Source: an uncultured Solobacterium sp.
GTDB taxonomy: Bacteria; Bacillota_I; Bacilli_A; Erysipelotrichales; Erysipelotrichaceae
DNA length: 38,563 nt
Direction of reading: 5' to 3'
NCBI GenBank assembly: GCA_900543035.1
Contig: UQPV01000023.1
Span: forward strand, 1-38,563
Numbering within the stretch: position 1 is the first letter of the stretch; every line of letters starts with the position of its first letter. This document shows positions 1-38,563 of this stretch, piece by piece. A model generated the notes under the pieces. That model was not told where the DNA came from and did not search any database. It saw only the letters and a list, made by a program, of their open reading frames with translations. Position numbers and translations under genes: made by a program.

Positions 1-105
1 AATCACAGATTCTGTATGAGTAAGTGCAACGATCATTTTTTGCCTTATTAGAGTTGCGTTTACTTTTTCACTTCAGCATTTTCATGAAATTCTTCTATTT
101 TCTTA

Positions 106-133
106 TTTACAAATCCGGATTTTATGGTAGAAT
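106..133 (+). promoter_or_regulatory. Promoter of tRNA-Trp
   Basis: A TTTACA box (106-111) and a TAGAAT box (128-133) are separated by 16 bases, and the tRNA begins 19 bases further on. This is a plausible housekeeping sigma promoter. Bases 1-105 are AT-rich and show no gene that I can support. Confidence 0.55.
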
Positions 134-152
134 TATTTATGCGTTGAAACAA

Positions 153-226
153 AGGGGTATAGTACAATGGTAGTACGACGGTCTCCAAAACCGTGGATGG
201 GAGTTCGATCCTCTCTACCCCTGCCA
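153..226 (+). tRNA. trnW: tRNA-Trp (anticodon CCA)
   Basis: A 74-base cloverleaf. Acceptor arms AGGGGTA (153-159) and TACCCCT (216-222) pair fully. The D stem is GTAC/GTAC. The anticodon stem ACGGT/ACCGT encloses loop CTCCAAA with anticodon CCA at 185-187. The T loop is TTCGATC. The discriminator base is G223 and the 3' CCA is encoded (224-226). The anticodon reads UGG, so it charges tryptophan. It stands alone, with its own promoter and a terminator 10 bases downstream. Confidence 0.96.
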
Positions 227-235
227 TGACAACTG

Positions 236-257
236 ACCGGAGCGATCCGGTTTTTTT
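236..257 (+). terminator. Intrinsic terminator of tRNA-Trp
   Basis: Arms ACCGG (236-240) and CCGGT (247-251) with a six-base loop are followed by a T7 run. Confidence 0.85.
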
Positions 258-265
258 ATATCGTT

Positions 266-306
266 CAGGGCCATGTCTGCATTTGCGCAGGCATGGCCCT
301 GTTTTT
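266..306 (+). terminator. Strong hairpin between tRNA-Trp and hypD
   Basis: Arms 266-280 and 287-301 form 15 continuous pairs when read as plus-strand RNA, including one U-G wobble (276/291) that would be an A-C mismatch in minus-strand RNA. The loop is 281-286 and T5 follows at 302-306. It is therefore oriented as a plus-strand terminator (second terminator after the tRNA), although it also abuts the 3' end of the convergent hypD, where its minus-strand form lacks a U tract. Confidence 0.7.
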
Positions 307-2681
307 CAATAGAATCGCTGTTCTGTGCGCTCGATGATCTCATCCTGCAGCGCTTTGCTCAAATTGCGGAAATGATCACTGTATCCGGCGACCCGGACGA
401 TCAGATCTGCATGCTCCTGCGGGTGCAGCTGCGCATCGATCAGTGTCTGTCGGTCGATCACATTGAATTGAATGTGGTGCCCGTCCATATTGAAATATGT
501 CCGGATCAGATTGGCCATCTGTTCCAGCCCTTCCTCTCCTTTAAGGATATCTGGAGCAAACTTCTGATTCAGCAGCGTCCCGCCGGTCTGCAGATGATCC
601 ATCTTGGCCGCTGACTGAATGACCGCCGTCGGCCCGTTCACATCTGCCCCTTTCTCCGGGGATATGCCCTCAGACACCGGCTTATGCGCCTTTCGCCCGT
701 TCGCGCTGGCCATCATCACCTCTCCGAAATAGACATGGCATGTCGTCGGCAGCATATTGATGCGATACATCCCGCCCAGCATATTGGGGCGTCCGCTCAC
801 CATGCTTCGAAACGATGTGAACGCCGCCTTCATGATCTCATCCGCATAATCGTCGTCATTGCCATACTTCGGCGTCCGGCTGCGCACCTGGTTGAGGAGC
901 TCATCATGCCCCTCGAAGTCATCATCCAGCGCCTGCATCAGTTCTCCCATCGTGAACCGATGTTCGTCATATACGTTGTATTTGATGGAAGCCAGGGCAT
1001 CCGTGATCGTACCGATGCCCACGCCTTGCAGATATTTGGTATTGTATCGCGCACCGCCGCCGTTGTAATCCATGCCCCGGGCAATGCAGTCATTGGTCAT
1101 CACCGATAAAAACGGGACCGGCATCTCTCTGGCATAGATCTTTTCGATGATGTTGCTTCCCTTGATCTTGATGTCGATGAAATGCTTCAGCTGCTTGTTG
1201 AACGCGTCAAATAAGGCGTCATAATCCGCAAAATCTTCCGCGCGGCCCAGTTTCAGGCCAAGCTGCTGTCCGCTCACCTGATCATAACCATCATTCAAGG
1301 TCAGCTCCAGGATCTTGGGCAGATTGAGGTATCCGGTGAGGATATAGGCTTCATTGCCAAATGCCCCTGTTTCCACACAGCCGCTGGTTCCTCCGCGCCG
1401 GGCATCCTCCAGCGATTTTCCCGCATTCAGCAGCTCCTGCACGATGGCCTCTGTATTGTAAAACGCTGGTTGTCCCCACCCCTTGCGGGAGATCTCACAG
1501 GCACGCTTGAGGAACTTCTGCGGCGTCTTTCGGCTGATCTGCACATTGGAGCTGGGCTGCAGCAGCTTCATCTCATCCATGCAGTCCAGGATCAGATAGC
1601 TGACCCGGTTGACCCCGTTTTTCCCCTCCGGCGTGATGCCGCCGGTATTGATGTTGGCAAAATCGGTATATGTCCCGCTTTCCTTCAGCGTGATGCCGAC
1701 CTTGGGCGGCGCAGGCTGATTGTTGAACTTGATCCACAGGCATTCCAGAAGCTCCAGCGCCTTCTCATCATCGAGGATGCCTGCCTGCACATCCCGCTCA
1801 TAGAACGGAAACAGATGCTGATCGAGCCGGCCCGGACTATAGGCATCCCATGGATTCAGCTCGCTGGTCACAGCCAGATGGACGAACCAATACATCTGCA
1901 GCGCCTGCCAGTATGTCTGCGGGCGATGCGCCGGCACGACCGCGCAGTTCTCCGCGATCTGCAGCAGCTCCGCACGGCGCTGCGCATCGCCCTCCTGTTC
2001 AGCGAGCTCACGCGCATATTTGCTGTAACGCGCAGCCAGGATCATCAGCGCTTCACAGGCAGTGTACATGCCCTCCAGTTCTTCTTTGCGCTCCAGCGCA
2101 TGCGGATCCTGGAAGAAATCAAGCCGATCGATCGCCTCCTGAATGTCCCGCTGATAATCGAGAAGCCCCTTTTCATAGATCTTCGATGAGCCTACGGTAT
2201 GGCCCGGACCGCGCTGTTCCATGAACTCCGTGAAGATCCCGCATTCATACGCCTTCTTCCATTCCGGCGTCATCTGCCGGAAGATGCGAGAACGGATGCA
2301 GCGCTCTTTCCAGAATGGGATCATGACCTTTTCCTGCAATGCCATATCTTCCGGCGTGACCTGAAAGCGGATCAGCTCCCGTTCATTCATCAGACGCATA
2401 TCTTCCACGCTGTGACAGCACAGTTCAGGAAAGGTCGGCGCACCCTGCGGGGAATCCCCTTTTTCACCGACGATCAGCTCTCCTTCACCAAGATACAATG
2501 TCTTTTGAGAAAAATAGTCTTTCAATGCCTGTGCCCGCAGCTGCGGCACTGAGAGCACCCCTTCTTCACGGCGGTAAGTCTCCGTCATGATCTTCGCTCT
2601 CTCCATATCGATATGCGGCGGCGTGTTCACGCTCAACGCCCTGAGCTTTCTGATCCGCTCATTCATTCCTCTTTGTTCCAT
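306..2681 (-). CDS. hypD: trans-4-hydroxy-L-proline dehydratase (glycyl radical enzyme)
   Basis: Removes water from trans-4-hydroxy-L-proline to give (S)-1-pyrroline-5-carboxylate, an anaerobic route that lets gut bacteria use collagen- or plant-derived hydroxyproline. The protein has 791 residues, the usual length. The active-site cysteine is Cys435 in the motif GTSGCVETG, with Glu437 two residues later. The glycyl radical is Gly766 in VRVAGYSDHF near the C-terminus. These match Cys434 and Gly765 of the characterised C. difficile enzyme, and long stretches resemble it as I remember it. I chose the ATG at 2681 because AGGAGG (2691-2696) lies nine bases upstream; a TTG at 2690 and an ATG at 2666 are alternatives. 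It starts just downstream of the activase stop and is co-transcribed with it. Other PFL-like dehydratases are less likely given the SGCVETG signature. Confidence 0.93.
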   Translation of the reverse strand: MEQRGMNERIRKLRALSVNTPPHIDMERAKIMTETYRREEGVLSVPQLRAQALKDYFSQKTLYLGEGELIVGEKGDSPQGAPTFPELCCHSVEDMRLMNERELIRFQVTPEDMALQEKVMIPFWKERCIRSRIFRQMTPEWKKAYECGIFTEFMEQRGPGHTVGSSKIYEKGLLDYQRDIQEAIDRLDFFQDPHALERKEELEGMYTACEALMILAARYSKYARELAEQEGDAQRRAELLQIAENCAVVPAHRPQTYWQALQMYWFVHLAVTSELNPWDAYSPGRLDQHLFPFYERDVQAGILDDEKALELLECLWIKFNNQPAPPKVGITLKESGTYTDFANINTGGITPEGKNGVNRVSYLILDCMDEMKLLQPSSNVQISRKTPQKFLKRACEISRKGWGQPAFYNTEAIVQELLNAGKSLEDARRGGTSGCVETGAFGNEAYILTGYLNLPKILELTLNDGYDQVSGQQLGLKLGRAEDFADYDALFDAFNKQLKHFIDIKIKGSNIIEKIYAREMPVPFLSVMTNDCIARGMDYNGGGARYNTKYLQGVGIGTITDALASIKYNVYDEHRFTMGELMQALDDDFEGHDELLNQVRSRTPKYGNDDDYADEIMKAAFTSFRSMVSGRPNMLGGMYRINMLPTTCHVYFGEVMMASANGRKAHKPVSEGISPEKGADVNGPTAVIQSAAKMDHLQTGGTLLNQKFAPDILKGEEGLEQMANLIRTYFNMDGHHIQFNVIDRQTLIDAQLHPQEHADLIVRVAGYSDHFRNLSKALQDEIIERTEQRFY

Positions 2682-2686
2682 GAGGA

Positions 2687-3577
2687 TCAACCTCCTATTC
2701 TGATCTTTGGATAGCCTGCGCTGACAAACAGATCAAGCAGATGCTTCGTCTCTTCCTCATCCGGCGCATGAAACCCCGTCTCAACGACACGGCCCAGCTG
2801 CCGGTATTTGCCTGTGCCTGTGTCATGATAAGGCAATAAGTGTATTCGTGACACCTCGATCTGCTTATCCTGCAAGAAACGGATGATCTTCATCATCTCT
2901 GCCGTTGTGCCGTTTACCTCGCGGATGAGCGGTATGCGCAGGATGATCCGTGCGCCATCATGGCTCAGCCGCTCCAGATTATCCAAGATGAGCGCATTGT
3001 CTTTGCCGGTATATCGTGCATGCACGAGCGGATCTGCGCTCTTGATGTCATACAGAAAGCCATCCACATAAGGCAGGATCCGCTGAAAGCGCGCATAAGG
3101 CGCATGACCGCATGTGTCGATCATCACGCTGATGCCCGCATCATACAGCCGGCGCGTCAGCTCCTCCACCATATCCATGTCCGCGCACATGACCTCGCCG
3201 CCAGACAGCGTGACCCCGCCGCCGGACTCCTCGTAAAACGGCTGATCCTGACAAAGCGCGCCGAACAGCGCATCGAGCGTACGCTCCTGTCCAGCGATGC
3301 TGCGCAGATTCATCACACACGCGTCCACACAGCTTCCGCACGCCAGACAGCGCGCATGATCCGTATGCGGCCCGGCCGCATGCACCGGACAGACTGGCGT
3401 ACAGCGCTGACAGCCGCTGCACCTTTCCTCATCCTGCATCAGTTCCCGTTCGAACCGCTGGGTCTCTGGATTATGACACCAGGCACAAGACAGCGGACAG
3501 CCCTTGAAAAAGACCGTCGTCCGGATACCGTCCCCATCATAGATGCAATACTTCTGGATCCCGGTGATCAGCGGCAT
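2687..3577 (-). CDS. hypE: Hydroxyproline dehydratase activating enzyme (radical SAM)
   Basis: Installs the glycyl radical on HypD using S-adenosylmethionine and an iron-sulfur cluster. The protein has 296 residues. The radical SAM cysteines Cys27, Cys31 and Cys34 form a CxxxCxxC motif near the N-terminus. A ferredoxin-like insert follows with two four-cysteine sets (53, 56, 59, 63 and 77, 80, 83, 87), as is usual for activases of PFL-like dehydratases. GGG(E) appears as SGGEV near residue 105. The start at 3577 has a GGGGAG site upstream; the longer reading from 3601 would begin upstream of it. Its stop overlaps the hypD ribosome-binding region, so the two are translationally close. Substrate assignment comes from the neighbouring hypD. 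Confidence 0.9.
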   Translation of the reverse strand: MPLITGIQKYCIYDGDGIRTTVFFKGCPLSCAWCHNPETQRFERELMQDEERCSGCQRCTPVCPVHAAGPHTDHARCLACGSCVDACVMNLRSIAGQERTLDALFGALCQDQPFYEESGGGVTLSGGEVMCADMDMVEELTRRLYDAGISVMIDTCGHAPYARFQRILPYVDGFLYDIKSADPLVHARYTGKDNALILDNLERLSHDGARIILRIPLIREVNGTTAEMMKIIRFLQDKQIEVSRIHLLPYHDTGTGKYRQLGRVVETGFHAPDEEETKHLLDLFVSAGYPKIRIGG

Positions 3578-3607
3578 GTTCAGCTCCCCTTTCCATCTCA
3601 TGGTTCA

Positions 3608-3636
3608 AAAATAACAGTCTGTGCACGTGATGTCAA
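3608..3636 (-). promoter_or_regulatory. Promoter of hypE-hypD
   Basis: On the minus strand TTGACA (3636-3631), a 17-base spacer and TATTTT (3613-3608) precede hypE by about 30 bases. It lies downstream of the gltD terminator, so hypED is a separate transcription unit. Confidence 0.75.
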
Positions 3637-3649
3637 CTTCAGATCCACG

Positions 3650-3671
3650 AAAAAAGCAGGCGGACCTGCTT
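3650..3671 (-). terminator. Intrinsic terminator of the glnN-asnB-gltBD operon
   Basis: Minus-strand arms AAGCAGG and CCTGCTT pair perfectly over a four-base loop (3661-3664) and run into a T tract. The hairpin overlaps the gltD stop codon. Confidence 0.88.
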
Positions 3672-5115
3672 AATTCAGATATCGATCGATCTGTTCGGCA
3701 CATGCCAGACCTTCATGGATGGCCCAAACGACCAGGGAAGGTCCTCGCTTGGCATCTCCGGCCGCAAACAATCCCTTCTCCGCATCGATCAAGTACGTGC
3801 CTGCTTCGGTCTTTGCGGTATGGCGCGGGCTCAGCGGCAAAGTGAAGGCATCGCTGACATACGTCTCCATGCCGGTAAAGCCGGCTGCGATGATGACCAG
3901 GTCAGCCTTGCGCTGGCGCGCGCTGCCTTCGACGACATGCATGCCCTGCGCATCAAAGCGCAGATCGACCGTTTCGACCGCATGCAATACGCCATCTTCG
4001 CGCAAAAAGCGCTGGATGGTCGTCTGATAAATGCGCGGATCGTGTCCGAAGCGAGCGATGCTCTCTTCCTGTCCGTAGTCCGTCTTGAGGACCCTCGGCC
4101 ATTGCGGCCAAGGGTTGCTTGCGGCGCGTTCCTTAGGCAGTGCCGGCATCATCTCCAGCTGTGTCACGCCCGCACAGCCCAGCCGGATGCATGAGCCGAC
4201 ACAGTCATTGCCGGTATCGCCGCCGCCTACGACGATGATATGACGGTCCTTGACGGCCGGGATAGCTTTGGCCGCCTGCGGATCATCCAAGCTTCTGGTC
4301 AGCGCGCTCAGGAAATCTACCGCAAAGACGATCTGTCCGCCATCGCGTCCCTCACCTTTCAGATCACGCGCTGCCCTGGCTCCGCAGCACAGCGCCACAG
4401 CATCATATTCTTCATAAAGCTGTGCCGGATCGATGTCCTTTCCGACATCGCAGCAAAGATGAAACACGATCCCCTCCTGCACCATCAGCGCGACGCGGCG
4501 TTCCACGATCTGCTTCTCCAGCTTCATGTTCGGGATGCCATACATGAGCAAGCCGCCGGCCCGATCATCGCGCTCATAGACATGCACCTCATGTCCCATG
4601 CGGTTCAATGCCCACGCTGCGGCCAGTCCGCTTGGGCCGCTGCCGACCACAGCTACTTTCTTGCCGCTGCGCACAGGGGTCGATGGCTTCATCCGGCCTT
4701 CTTTGAAGGCCTTTTCGATGATCGACAGCTCATTCTCCCGGATCGTGACCGGATCGCCGTTCATGCCGCAGATGCATGCCTTTTCGCAAAGCGCCGGGCA
4801 GACGCGGCCGGTAAATTCCGGAAACGGATTGGTCGCCAGCAGCCGCGCAAGCGCATCTTCGTCATTGCCATGATACAGCTCATCGTTCCATTCCGGGATG
4901 AGGTTGTGCAGCGGGCAGCCGCTCACCATGCCGCCCAGCACCATGGCTGACTGACACAGCGGCACCCCGCAGTTCATGCACCGCGCTGCCTGCTCACGCC
5001 GCTGCATCTCGCTGAGAGAGGCATGAAACTCATGGAAATCACGCAGCCGCTGCGCAGGGGACAGCGCCGGCTGCTCCTTTCGTTCATATATCATAAATCC
5101 ATCTGGTCTACCCAT
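3670..5115 (-). CDS. gltD: Glutamate synthase (NADPH) small subunit
   Basis: Passes electrons from NAD(P)H through FAD and iron-sulfur clusters to the large subunit, for glutamine + 2-oxoglutarate to two glutamate. The protein has 481 residues. N-terminal cluster cysteines are at 46, 49, 54, 67 and 106, 110, 114. The FAD-binding motif VAVVGSGPSG starts near residue 154, and a second dinucleotide motif IIVVGGGDTGND lies near 290. The start MGRPDGFM matches the usual GltD opening and has AGGAGG upstream. Only 12 bases separate it from the gltB stop, so the two subunits are made from one message. It is last in the operon and ends in a terminator. Confidence 0.95.
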   Translation of the reverse strand: MGRPDGFMIYERKEQPALSPAQRLRDFHEFHASLSEMQRREQAARCMNCGVPLCQSAMVLGGMVSGCPLHNLIPEWNDELYHGNDEDALARLLATNPFPEFTGRVCPALCEKACICGMNGDPVTIRENELSIIEKAFKEGRMKPSTPVRSGKKVAVVGSGPSGLAAAWALNRMGHEVHVYERDDRAGGLLMYGIPNMKLEKQIVERRVALMVQEGIVFHLCCDVGKDIDPAQLYEEYDAVALCCGARAARDLKGEGRDGGQIVFAVDFLSALTRSLDDPQAAKAIPAVKDRHIIVVGGGDTGNDCVGSCIRLGCAGVTQLEMMPALPKERAASNPWPQWPRVLKTDYGQEESIARFGHDPRIYQTTIQRFLREDGVLHAVETVDLRFDAQGMHVVEGSARQRKADLVIIAAGFTGMETYVSDAFTLPLSPRHTAKTEAGTYLIDAEKGLFAAGDAKRGPSLVVWAIHEGLACAEQIDRYLN

Positions 5116-5127
5116 GACTTCAGCCTC

Positions 5128-8100
5128 CTAACTCTCATACATCTGCGCGAACGCACGGCGCTGCGCTTCTTCTTCATCACAGCCATCGTGCATGAAACGC
5201 TCGATATTCTCCGTCATGACACGATAATCGTGCGGGATGATCTTGCGGAAAAGCGGCAGCTTTTCCATGAATTGTTCAAGCACCTCGCTGCCCTTTTCCG
5301 AATGAGTCACCCGGACATAGTCAGTGAGGATCTCCTTGAGTCGTGCGATATCGCGAGGATCATCGACATCTTCGATCTCCACCAGATCACGGTTGACCCG
5401 CAGATACAAGTCATGGTCCTCATCAAGGATATATGCGACACCGCCGCTCATGCCGGCCGCCACATTGCGCCCGGTGCGGCCCAGGATGACGACGCAGCCG
5501 CCGGTCATATATTCCAGCGCATGGTCGCCGCAACCCTCGACGACCGCAGTGGCGCCGGAGTTGCGCACGGCGAAACGCTCTCCGGCCTGGCCGCATACAT
5601 AAGCGGTGCCTGAGGTAGCGCCATACAGCGCGACATTGCCGATGATGATGTTATCCTGCGCGCGGAATGGCGCTTTCGGCGAAGGATGCACGACCAGACG
5701 GCCGCCGGAAAGCCCCTTGCCGAAGTAATCATTGGCATCGCCTTCCAGCTCCAGCGAGATGCCGGCCGGCACGAAGGCGCCGTAAGACTGGCCGCCGCTG
5801 CCGATGGAGCGGATGCGGCACGTATCATCCGGCAAAACGCCATAGCGCGAAGTCACATGCGAACCAAGCAGCGTGCCGAATGAACGGTCAGTGTTATGCA
5901 CCGTCACCTCACAGACAAAGGGCGCATCGTGCTTCATCGCTTCATCCAGGCCGGGGATCAGCTTGGCGGCATCGATCGTCTGCTCCAGATGGAAGTCATA
6001 GACATCGGCCGGATCAAAGCGCACTTTTCCGCCTTTGATCGGGGCAAGCAATTGCTGCAGCTGCAGATGATAAACATGCTCAGCGTGCTCGCTCACCTTG
6101 AGCAGGTCTTTGCGGCCGACCAGCTCATCGACCGTGCGCACGCCCAGCGATGCCATGATCTCCCGCAGTTCCTGAGCCACGAAGCGCATGAAGTGGATGA
6201 CATGTTCCGGCTTGCCTTGGAAGCGGCGGCGCAGGCATTCATTCTGCGTCGCAATGCCGACCGGACAAGTATCCAGGTTGCACACGCGCATCATCATGCA
6301 GCCCATGGCGACCAGCGGCCCTGTGGCAAAGCCGAACTCTTCAGCGCCCAGCATGGCGGCGATCGCAACATCGCGTCCGCTCATCAGCTTGCCGTCGGTC
6401 TCCAGGCGCACCCGGCTGCGCAGATGGTTTTCCACCAGTTCTTTCTGGGTTTGGGCCAGACCGATCTCCCATGGCATACCGGCATGATGGATGGAGCTCT
6501 GCGGCGCGGCGCCGGTACCGCCGTCATAGCCAGAGATCAGGATGACCTGCGCGCCGGCCTTGGCTACGCCGCAGGCCACGGTGCCCACGCCATGCTCCGC
6601 AACCAGCTTGACCGACATGCGCGCCTTGGGATTGGCATTTTTCAGGTCATAGATCAGCTGCGCCAGATCTTCGATCGAATAAATGTCATGATGGGGCGGC
6701 GGCGAGATCAGCGTCACGCCCGGCGTAGAGTGCCGCGTCTTGGCGATCCAGGGGTATACCTTGCGCCCCGGCAGATGACCGCCCTCGCCCGGCTTTGCGC
6801 CCTGCGCCATCTTGATCTGGATCTCATCGGCGCTGCATAAGTATTCGCTCGTCACGCCGAAGCGGCCGCTGGCCACCTGCTTGATGGCGCTGTTGCGCGC
6901 GGTGCCCAAACGCTGCGGGCGCTCCCCACCCTCACCACTGTTGGACTTGCCATGCAGCGCATTCATCGCCAGCGCCAGCGTCGTATGCGCCTCTTCACTG
7001 ATCGAGCCATAAGACATGGCGCCGGTCTTGAAGCGCGTCACGATCGCCTCTATCGGCTCCACTTCATCCAGCGGGATCGGCGTCACCTGAGAATGGTCAA
7101 ATTCCAGCGCGCTGCGCACGGTGAACATCGCATGCTCGCCATGCAGCATCGCCGTATATGTCTTGAATTTCTCATAGTCATTTTCCCGCACGGCTTCTTG
7201 CAGCGTCGTGATCGTCAGCGGATCGTACAGATGCCGCTCCTTGTCCTCACCGCTTCTCAGCCTGTGGAAGCCGGTCGTCACCAGCGCCGGCCCGCGTTTG
7301 GCCAGTGCCTGGGCATGATGCCAGCGGATGTCCGCATCGATCTTGGCAAAGGTCAGGCCGCCTAAAGAGGCCGGGGTATCGCCAAAGGAACGGTCCATGA
7401 CCTGTTGATCGATGCCGACCGCTTCAAAGATGCGGGCCGACTGATACGACTGGATCGTCGAGATGCCCATCTTGGCGGCGATCTTCACGATGCCATGCAA
7501 GATGGCGTCATTGTAATCACGCACGGCCGCATGCGGCTCTTTGTCCAGCACATCGCTGTTCACCATGTCACGGATGCACTCATGCGCCAGATAAGGATAG
7601 ATGGCAGATGCGCCAAAGCCCAGCAGCAGCGCGAACTGATGCACATCTCGGGGCTCGCCGCTCTCCAGCACGATGGAGACTGCGGTCTTGCGGCGGATAC
7701 GCACCAGATGCTGTGAAAGCGTGGCGACCGCGAGCAGCGAAGGGATGATCAGATGCTGCTCATCCGCGGCGCGATCGCTCACCAGCAGCAGATTGGCCTG
7801 TGCGTCACAAGCTGCATCACAGTCTTTCTCCAGCTGATCCAGCGCCTGTTCGATCGACATCGACGGATCATACAGCAGCGAGATCTCCGCGGTCTTGAAC
7901 TGCGGATGCACGAGCGTGCGCAGCTTATCCATATCGCGGCCATCCAGGATCGGGTTGTGGATCTCCAGCACCCGGCAGCCCTCTGCGCTTTCCGCGAGCA
8001 GATTGCCCTGCGCGCCCAGGTAAACAGCTGTGTCGGTCACGATCTTCTCACGCAGCGAATCGATCGGCGGATTGGTCACCTGTGCAAACAGCTGCTTGAA

Positions 8101-9612
8101 ATAATGAAACAGCAGCGGATGACAGGAAGAAAGCACCGCCAGCGGGATGTCCGTGCCCATGGACGCCGTCGGTTCGATGCCGTTCTTGGCCATCGGCAGG
8201 ATCTGATCGCGCACATCCTCATACGTATAGGCAAAGCTGCGGTACAGGAAATCGCGGTGTTCCGGGGCAAAGACATATGGTTTGCGCTCCTGGGCCGGCA
8301 GATCCTTCAGCTGGATGAGCGAACGGTCCAGCCATTCGCCATACGGATGCTCATCCGCCATGCTCAGCTTGCATTCTTCATCGCGGATGAGCCGATGCAC
8401 GGCGGTATCGATCACCAGCAGCTCGCCGGGACGAAGCCGGTCCTTGCGGATGATATGCTCTTCTGCGATCGGCAGCACACCGGTCTCGGAAGACAGGATG
8501 ACATGACCGTCGTCTGTCTGCCACCAGCGCAGCGGGCGCAGCCCGTTGCGGTCAAGCGCCGCGCCCAGCTTGACGCCGTCGCTGAACAGCACCGCGGCCG
8601 GGCCATCCCATGGCTCCATCAGCGTCGCGTGATAATGATAGAAGTCCTTCAGCTTGCGCGGCAGAGAGGCATGCTGCCACGGATGCGGGATGAGCGTGGC
8701 CACCGCCTTCTCGATCGGCATGCCGTTGAGATATAAAAATTCCAACGTATTGTCCAGCATGGCTGAATCCGAACCTTGGGCATTGACGATCGGCAACACA
8801 TCCTTATGATTCTCGCACAAGAACGGTGAATCCCAGACTGACTCACGCGCCTGCATGCGGCCGCGGTTGCCGCGGATCGTGTTGATCTCGCCATTGTGCG
8901 CGATCATGCGGTTAGGATGCGCCCGCTTCCAGCTGGGCTGTGTGTTCGTGGAAAAACGCGAATGCACCATGGCTAAGGCGCTCTCATAGCGCTCATCCTG
9001 CAGATCCGCGTAAAAAGCGCGCAATTGTCCGACCAGCAGCATCCCTTTATAGACGATGGTCGAGGCAGACATCGAGACGACATACGCATCCGGGCAGCGC
9101 CGTTCAAAGCGACGGCGCAGCAGATATAAGAAGCGCTCAAAGGCCAGTCCGCACGCGATGTGCGCGGGGCGCGTGATGAAGCATTGCCAGATGGCCGGCA
9201 TGCTGGCCAGGGCATGCGGATGCAGCAGTTCCTCATGCACCTTCACCTTACGCCAGAACGCCAGGCCTGCGCCGGCATCGCTGACGATCGTTTCCATCGC
9301 CTGGCGCTGCGCTTGCTCATCTTCGCTCAAAAACAGCATGGCGACGCCATAATCGCCGGCCGCAGGCAGTTCAGATCCTTCCTCATGCGCCACAGCGGCG
9401 AAGAAACGATGCGGGATCTGTGTCAAGATGCCCACACCGTCTCCGATCTCGCCGCTGGCGTCTTTGCCGGCGCGATGTTCCAGCTGTTCGACGATGGTCA
9501 GTGCCTGCTCCACCAGCACATGCTCACGCTCTCCGTCCATGCGGACGATCGCGCCGATGCCGCAGGCATCCTGCTCCATCTGTTCCTTTCGCTTATCTTC
9601 ATTTTGATTCAT
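5128..9612 (-). CDS. gltB: Glutamate synthase large subunit
   Basis: Hydrolyses glutamine and channels the ammonia to 2-oxoglutarate to make glutamate. The protein has 1494 residues, the full family length. The class II amidotransferase nucleophile is Cys17 in DACGIG, implying removal of a 16-residue leader peptide. The FMN/synthase domain follows from about residue 850. The 3Fe-4S cysteines sit around residue 1105 in a motif ending CNLDTCPVG. The C-terminal GXGXG beta-helix spans roughly 1240-1480. An AAAGGAG site precedes the ATG by eight bases. It lies 15 bases after asnB and 12 before gltD. The stop codon is TAG, in frame with gltD. Confidence 0.96.
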   Translation of the reverse strand: MNQNEDKRKEQMEQDACGIGAIVRMDGEREHVLVEQALTIVEQLEHRAGKDASGEIGDGVGILTQIPHRFFAAVAHEEGSELPAAGDYGVAMLFLSEDEQAQRQAMETIVSDAGAGLAFWRKVKVHEELLHPHALASMPAIWQCFITRPAHIACGLAFERFLYLLRRRFERRCPDAYVVSMSASTIVYKGMLLVGQLRAFYADLQDERYESALAMVHSRFSTNTQPSWKRAHPNRMIAHNGEINTIRGNRGRMQARESVWDSPFLCENHKDVLPIVNAQGSDSAMLDNTLEFLYLNGMPIEKAVATLIPHPWQHASLPRKLKDFYHYHATLMEPWDGPAAVLFSDGVKLGAALDRNGLRPLRWWQTDDGHVILSSETGVLPIAEEHIIRKDRLRPGELLVIDTAVHRLIRDEECKLSMADEHPYGEWLDRSLIQLKDLPAQERKPYVFAPEHRDFLYRSFAYTYEDVRDQILPMAKNGIEPTASMGTDIPLAVLSSCHPLLFHYFKQLFAQVTNPPIDSLREKIVTDTAVYLGAQGNLLAESAEGCRVLEIHNPILDGRDMDKLRTLVHPQFKTAEISLLYDPSMSIEQALDQLEKDCDAACDAQANLLLVSDRAADEQHLIIPSLLAVATLSQHLVRIRRKTAVSIVLESGEPRDVHQFALLLGFGASAIYPYLAHECIRDMVNSDVLDKEPHAAVRDYNDAILHGIVKIAAKMGISTIQSYQSARIFEAVGIDQQVMDRSFGDTPASLGGLTFAKIDADIRWHHAQALAKRGPALVTTGFHRLRSGEDKERHLYDPLTITTLQEAVRENDYEKFKTYTAMLHGEHAMFTVRSALEFDHSQVTPIPLDEVEPIEAIVTRFKTGAMSYGSISEEAHTTLALAMNALHGKSNSGEGGERPQRLGTARNSAIKQVASGRFGVTSEYLCSADEIQIKMAQGAKPGEGGHLPGRKVYPWIAKTRHSTPGVTLISPPPHHDIYSIEDLAQLIYDLKNANPKARMSVKLVAEHGVGTVACGVAKAGAQVILISGYDGGTGAAPQSSIHHAGMPWEIGLAQTQKELVENHLRSRVRLETDGKLMSGRDVAIAAMLGAEEFGFATGPLVAMGCMMMRVCNLDTCPVGIATQNECLRRRFQGKPEHVIHFMRFVAQELREIMASLGVRTVDELVGRKDLLKVSEHAEHVYHLQLQQLLAPIKGGKVRFDPADVYDFHLEQTIDAAKLIPGLDEAMKHDAPFVCEVTVHNTDRSFGTLLGSHVTSRYGVLPDDTCRIRSIGSGGQSYGAFVPAGISLELEGDANDYFGKGLSGGRLVVHPSPKAPFRAQDNIIIGNVALYGATSGTAYVCGQAGERFAVRNSGATAVVEGCGDHALEYMTGGCVVILGRTGRNVAAGMSGGVAYILDEDHDLYLRVNRDLVEIEDVDDPRDIARLKEILTDYVRVTHSEKGSEVLEQFMEKLPLFRKIIPHDYRVMTENIERFMHDGCDEEEAQRRAFAQMYES

Positions 9613-9627
9613 GATCTGAACTCCTTT

Positions 9628-11208
9628 CTAACAGCCGCTGCTGCCGTAATTGGACAGCACGCGGGCGCTCGGGTCATCGACATCACAGCCTTCCCAGCTG
9701 CGATTCGGCATCCAGAAATCACGCACCATCTGTGACTGTCCCGGATAAAATGACTCAAAGATCTCCCGGTATAACAGCGACTCTTTGGTAAATGGGGCCG
9801 CATGCGCATACCGGCGCCGTTTCGTCTCCAATTCCGCATCGCTGTACAGCGACTCGGCATATGCCTGCAGATCATCCCGCAGTGAATGGCCGACCGCATC
9901 GGAAAACGCGGCCTTCTCGCGCATCAGGATATCCTGCGGGAGATAATCGCCCGCAAACGCATGGCGCAGCAGATATTTGCCTTTGCCATAATGATTCATC
10001 TTCAGGTTTGGATCGATGTGCAGCACATAGTCCGCAAAAGCGAGGTCGCCGAAAGGAACGCGCGCCTCCATGGAGTGCACGCTGATGCAGCGGTCGGCCC
10101 GCAATACATCATACATATGCAGCTCCCGGATGCGCTTCTCGCTCTCTTCCTGAAACGCCTTTGCATCAGGCGCGAAGTCGGTGTATTTATAGCCGAACAG
10201 CTCATCGGAGATCTCTCCGGTCATCAGCACGCGGATATCCGTCGTCTCATGGATGGCCTTGCAGATGAGATACATGCCCATCGAGGCCCGGATGGTCGTG
10301 ATGTCATATGTGCCCAGAGCATAGATGACATCCTTCAGCGCATCGATCACTTCCTCGCGGGTCATGAGGATCTCGGTATGATCCGTATGCAGGTATTCCG
10401 CCACTTCCCGCGCATAGCGCAGATCGATCGCGTCTTTATCCATGCCGATCGCGAACGTGCGGATCGGCCGCTTCAGCATGCGCGCGCTGATGGCGCACAC
10501 CAGCGAGGAATCCAGTCCGCCGCTGAGCAGAAAGCCAAGGGGCGCATCGGCGTCCAGACGCTTGCGCACCCCTTCGCATAACAGTTCGCGGATCTTCGTA
10601 CAGGCGGTTTCCAGATCATCACTGCTATAGCTGCTCACCTTGCTCAAGTCGCGGTAACAGTGAAAGCTGCCGTCTTTATAGTAATGTCCGGGAGGGAAAG
10701 GCATGATCTTCTCACAGATGCCGACGAGGTTCTTCGGCTCGCTCGCCATCACCATGACGCCATCTTCATCCAGGCCGTAATACAGCGGACGAATGCCGAT
10801 GGGATCACGGGCAGCGATAAAAGAACCGCTTTGCGCATCATAGAGGATGAGGGCGTATTCCGCGTCAAGCATGGCGAACATATCGGTCCCATAGCGCTCG
10901 TACAACGGCAGAAGGATCTCACAGTCGCTGTCGCTGACAAACTGAATGCCGCTTGCTTCCAGCTGTTCGCGCAGCGAACGGAACCCATAGATCTCCCCGT
11001 TGCAGACGAGCATGCTGCCATTGCGGACAAACGGCTGCATGCCGCTGTCGCTGAGCCCCATGATGGCGAGCCGGTGAAAGCCGAGCAGGCCGTTTCCGGT
11101 ATCCAGGATGCGCGTGTCATCCGGTCCGCGCGAGATGGTCGCGGAAAACCCTTGCTCAAAGCGCGCGCGGTCGGCCCCAGCGCTGAAATATCCCATGATC
11201 GAACACAT
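9628..11208 (-). CDS. asnB: Asparagine synthetase (glutamine-hydrolysing)
   Basis: Makes asparagine from aspartate, ATP and glutamine. The protein has 526 residues. I chose the ATG at 11208 because it places the class II amidotransferase nucleophile at Cys2 (MCSIMGYF), as needed after removal of Met1, and because the GGGGG site is seven bases upstream; the upstream ATG at 11214 would be almost on top of that site. The ATP pyrophosphatase P-loop SGGLDSS is at 229-235. It sits in the glnN-asnB-gltB-gltD operon, 30 bases after glnN. The stop is TAG. Confidence 0.94.
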   Translation of the reverse strand: MCSIMGYFSAGADRARFEQGFSATISRGPDDTRILDTGNGLLGFHRLAIMGLSDSGMQPFVRNGSMLVCNGEIYGFRSLREQLEASGIQFVSDSDCEILLPLYERYGTDMFAMLDAEYALILYDAQSGSFIAARDPIGIRPLYYGLDEDGVMVMASEPKNLVGICEKIMPFPPGHYYKDGSFHCYRDLSKVSSYSSDDLETACTKIRELLCEGVRKRLDADAPLGFLLSGGLDSSLVCAISARMLKRPIRTFAIGMDKDAIDLRYAREVAEYLHTDHTEILMTREEVIDALKDVIYALGTYDITTIRASMGMYLICKAIHETTDIRVLMTGEISDELFGYKYTDFAPDAKAFQEESEKRIRELHMYDVLRADRCISVHSMEARVPFGDLAFADYVLHIDPNLKMNHYGKGKYLLRHAFAGDYLPQDILMREKAAFSDAVGHSLRDDLQAYAESLYSDAELETKRRRYAHAAPFTKESLLYREIFESFYPGQSQMVRDFWMPNRSWEGCDVDDPSARVLSNYGSSGC

Positions 11209-11238
11209 TGCCATTCCCCCTTATCTGATCATCGATGA

Positions 11239-13329
11239 TTATTGAATGCCAAACAGCAGCTTGCCATAGGTCGGGAACGGCCAGTACTGCGGCGAGGTCA
11301 TCGTCTCCAGCGCATCGCAGGCCGTGCGGACCTCATCCATCAGCGGCAGCACCTCATCGCGGTAACAGAATGCCGCGCTCTCCACATCCAGCTTCTCTGC
11401 CTTCTGTACCACACGCTTCAGCTTTTCACTGGCTGCGAATGCCGCTTCCTGCAAGTCTGAAGCCAGCGCGGCCGACTTGCTCTCATAGCAGCTCTTCACA
11501 TCGAGCAGCTGCTGCTTCATCGCCGCAGTATCCAGCCACTCATGCACCTGCGCAGTGACGGCCGGCAAGATCTGCTTCTTCACCATGTCCAGCATCGTCA
11601 GCGCCTCGATATGCAGCGTCTTGCCATACTCCTCCATGAAGATCTCATAACGGGAACGCACTTCTTCTTCATCGAAGATCCGATGACGCTTGAACAGCTC
11701 GATGTTCTCCTTACGGATGAAATATGGCAGCGCGTCCGGTGTCGTGCGCAGGTTGAGCAGGCCGCGCTTTTCGGCCTCTTCGATCCAGGCATCGTCATAG
11801 CCATTGCCGTTGAAGATGATGCGCTTATGGCTGCGGATGGTATCCTGGATCAGCACATGCAATGCGCTGGGCAGATCCGGCGCCGCTTCCAGCACATCGG
11901 CGAACTGCTTCAGCTCATCAGCCACGACGGCGTTGAGCACGATGTTGCAGCCGGCGATCGATGCGCTGCTGCCCGGCATACGGAACTCAAACTTATTGCC
12001 AGTGAACGCAAAGGGCGAAGTGCGGTTGCGGTCGGTCGTGTCTTTCTGAAACTTCGGCAAGACATGTGCCCCGATCTTCATGACCTCTTTGGCCTTGCCA
12101 TCATACGGGCGGTCCTGCTCGATGGCCTCCAGGATCTCCGTGAGCTCATCGCCCAAGAACATGGAGATGATGGCCGGCGGCGCCTCATTGGCGCCCAGAC
12201 GATGATCGTTTCCAGCCGTTGCCACGCTGAGACGGAGCAGATCCTGATGCTCATCGACCGCCTTGATGACCGCACACAGGAACAATAAGAACTGCGCGTT
12301 CTCATGCGGCGTTTCTCCCGGCTCCAGCAAGTTCACACCAGTGTCTGTGGAAATGGACCAGTTGTTGTGTTTGCCGCTGCCGTTGATGCCTTCAAACGGT
12401 TTCTCATGCAGCAGCGCAACCATGTCATGCTTCTTGGCAATGCGCTGGATCAGCTCCATCATCAGCTGGTTGTGATCGGTGGCGATGTTGGTCGTCGTGA
12501 ACACCGGCGCCAGCTCATGCTGAGCCGGAGCGACCTCATTGTGCTCGGTCTTGGCGCTGACCCCCAGCTTCCACAGTTCTTCATTCAGCTCATTCATGAA
12601 CTCCTGCACACGGGTCTTGATGGTGCCGAAATAATGGTCTTCCATCTCCTGCCCTTTCGGAGAAGGCGCGCCAAACAGCGTGCGCCCGGTGTAGATCAGG
12701 TCTTTGCGCTGCTCATAATAGGTCTTGTCTACCAGGAAATACTCCTGCTCGCAGCCGACGGTCGTGCGCAAGGTATGCACATCTTCGTTGCCAAACAGTT
12801 TCAGGATGCGCAGGCCCTGGCGGTTGATGGCCTCCATGCTGCGCAGCAGCGGCGTCTTCTTGTCCAGCGCATGGCCGGAATAAGAACAGAATGCCGTCGG
12901 GATGCAGAGCACATTGTTCTTGATAAACGCATAAGAAGTCGGGTCCCAGGCCGTATAGCCGCGGGCCTCAAACGTCGCGCGCAGACCGCCATTCGGGAAA
13001 GAAGACGCGTCCGGTTCACCACGGACCAGTTCTTTGCCGGAAAACTCCATCATGACCTTGCCATGACCATCCGGTACGATGAAGCTGTCGTGTTTTTCTG
13101 CCGTTACGCCGGTCAACGGCTGGAACCAGTGCGTGAAGTGGGTCGCGCCTTTCTCCAGCGCCCACTCCTTCATCGCGTTGGCGACCGCATTGGCAATCTT
13201 GGGATTCAGGCTGCTGCCATCACGGATGGTCTTCTGCAGCTCTTTAAATGTGTCTTTGGCCAGACGCTCACGCATCTGCTCTTCGTCGAATACCATGGAT
13301 CCAAACAGTTCGCTAACTCGTGTCTTCAT
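11239..13329 (-). CDS. glnN: Glutamine synthetase type III
   Basis: Joins ammonia to glutamate with ATP to form glutamine. The protein has 696 residues, typical of the large type III class and far longer than type I. Diagnostic stretches include FPNGGLRATFEARGYTAWDP, NGSGKHNNWS, GNDHRLGANEAPPAI and NRTSPFAFTGNKFEFR, which carry the ATP- and glutamate-site residues of this class. The C-terminal helical part ends in SPQYWPFPTY. The start is the ATG at 13329 with AAGGAG at proper spacing; a GTG at 13338 would be too close to that site. It opens the operon with asnB and gltBD and follows a long structured leader with a terminator, so it is probably regulated by antitermination. Confidence 0.95.
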   Translation of the reverse strand: MKTRVSELFGSMVFDEEQMRERLAKDTFKELQKTIRDGSSLNPKIANAVANAMKEWALEKGATHFTHWFQPLTGVTAEKHDSFIVPDGHGKVMMEFSGKELVRGEPDASSFPNGGLRATFEARGYTAWDPTSYAFIKNNVLCIPTAFCSYSGHALDKKTPLLRSMEAINRQGLRILKLFGNEDVHTLRTTVGCEQEYFLVDKTYYEQRKDLIYTGRTLFGAPSPKGQEMEDHYFGTIKTRVQEFMNELNEELWKLGVSAKTEHNEVAPAQHELAPVFTTTNIATDHNQLMMELIQRIAKKHDMVALLHEKPFEGINGSGKHNNWSISTDTGVNLLEPGETPHENAQFLLFLCAVIKAVDEHQDLLRLSVATAGNDHRLGANEAPPAIISMFLGDELTEILEAIEQDRPYDGKAKEVMKIGAHVLPKFQKDTTDRNRTSPFAFTGNKFEFRMPGSSASIAGCNIVLNAVVADELKQFADVLEAAPDLPSALHVLIQDTIRSHKRIIFNGNGYDDAWIEEAEKRGLLNLRTTPDALPYFIRKENIELFKRHRIFDEEEVRSRYEIFMEEYGKTLHIEALTMLDMVKKQILPAVTAQVHEWLDTAAMKQQLLDVKSCYESKSAALASDLQEAAFAASEKLKRVVQKAEKLDVESAAFCYRDEVLPLMDEVRTACDALETMTSPQYWPFPTYGKLLFGIQ

Positions 13330-13352
13330 AGATTTCACTCTCCTTGATCAAT

Positions 13353-13408
13353 AAAAAAACGGCAGAGACGGACACGTACCCTAGAGTACACGACGCCTTT
13401 GCCGTTTT
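13353..13408 (-). terminator. Leader terminator (attenuator) of glnN
   Basis: On the minus strand AAAACGGCA (13408-13400) pairs with TGCCGTTTT (13364-13356), and the T run continues to 13353. Inner pairs (GGCG with CGTC, TGTAC with GTACG) can extend the stem. It stands between the promoter and the glnN start, so it must be bypassed for expression. Its 5' arm is shared with the ANTAR-type hairpin at 13390-13405. Confidence 0.82.
13390..13405 (-). promoter_or_regulatory. ANTAR-type hexaloop hairpin in the glnN leader
   Basis: In minus-strand RNA, ACGGC and GTCGT form five pairs (one G-U) around the six-base loop AAAGGC. Loop position 1 is A and position 4 is G, the two bases ANTAR domains are known to need. 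The 5' arm is the same ACGGC used by the terminator, so the two structures exclude each other. This matches the second hairpin (P2) of known ANTAR antiterminators. I did not find a canonical first hairpin. An ANTAR protein is encoded 3 kb away. Confidence 0.7.
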
Positions 13409-13477
13409 CATGTGTGCTGTGGAAGAAATCCCCTCACGCAGAGCGGAAGTGAACATCTCTCCCGTTTTATGCCTCGT

Positions 13478-13506
13478 ATTATGCACCCGTTTCTTTGGGT
13501 TGTCAA
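13478..13506 (-). promoter_or_regulatory. Promoter of the glnN operon
   Basis: On the minus strand TTGACA (13506-13501), 17 bases and CATAAT (13483-13478). Transcription would start near 13471, giving a leader of about 140 bases before the glnN ATG. Confidence 0.85.
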
Positions 13507-13517
13507 GCACTTCTTGT

Positions 13518-13542
13518 AAAAAATTTCAACAAATTGAAACTT
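13518..13542 (-). terminator. AT-rich terminator of purF
   Basis: Just past the purF stop, minus-strand TTTCAA and TTGAAA pair around TTTG, extendable by A-U and G-U pairs, and run into T6. The stem is AT-rich, so it may be leaky and let purF transcripts enter the glnN operon. Confidence 0.55.
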
Positions 13543-13545
13543 CTT

Positions 13546-14922
13546 TCACTTTTCCAGTTCCTGCCGGTAATCATACAGTTCGGTGACATAGCTGCCGTCA
13601 AAGCAGGCCGTGCACAGACCGCAGCCCGCCGCCTCTTGCAGATCGTCGAGCGAGAGAAAGCGCAGCGAATCCGCCTGGATATAGCGGCAGAGCGCTTCTT
13701 CATCCATGCGTGCGCCGATCAGCTCAGCCTTCGTGGACGTATCCACGCCATAGAAGCAAGGGAAGCGGATCATGGGAGAAGCGATGCGCATATGCACTTC
13801 CAAAGCGCCGGCCTCCCGAAGCAGCTGCACGATGCGCCGCGAAGTGGTGCCGCGCACGATAGAATCGTCGATGACGACGATGCGCCTGCCTGCCACGATG
13901 CTGTGAATGGCAGAAAGCTTCATGCGCACGCCGCGATCACGCAGCTCCTGCGTCGGCTGGATGAAGGTGCGCGCCACATAGCGGTTCTTGATGAGCCCCA
14001 TCTCATAAGGCAGCCCGCTGGCTTCCGCATAGCCGCTGGCCGCGCTGATCGAGGAATCCGGCACGCCGATGACGATATCGGCCTGCAGATCACGGTCCTG
14101 CCTTGCCAGCAAGGCCCCGCTCTTCTTGCGAAACAGATGCACGTTCACCTTGTCCAGCGTGCTGTCCGGCCGGGAAAAATAAATGTACTCCATCGCGCAC
14201 ATGTGCTGACACACGTCCTCTGTATAACGGAAGTGATCTACGCGGTCATGCTGGAAGCGCACGATCTCGCCTGGCTCGATGTCGACGATGTCCTGACCGC
14301 CGATGACATCGCTGGTGCATGTCTCTGAGCTGACACAATAGCCGTTTTGCACTTTCGCATAAGAAAGCGGACGCAGCCCCCAGCGGTCTCTGACAGCATA
14401 TAAAGCATCTTCGCTCATCACCAGGAAGGCAAACGCGCCCTCCAACTGCTGCGCTGTCTTCGTGATCTTTTCCAGCAGGGTGCCCGGGCTGCGGCGGATC
14501 AGATGCAGGATGATCTCACTGTCACTTGTCCCCTGGAAGATGCTGCCGGCATCCTCCATCTCATTGCGCAGCCGAATGGCATTGACGATCTGACCATTGT
14601 GGGCCATTGCCAAGGTCCCGCTGTGTGAGACCGAAAGCAGCGGCTGCACATTTTCCATCGTATTGCCGCCTGCTGTGGAATAGCGCACATGTCCCACGGC
14701 GATATTGCCGGGCAGCTCATTCAGGTTCTCCCGAGTGAATACCTCGGAGATCAGCCCTCTTCCTTTCTGGCTCTTCACCCTGAGCCCGTCACTGACCGCT
14801 ATGCCGCAGCCTTCCTGCCCGCGGTGCTGCAGCGCGTGCAATCCATAATATGAAAGCTCTGCAGCGTGTTCCACATGGTATACGCCGAACACTCCGCATT
14901 CCTCATGCAGTTCATCAAACAT
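13546..14922 (-). CDS. purF: Amidophosphoribosyltransferase (glutamine PRPP amidotransferase)
   Basis: First committed step of purine synthesis: PRPP + glutamine to phosphoribosylamine + glutamate. The protein has 458 residues. I start it at the ATG at 14922, not further upstream, because MFDELHEECGVFG gives a short propeptide before the class II amidotransferase nucleophile Cys9, and AAGGAAGGG precedes it. The PRPP-binding motif VVIDDSIVRGTT is present. C-terminal cysteines in AAGCGLCTACF are those of the oxygen-sensitive 4Fe-4S type seen in Bacillus PurF. It is divorced from other pur genes and sits among glutamine genes, divergent from glnA. Confidence 0.95.
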   Translation of the reverse strand: MFDELHEECGVFGVYHVEHAAELSYYGLHALQHRGQEGCGIAVSDGLRVKSQKGRGLISEVFTRENLNELPGNIAVGHVRYSTAGGNTMENVQPLLSVSHSGTLAMAHNGQIVNAIRLRNEMEDAGSIFQGTSDSEIILHLIRRSPGTLLEKITKTAQQLEGAFAFLVMSEDALYAVRDRWGLRPLSYAKVQNGYCVSSETCTSDVIGGQDIVDIEPGEIVRFQHDRVDHFRYTEDVCQHMCAMEYIYFSRPDSTLDKVNVHLFRKKSGALLARQDRDLQADIVIGVPDSSISAASGYAEASGLPYEMGLIKNRYVARTFIQPTQELRDRGVRMKLSAIHSIVAGRRIVVIDDSIVRGTTSRRIVQLLREAGALEVHMRIASPMIRFPCFYGVDTSTKAELIGARMDEEALCRYIQADSLRFLSLDDLQEAAGCGLCTACFDGSYVTELYDYRQELEK

Positions 14923-14954
14923 CGCGTGATCCCTTCCTTTCATTTTATGGGAGA

Positions 14955-14984
14955 ATGTTACATCAGGAAAGTGCCCGCTGTCAA
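14955..14984 (-). promoter_or_regulatory. Promoter of purF
   Basis: On the minus strand TTGACA (14984-14979), an 18-base spacer and TAACAT (14960-14955), about 35 bases before the purF ATG. It is back to back with the glnA promoter. Confidence 0.65.
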
Positions 14985-15014
14985 TCATGCATTTGCTGAA
15001 TATGGCCTGACGCA

Positions 15015-15043
15015 TTGACTTTTCGCTCATTTTCCGGTATAAA
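15015..15043 (+). promoter_or_regulatory. Promoter of glnA-ANTAR-pyrG
   Basis: TTGACT (15015-15020), 17 bases and TATAAA (15038-15043). Transcription would start near 15050, giving a leader of about 100 bases. Confidence 0.82.
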
Positions 15044-15066
15044 TATGTCGTTAATCAAGATTGCGA

Positions 15067-15084
15067 ATGAGCAATGGCGTTCAT
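15067..15084 (+). promoter_or_regulatory. ANTAR-type hexaloop hairpin in the glnA leader
   Basis: ATGAGC (15067-15072) and GTTCAT (15079-15084) form six pairs (one G-U) around loop AATGGC. Loop A1 (15073) and G4 (15076) fit the ANTAR target rule. The loop differs from the glnN one (AAAGGC) at only one position. Its 5' arm can instead pair with 15123-15128 as the base of the leader terminator, so the two folds compete. No canonical upstream partner hairpin was found. Confidence 0.68.
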
Positions 15085-15097
15085 CGGGATAGGGGGC

Positions 15098-15132
15098 AGT
15101 GTCCGCTTTTCTGATGGACGCTTTCATTTTTT
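15098..15132 (+). terminator. Leader terminator (attenuator) of glnA
   Basis: AGTGTCC (15098-15104) pairs with GGACGCT (15116-15122) over an 11-base loop. Directly next to it, TTCATT (15123-15128) can pair with AATGAG (15066-15071) and is followed by T4. The whole lies between promoter and glnA, ending about 19 bases before the ATG. Confidence 0.62.
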
Positions 15133-15150
15133 GCACGGAAAGGAGCCATT

Positions 15151-16359
15151 ATGCATTATTCTTATGAAGATGTGGAAACGTTCATCCAAGAAGAAAATGT
15201 CAAATTTATCCGTCTGGCATTCTTCGATGTCTTCGGCGTCCAAAAAAACATCTCGATCCTGCCGCAAGAGCTGAAACGCGCTTTCAGCGAAGGCATCTCT
15301 TTCGACGCTTCCGCGATCGCCGGATTCGGCGATACCGCCAAAAGCGATCTGTTTCTGAAACCGGACCCTTCCACCCTGGTCGTCCTGCCCTGGCGGCCGA
15401 TGGACGGACGGGTCGTGCGCATGTACTGCGATATCATGTATCCAGACGGCACACAGTTTGAAAAAGACTGCCGGCTCATCCTGAAGCAGGCGGTCGATGA
15501 AGCGGCAGCCGAAGGCATCCACGTCGATTTTGGCGCCGAGGTCGAATTTTACCTGTTTCAGCAAGACGAGCACGGCATACCCACCGATATCCCCTTCGAC
15601 CGCGCCGGTTATATGGATGTAGCGCCCAAGGACCGCGGCGAGGATGTGCGCCGTGAGATCTGCTTCACCCTCATCGACATGGGCATCCAGCCCGAGGCCA
15701 GCCATCATGAGGAAGGGCCAGGGCAAAATGAGATCGATTTCCGCTACAGCGACGCATTGAGCGCGGCCGACCAGACCGCCACGTTCAAATGGGTCGTAGA
15801 AATGGTCGCCATGGGCAACGGCCTGCATGCCGATTTCTCCCCGAAACCGCTGAGCGCGGAAGCCGGCAGCGGCATGCACATCAACATGTCCGTGACCAGC
15901 GACGACGGACGTGATCTGCAGGACGCGTTCATGGCCGGCATCCTGGCGCACATCCGCGAGATCACCCTCTTCCTCAACCCGCATACCGATAGTTATCAGC
16001 GGCTGGGCGAGATGAAGGCGCCGCGCTATATCAGCTGGTCAAAGGAAAACCGTTCCCAGCTCATCCGCATCCCCGCGATGAAGAATGGCCGCAGGCGCAT
16101 CGAGCTGCGCTCTCCGGACCCTTGCGCCAACCCTTACTTGTGCTATGCGCTGCTCATCCATGCCGGTCTCGACGGCATCCGCAGCCAGATGGAGCCGCCT
16201 GCGCCGCTCGATGTCAATCTGTTTCAAGCAGAAGCATCGCTCACCCGCCAGCTGGACAAGCTGCCGCAGTCTCATCAGGAAGCCTGGGAAATGGCCGAGC
16301 GCAGTGAATTTGTGAAACGCCTGCTTCCTGGATCCATCATCAAGGCTTACCGATACTAA
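15151..16359 (+). CDS. glnA: Glutamine synthetase, type I family, short form
   Basis: Predicted to make glutamine from glutamate, ammonia and ATP. The protein has 402 residues, about 40-70 shorter than usual type I enzymes. Recognisable parts are the N-terminal beta-grasp FIRLAFFDVFGVQKNISI, the metal-binding GAEVEFYLF, NEIDFRYSDAL, the ATP-site GSGMHINMS and the substrate-site RIPAMKNGRRRIELRSPDP. There is no obvious adenylylation loop. A strong AAAGGAG site lies seven bases before the ATG. It is 19 bases upstream of the ANTAR gene. Because of the short length and the second synthetase next door, a related ligase activity (for example gamma-glutamyl transfer to an amine) cannot be excluded, but the active-site motifs look complete. 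Confidence 0.85.
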   Translation: MHYSYEDVETFIQEENVKFIRLAFFDVFGVQKNISILPQELKRAFSEGISFDASAIAGFGDTAKSDLFLKPDPSTLVVLPWRPMDGRVVRMYCDIMYPDGTQFEKDCRLILKQAVDEAAAEGIHVDFGAEVEFYLFQQDEHGIPTDIPFDRAGYMDVAPKDRGEDVRREICFTLIDMGIQPEASHHEEGPGQNEIDFRYSDALSAADQTATFKWVVEMVAMGNGLHADFSPKPLSAEAGSGMHINMSVTSDDGRDLQDAFMAGILAHIREITLFLNPHTDSYQRLGEMKAPRYISWSKENRSQLIRIPAMKNGRRRIELRSPDPCANPYLCYALLIHAGLDGIRSQMEPPAPLDVNLFQAEASLTRQLDKLPQSHQEAWEMAERSEFVKRLLPGSIIKAYRY

Positions 16360-16378
16360 CGGAAAGGAGGGGAAGCGC

Positions 16379-16969
16379 ATGAGCAGCCAGCCATGCATTC
16401 TGGTTCTCTCAAACAGTGAGATACCCGCCGGGATCCTGCGGGAAATGCTTCCCAGGGATTCCTTTCCGTCTGTCCTCTTCGCCGCTTCGATCACAGCGGC
16501 CAGACGCACCCTGCTGGCACGCGAAGTGGATCTGCTCGTCATCGATGCCCCGCTGCAAAAAGAAAGCGCGCTGAGATTCGCGCAGGAAATCGCACAGCGC
16601 AGCACGCCTGGGCTTCTTTTGCTCATGGGCGCGGAGCTTTATCACCAGCAGGCTGCCCGGCTGGAGGAAGCAGGCATTCCGGTCCTGCCCAAGCCCATTT
16701 CCAAGGCTATGCTGCAGCATAGCGTACGTCTGTTATGCACCGCGCAGAAGCGGCTTTACATCGCGCAGCGCGAAACGATGGACCTGCAGCAGAAGATGCA
16801 GGAAGTGCGCATCATCGCCAGCGCCAAACGCCTCATGCAGGAACAGCTCGGCTGGGAGGAAGAGCACGCACACCGCTATCTGCAGAAGCGGGCCATGGAC
16901 CAATGCTGCACCAAATACGAAGCAGCACGCTATATCATACAGAAACTGAAAAACGGAGGAAGGTTATGA
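16379..16969 (+). CDS. ANTAR-domain RNA-binding antitermination regulator
   Basis: Predicted to bind hexaloop hairpins in nascent leaders and prevent termination. The protein has 196 residues. Residues 1-120 resemble a response-regulator receiver: Asp56 sits at the phospho-acceptor place and Lys105 in LPKP at the conserved lysine place. The acidic pair normally after the first strand is replaced by Ser-Asn-Ser-Glu, so phosphorylation is doubtful. A helical linker (121-138) leads to the ANTAR three-helix domain (about 138-190), with [20 protein letters not shown] and the typical alternating Ala/aromatic pattern. AAAGGAGGGG precedes the ATG. It overlaps pyrG by ATGA. Position between glnA and pyrG, plus matching hairpins before glnA and glnN, argue for control of glutamine synthesis. 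Confidence 0.88.
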
Positions 16970-18597
16970 CAAAATATATATTCGTAAGCGGAGGCGTCGT
17001 CTCCGGACTGGGCAAAGGCATCACGGCCGCCTCGCTGGGCAGGCTGCTGAAGGCGCGGGGGTTGAAGGTCGCCGCGCAGAAGCTCGACCCCTACATCAAT
17101 GTCGACCCCGGTACGATGAGTCCCTTCCAGCACGGCGAGGTCTTCGTTACCGAGGATGGGGCAGAGACCGACCTGGACCTGGGTCATTATGAACGATTCA
17201 TCGACGAAAACCTAAATCAGTTTTCCAACCTGACGACCGGCAAGGTATACTGGAACATCCTCAATAAGGAGCGCCGCGGAGAATTTCTCGGTGAAACGGT
17301 TCAGGTCATCCCGCACATCACCAATGAGATCAAGTCGTTCATCTATCAAGTCGGCAAGAAGACCGGCGCTGATGTGGTCATCACCGAGATCGGCGGCACG
17401 ACCGGCGATATCGAAAGCCAGCCGTTCCTGGAAGCGATCCGTCAGATCGGGCTTGAGCAAGATACGGATGATGTGCTTTACATCCATGTGACGCTGGTGC
17501 CTTACCTCAGCGGCAGCTTTGAGCACAAATCCAAGCCGACGCAGCATTCGGTCAAGGAACTGCAAGGCATGGGCATCCATCCCGATATCATCGTTTTGCG
17601 CTGCGACCGCGCGCTGGAGGAGTCGATCTTCAAGAAGATCGCGCTGTTCTGCAATGTCAAGGAAGACTGCGTCATCGAGAACCTGACCGTCCCTCAGCTG
17701 TATGAAGCGCCGCTCATGCTGGAAAAGCATCATTTCTCTGACATCGTCTGCCGGGAGCTGAAGCTGTCTACGCCGCAGCCAGACATGGAGGAGTGGAACG
17801 AGATGCTCGAACGCATCCACAGCTGCCGCGAACGCATCGTCATCGGCCTCGTCGGCAAGTATGTGCAGCTGCATGACGCTTATCTCTCGGTTGCCGAGGC
17901 GCTGCGTCATGCCGGCTATGCGGCCGGATGCAGCGTATCCATCGAATGGATCGATTCAGAAGAGCTCACCGAGACCAATGTCAGCGACAGGCTGCGCGGC
18001 TGCGACGGCATCCTGGTGCCCGGCGGATTCGGCGAACGCGGCTGCGAAGGCATGCTGCTGGCAGCGAGATACTGCCGCGAGAACCGCAAGCCATACCTAG
18101 GCATCTGCCTGGGCATGCAGATCGCCGTCATCGAATTTGCCCGTAATGTCTGCGGCTGGAAAGACGCCAATTCCCGCGAGTTCGATCCAGACTCCAACTA
18201 CCGCGTCATCGATTTCCTGCCCGATCAAAACGATGAGATCCACAAAGGCGGAACACTGCGCTTAGGCGCTTATCCCTGTCAGATCAAGGAAGGCAGCCGC
18301 ATGATGCAATGCTATGGCAAGCATGAGATCCACGAGCGTCACCGCCATCGCTACGAATTCAATAACGACTTCCGTGAGCAATTGGAAACGGCCGGTCTGT
18401 GCATCAGCGGCACCTCCCCGGACGGACACATCGTAGAGACCGTGGAGATCAGCGATCATCCATTCTACGTCGGCGTACAGTTCCACCCGGAATTCAAGAG
18501 CCGCCCCAACCGTCCGCACCCCTTGTTCTGCGGGCTCATCGACGCATCGATGCAGGCAGAACATGAGCAAGAAAGCGATAACGAAAAGCGAGGATGA
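16966..18597 (+). CDS. pyrG: CTP synthase (glutamine-hydrolysing)
   Basis: Converts UTP to CTP with ATP and glutamine-derived ammonia. The protein has 543 residues, the normal length. The N-terminal synthetase domain opens with the P-loop-like [12 protein letters not shown] and contains the conserved [19 protein letters not shown] region. The C-terminal class I amidotransferase has Cys381 in GICLGMQ and the His-Glu of QFHPEF. The ATG at 16966 overlaps the stop of the ANTAR gene, with GGAGG at good spacing; the open frame upstream of it is only a shadow of the ANTAR gene. Co-transcription ties pyrimidine synthesis to glutamine supply. Confidence 0.97.
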
Positions 18598-18612
18598 TTC
18601 CCCGCTTTTTTT
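18584..18612 (+). terminator. Intrinsic terminator of the glnA operon
   Basis: AAAAGCG and CGCTTTT with GG/CC pairs above one A-C mismatch enclose a six-base loop and end in T7. The pyrG stop codon lies inside the loop side of the hairpin. Confidence 0.82.
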
Positions 18613-19706
18613 CAACTTTCTCTCAATACACACTTTAATGCCTCAAAAGCCGCATCTTTCTTCGCTTCCTTCTTCTTGGAAGAGGTTCTTTTTGTTTTCA
18701 GATCATAGTCAGGAATGATACAAGTGCATTCCCATATTGGACATCCTTTTGAATCATGCATCTCCTTAAAATAATATTTTGGGAGTTTAAAATAACCACG
18801 CCGTGCCAAGATTTCCAGCTGACTGATTGATTCTGACCAGTTTGGATCATCAATCTCATCTTTTATGGTAGGAAACAGATTGTGATTTTCTAAATATTTA
18901 TATGCTGCTTTACAAGCAAAGTAGCGCGCTTCGGCGTTCGATCTTCCATACCCATGGAAAGTTAAAGATAACCTATTTTCTCCCAAAGTTAAATTACACA
19001 CATGGTCCAGCTTAATAGGATTAATTACTGACGTCGCCCACTCCGGCATCCCAATCCTCTCATCAAATGGACTTGGCCTCCAATTCACAAGATAAGACTC
19101 CGGTGAAAAGTTGTATCTAGGAAATATATCATGTTCCCATAAGCACCACTGTTGCACCTCATTGACATAATTAATTTCTTCATCAGAAAAATCGTTCAAT
19201 GCATCTCCAAGCATGACCTTCACCGTATCTTCAATTCGGTTGAAGTTCCATTGCGAATCCAGTGTGACCGCGCCTACGATTGCTTCAAACAGATCTTCTT
19301 TTACCGAATCCTGTTTCCAGACCTTCTGCCGAACATCACTTCTTCCCATGATCAAAAAATTTTCCAATTCAAGATTCTCGATACATTCGGCTAGTTTTTT
19401 CCGGCAGACAAGTGATTGTTTGATCCTGGTCAGTTTGGATTCATTACAATCACAAAAAAACTCATCATAATCCTCATTAGGATCAAAATCCTCATATTCG
19501 CGCACAAATCCGCCATATGTATCCACTAGATACTTTACGACCACGATATCAAGGGCTCTGTCTCCGATAAACTCTAAGACTTCATTATCTTCCCCGCCAT
19601 TTTCCTGACTGTAAGAACGTCTGACAAATGCTTGTTGCAGCAAGTCAAGATTTTTGAATTGATAGCCGATCTGATCTTGAATGAATATAAACTCTTCTTT
19701 TTCCAT
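18612..19706 (-). CDS. RNase III with two dsRNA-binding domains
   Basis: Predicted double-strand-specific endoribonuclease. The protein has 364 residues against about 230 for ordinary bacterial RNase III. The nuclease domain (about 10-170) has the signature NEVLEFIGDRAL with Glu42, Glu45 and Asp49, and Asp138/Glu141 in EDLFEAIVGA; all catalytic acids of E. coli RNase III have counterparts. An acidic insert (about 65-90) follows the signature helix. Two regions then look like dsRNA-binding domains: about 178-275 (ending GRSNAEARYFACKAAYKYL) and about 292-361 (ending SSKKKEAKKDAAFEAL). The ATG has GGAG seven bases upstream. By eye the gene is much more AT-rich than its neighbours, which suggests transfer. 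It is unlikely to be the housekeeping rnc, since no rnc neighbours (acpP, smc, ftsY) are here. Confidence 0.85.
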   Translation of the reverse strand: MEKEEFIFIQDQIGYQFKNLDLLQQAFVRRSYSQENGGEDNEVLEFIGDRALDIVVVKYLVDTYGGFVREYEDFDPNEDYDEFFCDCNESKLTRIKQSLVCRKKLAECIENLELENFLIMGRSDVRQKVWKQDSVKEDLFEAIVGAVTLDSQWNFNRIEDTVKVMLGDALNDFSDEEINYVNEVQQWCLWEHDIFPRYNFSPESYLVNWRPSPFDERIGMPEWATSVINPIKLDHVCNLTLGENRLSLTFHGYGRSNAEARYFACKAAYKYLENHNLFPTIKDEIDDPNWSESISQLEILARRGYFKLPKYYFKEMHDSKGCPIWECTCIIPDYDLKTKRTSSKKKEAKKDAAFEALKCVLRES

Positions 19707-19745
19707 GATTTAGCTCCTTTCAACATTTCATTCGCTGAAAGGCAT

Positions 19746-19793
19746 AAAAATGTCTGATGAAAACGACCCCGAACCAGGCCACGCATCAGACAT
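19746..19793 (-). terminator. Terminator-like hairpin in the RNase III leader
   Basis: In minus-strand RNA ATGTCTGATG (19793-19784) and CATCAGACAT (19759-19750) pair perfectly (10 bp) over a 24-base loop and run into T5. It lies about 40 bases upstream of the RNase III start. It may end an upstream transcript, attenuate the gene or serve as a self-cleavage site; which one cannot be told from sequence. Confidence 0.65.
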
Positions 19794-20263
19794 GGTCAAG
19801 CAAATCTGATTCTTTGTGTTTATCTGTTTGCCAATGTCCACTTGCATAGACAAAAGCAAACCCAGAAACACAATGTCTCCTATTTCACTCTTCACGCCTT
19901 CAGCATATTCATCATATCGCAGGAAAATAACAAATTCAATGATATAGTCTAAAAAATAAATATCATGATCAAAACAATATGTAAAGATGCTTTTCCCTCC
20001 CACAAAAGCGACGGCTGAGAAACAGCTAACATTTCGGAAAGGGATGAATAAGCAAATCAAAGAAGTAGCACCACGTTATACAAAAGCCAGTCAGAAGATA
20101 CGGAAAAAGCTGTGCCGGGCGAGAAATAAGGAGACCAAGTCACGTCATAATGTGACACAAATGAAGGAAATATACTGTCCTGCTTACTGCAACGCCCTAC
20201 GATACCTTATTGAAAACTCTTCATTTTCAGCAGATATTTTACAAGTGCTAGTCATACGCTGAA
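19794..20263. other. AT-rich stretch with no firm gene; possible transposase remnant
   Basis: No gene here is certain. On the plus strand, from 20044, an open frame reads MNKQIKEVAPRYTKASQKIR, which resembles the opening of DDE transposases of integrase-like insertion sequences, but it loses resemblance soon and stops at 20262. On the minus strand an open frame (19728-20060) runs through the hairpin at 19746-19793, which argues against it being an intact gene. No clear promoter for RNase III was found. Decayed mobile DNA is the best reading. Confidence 0.3.
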
Positions 20264-20295
20264 AGCCCCGCATGATCAACGGATCATACGGGGCT
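20264..20295 (-). terminator. 3' hairpin of the beta-galactosidase transcript
   Basis: Arms AGCCCCG and CGGGGCT plus ATGATC/GATCAT enclose a four-base loop. In minus-strand RNA the one odd position is a U-G wobble, giving 14 continuous pairs; in plus-strand RNA it is a C-A mismatch. This orientation fits the upstream beta-galactosidase gene, though only three T follow. Confidence 0.6.
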
Positions 20296-20371
20296 GAAAT
20301 GTAGTGTTGGTACTTAGAAATAAACTGTCGGAAATTAATCCTTGGGGACCATTTCAGATTCTTGGCTTCAT

Positions 20372-23300
20372 TTACCTTGTGCTTCGCTTCCTGATGCAGA
20401 GAAGCACAGCCGCGCAAGTCAGGAGGAGTCCGATCCATCCCAGATGATCTGCGCTTGCGGCAGTATCACTTTCTGCACTGAGCGAAGATTCCGCTTGTTC
20501 ATCTCTTGCTGGATCCGTCAGCGGCTTTCCGCTTTCTGTATCTGACTGCGGTCTTGCTTCCAGGCGAGAGACAGCACGGTTCAACGATGCCATAATGGTA
20601 TCCACGTCTTCCTGCGTCACTTCCGAATCATTCAGCACTTCCTGTGCTTGATCCAGCAGGCTGCGAACTCGTCTTGCACTGTCGGCCGTATACAGATCCA
20701 GGTTGAGCAAGGCGGCATTGTGTACAGCTGCGGTAAGCGCCTCCTTATCCGCAAGTGTTCTCGCGCACAGGCGTGCTTCACGCAAGCTCTTTGTCGCTTC
20801 ATCGAGCTCTGCCTGTGTCGTGGCGTTCTCCAGCGCTGCTTTCGCTGCATCCAGCTTCTCCTGCAGTCCTTCCACCGTGGAAGGCACATAATTACCGATG
20901 TTTTCAGCCATTGCGCTGACAAGCTCGATCTCATATTCAAGCGCACGTGTATCCAGTTTTCTGCTGTCCAGTCCGGCAATCGCATTGCTCAGATTCGTGA
21001 TGGCCTCGCTCACTTCTGCAGTCGTCGCATCATCATTGTCTGCCACGGCTTGTGCAGATTCGATCGCTGCCTGCAGTGCTTCCAGGCTTTCTGCCGTGTA
21101 GTCACCATCGAGGTAACCGTTTGCGGCTTCGATCAATGCGTTCAGCTCTGCCTTGGAGACGATCTCCCACAGCTCCTGCGCCGCCTTGGTCATCGCTCTG
21201 TTCGCTGCCTTCAGCTCATCTGCGGTTGCTTCAGGGTTATCAACCAGTATCTGTGCGGCTTGGACAGCGTCTCTCAGCGCCTGCACCTTGCCTGGACGGA
21301 GTCCTTCTACATCGTTCAGGATATGTTCATTGATGAAGGTGATCGCAGCTTCCAGATCTTGGCGCAGGGCCGCTTCGCTCGCGCCGGTATTCAGTGCCTG
21401 CATTGCTTCGCTCAAGTCAAGCAGGGCAATGACGACTTCCGTGGAAGTCGGGGCTTCCTTAGCCAATACGGCCTGTGCAGCGTCGATCGCTGCGTTCAGC
21501 GCTTCATCATCAGAATCCAGCGCAATGGCCTTGTCGATCATGTCCTTCAGTGCCTGGATCGCCGCATCGCTCGATGCAGGATCATCTGCGCGCTCCAGTT
21601 CATCGATGGCCTGCTGCAGCTGTGCTGCGGCCTGATTGACCATCTCCTGATCTGCCTGTTCATTCGCATAAACAGCATTGGCTGCGTCCAATGCGCCTTG
21701 CATGTGATTCCAGCTTTCTGCCGTATATTCCTCTTCATTCAATGCTTCTGCCTGTTCGATCAATGCATTCAGCGCACTCTTGTCTGCGCCTGATGAAGGC
21801 ATGTTCAGCGTATAGGTGAACTCCTGTCCGCGCACATCGATGACGACCACATGATCGCCAGCGCTGACCATCTCTGATGCGGATCTTACGTTGCCCTGTT
21901 CATCGCGGATCTCTACCGTACAATTGCCGCGCGGCTGCAACATGGCTGTCAGTTCGGCCACGCTGACTTCCTGTTCATCCAGCTGCACGCTCGCGCTGCT
22001 CTCTTCAACGATGCTTCCTTTCAGCCGCCATCCATAAACCTCCAGTTCCTTCACGACAGCCGGGATATATGCCTGCGTCAGGCTAGTGCCTGTTACGATG
22101 ATCGTCATATCCTTGATCTGAGCGCTCTTGCCATCTACCCAATGCTCCGTATGATCCTGCGTGGTGTTGTCACGCGCATCCAGATCATAACCGCCGGCGA
22201 TGCCGACCGGGTTCAGCGCATGCAGCTCATATTGATAAGAACGCTTGGACGCTGAATTGAACCAGTCGATGCTGACGCCGGTGAGGTAATACCAGTCATC
22301 GGTATCGGCCTCGTCTGTCAGCTGGATCTGCACGGAAGCTGGATAGTAGCTCTGTGTGCGGGCTGCATTCATAACGCCGCTCCATCTCGTATCGACGCTG
22401 CCATCATTGATGTTTTCTGCCACATGGCCCATGGCGGCATCTTCATTGGCGACGATCTGTCCGTCTACGGTCTCTGATGTATTGAGTGCATGCACGCGCA
22501 TTCCCTGGGAAATCGGTGTTTCCGCATTATCCGCAAAGGACAGCGCATACACATCTTCACTTTCTCCATGCAGCGCGCTGATGATCAGCTGTGCGCCTTC
22601 ATACAGCACATCTTCTTCCTCAAGCGTTTTTCCATCAGCCTGGATCTTCACGCTGCCGTTGCCATCCAGCTGCAGCGCATCGAGGAACTCAGAAACGCGC
22701 ATGCCCAGCGGGATATCGGAGATCACGTGCTCTTCCACATCGACATCGAAATCATCAGATGCGATATGATAACCTTCTACGGCCATCTCCCATACGCTTG
22801 GCGCATGATAAGAGGTATTCGTGCTGCGGTCTTCTACGACAAGCAGGATATAGCGTCCCTGTGCCTGCAGATCGCGCTGTACACGGCTCTCCTGAGCAGT
22901 GAAGTTATCGCTGCCATCCACGATCAGATACTGTTCATCGATGTTCTCCTGCTGCAGGACATCAAGATCGTCTGCCGCATAGATGCGATAAGAATAATAG
23001 CGGTTGGCATTGTCTTCATTGAATGGCGTGCTGCCATTGTAGAAAGTCAGATCGAAATGATTCAGCTGATAGCTGTCCCCCAGATCGATGCATACCTTTG
23101 CTGGGAAGATGGCGTACATATGCGAAGCATCCATGGCGCCGCTCCAGCGCGTCGTCATCTTACCGTCATTGATATAATAAGCCGGCGCATAGTTTTTGCC
23201 ATGATCGGCCTCGGTCTCCCCTTCCAGCACATCTTCATTTGGCTTGGTGACCCCATCTTTGTCAACAGCGTCAAATGCGGTCACTTCACGTCCCTGAGAG

Positions 23301-26300
23301 ACCGGCGTGTCATATAATCCGCTCTTTTCCAGCGTGTACTCAGCCTGTGCCTCATTGGCACGCACACAGACACGCATCTCTGGATCTGCTAACGCATCGC
23401 CGCTTACTTCATTGCCTTCCGCATCAACGACGAAGATATCATCATAATTGCCTTCGGCATACAGCGCGGCAAGCAGCTCATCCGCGCTCATGCCGCTCCA
23501 GCCGCGCACCGAGGTACTGTCCACATACAAGGTATCGCTGTCCAGCCGGAAGCCATGTACTTCTGCCTCACGGATATACATGGTCGCTGCGGAAGTCGTC
23601 GCGGAAAGACCTTCGATGCGTACATAACGCGCCAGCACCGGGTCAAAGCTGCGGTTGGACCATGCGGTGCCCTGCGCCTGACTGCTGCTCTGTGTCGGTC
23701 CGACGACCGTCGTCCAATGCTCCTGATCAAGACTGACCGAAATGGAGTAATTAAATGTCCGATGCACCTGATCATGATCCCACCAGAGGATGTTGGTGTC
23801 ATACACATAGTATTCATCCTGCAGGTCGATCACGGCATGCTGCGGTGATTCATTGGCCAGGGTGACATTGGAATTCCAAGCCGTATCGATATCGCCGTCG
23901 ACCATATTTGCGATCGGCTGACTGCTGCCCGGATTGTCCGCGCTGACCGGTTTATGCTGAGAGATCGGCTGTGCGATCACCTGATACCAGACAGTATGGC
24001 TGCCATCCTCGCTGACGGCCTTCACCCACATGCCCTGCGCGATGACATCGTGTTCGCCAAGCTGCACGCTCTTGTCTTCTGTCCATACCGTGATGACGGA
24101 GCCTTGATCGCTGGACACATTGTCCATGAACTCTGCCACATCTGTTCCGCCCGGAATGCCGGATACGGTGCTGTTGTCATCGCTGACATAGCTGAAATTG
24201 TACACATCTGAGGTCACGCTCACCGTGTCATACAGGCTGCGGTTCCAGGTCACCTCATCCGTATACGTCTTGCCGTCTTTCGTTCCGATGGCGATGACGT
24301 GATTATCGCCATGCTGCAGCTGGATCTCCCAGGTAAACTTATGCAGCTCCACATCTTCCGCGTTCAGCACGCCCTGAGATTCTCCGTTGACGATCAGTTC
24401 CACGCTGTCCATGTTGGCATAGATCTTCGCCGTGATGTTATCCTGATAGCGATCCTCAAACCGTTTGGAATTGATGTGCAGCGTCGGTTCATCGGACCAG
24501 TTGGCCTGATAGAAATAATACACATCTTTCTTCAGCGTGCGGTCATATGACACCATGCCTTTGTTGTTGATGCCGGTGCGGCCTGCTTCGCTGCGGCTGT
24601 CAGAACCAAACTCGAACATGTTCCAGACAAAGGTGCCCCACAGCCATGGCCGCTCTTCGATCGCTTCATAATAGATCTCATGCCACTGCGCCTGGAATTC
24701 TTCGCTCTGATAAGCGTCAAACCCTGTGCCGACGCGATAGCCCGGATCCTCTTCATGATAGTCCACGTTAGAGCCTACGCCATATTCGCTCATGCCGATC
24801 TTGCCGCTGATGGGCACGGTGATCGTCTCTCCTGTGCTCTCATCCGTCACATCGATCGACTCATGGGTCTCGGTATATTCCTTGACCTGATCGAGCCATG
24901 TGCCGAAATAGCGCACATCCTGTGCTTCATACAAGCCAAAATATTTATTCCATGCGCTGACATCGGACTGCCAGCTCAATGCCGCGCTCTGGCTCTGGGC
25001 CGTGGCCACCGTGACCAGCCGGGAATCATCCAGCGCATGGGCCAGGTCATACAGATCGCGCAGCAGCGTATTGATGCGTCCGCCGTTGTTCGGCCACTGC
25101 TCATTGTGCATGCCCCAAACGACGATGGAAGGATGTGAGATATTTTGTTTGATCAGCTCTTCCAGGTTGTTCTTCGTGCTTTCCCGGAAATGATTGCTGT
25201 CCGTCATGCCGTTGACCAGCGGGATCTCGGCCCATGCACAGATGCCATAGATATCGGCCAGCTCATACGCATATTCATCATGTTGATAATGCGCGAACCG
25301 CACGGCGTTGGCGCCGATCGCATCGATCATGGCCATATCTTCTTCTTGGTCTTTCTTCGTGACGGCATATCCCTTTTCTGCACGGTCCTGATGCTTGTTC
25401 ACGCCGCGCAGCGGATAAGAGCGGCCGTTCAGGAAGAAGCCCTCATCTTCATCCACGTAATAGAACCGGAAACCGATCTTCTTCTAGACGACATCCTTGA
25501 TGCTGCCTTCCGCGTCATAGAGATACACTTTTACATTATAGAGATATGGGTCGTCGACACCGTCCCATAAATGCGGATCGGCTACGCTCAATGTCTGATT
25601 GATCGAAACGACATCCTCGCTGCCTTCGATGCGCACGCGCTCACCAGCGCTGACTTCGTTCCACTGATCATCATAGACAAACGCCTGCAGATAAGCAGTG
25701 TCATCGGCATTCAGCACGACGCCCGCATCGATATTGATCTTTCCGCCATCCGCAAACACTTCCTCAGGCGTCGATGTCCTGGTCACATCAGAGATGCCTG
25801 TCTGAGAGATCAGGACGCCTTCGCTGCCATGATCGTTCAGATTAAAATGCGTGTCATCGACCGCGATCAGGTTCACATCTCGGTACAGGCCACCAAAGAC
25901 CGTAAAGTCGCCGGACAGCGGCATCAGTGAATTGACCCGGTTATCCACGCACAGCGCGATCTGATTCACGCCGTCATTCACATAGGCGCTGATGTCAAAG
26001 CGGAAGGTCGACCATCCGCCTTCATGGGTGCCGACATATTCCCCGTTCACATACACATCGGTGATCTTGCAGGCACCCTGGACCTCCAGATACAGGTCTT
26101 TGTCCTGATAGCGCGCGTCCGAAAGATCGATATCGGTGATGTACCATCCTTTCCCTCTGATGTAGTCGTTTCCGCCGTCTGCGCCGTCCTCGCTGTTCCA
26201 GCAGTGCGGCACTTGCACATGATCCCAGCTGTCATCTACAGCAGGCACCGTGTGTTCACCCGGCACAGTGCTCATGTCCTGTTCCAAACGGAACCGCCAA

Positions 26301-26719
26301 TCGCTTTCATTGATGTTCACTTCTTCATGCGCGCTTTCCTCATAAAGCGGCGCGATGACCTGCACGCTGAAGCTCTCCTGTTCGACCTTGCCATTCATCA
26401 TGGCCGTCACCGTGACTGTACAGGTTCCTTCGCTGATGCCCTGGATCTGCAAGGCATTGCCCTCAAGGCTGATCCTCGCGATGGACTCATCATCACAGTG
26501 CGCTGAAAGCTCCACGCCCTCCTCTGGATAAGTGCTGATGAAGACATACGTCTCCTCTCCGCGCTCCAGATTCTTCACATCGCGCAGAGAGCTGATCGAA
26601 ATGTCGCTGACGATCTGCGTCTCGCTCGCAGCATGCACTTGAGCCGGCAGCGCAACACTGCTCAGCGCCAGCATGCATGCCATGGATGCCTGAACCAGCA
26701 TCCGCAATCGCTTCTTCAC
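20372..26719 (-). pseudogene. Giant secreted GH2 beta-galactosidase with FIVAR repeats, interrupted by one in-frame TAG
   Basis: Predicted extracellular galactosidase acting on host or diet glycans. The reading frame of 2115 codons is intact except for TAG at codon 412 (25486-25484). Order: signal peptide (1-31, cut after VHA); Ig-like domain; GH2 sugar-binding and Ig domains (to about 410); GH2 barrel with acid/base Glu540 in GMHNE and nucleophile Glu645 in MSEYG; about three F5/8-type carbohydrate-binding modules with linker repeats; six FIVAR helical repeats; C-terminal hydrophobic segment and basic tail KRSTR without a visible LPXTG. The GTG at 26719 is preferred: AAGGGAGGG lies seven bases upstream. 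The TAG falls just before KKIGFR, where Glu or Gln would be expected, so it looks like a recent point mutation. Without read-through the product is a 411-residue secreted fragment without active site; no ribosome site precedes the second half. Confidence 0.85.
20555..21788 (-). repeat. Six FIVAR-type helical repeats in the GH2 protein
   Basis: Six diverged units of about 65-70 residues, each with the pattern L..LI..A..L....YT..S...L..A...A..V...... followed by a second helix (for example YTAESWNHMQGALDAANAVY and YTAESLEALQAAIESAQAVA). FIVAR domains occur in cell-surface proteins and often bind polymers or act as stalks. Confidence 0.8.
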
Positions 26720-26765
26720 TAGATTTCCCTCCCTTTGCTGAATCAACAGCATATCCTATATCTTT

Positions 26766-26771
26766 ATTATA
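26766..26771 (-). promoter_or_regulatory. -10 box of the GH2 gene promoter
   Basis: A perfect TATAAT on the minus strand, about 45 bases before the GTG start. The upstream side has a run of eight C and a weak TTTTAC/TTTACA box at 15-16 bases, so the -35 is poor and an activator may be needed. Confidence 0.55.
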
Positions 26772-27144
26772 AGGGGGGGGAAATATTGTAAAATTTTGCA
26801 CTTTGTTGTAATTTTGTGACCTTTCATCATGAAGAACGAAGAGCCTTCGCTCTCCGCCAGAAAACCGAGTCCCCGTTCCATCAGCGCTGAGAATAGGTCA
26901 ATCAAATGTCAGTGCTTGATCAAAATAAACTGGAATTTGTACTGTTTCTCATTATCGTTTGAGATGGATGCTCACAATGATTCTGGATCCATACTGACGA
27001 TCCGACATTCCTGCTTGATCAATGCGTGAACTGTCTCGGTACATATGTGATCTCATGGATCCCTTTCTGCGAATAACTAAATTTCCTCTTCACTCATGAA
27101 TCTTTCCATTTTATCTGTTATTTTTACGAAAATTTATATTTTAG
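26772..27144. other. Intergenic stretch without a gene
   Basis: I see no supported gene. Open frames here are short and lack ribosome sites. TGCTTGATCAA occurs twice, near 26912 and 27012, which may be chance or a binding site. The stretch separates the divergent GH2 and AAA ATPase genes. Confidence 0.5.
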
Positions 27145-27156
27145 CGGTTATAACCG
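27145..27156. promoter_or_regulatory. Perfect palindrome upstream of the AAA ATPase gene
   Basis: CGGTTATAACCG is a 12-base perfect palindrome 80 bases before the ATG. It contains a TTATAA that could be a -10 box, so a protein bound here would block transcription. Operator function is inferred. Confidence 0.4.
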
Positions 27157-27236
27157 TCAAAAATTGTTTTCGTCGCTTGATGAGCCATCATATCCGCGAT
27201 ATCATAAAAACAACATCGGAAAGGAGGCAGATCAAT

Positions 27237-28451
27237 ATGGTCAAACGGGAAAGCTATATGAAACGCATCCGTCCTTTCTTTGGAAACGACTTGGTAAAAG
27301 CATTGATCGGTCTCCACCGAAGCGGCAAGTCGGTCATGCTGGACCTGATCAAAGAGGAACTATGCGCCTCCGGCGTGGACAGCAGCCAGTTCATCTCCAT
27401 CAACTTTGAAAATATGCGCAACGCCCATCTTTGTACCGCTGTGGCTCTTCATGATGAGATCATCCGCCGAGCTTCGGAAATCAAAGACAAAGTCTATCTT
27501 TTCTTTGATGAGATACAGGAGGTGGACGCCTGGGAAAAATGTATCAATTCTTTTCGCGTGGAACTGGACTGCGATATTTACATCACTGGCTCCAATGCCA
27601 AACTGCTTTCCGGCGAACTGGCGACCTATCTGGCCGGACGATATGTGGAGTTTGTGATCTATCCCTTCTCCTTTGCGGAATTTATCGAACTATACCGCAC
27701 GATCTTCCCGAATACGGACATCCGTCAGTGTTTCAGCAAATATCTAAGGGCAGGTGGCATGCCCTATCTGTCCAATCTGCGCTATGACGAAACGGCCAGC
27801 CGCCAGTATTTGCGGGACCTGTTCAACTCCGTAGAACTCAAAGATATCGTCAAGCGAAACAACATCCGGGATGTAGATATGCTGGAACGAATCATTGCTT
27901 ATGTGACCTCCAACATTGGCACCACCTTTTCCTCCACGGCCATTTCCAAGTATCTGAAAAGCGAGGGACGTTCCATATCGCCAGAGACAGTGCTGAGTTA
28001 CATCAAGGCCTGCACCGACGCTTTTCTGTTCTATCAGGTGAAGCGTCAGGACTTACAGGGAAAGAAAATACTCACCGTCAATGAAAAATACTATGTAGCT
28101 GATCATGGTATCCACGAAGCCGTGTTCGGAGGCAATATGAAAGATATCAACCTGGTGATGGAAAACATCGTCTACATGGAGCTCCTGCGACGAGGGTACA
28201 CCGTTACTGTCGGCAAGACAGGAGATAAAGAAATCGACTTCGTATGTGAAGATCAGGGAAACAAGCTATATATCCAAGTGGCTTATCTGCTGGCCTCCAC
28301 AGATATCATAGAGCGCAAATTTGGCGTCTATGATCGTGTCCGCGACAATTTTCCCAAGTATGTGATCACCCTGGATGAGTTTGATATGAGCCGCAACGGA
28401 ATCAAGCACCGCAATATCCGGGACTTTCTGTTGCAGGAGGAATTGAACTGA
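27237..28451 (+). CDS. AAA-family ATPase with C-terminal DUF4143-type domain
   Basis: Function unknown; the family is widespread in gut bacteria and archaea and varies strongly between strains. The protein has 404 residues. The P-loop is GLHRSGKS (25-32), where the usual form has Arg-Arg before the glycine. A Walker B-like strand VYLFFDEIQEV lies near residue 90, and the sensor-like YITGSNAKLLSGEL follows. The C-terminal half includes a winged-helix-like region and a nuclease-like core with KTGDKEIDFVCEDQG and YIQVAYLL, resembling a PD-(D/E)xK fold. AAAGGAGG precedes the ATG at 27237 by nine bases; the frame upstream lacks such a site. It stands alone, with its own terminator. Confidence 0.85.
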   Translation: MVKRESYMKRIRPFFGNDLVKALIGLHRSGKSVMLDLIKEELCASGVDSSQFISINFENMRNAHLCTAVALHDEIIRRASEIKDKVYLFFDEIQEVDAWEKCINSFRVELDCDIYITGSNAKLLSGELATYLAGRYVEFVIYPFSFAEFIELYRTIFPNTDIRQCFSKYLRAGGMPYLSNLRYDETASRQYLRDLFNSVELKDIVKRNNIRDVDMLERIIAYVTSNIGTTFSSTAISKYLKSEGRSISPETVLSYIKACTDAFLFYQVKRQDLQGKKILTVNEKYYVADHGIHEAVFGGNMKDINLVMENIVYMELLRRGYTVTVGKTGDKEIDFVCEDQGNKLYIQVAYLLASTDIIERKFGVYDRVRDNFPKYVITLDEFDMSRNGIKHRNIRDFLLQEELN

Positions 28452-28500
28452 CACGACACCTTCATTGTTTGGCTAGAAAGGACTTTACCTTAACATTAAA

Positions 28501-28812
28501 TCAACTGTATTCCCGCCACAGGTTTGTGCCTGTGGCTTTTTCATGCTCTTTCCTATCCTCTCTTCCATCCCCAAAGCAGTATTGAAAAGCACGAAAGATC
28601 TCATGTTTTTCTTCCTCGATCGAGAGCGATGTTGTCCCACATTGCTTCAAATGCAATCATTCACGAACACGCATGGCTGTTTTGATGGAGAAAACTTTTC
28701 CTGAAGCATACCTTCAATCTCCACTTTCTCAACATGAATGTCCGCTTTTTCACCATTCAACAGTTCACTTATATATAACTATCTATGACGAGGTGCGTTT
28801 TTCTCATTCATA
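28501..28812 (-). pseudogene. Possible relic ORF, unrecognised
   Basis: On the minus strand two frames read like protein but do not join. An upstream part (from about 28808) reads MNEKNAPRHR, then TAG, then LYISELLNGEKADIHVEKVE and on to a TGA. A downstream part in another frame reads CGTTSLSIEEEKHEIFRAFQ and ends at 28501. Together they would need one TAG and one frameshift repaired. The family is not known to me, and coding capacity is uncertain. Confidence 0.25.
28515..28541 (+). terminator. Intrinsic terminator after the AAA ATPase gene
   Basis: GCCACAGG and CCTGTGGC pair perfectly around TTTGTG and are followed by T5. Confidence 0.9.
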
Positions 28813-28826
28813 AGTATCCCTTTATC

Positions 28827-28866
28827 AAAAAAAATCGAGGATGCGGCAAAATATCTCGATCCTCGA
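28827..28866 (-). terminator. Intrinsic terminator after the recombinase remnant
   Basis: On the minus strand TCGAGGAT and ATCCTCGA pair perfectly across a 16-base loop and are followed by T8. It ends the XRE-recombinase unit. Confidence 0.82.
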
Positions 28867-28893
28867 CTTTATCTCACAAGCACCTTGCTTGTT

Positions 28894-29324
28894 CTATTTA
28901 ACTGGTGGAGCGTCCGCAACCAACGGCGAACACAAATTATGGTTGGTCAGATCGTCGTCCAGGCCCTCCTCGATCTCGTCCAGCAGAATGTCATCGATAA
29001 CAATCGGCTTATCGCTTCCGTTCAGAATCAGGGTAAAAGTTTCGTCGAACAGATAGAGTTGATGGCGCTGTCATAGCGGTTGCGGGCAAAGCGGTCAAGC
29101 TGATAAACCAGAACGCCCTCAAAGGTGTGCTTGTCGCTGTCGGAAATCATCCGCTGGAACTCCATGCGGCTGTCGCTGGTGCCGCTTTGAGCGCGGTCAA
29201 TGTATTCCCCAATGACGATGTAGCCATTGTTTCTGGCGTACTCATAGCAGGTCTGGAGCTGGCCCTCGATGGACTGCTCCGTCTGGCTGTGGCTGGAGTA
29301 ACGGGCGTAGATGACAACATTCAT
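28894..29324 (-). pseudogene. Serine recombinase, internally deleted remnant
   Basis: The N-terminal 80 or so residues are a clear resolvase/invertase catalytic domain: MNVVIYARYSSHSQTEQSIE with the catalytic Ser near position 10, then VLVYQLDRFARNRYDSAI. Immediately afterwards (junction near 29057) the sequence jumps, in another frame, to what looks like the tail of the same protein family: LYLFDETFTLILNGSDKPIV and a stop at 28894. The intervening several hundred residues (dimer helix, recombinase domain, zinc ribbon) are missing. In the original frame it ends after about 98 codons at 29028. Intact relatives are about 500-550 residues. It starts by ATGA overlap with the XRE gene. Confidence 0.75.
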
Positions 29325-29677
29325 TTCTTCACCTCCCCGAGTATTTGCAGCAGGGTCTCCTTGAGCCGCGCGTTCATGGGGGATGCGGGGTCAAAGCACA
29401 TCTCCACAAACTTCTTCATCTGGGGATCGCTCTGCTCAATTTTGGGCTTGTACTCGTATAGCTTCCCCTGGGGATGGTCGGTGCGCCCAAAGATATAGTC
29501 CATGGAGACATCGAAGTAATCCGCATACCGGGTAAGCGTCTCAAATGTGGGCGAAGCCTGGTTCAGCTAATAGCGGTTCAAACTGGACTGCTTGACACCG
29601 ACAATATCAGCCATCTTTACCTGGGACAGCTTGACGCTTTCCCGCAGATACCGCAACCTTTCTGCTACTTCTTTCAA
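29321..29677 (-). pseudogene. XRE-family regulator with one in-frame TAG
   Basis: A helix-turn-helix repressor of the type paired with serine recombinases in clostridial mobile elements. The frame from a TTG at 29677 (AGGGGG eight bases upstream) reads LKEVAERLRYLRESVKLSQV and on through VGVKQSSLNRY, then TAG at codon 37 (29569-29567), then LNQASPTFETLTRYADYFDV to the stop at 29321. The usual motif there is NRYE, so GAG (Glu) to TAG is the likely change. The rest of the frame is open. A promoter lies just upstream. It is overlapped by the recombinase start. Confidence 0.75.
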
Positions 29678-29704
29678 GAAATACGCCCCCTATCTGTCAA
29701 CCTC

Positions 29705-29733
29705 ATCATATCAGATTTAAGGATAATACTCAA
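29705..29733 (-). promoter_or_regulatory. Promoter of the XRE-recombinase unit
   Basis: On the minus strand TTGAGT (29733-29728), 17 bases and TATGAT (29710-29705), about 28 bases before the TTG start. TTGACAG overlaps the start region. Confidence 0.7.
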
Positions 29734-30131
29734 CCCTGTATTAACATAACATCATGGGATCAAATCAGAAAGAAACGCAGGTCTATGCGATACTGTCCCG
29801 GAAGCCAAACATATAGGCGCAAGCAATGCTTATGGCTATCCATCGCCACAAACTGCTTGTTGAGGGCAGCGCCCCCAAGCCCCTTTTGAACGCAGAATTT
29901 CATTCTGCGGCTGCGCGTTCTGCAAACGCTTTTTGTGCCCTATGCTCTGTTCTGGGGGCATGGGGTATCACTTTGTTTGTCACTTCGATTGCTTTTACAA
30001 ATCTGCCCAATAGGATAGCAGTCAAATTACTTGCAAAGGAAACTTCTCCAGATCCTTTCGATGTAACCACTGTGGTGCTGCTTTGAATATAAATGATATG
30101 GCAATCATGCAGAACATGAAGTGGTACAGAA
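29734..30131. other. Stretch without a firm gene; holds a perfect short hairpin
   Basis: A plus-strand frame from 29754 (MGSNQKETQVYAILSRKPNI) meets TAG at 29814-29816, then stays open to 30086, but it has no ribosome site and I do not recognise it. CGCAGAAT (29891-29898) and ATTCTGCG (29902-29909) form a perfect hairpin with a three-base loop. The stretch may be part of the decayed mobile element. No clear terminator for the restriction operon is visible. Confidence 0.4.
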
Positions 30132-30854
30132 CTATAATCCCTGAACGACTTCCAAATCCAGTTGTTTTTTTCTTTCCTTCCAATCTGGCATCTGGATGGT
30201 TAGAAAGTTATAGAAATCAGTATTGTGATATGGGTAAAGAAGGTGTGTTAATTCGTGCAAGACAACATACTGTATGCAGCGAAGATCTGCCTTAAGCAAA
30301 TATTGGTTCAGTGTGATTTTATTTTTTGATGGTGTGCAACTTCCCCACAGGGTTTTCATTTTTCTGACATATAAAGCTGGCTTATCTACACCATACTTTT
30401 TGAAAATTCTGGAGTAAATTTCATCCATTTCTTCACCGTAAACTTTATAAGCAGTCTCACGCCACCATTTTTCAAGTGTTTGCTGGTGTAGCTTTTTTTC
30501 TTCATCAGCATAAACAAAAATATATTTTTCCTCCTCAACAACATAGTTCGTCTTGGAATGTTTTTTGATAATTCTGCGATCTTTCCCTAATAATTGAGTG
30601 GAAGAACCGCTTTTCACATTTGTCAAGTTGTTGTGCCCACTTGAACCCTTGTACTTTTGTAGTTGTTTTTCGATCCAACTTGATTTGCTTAGAAGGAAGC
30701 TGATTACCCAATCATCTGTTATTTCCAGTGGAACAGATAAAACAACATTTAGATTTCGAAACACTTTGAGGTGTACATTTTTTATATTCTTGTACTGTAT
30801 GTTGACTGTTACCTTTTCAAAAGACGGCGATAATTCTAAATCATAGCATTCCAT
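30132..30854 (-). CDS. YgjP-like (DUF45) zinc metallopeptidase
   Basis: A putative metal-dependent hydrolase often found at the end of type I restriction operons; its substrate is unknown. The protein has 240 residues. The core WGSCT (170-174) is followed by the zinc motif HELTH (200-204) and a further His210, the usual arrangement of the SprT/WLM/YgjP group. The ATG overlaps the last base of the hsdR stop (TAATG), so it is translationally coupled to hsdR. Confidence 0.88.
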   Translation of the reverse strand: MECYDLELSPSFEKVTVNIQYKNIKNVHLKVFRNLNVVLSVPLEITDDWVISFLLSKSSWIEKQLQKYKGSSGHNNLTNVKSGSSTQLLGKDRRIIKKHSKTNYVVEEEKYIFVYADEEKKLHQQTLEKWWRETAYKVYGEEMDEIYSRIFKKYGVDKPALYVRKMKTLWGSCTPSKNKITLNQYLLKADLRCIQYVVLHELTHLLYPYHNTDFYNFLTIQMPDWKERKKQLDLEVVQGL

Positions 30855-33800
30855 TAGTATCTTGCCACCGCCACTTTCATTGTCTCATCAATGATTAAGT
30901 CGAGCATATCAATGTTCGACTTATCAATAACGACCCCCATTTCTTCAAACATATCAAATAGGCAGTCATCCAAGCTTCTATGCATTGCCTTGTGCACCAC
31001 TTCGTTATGCTTCCAATCTCGCTTTGCATTATCGCTAATAACTTCTTTTATCTTGAAAGAATACTGTGCTATCAGTTCCTCCGTATCCGAGGTGATTTGT
31101 ATTGCAGCATTCTTCTTCAGCTGGGTGAGAATGGCACCGTAAAAAGCCTTAGAGTCACTGTCGCTCGCAATCTGGGAAGGATAATCTTGCGACGTAATTC
31201 CATTTCTGAAATCGTCTGCCATTATCTTCATACTCTCCAGATACGCATCTGCATCACGGGTTTCATTATATAAATCGATCGTCTTTTTTATCTTGGATGA
31301 AAATTCCTCGAACAAAAGCGGGTCATCATAACGAATTTGCTTCAGCTTTGACTCTATCCTGGTTTTGATTGCATCTGCTCTTGATTCATTGGAGTCCATA
31401 TGTTCAAGCAGCTTTTTCATGGCCTTTTCATCGCCAATTGAAACAGGCTTAACAACAGTTGTAATATCTGTCGCGTTTACGAATGTGTCGATCAGATTTT
31501 TGATTCCTTGCTCGTACTTGGATAGATCAACCTCATCGTCATAACGCATCATGACGCTATCTTTCAGTTTTCTATAAAACAGATATTCTTTACGATACTT
31601 TTCAATTAGTTCAAAGCCGACCTCAACAAAGATATCTCGATTAGACAGTGCCAGATTTAAGAGATTGGCAAATTCTTTAAGGCGGTTATAAAACTCTTTC
31701 CTTCTTTTTTCGTCCGCAAGGCTCTTTTGCCAATCATCGGAAGAAGAATCCTTAACAGCATCAAACATGGCAATCAGATTTGCATACGCTTCGGCCAGTT
31801 TATTTTTTTCATCTACTGGCCCGAAGATAGCGCCATCAATATCAGCTTTATCAAAGTCGTTCATTCCGGATTCCGCATCCTCGTACATATCAATGGCTTT
31901 ATTCAGCTTTCCAAAAACACCCCAATAGTCTACAATCAATCCAAAATCTTTACCTTTGTAAACTCGATTGACTCTGGCAATAGCTTGTAAAAGGGAGTGC
32001 TGCTGAATAGACTTATCCAAATACAGAACACCTGCGACCGGTGCATCAAATCCAGTGAGCAGCTTATCTTTTACAATCAGTATATTGATTTCGCCCTCTG
32101 GATTTTTGAAGTCCCCGCAGACGTGGTCATCATACTTTTCATCGTTGTCACCAAATAAAGGTTTGACCATTTTCTGATGGTAAGCCTTTATCTTTTTGAT
32201 GGCATCATCCGTTGATTCATCGTCATCACCCTCTCGTTTATCTCCAAATGTAATGACAACACGAGGGTTGATTCCCGACACGCCCTTTAGTACTTCATAC
32301 ATTTCGACCGCAGCTGCTCGAGAGGAACACACAACCATTGCTTTTAGTCCTTTGGGAATGCAGTAACTTTTAAAATGATCTGCAATATCAAAGCCGATTA
32401 AGTTTATCCGGCTTCTGGCTTCCGAAATTGCTTTGAATCTACTGAATTTATCTGAAAGCTTATCTTTCAGTTCCTGTGGTAGATCTTCCGTCAAACTACC
32501 AAAATAGTTATTGATCGTCAGCGATGGCTCTTCCTGTTTGACTTTGCGTCCTTCATAGACAAGTGGAACTGTAATTCCGTCTTCGATGGCCCGTTTCATG
32601 GTGTAGTTATGAATCGGCTCGCCAAATGTTTTATAGGTGTTCTTCTTTGCCTTGGCAATAAGAGGTGTTCCGGTAAAAGCAATTAAAGTCGCGTTGGGCA
32701 AAACCTCTTTCATATAGTTGAACATCGCCTTATACTGTGAGCGATGTGCTTCGTCTACCAGTACATAAAACCTATCGCTGTCCGGTTCAAGATACTTATT
32801 GCGATACACTGTTTCGAACTTATTGATTAGAGTTGTAATCACAATATTCTCTTTGTTTTTTAGTAACGCATTAAGTCCCTTACCAGTGGCTGCACGAACA
32901 GGAGACATCTGAGAATTTGCAAAGTTATCTCTAATCTGCTTATCCAGATTTACACGATCTGTCACGATAATAAATCTCGGGTTTTCTTGTCCTTTTTCAG
33001 CTTGAATCTTTTTCACAAGCAAAACCATGGTCAGCGATTTTCCGCTGCCCTGCGTGTGCCAGATGACTCCTCCTTTAGAAGTGCTGCCGTCTTTTCCATT
33101 AATCCGGTCCATAGATTTGTTAATGGCAAAGTACTGCTGATGCCGGGCAATTTTCTTGATATTGTTGTCAAAAAGAATGAAGTTTTGCACAAGATCAAGA
33201 AGTCTGTGCTTGCTGAGCATTGATGCGGCAACTTTATCCTGCTCTAAGATCGACCCATCAGGCGAACACTTTTTGCAAACCTCATTCTGCCATTCAATAT
33301 CATCCTCACGCCATTCTACAAAATAATCTGAGCCTGTCCCTCCTGTGCCATACAGTACCTTTTGTGGATTGATGGCCATTACAATCTGAGCAAACTTAAA
33401 CAGCTGCGGAATGTAATCTGGCATCATATTGCGAACATTTTGCTGCACACCCTCCGCAACATCCACACTGGATTTTTTGCATTCGATTACAACAAAAGGG
33501 ATACCGTTGACCATTAAGACAATATCAGGGCGGGCATAGCTGCCGTTAGGACGCTGAACGCTGAATTCTTCGGTTACTTGCCAAATGTTATTTGCGGGAT
33601 GGTCAAAGTCGATATAATGCAGATCAAAGGACTGTTTTACCGGAATGTCGCTGTCTATTGCAATGCTTTCCTCCAGACTGATTCCCAGCGTTAAATGGTG
33701 ATAGATTTCCTTGCCGGCCATAGAAAGCCCCTGCAAAAGAGAAGCGTCCAGCTCCTTCACCGCTTTAGTGATCGATTCTCCTGAAAAAAGCAATTCGTGA

Positions 33801-33988
33801 CCATTATAAGTATAAGTTTGCTTTTGCAGAAAACGAATCAGCTCATCCTCAAACAAAACGGAAGATAAATTCCTTCTTTTACTCTCTGCTTCGCTGCGCG
33901 AAACATAGTCGTATCCCATATTGATGAGAAACTGAATCAGGCGATCCTGACATTCCGGACGCTCGTTAAAAATAGTATGACTTGGCAT
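30854..33988 (-). CDS. hsdR: Type I restriction enzyme R subunit (endonuclease/translocase)
   Basis: Cuts unmethylated DNA after ATP-driven translocation in complex with HsdM and HsdS. The protein has 1044 residues. The N-terminal nuclease shows PD-(D/E)xK residues Asp155, Glu169 and Lys171 (RPDIVLMV ... VVIECKK). The helicase part has P-loop TQGSGKS (313-319), DEAH (412-415), the motif AFTGTPL, and the late motif QAIARVNR. The C-terminal region is helical. GGGAGG precedes the ATG at 33988. It lies 60 bases after the 58-aa gene and is coupled to the downstream metallopeptidase. Confidence 0.95.
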   Translation of the reverse strand: MPSHTIFNERPECQDRLIQFLINMGYDYVSRSEAESKRRNLSSVLFEDELIRFLQKQTYTYNGHELLFSGESITKAVKELDASLLQGLSMAGKEIYHHLTLGISLEESIAIDSDIPVKQSFDLHYIDFDHPANNIWQVTEEFSVQRPNGSYARPDIVLMVNGIPFVVIECKKSSVDVAEGVQQNVRNMMPDYIPQLFKFAQIVMAINPQKVLYGTGGTGSDYFVEWREDDIEWQNEVCKKCSPDGSILEQDKVAASMLSKHRLLDLVQNFILFDNNIKKIARHQQYFAINKSMDRINGKDGSTSKGGVIWHTQGSGKSLTMVLLVKKIQAEKGQENPRFIIVTDRVNLDKQIRDNFANSQMSPVRAATGKGLNALLKNKENIVITTLINKFETVYRNKYLEPDSDRFYVLVDEAHRSQYKAMFNYMKEVLPNATLIAFTGTPLIAKAKKNTYKTFGEPIHNYTMKRAIEDGITVPLVYEGRKVKQEEPSLTINNYFGSLTEDLPQELKDKLSDKFSRFKAISEARSRINLIGFDIADHFKSYCIPKGLKAMVVCSSRAAAVEMYEVLKGVSGINPRVVITFGDKREGDDDESTDDAIKKIKAYHQKMVKPLFGDNDEKYDDHVCGDFKNPEGEINILIVKDKLLTGFDAPVAGVLYLDKSIQQHSLLQAIARVNRVYKGKDFGLIVDYWGVFGKLNKAIDMYEDAESGMNDFDKADIDGAIFGPVDEKNKLAEAYANLIAMFDAVKDSSSDDWQKSLADEKRRKEFYNRLKEFANLLNLALSNRDIFVEVGFELIEKYRKEYLFYRKLKDSVMMRYDDEVDLSKYEQGIKNLIDTFVNATDITTVVKPVSIGDEKAMKKLLEHMDSNESRADAIKTRIESKLKQIRYDDPLLFEEFSSKIKKTIDLYNETRDADAYLESMKIMADDFRNGITSQDYPSQIASDSDSKAFYGAILTQLKKNAAIQITSDTEELIAQYSFKIKEVISDNAKRDWKHNEVVHKAMHRSLDDCLFDMFEEMGVVIDKSNIDMLDLIIDETMKVAVARY

Positions 33989-34018
33989 AACTCCATTCCT
34001 CCCGTATAAGCAGCAATA

Positions 34019-34044
34019 GCCGGACTGAAAAGCCCGGCTTTTTT
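34019..34044 (+). terminator. Hairpin between the 58-aa gene and hsdR
   Basis: GCCGG (34019-34023) and CCGGC (34034-34038) are followed by T6 on the plus strand. For the minus-strand operon there is no U tract after the stem, so it would be a leader hairpin of hsdR rather than a terminator. No plus-strand gene needs it. Confidence 0.4.
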
Positions 34045-34048
34045 GCGC

Positions 34049-34225
34049 TTATTTTTCTTTTGTTACACCTTTAAAAGGCTTATCCGAAGATGTTTTGACA
34101 TCCATAAATCTTCCGGTGACACTGTCTCGCTTTACCCACAATCCAGTTTTAGGGTTCTGCACCTGCGTCCTGTTTCTCACTGCACCTTTGCGTGCATTAT
34201 CGCCATAAGGCTTGTTCGTAGCCAT
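34049..34225 (-). CDS. Small basic protein between hsdS and hsdR
   Basis: A 58-residue protein starting MATNKPYGDNARKGAVRNRT, rich in Lys/Arg, with the segment NPKTGLWVKRDSVTGRFMDV. AAGGAGG lies eight bases before the ATG, and it follows the hsdS stop by 13 bases. I recall similar short proteins beside restriction loci and mobile genes, but no function is known to me. The KRDSVTGRFM part might be a small beta-hairpin nucleic-acid binder; this is inference. Confidence 0.8.
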   Translation of the reverse strand: MATNKPYGDNARKGAVRNRTQVQNPKTGLWVKRDSVTGRFMDVKTSSDKPFKGVTKEK

Positions 34226-34238
34226 AATAGATTCCTCC

Positions 34239-35453
34239 TTACACCCTCACGATTCCAGTCAGTAGCAGTTGGCTCACTGCTGCTTGCTGCTGTTTCAAAA
34301 TATTTACTTTTTTAATTTGGCAGATCAGTTGCGAATCCAAATTTTCCAAAATACTCACAAGTTGTTTCTGAATTGTTTTTGACGGAAAACAAATTGTTTG
34401 CATCTTCATAAAATCTTTTGGGATATGTGGTACCCCAGACCCTTCACGCAATAGTCTATTCTTCTCTTGAATACTCAACAAATAATAATATAAATAACCC
34501 GGAACTATATCACTATTGGGGGATAATTTTGCAAAAGTTGAACCAACAATTCCCTCGGCCTTGTATATTGGAGTACCAGCTCCCGAACCATCCCACAATA
34601 AAAGAACATCATCAAAGCCTGCACGCACTCCTTCGTCATTTGTATAATTGCAAAAATGACCATTTACCAAGTAATCCATATCTATTATCGGAGTTACACC
34701 ATCAACTGACGCAATGACTAATACTGCTTTTTGCTTTTGAGCAACACTTCCAATTTTTTCTCTACGCCAGTTCTTTTGAGGGCTAAGGAGCTTTTTTATC
34801 AGTGCCTTTTTCTGCAACTCAAGCTTTTCAATTAACTTTTTCTGCAGTTCAATGGCCTGACCCCATTTTGATAGAACTTCAGCAATAAGCTGCTGTTCCT
34901 CCTCGCTCGCAAGGCAGACTCTCACTCTTGCGAGGGAATCCTGACTTACATTGATGTGCTGAGATCCGGCTGCGTACTTGATGATCTGCTGGCGAACACC
35001 AGTGGTTTTCAAAAGTTCATTCAGATAAATGGGATCATAGTCTGCAATTTTCTTTCCTCTGATGACAAAACCGCTATATGTTGCGGTTTTATCCCGATCC
35101 ATGTAAACATTTGATTTTCCGGCATCTTCCACAGTTTCGGAGCTTCTTTGAAAAAGAATATCTCCGTAGGTTACGCTATAATTATTTAGTGCCTTTTCGT
35201 CTATATCCACCTGCCCTCTGATTGCATCATAGACGATAGGGCGCTCGTCCAGGATGTCCATAACACTGATCATTTTGATACCGCTGTTGAATTTTTCCTT
35301 CTCTGCATTGACACCATTTTGGAATCTCAACAGGCCTGATAAGCGTTTTTCTTGCCATTCGCTCGGAACAATTCCTACAATGGACTTTTTGTAGCCGTCA
35401 GGAACTTTTCCGGCTTTGATGGCTTCAATCCTTTTCTGTATTTCTTCGGTCAT
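34239..35453 (-). CDS. hsdS: Type I restriction enzyme specificity subunit
   Basis: Recognises the bipartite DNA target for HsdM and HsdR. The protein has 404 residues with two target-recognition domains, each ended by a conserved helix: the first half has VPSEWQEKRLSGLLRFQNGV and closes with a helix of the ELQKKLIEKLELQKKALIKK type; the second starts near NWRREKIGSVAQKQK and closes with ILKQQQAAVSQLLLTG. The start is ATG 35453, with GGAGG seven bases upstream; the frame upstream overlaps the previous gene. The target sequence cannot be read from the protein by eye. Confidence 0.93.
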   Translation of the reverse strand: MTEEIQKRIEAIKAGKVPDGYKKSIVGIVPSEWQEKRLSGLLRFQNGVNAEKEKFNSGIKMISVMDILDERPIVYDAIRGQVDIDEKALNNYSVTYGDILFQRSSETVEDAGKSNVYMDRDKTATYSGFVIRGKKIADYDPIYLNELLKTTGVRQQIIKYAAGSQHINVSQDSLARVRVCLASEEEQQLIAEVLSKWGQAIELQKKLIEKLELQKKALIKKLLSPQKNWRREKIGSVAQKQKAVLVIASVDGVTPIIDMDYLVNGHFCNYTNDEGVRAGFDDVLLLWDGSGAGTPIYKAEGIVGSTFAKLSPNSDIVPGYLYYYLLSIQEKNRLLREGSGVPHIPKDFMKMQTICFPSKTIQKQLVSILENLDSQLICQIKKVNILKQQQAAVSQLLLTGIVRV

Positions 35454-35464
35454 ACGCCGACCTC

Positions 35465-35872
35465 CTAAACGATGATTCCAATTACAATTCCGGCAATTCC
35501 GATAATGGTACCGACAGCAAATGAAACCCATCCAAAAATTTTGTTTTGCTTTGCTTCGTTTGCGCTGCTCTCTGCCTCTGCTCTGGTCATTTCATAGAGC
35601 TCTTTGAGGGTAGAATAGTTTTCCTTTAACGCAGCATTATTTTCTTTCAAAAGGCTATTCTGCTCTTTTACTTCTTCCAGCTGCCGCTCAAGTAATTCCT
35701 TTTGCGCTCGGCTTGCCTCGGCAGTTTCAAAAAGTGCCTCGTTTTTTTTTCTGTTATAATCAGATATATCATCCATAACAGCAGATATCTCGGCTGCCTG
35801 GCGAGCGGTATTGGCTAAGCCCAAATCAAAGCGGGGGAGATCTGAAAAATTGAATCCTCCAAAATCACTCAT
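35465..35872 (-). CDS. Coiled-coil protein with C-terminal membrane anchor
   Basis: A 135-residue protein I do not recognise. Residues about 35-110 are strongly charged with heptad-like spacing (LLERQLEEVKEQNSLLKENN), predicting a long coiled coil. Residues about 112-135 (IFGWVSFAVGTIIGIAGIVI) form one hydrophobic glycine-rich span. It overlaps dinD by ATGA and ends 11 bases before hsdS (stop TAG). This places a membrane protein inside a DNA-restriction operon. It could tether the complex to the membrane or be a separate effector; both are inference. Confidence 0.8.
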   Translation of the reverse strand: MSDFGGFNFSDLPRFDLGLANTARQAAEISAVMDDISDYNRKKNEALFETAEASRAQKELLERQLEEVKEQNSLLKENNAALKENYSTLKELYEMTRAEAESSANEAKQNKIFGWVSFAVGTIIGIAGIVIGIIV

Positions 35873-36711
35873 TGTTTTCCGTTCTCCAATTTTTTCTTTT
35901 CCATTTCACGCTCTATCTGCTTGATGCTCTTTTCGGGAGTGGGCAAATCTTCCGGCATCGTGCCGCCCAGCTCCTTGATGGTCTTACGCACCTTTGCACC
36001 AACTTCATAGTGCGTTCTGTTGGCATTTTCCTTTCCTTGAATGTTTTCACGGCGGAGCTTTTCTTCGGTCTGCGTGGCACGGAACAGATTTGCTGCAAGC
36101 TCCGTACTGCCCATGTGGTCAAGGATCTTCTGGCTCTTTTTCAGCCCCTTATGCTTATGGATTGCTTTCATGTCCATTCCGCCGTAAAGGCCTTTATATC
36201 CATAATTCTGGAAGATGGCGTACTCCAAAGGCTCCACTACGCCCGCTTTATTCGCAGCGTCTGCCAACAGTTTGTTGTGCTTGATCATCTCGTTGCGGAT
36301 TGCCAATCGGCGCTGTTCTTCTGTCAGCCCATCAAAATCATCAATCATTTCCTGCTGCCTTGTTTTAACAGCAAAATAGGTCTGACCTATAGCAATAACT
36401 TCCTTCTTGGGATCGCCGTTCATTACGATTAGATAGCAAGCATAACGGGAAAGCATGATGTCATCGATTTTGCGCTCTGCACCAGAGCCGATTTCAACCA
36501 TTTTGTTGACACCAACAAAATGGTCCTGCACATCAAATCCACTGGTCTCACATGCAGTTTTGGCTTTTTCAATGGCGTTGTTAAAATTACGCCACTCAGA
36601 ATATTCCAATGTAAGTTGCAACTCTCTTGCGTACCAGAATTCCTCGCCATATTCGTTGGTATGTTTGATATCTTCAAAAGTTTTCTCGCTGTACTTTACA
36701 AGATCATTCAT
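35869..36711 (-). CDS. dinD: DNA damage-inducible protein D-like
   Basis: Related to E. coli DinD, an SOS-induced protein reported to inhibit RecA filament functions. The protein has 280 residues. The N-terminal half looks like a BRO-N-type domain (WYARELQLTLEYSEWRNFNN and later DDIMLSRYACYLIVMNGDPK), the middle holds AGVVEPLEYAIFQNYGYKGL, and the C-terminus is a charged helix (KSIKQIEREMEKKKLENGKQ). The start 36711 overlaps the hsdM stop by ATGA with AAGGAG upstream. It is locked between hsdM and the membrane coiled-coil gene, so it is part of the restriction operon. No LexA box was found. Confidence 0.85.
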   Translation of the reverse strand: MNDLVKYSEKTFEDIKHTNEYGEEFWYARELQLTLEYSEWRNFNNAIEKAKTACETSGFDVQDHFVGVNKMVEIGSGAERKIDDIMLSRYACYLIVMNGDPKKEVIAIGQTYFAVKTRQQEMIDDFDGLTEEQRRLAIRNEMIKHNKLLADAANKAGVVEPLEYAIFQNYGYKGLYGGMDMKAIHKHKGLKKSQKILDHMGSTELAANLFRATQTEEKLRRENIQGKENANRTHYEVGAKVRKTIKELGGTMPEDLPTPEKSIKQIEREMEKKKLENGKQ

Positions 36712-38327
36712 AAGCCAAGCTCCTTCATGCACTGTTCCATCTCTTTTTCGAGCGCAGCAATCTGTCCCTTAATGTCGGCAATTTCCTTGTTTACGCTTTC
36801 AAGGTCGATCAGTTCCTCTTCTTCAAAAGTGTCAACATAACGAGGAATGTTCAAATTGTACTCGTTTTCCTCAATCTCACTGAGCGAGGCAACGTGGCTG
36901 TATTTCTCCTGTTCGGCATTTTCTCCATTCACAAAAGCTCTGTAGGTATCAACAATTCTCTTAATATCGTTGGGTTCACCGTTGGTCCCGTCGCGCAGTT
37001 TGTTCTTTGCCTTTTCCTTTTTAAATTCCTTCGAGGCATCGATGAAAAGGACATCTGTTGTAGTACGGCCTCGCTTAAATACTACAATGCAGGCCGGAAT
37101 GGATGTGCCATAAAATAGGTTTTCCGGCAAACCGATAATGGCATCAATTAGATTTTTCTCAATGACTGCCTGACGAATTCTTCCTTCGGATGCGCCTCTG
37201 AATAAGACGCCGTGAGGAGCAACAGCGGCAACTCGTCCGTTTCCGCTCATGCTATGGATCATATGTAGCAAGAATGCCCAGTCACCTTTACTGGCAGGTG
37301 GGACACCCATATCGAATCGATGGAAACGGTCGAGAGACGGTTCCATCTTGAATTCTTTTTTCTTGCCCTTCTTATTTGCTTTGACTGGCGTTTCATCCTC
37401 GTCAACGGAAACCTCTCCACCTGGATTGAAGCCCTCCGCCCATTTGCCCTTGCTGAATGGCATATTGGCAACGATGCATTCAAATTTCATCAGGTTTCCA
37501 TCGCTGTCAAGATGCTGGGGATTGGCAAGGGTATCACCCCAGGCGATATGCGCATCTTTAATATCGTGAATGAACATATTCATTCTTGCCATAGAGATAG
37601 CCGAATTGTTTACTTCCTGACCATAGATAGAGACCTTGTCCAATCCGCCTTTTTTAGCGGCTCGAATCAGCAAAGATCCAGAACCGCAGGTCGGGTCATA
37701 GACGCGATCCTTTTCTTGGGGGGCGACGATTTGTGCCATTACCTCGGAGACTTGCTGAGGAGTAAAGAAACTACCGGCCTTCTTACCCGCCATAGTGGCG
37801 AATTCACCGATCATATACTCGTAAGCATCGCCAACAACATCGGCAGGCACCTCATTATCTTTTGTTTCAATGTGGCTGGGTCTTAAATCTAAATCTGCGA
37901 AATCGTCGAGTAATGTCCGCAAAAGAGGATTTTTCTGTTCTTTTTTTCCTAAATTATTCTCGCTGTTAAAGTCGATACCTCTGAAAATTCCAGAAAGGAT
38001 TGCATTAGAGCTTTCAATACCAGTCAGAGCTTCGCTGATTTTGGAACCGATATCAACAGCGTATTTGTTTTTTAGCAGATAATTAAATGTGTACTCTTCC
38101 TTCAATACGAAGGGAAGATTTGCAATCTGACGTTCAAGACGAATCCCCTCATAATCTTTTTTTAAGTTTTCAACACTCTCATCAAAAGTATCGCTCAAAT
38201 ACTTCACAAACAACATGGACAGCACATAGTCTTTATAGTTTGATGCATCAATGTTGTCTCTAAATGTATTTGCACCTGCCCACAATGCGTTTTTGATATC
38301 TTCAAACGTGGTTTTCTTGATCGCCAT
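36708..38327 (-). CDS. hsdM: Type I restriction enzyme methyltransferase subunit
   Basis: Transfers a methyl group from S-adenosylmethionine to adenine at the HsdS-chosen site. The protein has 539 residues. The N-terminal helical domain (1-150) resembles HsdM_N. The SAM motif is DPTCGSGS (211-218). The catalytic motif IV reads NMPF (288-291) instead of the usual NPPF/NPPY, which is odd and may or may not lower activity. The C-terminal coiled coil contacts HsdS. The ATG has GGAGG eight bases upstream. It is first in an operon of seven overlapping or close genes. Confidence 0.94.
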   Translation of the reverse strand: MAIKKTTFEDIKNALWAGANTFRDNIDASNYKDYVLSMLFVKYLSDTFDESVENLKKDYEGIRLERQIANLPFVLKEEYTFNYLLKNKYAVDIGSKISEALTGIESSNAILSGIFRGIDFNSENNLGKKEQKNPLLRTLLDDFADLDLRPSHIETKDNEVPADVVGDAYEYMIGEFATMAGKKAGSFFTPQQVSEVMAQIVAPQEKDRVYDPTCGSGSLLIRAAKKGGLDKVSIYGQEVNNSAISMARMNMFIHDIKDAHIAWGDTLANPQHLDSDGNLMKFECIVANMPFSKGKWAEGFNPGGEVSVDEDETPVKANKKGKKKEFKMEPSLDRFHRFDMGVPPASKGDWAFLLHMIHSMSGNGRVAAVAPHGVLFRGASEGRIRQAVIEKNLIDAIIGLPENLFYGTSIPACIVVFKRGRTTTDVLFIDASKEFKKEKAKNKLRDGTNGEPNDIKRIVDTYRAFVNGENAEQEKYSHVASLSEIEENEYNLNIPRYVDTFEEEELIDLESVNKEIADIKGQIAALEKEMEQCMKELGL

Positions 38328-38380
38328 TTCATTTTCCTCCGTTTATTTTATTGGCTCTCTCCCTTGCCCGGCATCTGCGG

Positions 38381-38409
38381 CTGTAAGGGAGGGAGGCTGT
38401 ATTTGTCAA
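38381..38409 (-). promoter_or_regulatory. Possible promoter of the restriction operon
   Basis: On the minus strand TTGACA (38409-38404), 17 bases and TTACAG (38386-38381). The -10 is weak. A long hairpin (about 38354-38393, arms CTCTCCCTT and AAGGGAGGG) overlaps the early transcript. Confidence 0.5.
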
Positions 38410-38439
38410 ATCAGCGGATGACGAGGGGGTTTTGTTTGC

Positions 38440-38468
38440 TTGATCTGATGTGACAAGTGTACTAAAAT
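38440..38468 (+). promoter_or_regulatory. Promoter of the divergent gene at the right edge
   Basis: TTGATC (38440-38445), 17 bases and TAAAAT (38463-38468), about 65 bases before the ATG at 38533. Confidence 0.65.
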
Positions 38469-38482
38469 GAAAAGAAAAAATA

Positions 38483-38498
38483 CGTTGTTTTTACAACG
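38483..38498. repeat. Inverted repeat in the leader of the edge gene
   Basis: CGTTGT and ACAACG flank TTTT, about 15 bases after the predicted transcription start. It could be a protein-binding site or a small RNA hairpin. Confidence 0.45.
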
Positions 38499-38532
38499 AA
38501 ATAAGAAATTTTTTATCAGAGGAGAGCCGGAA

Positions 38533-38563
38533 ATGAAAACGTATTACCCCATATTACAAAAGA
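38533..38563 (+). CDS. First ten codons of a gene cut by the window edge
   Basis: ATG with GGAGAG upstream, reading MKTYYPILQK. Many Crp/Fnr-type regulators begin in a similar way, but ten residues are too few to assign a family. Confidence 0.5.
   Translation, partial: MKTYYPILQK

What the first reader, a model, noticed from the sequence alone, without database searches (positions are those of the whole stretch)
13353..13483. glnN leader: ANTAR hexaloop hairpin sharing an arm with a terminator
Seen: loop AAAGGC (A1, G4) on a five-pair stem, whose 5' arm ACGGC is also the 5' arm of a nine-pair terminator just before glnN. Known: ANTAR proteins recognise paired hexaloop hairpins with A1 and G4 and prevent such terminators from forming. 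Inferred: the ANTAR protein encoded at 16379-16969 controls glnN-asnB-gltBD by antitermination. The canonical first hairpin is not visible, so either a degenerate one is used or the target is a single-hairpin variant.
Basis: partly seen in the sequence, partly recalled or inferred. Interest (0 to 1): 0.75.

Follow-up and report, generated by a model that had tools for sequence, protein, structure and literature searches.

The report
Single-hairpin switch for nitrogen assimilation genes
The start of the glutamine synthetase transcript carries a small conserved RNA hairpin, apparently held by a neighbouring RNA-binding protein to let the gene be read, and many gut bacteria seem to use one such hairpin where the known version of this switch uses two.

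Summary
ACGGC[AAAGGC]GTCGT lies at 13405-13390 (-), overlapping the glnN terminator. A second copy, ATGAGC[AATGGC]GTTCAT, precedes glnA-ANTAR at 15067-15084 (+).

Of 80 orthologous glnN leaders, 63 carry an AANGGN hexaloop. The stem covaries and overlaps a terminator. In 56 of 58 leaders with a promoter the loop starts 41-48 nt after the -35, at the RNA's 5' end. That leaves no room for the first hairpin of the canonical dual ANTAR motif; none is found beyond chance.

The element tracks ANTAR genes: 49 of 93 ANTAR-positive genomes of one order against 4 of 53 negative ones. It precedes glnN, amtB, asnB, asnA, gltB and glnA.

Best reading: a single-hexaloop variant of ANTAR antitermination controlling nitrogen assimilation. 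The window's glnN copy is atypical, about 70 nt into the RNA. Binding and antitermination are inferred, not shown.

Extra: the GSI-like protein encoded beside the ANTAR gene has lost its catalytic flap Glu here and in most relatives; it may be a sensor.

The parts
13478..13506 (-). glnN promoter, TTGACA (13506-13501), 17-nt spacer, CATAAT (13483-13478)
   Evidence: 11 of 12 consensus letters
13456..13468 (-). AAAACGGGAGAGA, possible remnant of a lost first hairpin unit; can pair with the terminator 3' arm when the hexaloop is forced
   Evidence: alignment with L001-L004; R1 top hit in the window 13434-13507 at 19.0 bits, E 0.018; forced fold
13390..13405 (-). hexaloop hairpin ACGGC[AAAGGC]GTCGT of the glnN leader
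   Evidence: R1, not trained on the window, hits 13389-13405 (16.8 bits, E 0.047)
13353..13409 (-). intrinsic terminator sharing the ACGGC arm with the hairpin, followed by a T run
11239..13329 (-). glnN, type III glutamine synthetase
   Evidence: PF12437, PF18318, PF00120; ATG at 13329
9628..11214 (-). asnB, asparagine synthase, 24 nt after glnN
5128..9612 (-). gltB, glutamate synthase large subunit
   Evidence: NF008730, 1573.6 bits
3670..5115 (-). gltD, glutamate synthase small subunit
   Evidence: TIGR01317, 577.6 bits
15015..15043 (+). glnA promoter, TTGACT, 17 nt, TATAAA
   Evidence: read from the sequence; not listed by the scan, which requires a final T
15067..15084 (+). hexaloop hairpin ATGAGC[AATGGC]GTTCAT of the glnA leader
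   Evidence: like copies before glnA of L001, L003, L004
15077..15132 (+). glnA terminator using the hairpin's 3' arm (GCGTTCATC with GATGGACGC)
   Evidence: (z -5.2, 0 of 200 shuffles as stable)
15151..16359 (+). glnA, GSI-like protein of 402 aa with Lys in place of the catalytic flap Glu
   Evidence: PF00120, PF03951
16379..16969 (+). ANTAR protein: receiver-like domain plus ANTAR domain; presumed antiterminator
   Evidence: PF03861 43.5 bits; PF00072 29.5 bits, just under its cut-off of 30.2

Best explanation
The glnN leader and the divergent glnA leader are transcription attenuators controlled by the ANTAR protein encoded downstream of glnA. With ample nitrogen the leader folds into the intrinsic terminator. 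Under nitrogen limitation the ANTAR protein binds the one AANGGN hexaloop hairpin as it leaves RNA polymerase, keeps the shared arm out of the terminator, and lets glnN-asnB-gltBD, and glnA plus its own gene, be transcribed. It is a single-hexaloop variant of ANTAR antitermination. In most relatives with a recognisable promoter the hairpin sits at the very 5' end of the transcript, so no P1 hairpin can precede it; the window's glnN copy lies about 70 nt in, but has no P1 either. Shown from sequence: the hairpins, covariation, terminator overlap, gene context, co-occurrence with ANTAR. Inferred: transcription starts (from promoter consensus), protein binding, antitermination, and the nitrogen signal.
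For: Conserved in 63 of 80 orthologous leaders. Covariation: 93.5% of cells paired, 42 two-sided changes against 11.6 in shuffles, 0 of 500. Loop-agnostic A1 60/65, G4 62/65. Loop 41-48 nt from the -35 in 56 of 58 leaders; no second hexaloop beyond chance at stems of 3 or more pairs. Terminator overlap in 75 of 84 units or 69 of 85 by a stricter rule. ANTAR gene in 60 of 63 genomes with the motif, 10 of 17 without. R1 in 49 of 93 ANTAR-positive and 4 of 53 ANTAR-negative genomes of one order. 25 of 28 top loci precede glnN, amtB, asnB, asnA or glnA. ANTAR domain keeps Lys149, Glu160 and Met172 of EutV in 52 of 52 relatives including the window's. ANTAR proteins (NitR) are reported to induce GS/GOGAT genes on nitrogen limitation in C. 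saccharobutylicum (PMC6316151 passage).
Against: The window's own glnN hairpin is not 5'-terminal (77 nt from -10 end to loop), so for this gene the no-room argument does not apply. Forcing the hexaloop leaves an alternative pairing of the terminator 3' arm with an upstream segment. For EutV, P1 is required in vivo and a 20-nt longer linker abolishes antitermination. A sister group shows two hexaloops in at least two leaders, so two may be ancestral. 44 of 93 ANTAR-positive genomes have no R1 hit and 4 ANTAR-negative ones do. The window's ANTAR differs from EutV at Tyr164 (His), Arg168 (Gln), Arg175 (Cys) and Arg177 (Thr). Co-occurrence tests are not corrected for kinship, and many genomes are MAGs.
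Confidence: 0.8

Rival explanations
1. A canonical dual-hexaloop ANTAR target whose first hairpin is degenerate or non-canonical, so that no new architecture is needed.
For: EutV needs both hairpins in vivo. Sister-group leaders L303 and L300 show two. The window glnN leader has about 65 nt of RNA before the hairpin, room enough.
Against: In 56 of 58 leaders with a promoter the hairpin starts within about 8 nt of the predicted start. Second A..G.. hexaloops at linkers of 3-15 nt: 5 upstream and 4 downstream of 85 units against 3.75 and 4.7 in shuffles (stems of 3 or more pairs); for 4 or more pairs 4 upstream against 0.65, but these four overlap promoter sequence.
Confidence: 0.1
2. The inverted repeat is a DNA operator just downstream of the start site, bound by an unknown regulator, or is read by another RNA-binding protein.
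For: Fixed distance to the promoter would suit an operator; no binding has been shown.
Against: The second pair is G-U in 42 of 62 distinct units, which a DNA palindrome would not keep. The loop is asymmetric and conserved. Terminator overlap and ANTAR co-occurrence fit RNA and ANTAR.
Confidence: 0.06
3. A riboswitch or a constitutive attenuator without any dedicated protein.
For: A terminator stands before a nitrogen gene, and three motif genomes show no ANTAR gene (L005, L057, L068).
Against: No Rfam family reaches its threshold in the window or in 12 orthologous loci. The conserved part is a hairpin of about 16-22 nt, small for a ligand pocket. It co-occurs with ANTAR genes.
Confidence: 0.04

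Closest known systems
ANTAR dual-hexaloop antiterminators: EutV/eutP, NasR/nasF, AmiR/amiE (PMC3369931, PMC8934654)
   Same: Short stem, six-base loop with A1 and G4, overlap with an intrinsic terminator, ANTAR protein in the genome, nitrogen-related genes.
   Different: One hairpin instead of two 5-12 nt apart, mostly at the 5' end of the RNA; loop AANGGN; a related ANTAR subtype with His at the G4-stacking position (51 of 52).
NitR of Clostridium saccharobutylicum (Stutz 2007, not read; described in PMC6316151)
   Same: ANTAR protein acting on GS/GOGAT genes under nitrogen limitation; as recalled, nitR lies beside glnA.
   Different: Here the main target is GSIII (glnN) with asnB and gltBD, and the linked GlnA lacks the catalytic flap Glu. 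I could not compare the NitR leader RNA.
NasS-NasT and the B. subtilis GS-GlnR/TnrA circuits
   Same: A ligand-binding partner controls a regulator: NasS-NasT by complex dissociation (PMC3795266, abstract start), GS-GlnR by binding of feedback-inhibited GS (PMC9249791 passages).
   Different: Here the putative partner is a degenerate GSI-like protein and the regulator an ANTAR protein; their interaction is only a hypothesis.

Membership tests
ANTAR dual-hexaloop target RNA (definition of PMC3369931) | six-base loop with A at position 1 and G at position 4 | tested here: met
   AAAGGC and AATGGC in the window; A1 60/65 and G4 62/65 in orthologs, loop-agnostic
ANTAR dual-hexaloop target RNA (definition of PMC3369931) | stem of at least three pairs | tested here: met
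   five and six pairs in the window; covariation in orthologs
ANTAR dual-hexaloop target RNA (definition of PMC3369931) | two such hairpins joined by a short linker (5-12 nt in the E. faecalis eut leaders) | tested here: not met
   no second A..G.. hexaloop with 4 or more pairs in either window leader; none beyond chance in 85 units at stems of 3 or more pairs; no room in 56 of 58 leaders
ANTAR dual-hexaloop target RNA (definition of PMC3369931) | hairpin overlaps an intrinsic terminator | tested here: met
   both window leaders; 75 of 84 units, 69 of 85 by a stricter rule
ANTAR dual-hexaloop target RNA (definition of PMC3369931) | bound by an ANTAR protein, causing read-through | not testable with these tools
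   needs binding and transcription assays
ANTAR protein family (PF03861) | ANTAR domain over the curated cut-off | tested here: met
   43.5 bits against 27.3
ANTAR protein family (PF03861) | EutV residues that contact G4 and the loop (Arg142, Lys149, Glu160, Tyr164, Met172) | tested here: inconclusive
   window keeps Lys149, Glu160, Met172; has Val at 142 and His at 164
active type I glutamine synthetase (window GlnA) | catalytic Glu of the Glu flap (Glu304 in B. subtilis) | tested here: not met
   Lys in the window; kept in 7 of 43 ANTAR-linked proteins of this group, window included
active type I glutamine synthetase (window GlnA) | metal-binding Glu residues, active-site Arg and His residues | tested here: met
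   of 12 core positions the window has lost only the flap Glu

The most novel reading that the evidence does not exclude
A two-part nitrogen sensor in gut Bacillota and Treponema: a pseudo-glutamine synthetase (a GSI-like protein that lost its catalytic flap Glu and only senses) controls the ANTAR protein encoded by the next gene, which reads one 5'-terminal hexaloop to switch on the real synthetase (GSIII), GOGAT, asparagine synthetases and ammonium transport. Both the single-hairpin read-out and the enzyme turned sensor would be new.
Probability: 0.4. Interest if true: 0.85.

Novelty: new variant of a known kind. Interest (0 to 1): 0.7.

Why it matters
The current model holds that ANTAR antitermination needs two hexaloops visited in turn (PMC8934654). 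A natural class with one hexaloop at the transcript's 5' end would show that one can be enough, and would give a minimal system for studying the mechanism. It would also explain how core nitrogen assimilation is controlled in many gut and rumen bacteria, and it supplies a search model for such regulons. The degenerate GSI-like protein encoded beside the ANTAR gene makes the question of what these ANTAR proteins sense directly testable.

Tried and rejected
Rejected: a canonical P1; a known Rfam family (nothing over threshold but a tRNA; one search lists SR6_antitoxin 18.5 bits, snR50 16.9, U6atac 11.2 and RT-6 10.7, all far below their thresholds); a DNA operator (conserved G-U pair). Led nowhere: naming the window's organism (no genome held; its ANTAR protein has full-length relatives at 89-99% identity, then 62%, none named); the NitR leader in the literature.

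Corrected on the way: the Fisher test printed used a wrong hand count (8 of 16); the right counts are 60 of 63 against 10 of 17, and notebook entry 2 still carries the old number. The H269 column was one residue off and was redone. The script stopped at early T runs for some units; one search is a stricter recount.

Circularity: model R2 was trained with both window hairpins, so its window hits are by construction; R1 was not trained on the window. Of the 20 ANTAR-positive genomes, 14 had supplied a training leader; of the 146, three (G018, G039, G061). One search used stricter filters that lose weak matches.

Full report
What is in the window. On the - strand glnN (GSIII, 13329-11239) is followed by asnB, gltB and gltD with gaps of 12-24 nt. 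Divergently, glnA (GSI-like, 15151-16359) is followed after 19 nt by the ANTAR gene (16379-16969). The glnN leader has a near-consensus promoter, a hexaloop hairpin at 13405-13390 and an overlapping terminator ending at 13353. The glnA leader has the same parts: promoter 15015-15043, hairpin ATGAGC[AATGGC]GTTCAT at 15067-15084, and a terminator that uses the hairpin's 3' arm.

Conservation. I fetched 80 loci with glnN orthologs (61-74% identity; one search kept the best 80 of 276) and took 260 nt before each start codon. 64 of 80 carry an AANGGN hexaloop on at least four pairs; I discount L047, whose match lies at the Shine-Dalgarno site, leaving 63. Across 62 distinct units 93.5% of cells pair, with 42 two-sided changes against 11.6 in shuffles (0 of 500). 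That control ignores relatedness, and these rows had been chosen for at least four pairs. A set chosen by promoter distance and loop letters only, not by pairing, shows the same trend (pair 4: 69 of 85 paired, 42.7 expected). Without assuming the loop, hairpins near the predicted start in 67 promoter-bearing leaders are more often hexaloops (65, in 59 leaders) than any other loop length, with A1 in 60, A2 in 63, G4 in 62, G5 in 60 and position 3 free. Treponema copies before gltB and asnB read AAAGAG or AAAGAC: A1 and G4 stay, G5 does not.

One hairpin, not two. With the best promoter taken from anywhere in the leader, the first loop starts 41-48 nt after the -35 in 56 of 58 orthologous leaders (exceptions L047 and L049). 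The stem begins 5-14 nt after the -10, roughly at +1 to +8 of the predicted RNA. A canonical P1 needs about 12 nt plus a linker of 5 or more, so it cannot fit. At linkers of 3-15 nt, second A..G.. hexaloops with at least three pairs are as rare as in shuffles (5 upstream and 4 downstream of 85 units, 3.75 and 4.7 expected). With at least four pairs there are 4 upstream against 0.65, but all four overlap promoter sequence that should not be transcribed. A similar scan of a sister group flags a clear pair in L303, along with pairs that look like chance, and L300 shows one by eye, so real pairs are visible when present. Twelve leaders hold two complete units 61-115 nt apart (L001-L004, L008, L048, L051, L052, L056, L058-L060); pairs whose second member is the Shine-Dalgarno site are not counted. 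The window glnN hairpin lies at the distance of such a second unit (106 nt from the -35; 107-111 in L001-L004), and an aligned remnant suggests a lost first one.

Shared arm. In 75 of 84 units with a T run, at least four nt of the hairpin pair into the terminator in the minimum-energy fold; a stricter rule gives 69 of 85. In the window the shared part is the 5' arm for glnN and the 3' arm for glnA. Forcing the hexaloop costs 12.7 kcal/mol in glnA but only 1.5 in glnN, where the upstream remnant can pair with the terminator's 3' arm instead. I cannot say whether that pairing matters.

Link to ANTAR. An ANTAR gene is found in 60 of 63 genomes with the motif and 10 of 17 without (p 5e-4). In 26 genomes the promoter-plus-hairpin model R1 hit 20 of 20 with ANTAR and 0 of 6 without, but 14 of the 20 had supplied training leaders and three hits are weak (E 0.03-0.04). 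In an evenly drawn sample of 146 genomes of the order of Mordavella massiliensis (Lachnospirales, recalled), 93 have ANTAR; R1 hits 49 of these and 4 of the other 53 (p 1.2e-8), with three training genomes in the sample. The 28 new top loci precede glnN (14), amtB (8), asnB, asnA and glnA (one each), an ABC substrate-binding protein, a class I amidotransferase, and ffh, the last probably chance. Pfam confirmed amtB for L186 and L163 and asnA for L192; the other amtB calls are by reading. In the selected set R1 also precedes amtB (L161, L163), gltB (L160), asnB (L166), amidotransferase genes distantly like the gltB domain (L164, L167, L168) and a class III aminotransferase (L170); L162, L165 and L169 look like chance. 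A direct look before genes in fetched loci found such hexaloops before 10 of 25 glnA, 12 of 19 gltB, 9 of 37 asnB (several at the Shine-Dalgarno site) and 2 of 40 ANTAR starts (some loci repeat a genome). In 38 of 60 ANTAR loci a GSI-like gene lies directly upstream, in 8 glnN is divergent, and 14 are neither or too short.

The protein. In EutV the flipped-out G4 is held by Tyr164, Arg142, Lys149 and Glu160, with Met172 in the loop (PMC8934654 section 21). In 52 related ANTAR proteins including the window's, Lys149, Glu160 and Met172 are invariant, Tyr164 is His in 51, Arg168 is Glu in 44 (Gln in the window), and Asp54 is Asn in 28 (Asp in the window). In the order-wide sample, genomes whose ANTAR has His164 with Glu or Gly168 have an R1 hit in 36 of 44, those with His164 and another residue at 168 in 12 of 44, those without His164 in 1 of 5. 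Target architecture and protein subtype thus go together.

A possible sensor. The window GlnA aligns with solved GSI enzymes but has Lys where they have the Glu of the Glu flap, in a flap one residue shorter. That Glu is the catalytic base, Glu304 of B. subtilis (passages of PMC7948447 and PMC9249791). It is kept in 7 of 43 ANTAR-linked proteins of this group; in the sister group it is kept in 10 of 11, but an active-site Arg (Arg316 of B. subtilis by my alignment) in only 3 of 11. At least one of 12 core residues is lost in 37 of 43 and 9 of 11. All 20 genomes checked also have one or two GSIII genes; in 18 every GSI-type gene lies beside an ANTAR gene, while G032 and G035 have another (one search read). 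I suggest, without direct evidence, that the GSI-like protein senses nitrogen status for the ANTAR protein. Against it: GmaS lacks the same Glu and is an active ligase (PMC7948447), and six of 43 keep all 12 residues.

Known and new. ANTAR control of GS/GOGAT genes is known (NitR, PMC6316151), and dual-hexaloop elements were predicted before glutamate, glutamine and ammonium-transport genes (PMC3369931 section 10). PMC8934654 reduced the binding motif to one hexaloop but holds that antitermination needs both; NasR binds a single hairpin weakly, about 12 uM (PMC7496416 passage). I found no paper on a single, 5'-terminal hexaloop class or a degenerate GS partner in the searches. That library holds only open-licence papers, and the supplements of PMC3369931 were not available, so some of these leaders may be listed there. 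Papers were seen as listings, abstracts or passages, except section 21 of PMC8934654 and sections 7 and 10 of PMC3369931, read in full. Stutz 2007 was seen only as a cited reference.

Noticed in passing
window 15151-16359 (+): The GSI-like protein beside the ANTAR gene has lost the catalytic Glu of its flap, as have most ANTAR-linked relatives; possible pseudoenzyme sensor.
   Followed up: partly
window 15060-15075 (+): A competing perfect hairpin ATTGC[GAATGA]GCAAT overlaps the glnA hexaloop hairpin and appears in the minimum-energy fold of one leader segment.
   Followed up: no
L303 about 5640-5800 (+); L300 glnN leader (-): Sister-group glnN leaders with two hexaloops (TCGGGC[AAAGGA]GTCCGG then AGAAC[AATGGC]GTTCT in L303), suggesting the dual form may be older.
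   Followed up: partly
L057 about 4750-4830 (-): A GTGAGC[AAAGGC]GTTCAC hexaloop with its own terminator points away from glnN, seen by eye, 27 leader sequence; gene not identified, and no ANTAR gene was found in that genome.
   Followed up: no
window 20372-26752 (-): Two adjacent ORFs in different frames read like pieces of one large secreted glycoside hydrolase with repeats; judged from the ORF list only.
   Followed up: no
window 30132-38327 (-): A type I restriction-modification locus (M, S and R genes) with extra genes between and after, judged from the ORF list only.
   Followed up: no
window 306-3601 (-): A glycyl-radical enzyme and its activating enzyme, judged from the ORF list only, lie downstream of gltD; whether they share its transcript is unknown.
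   Followed up: no
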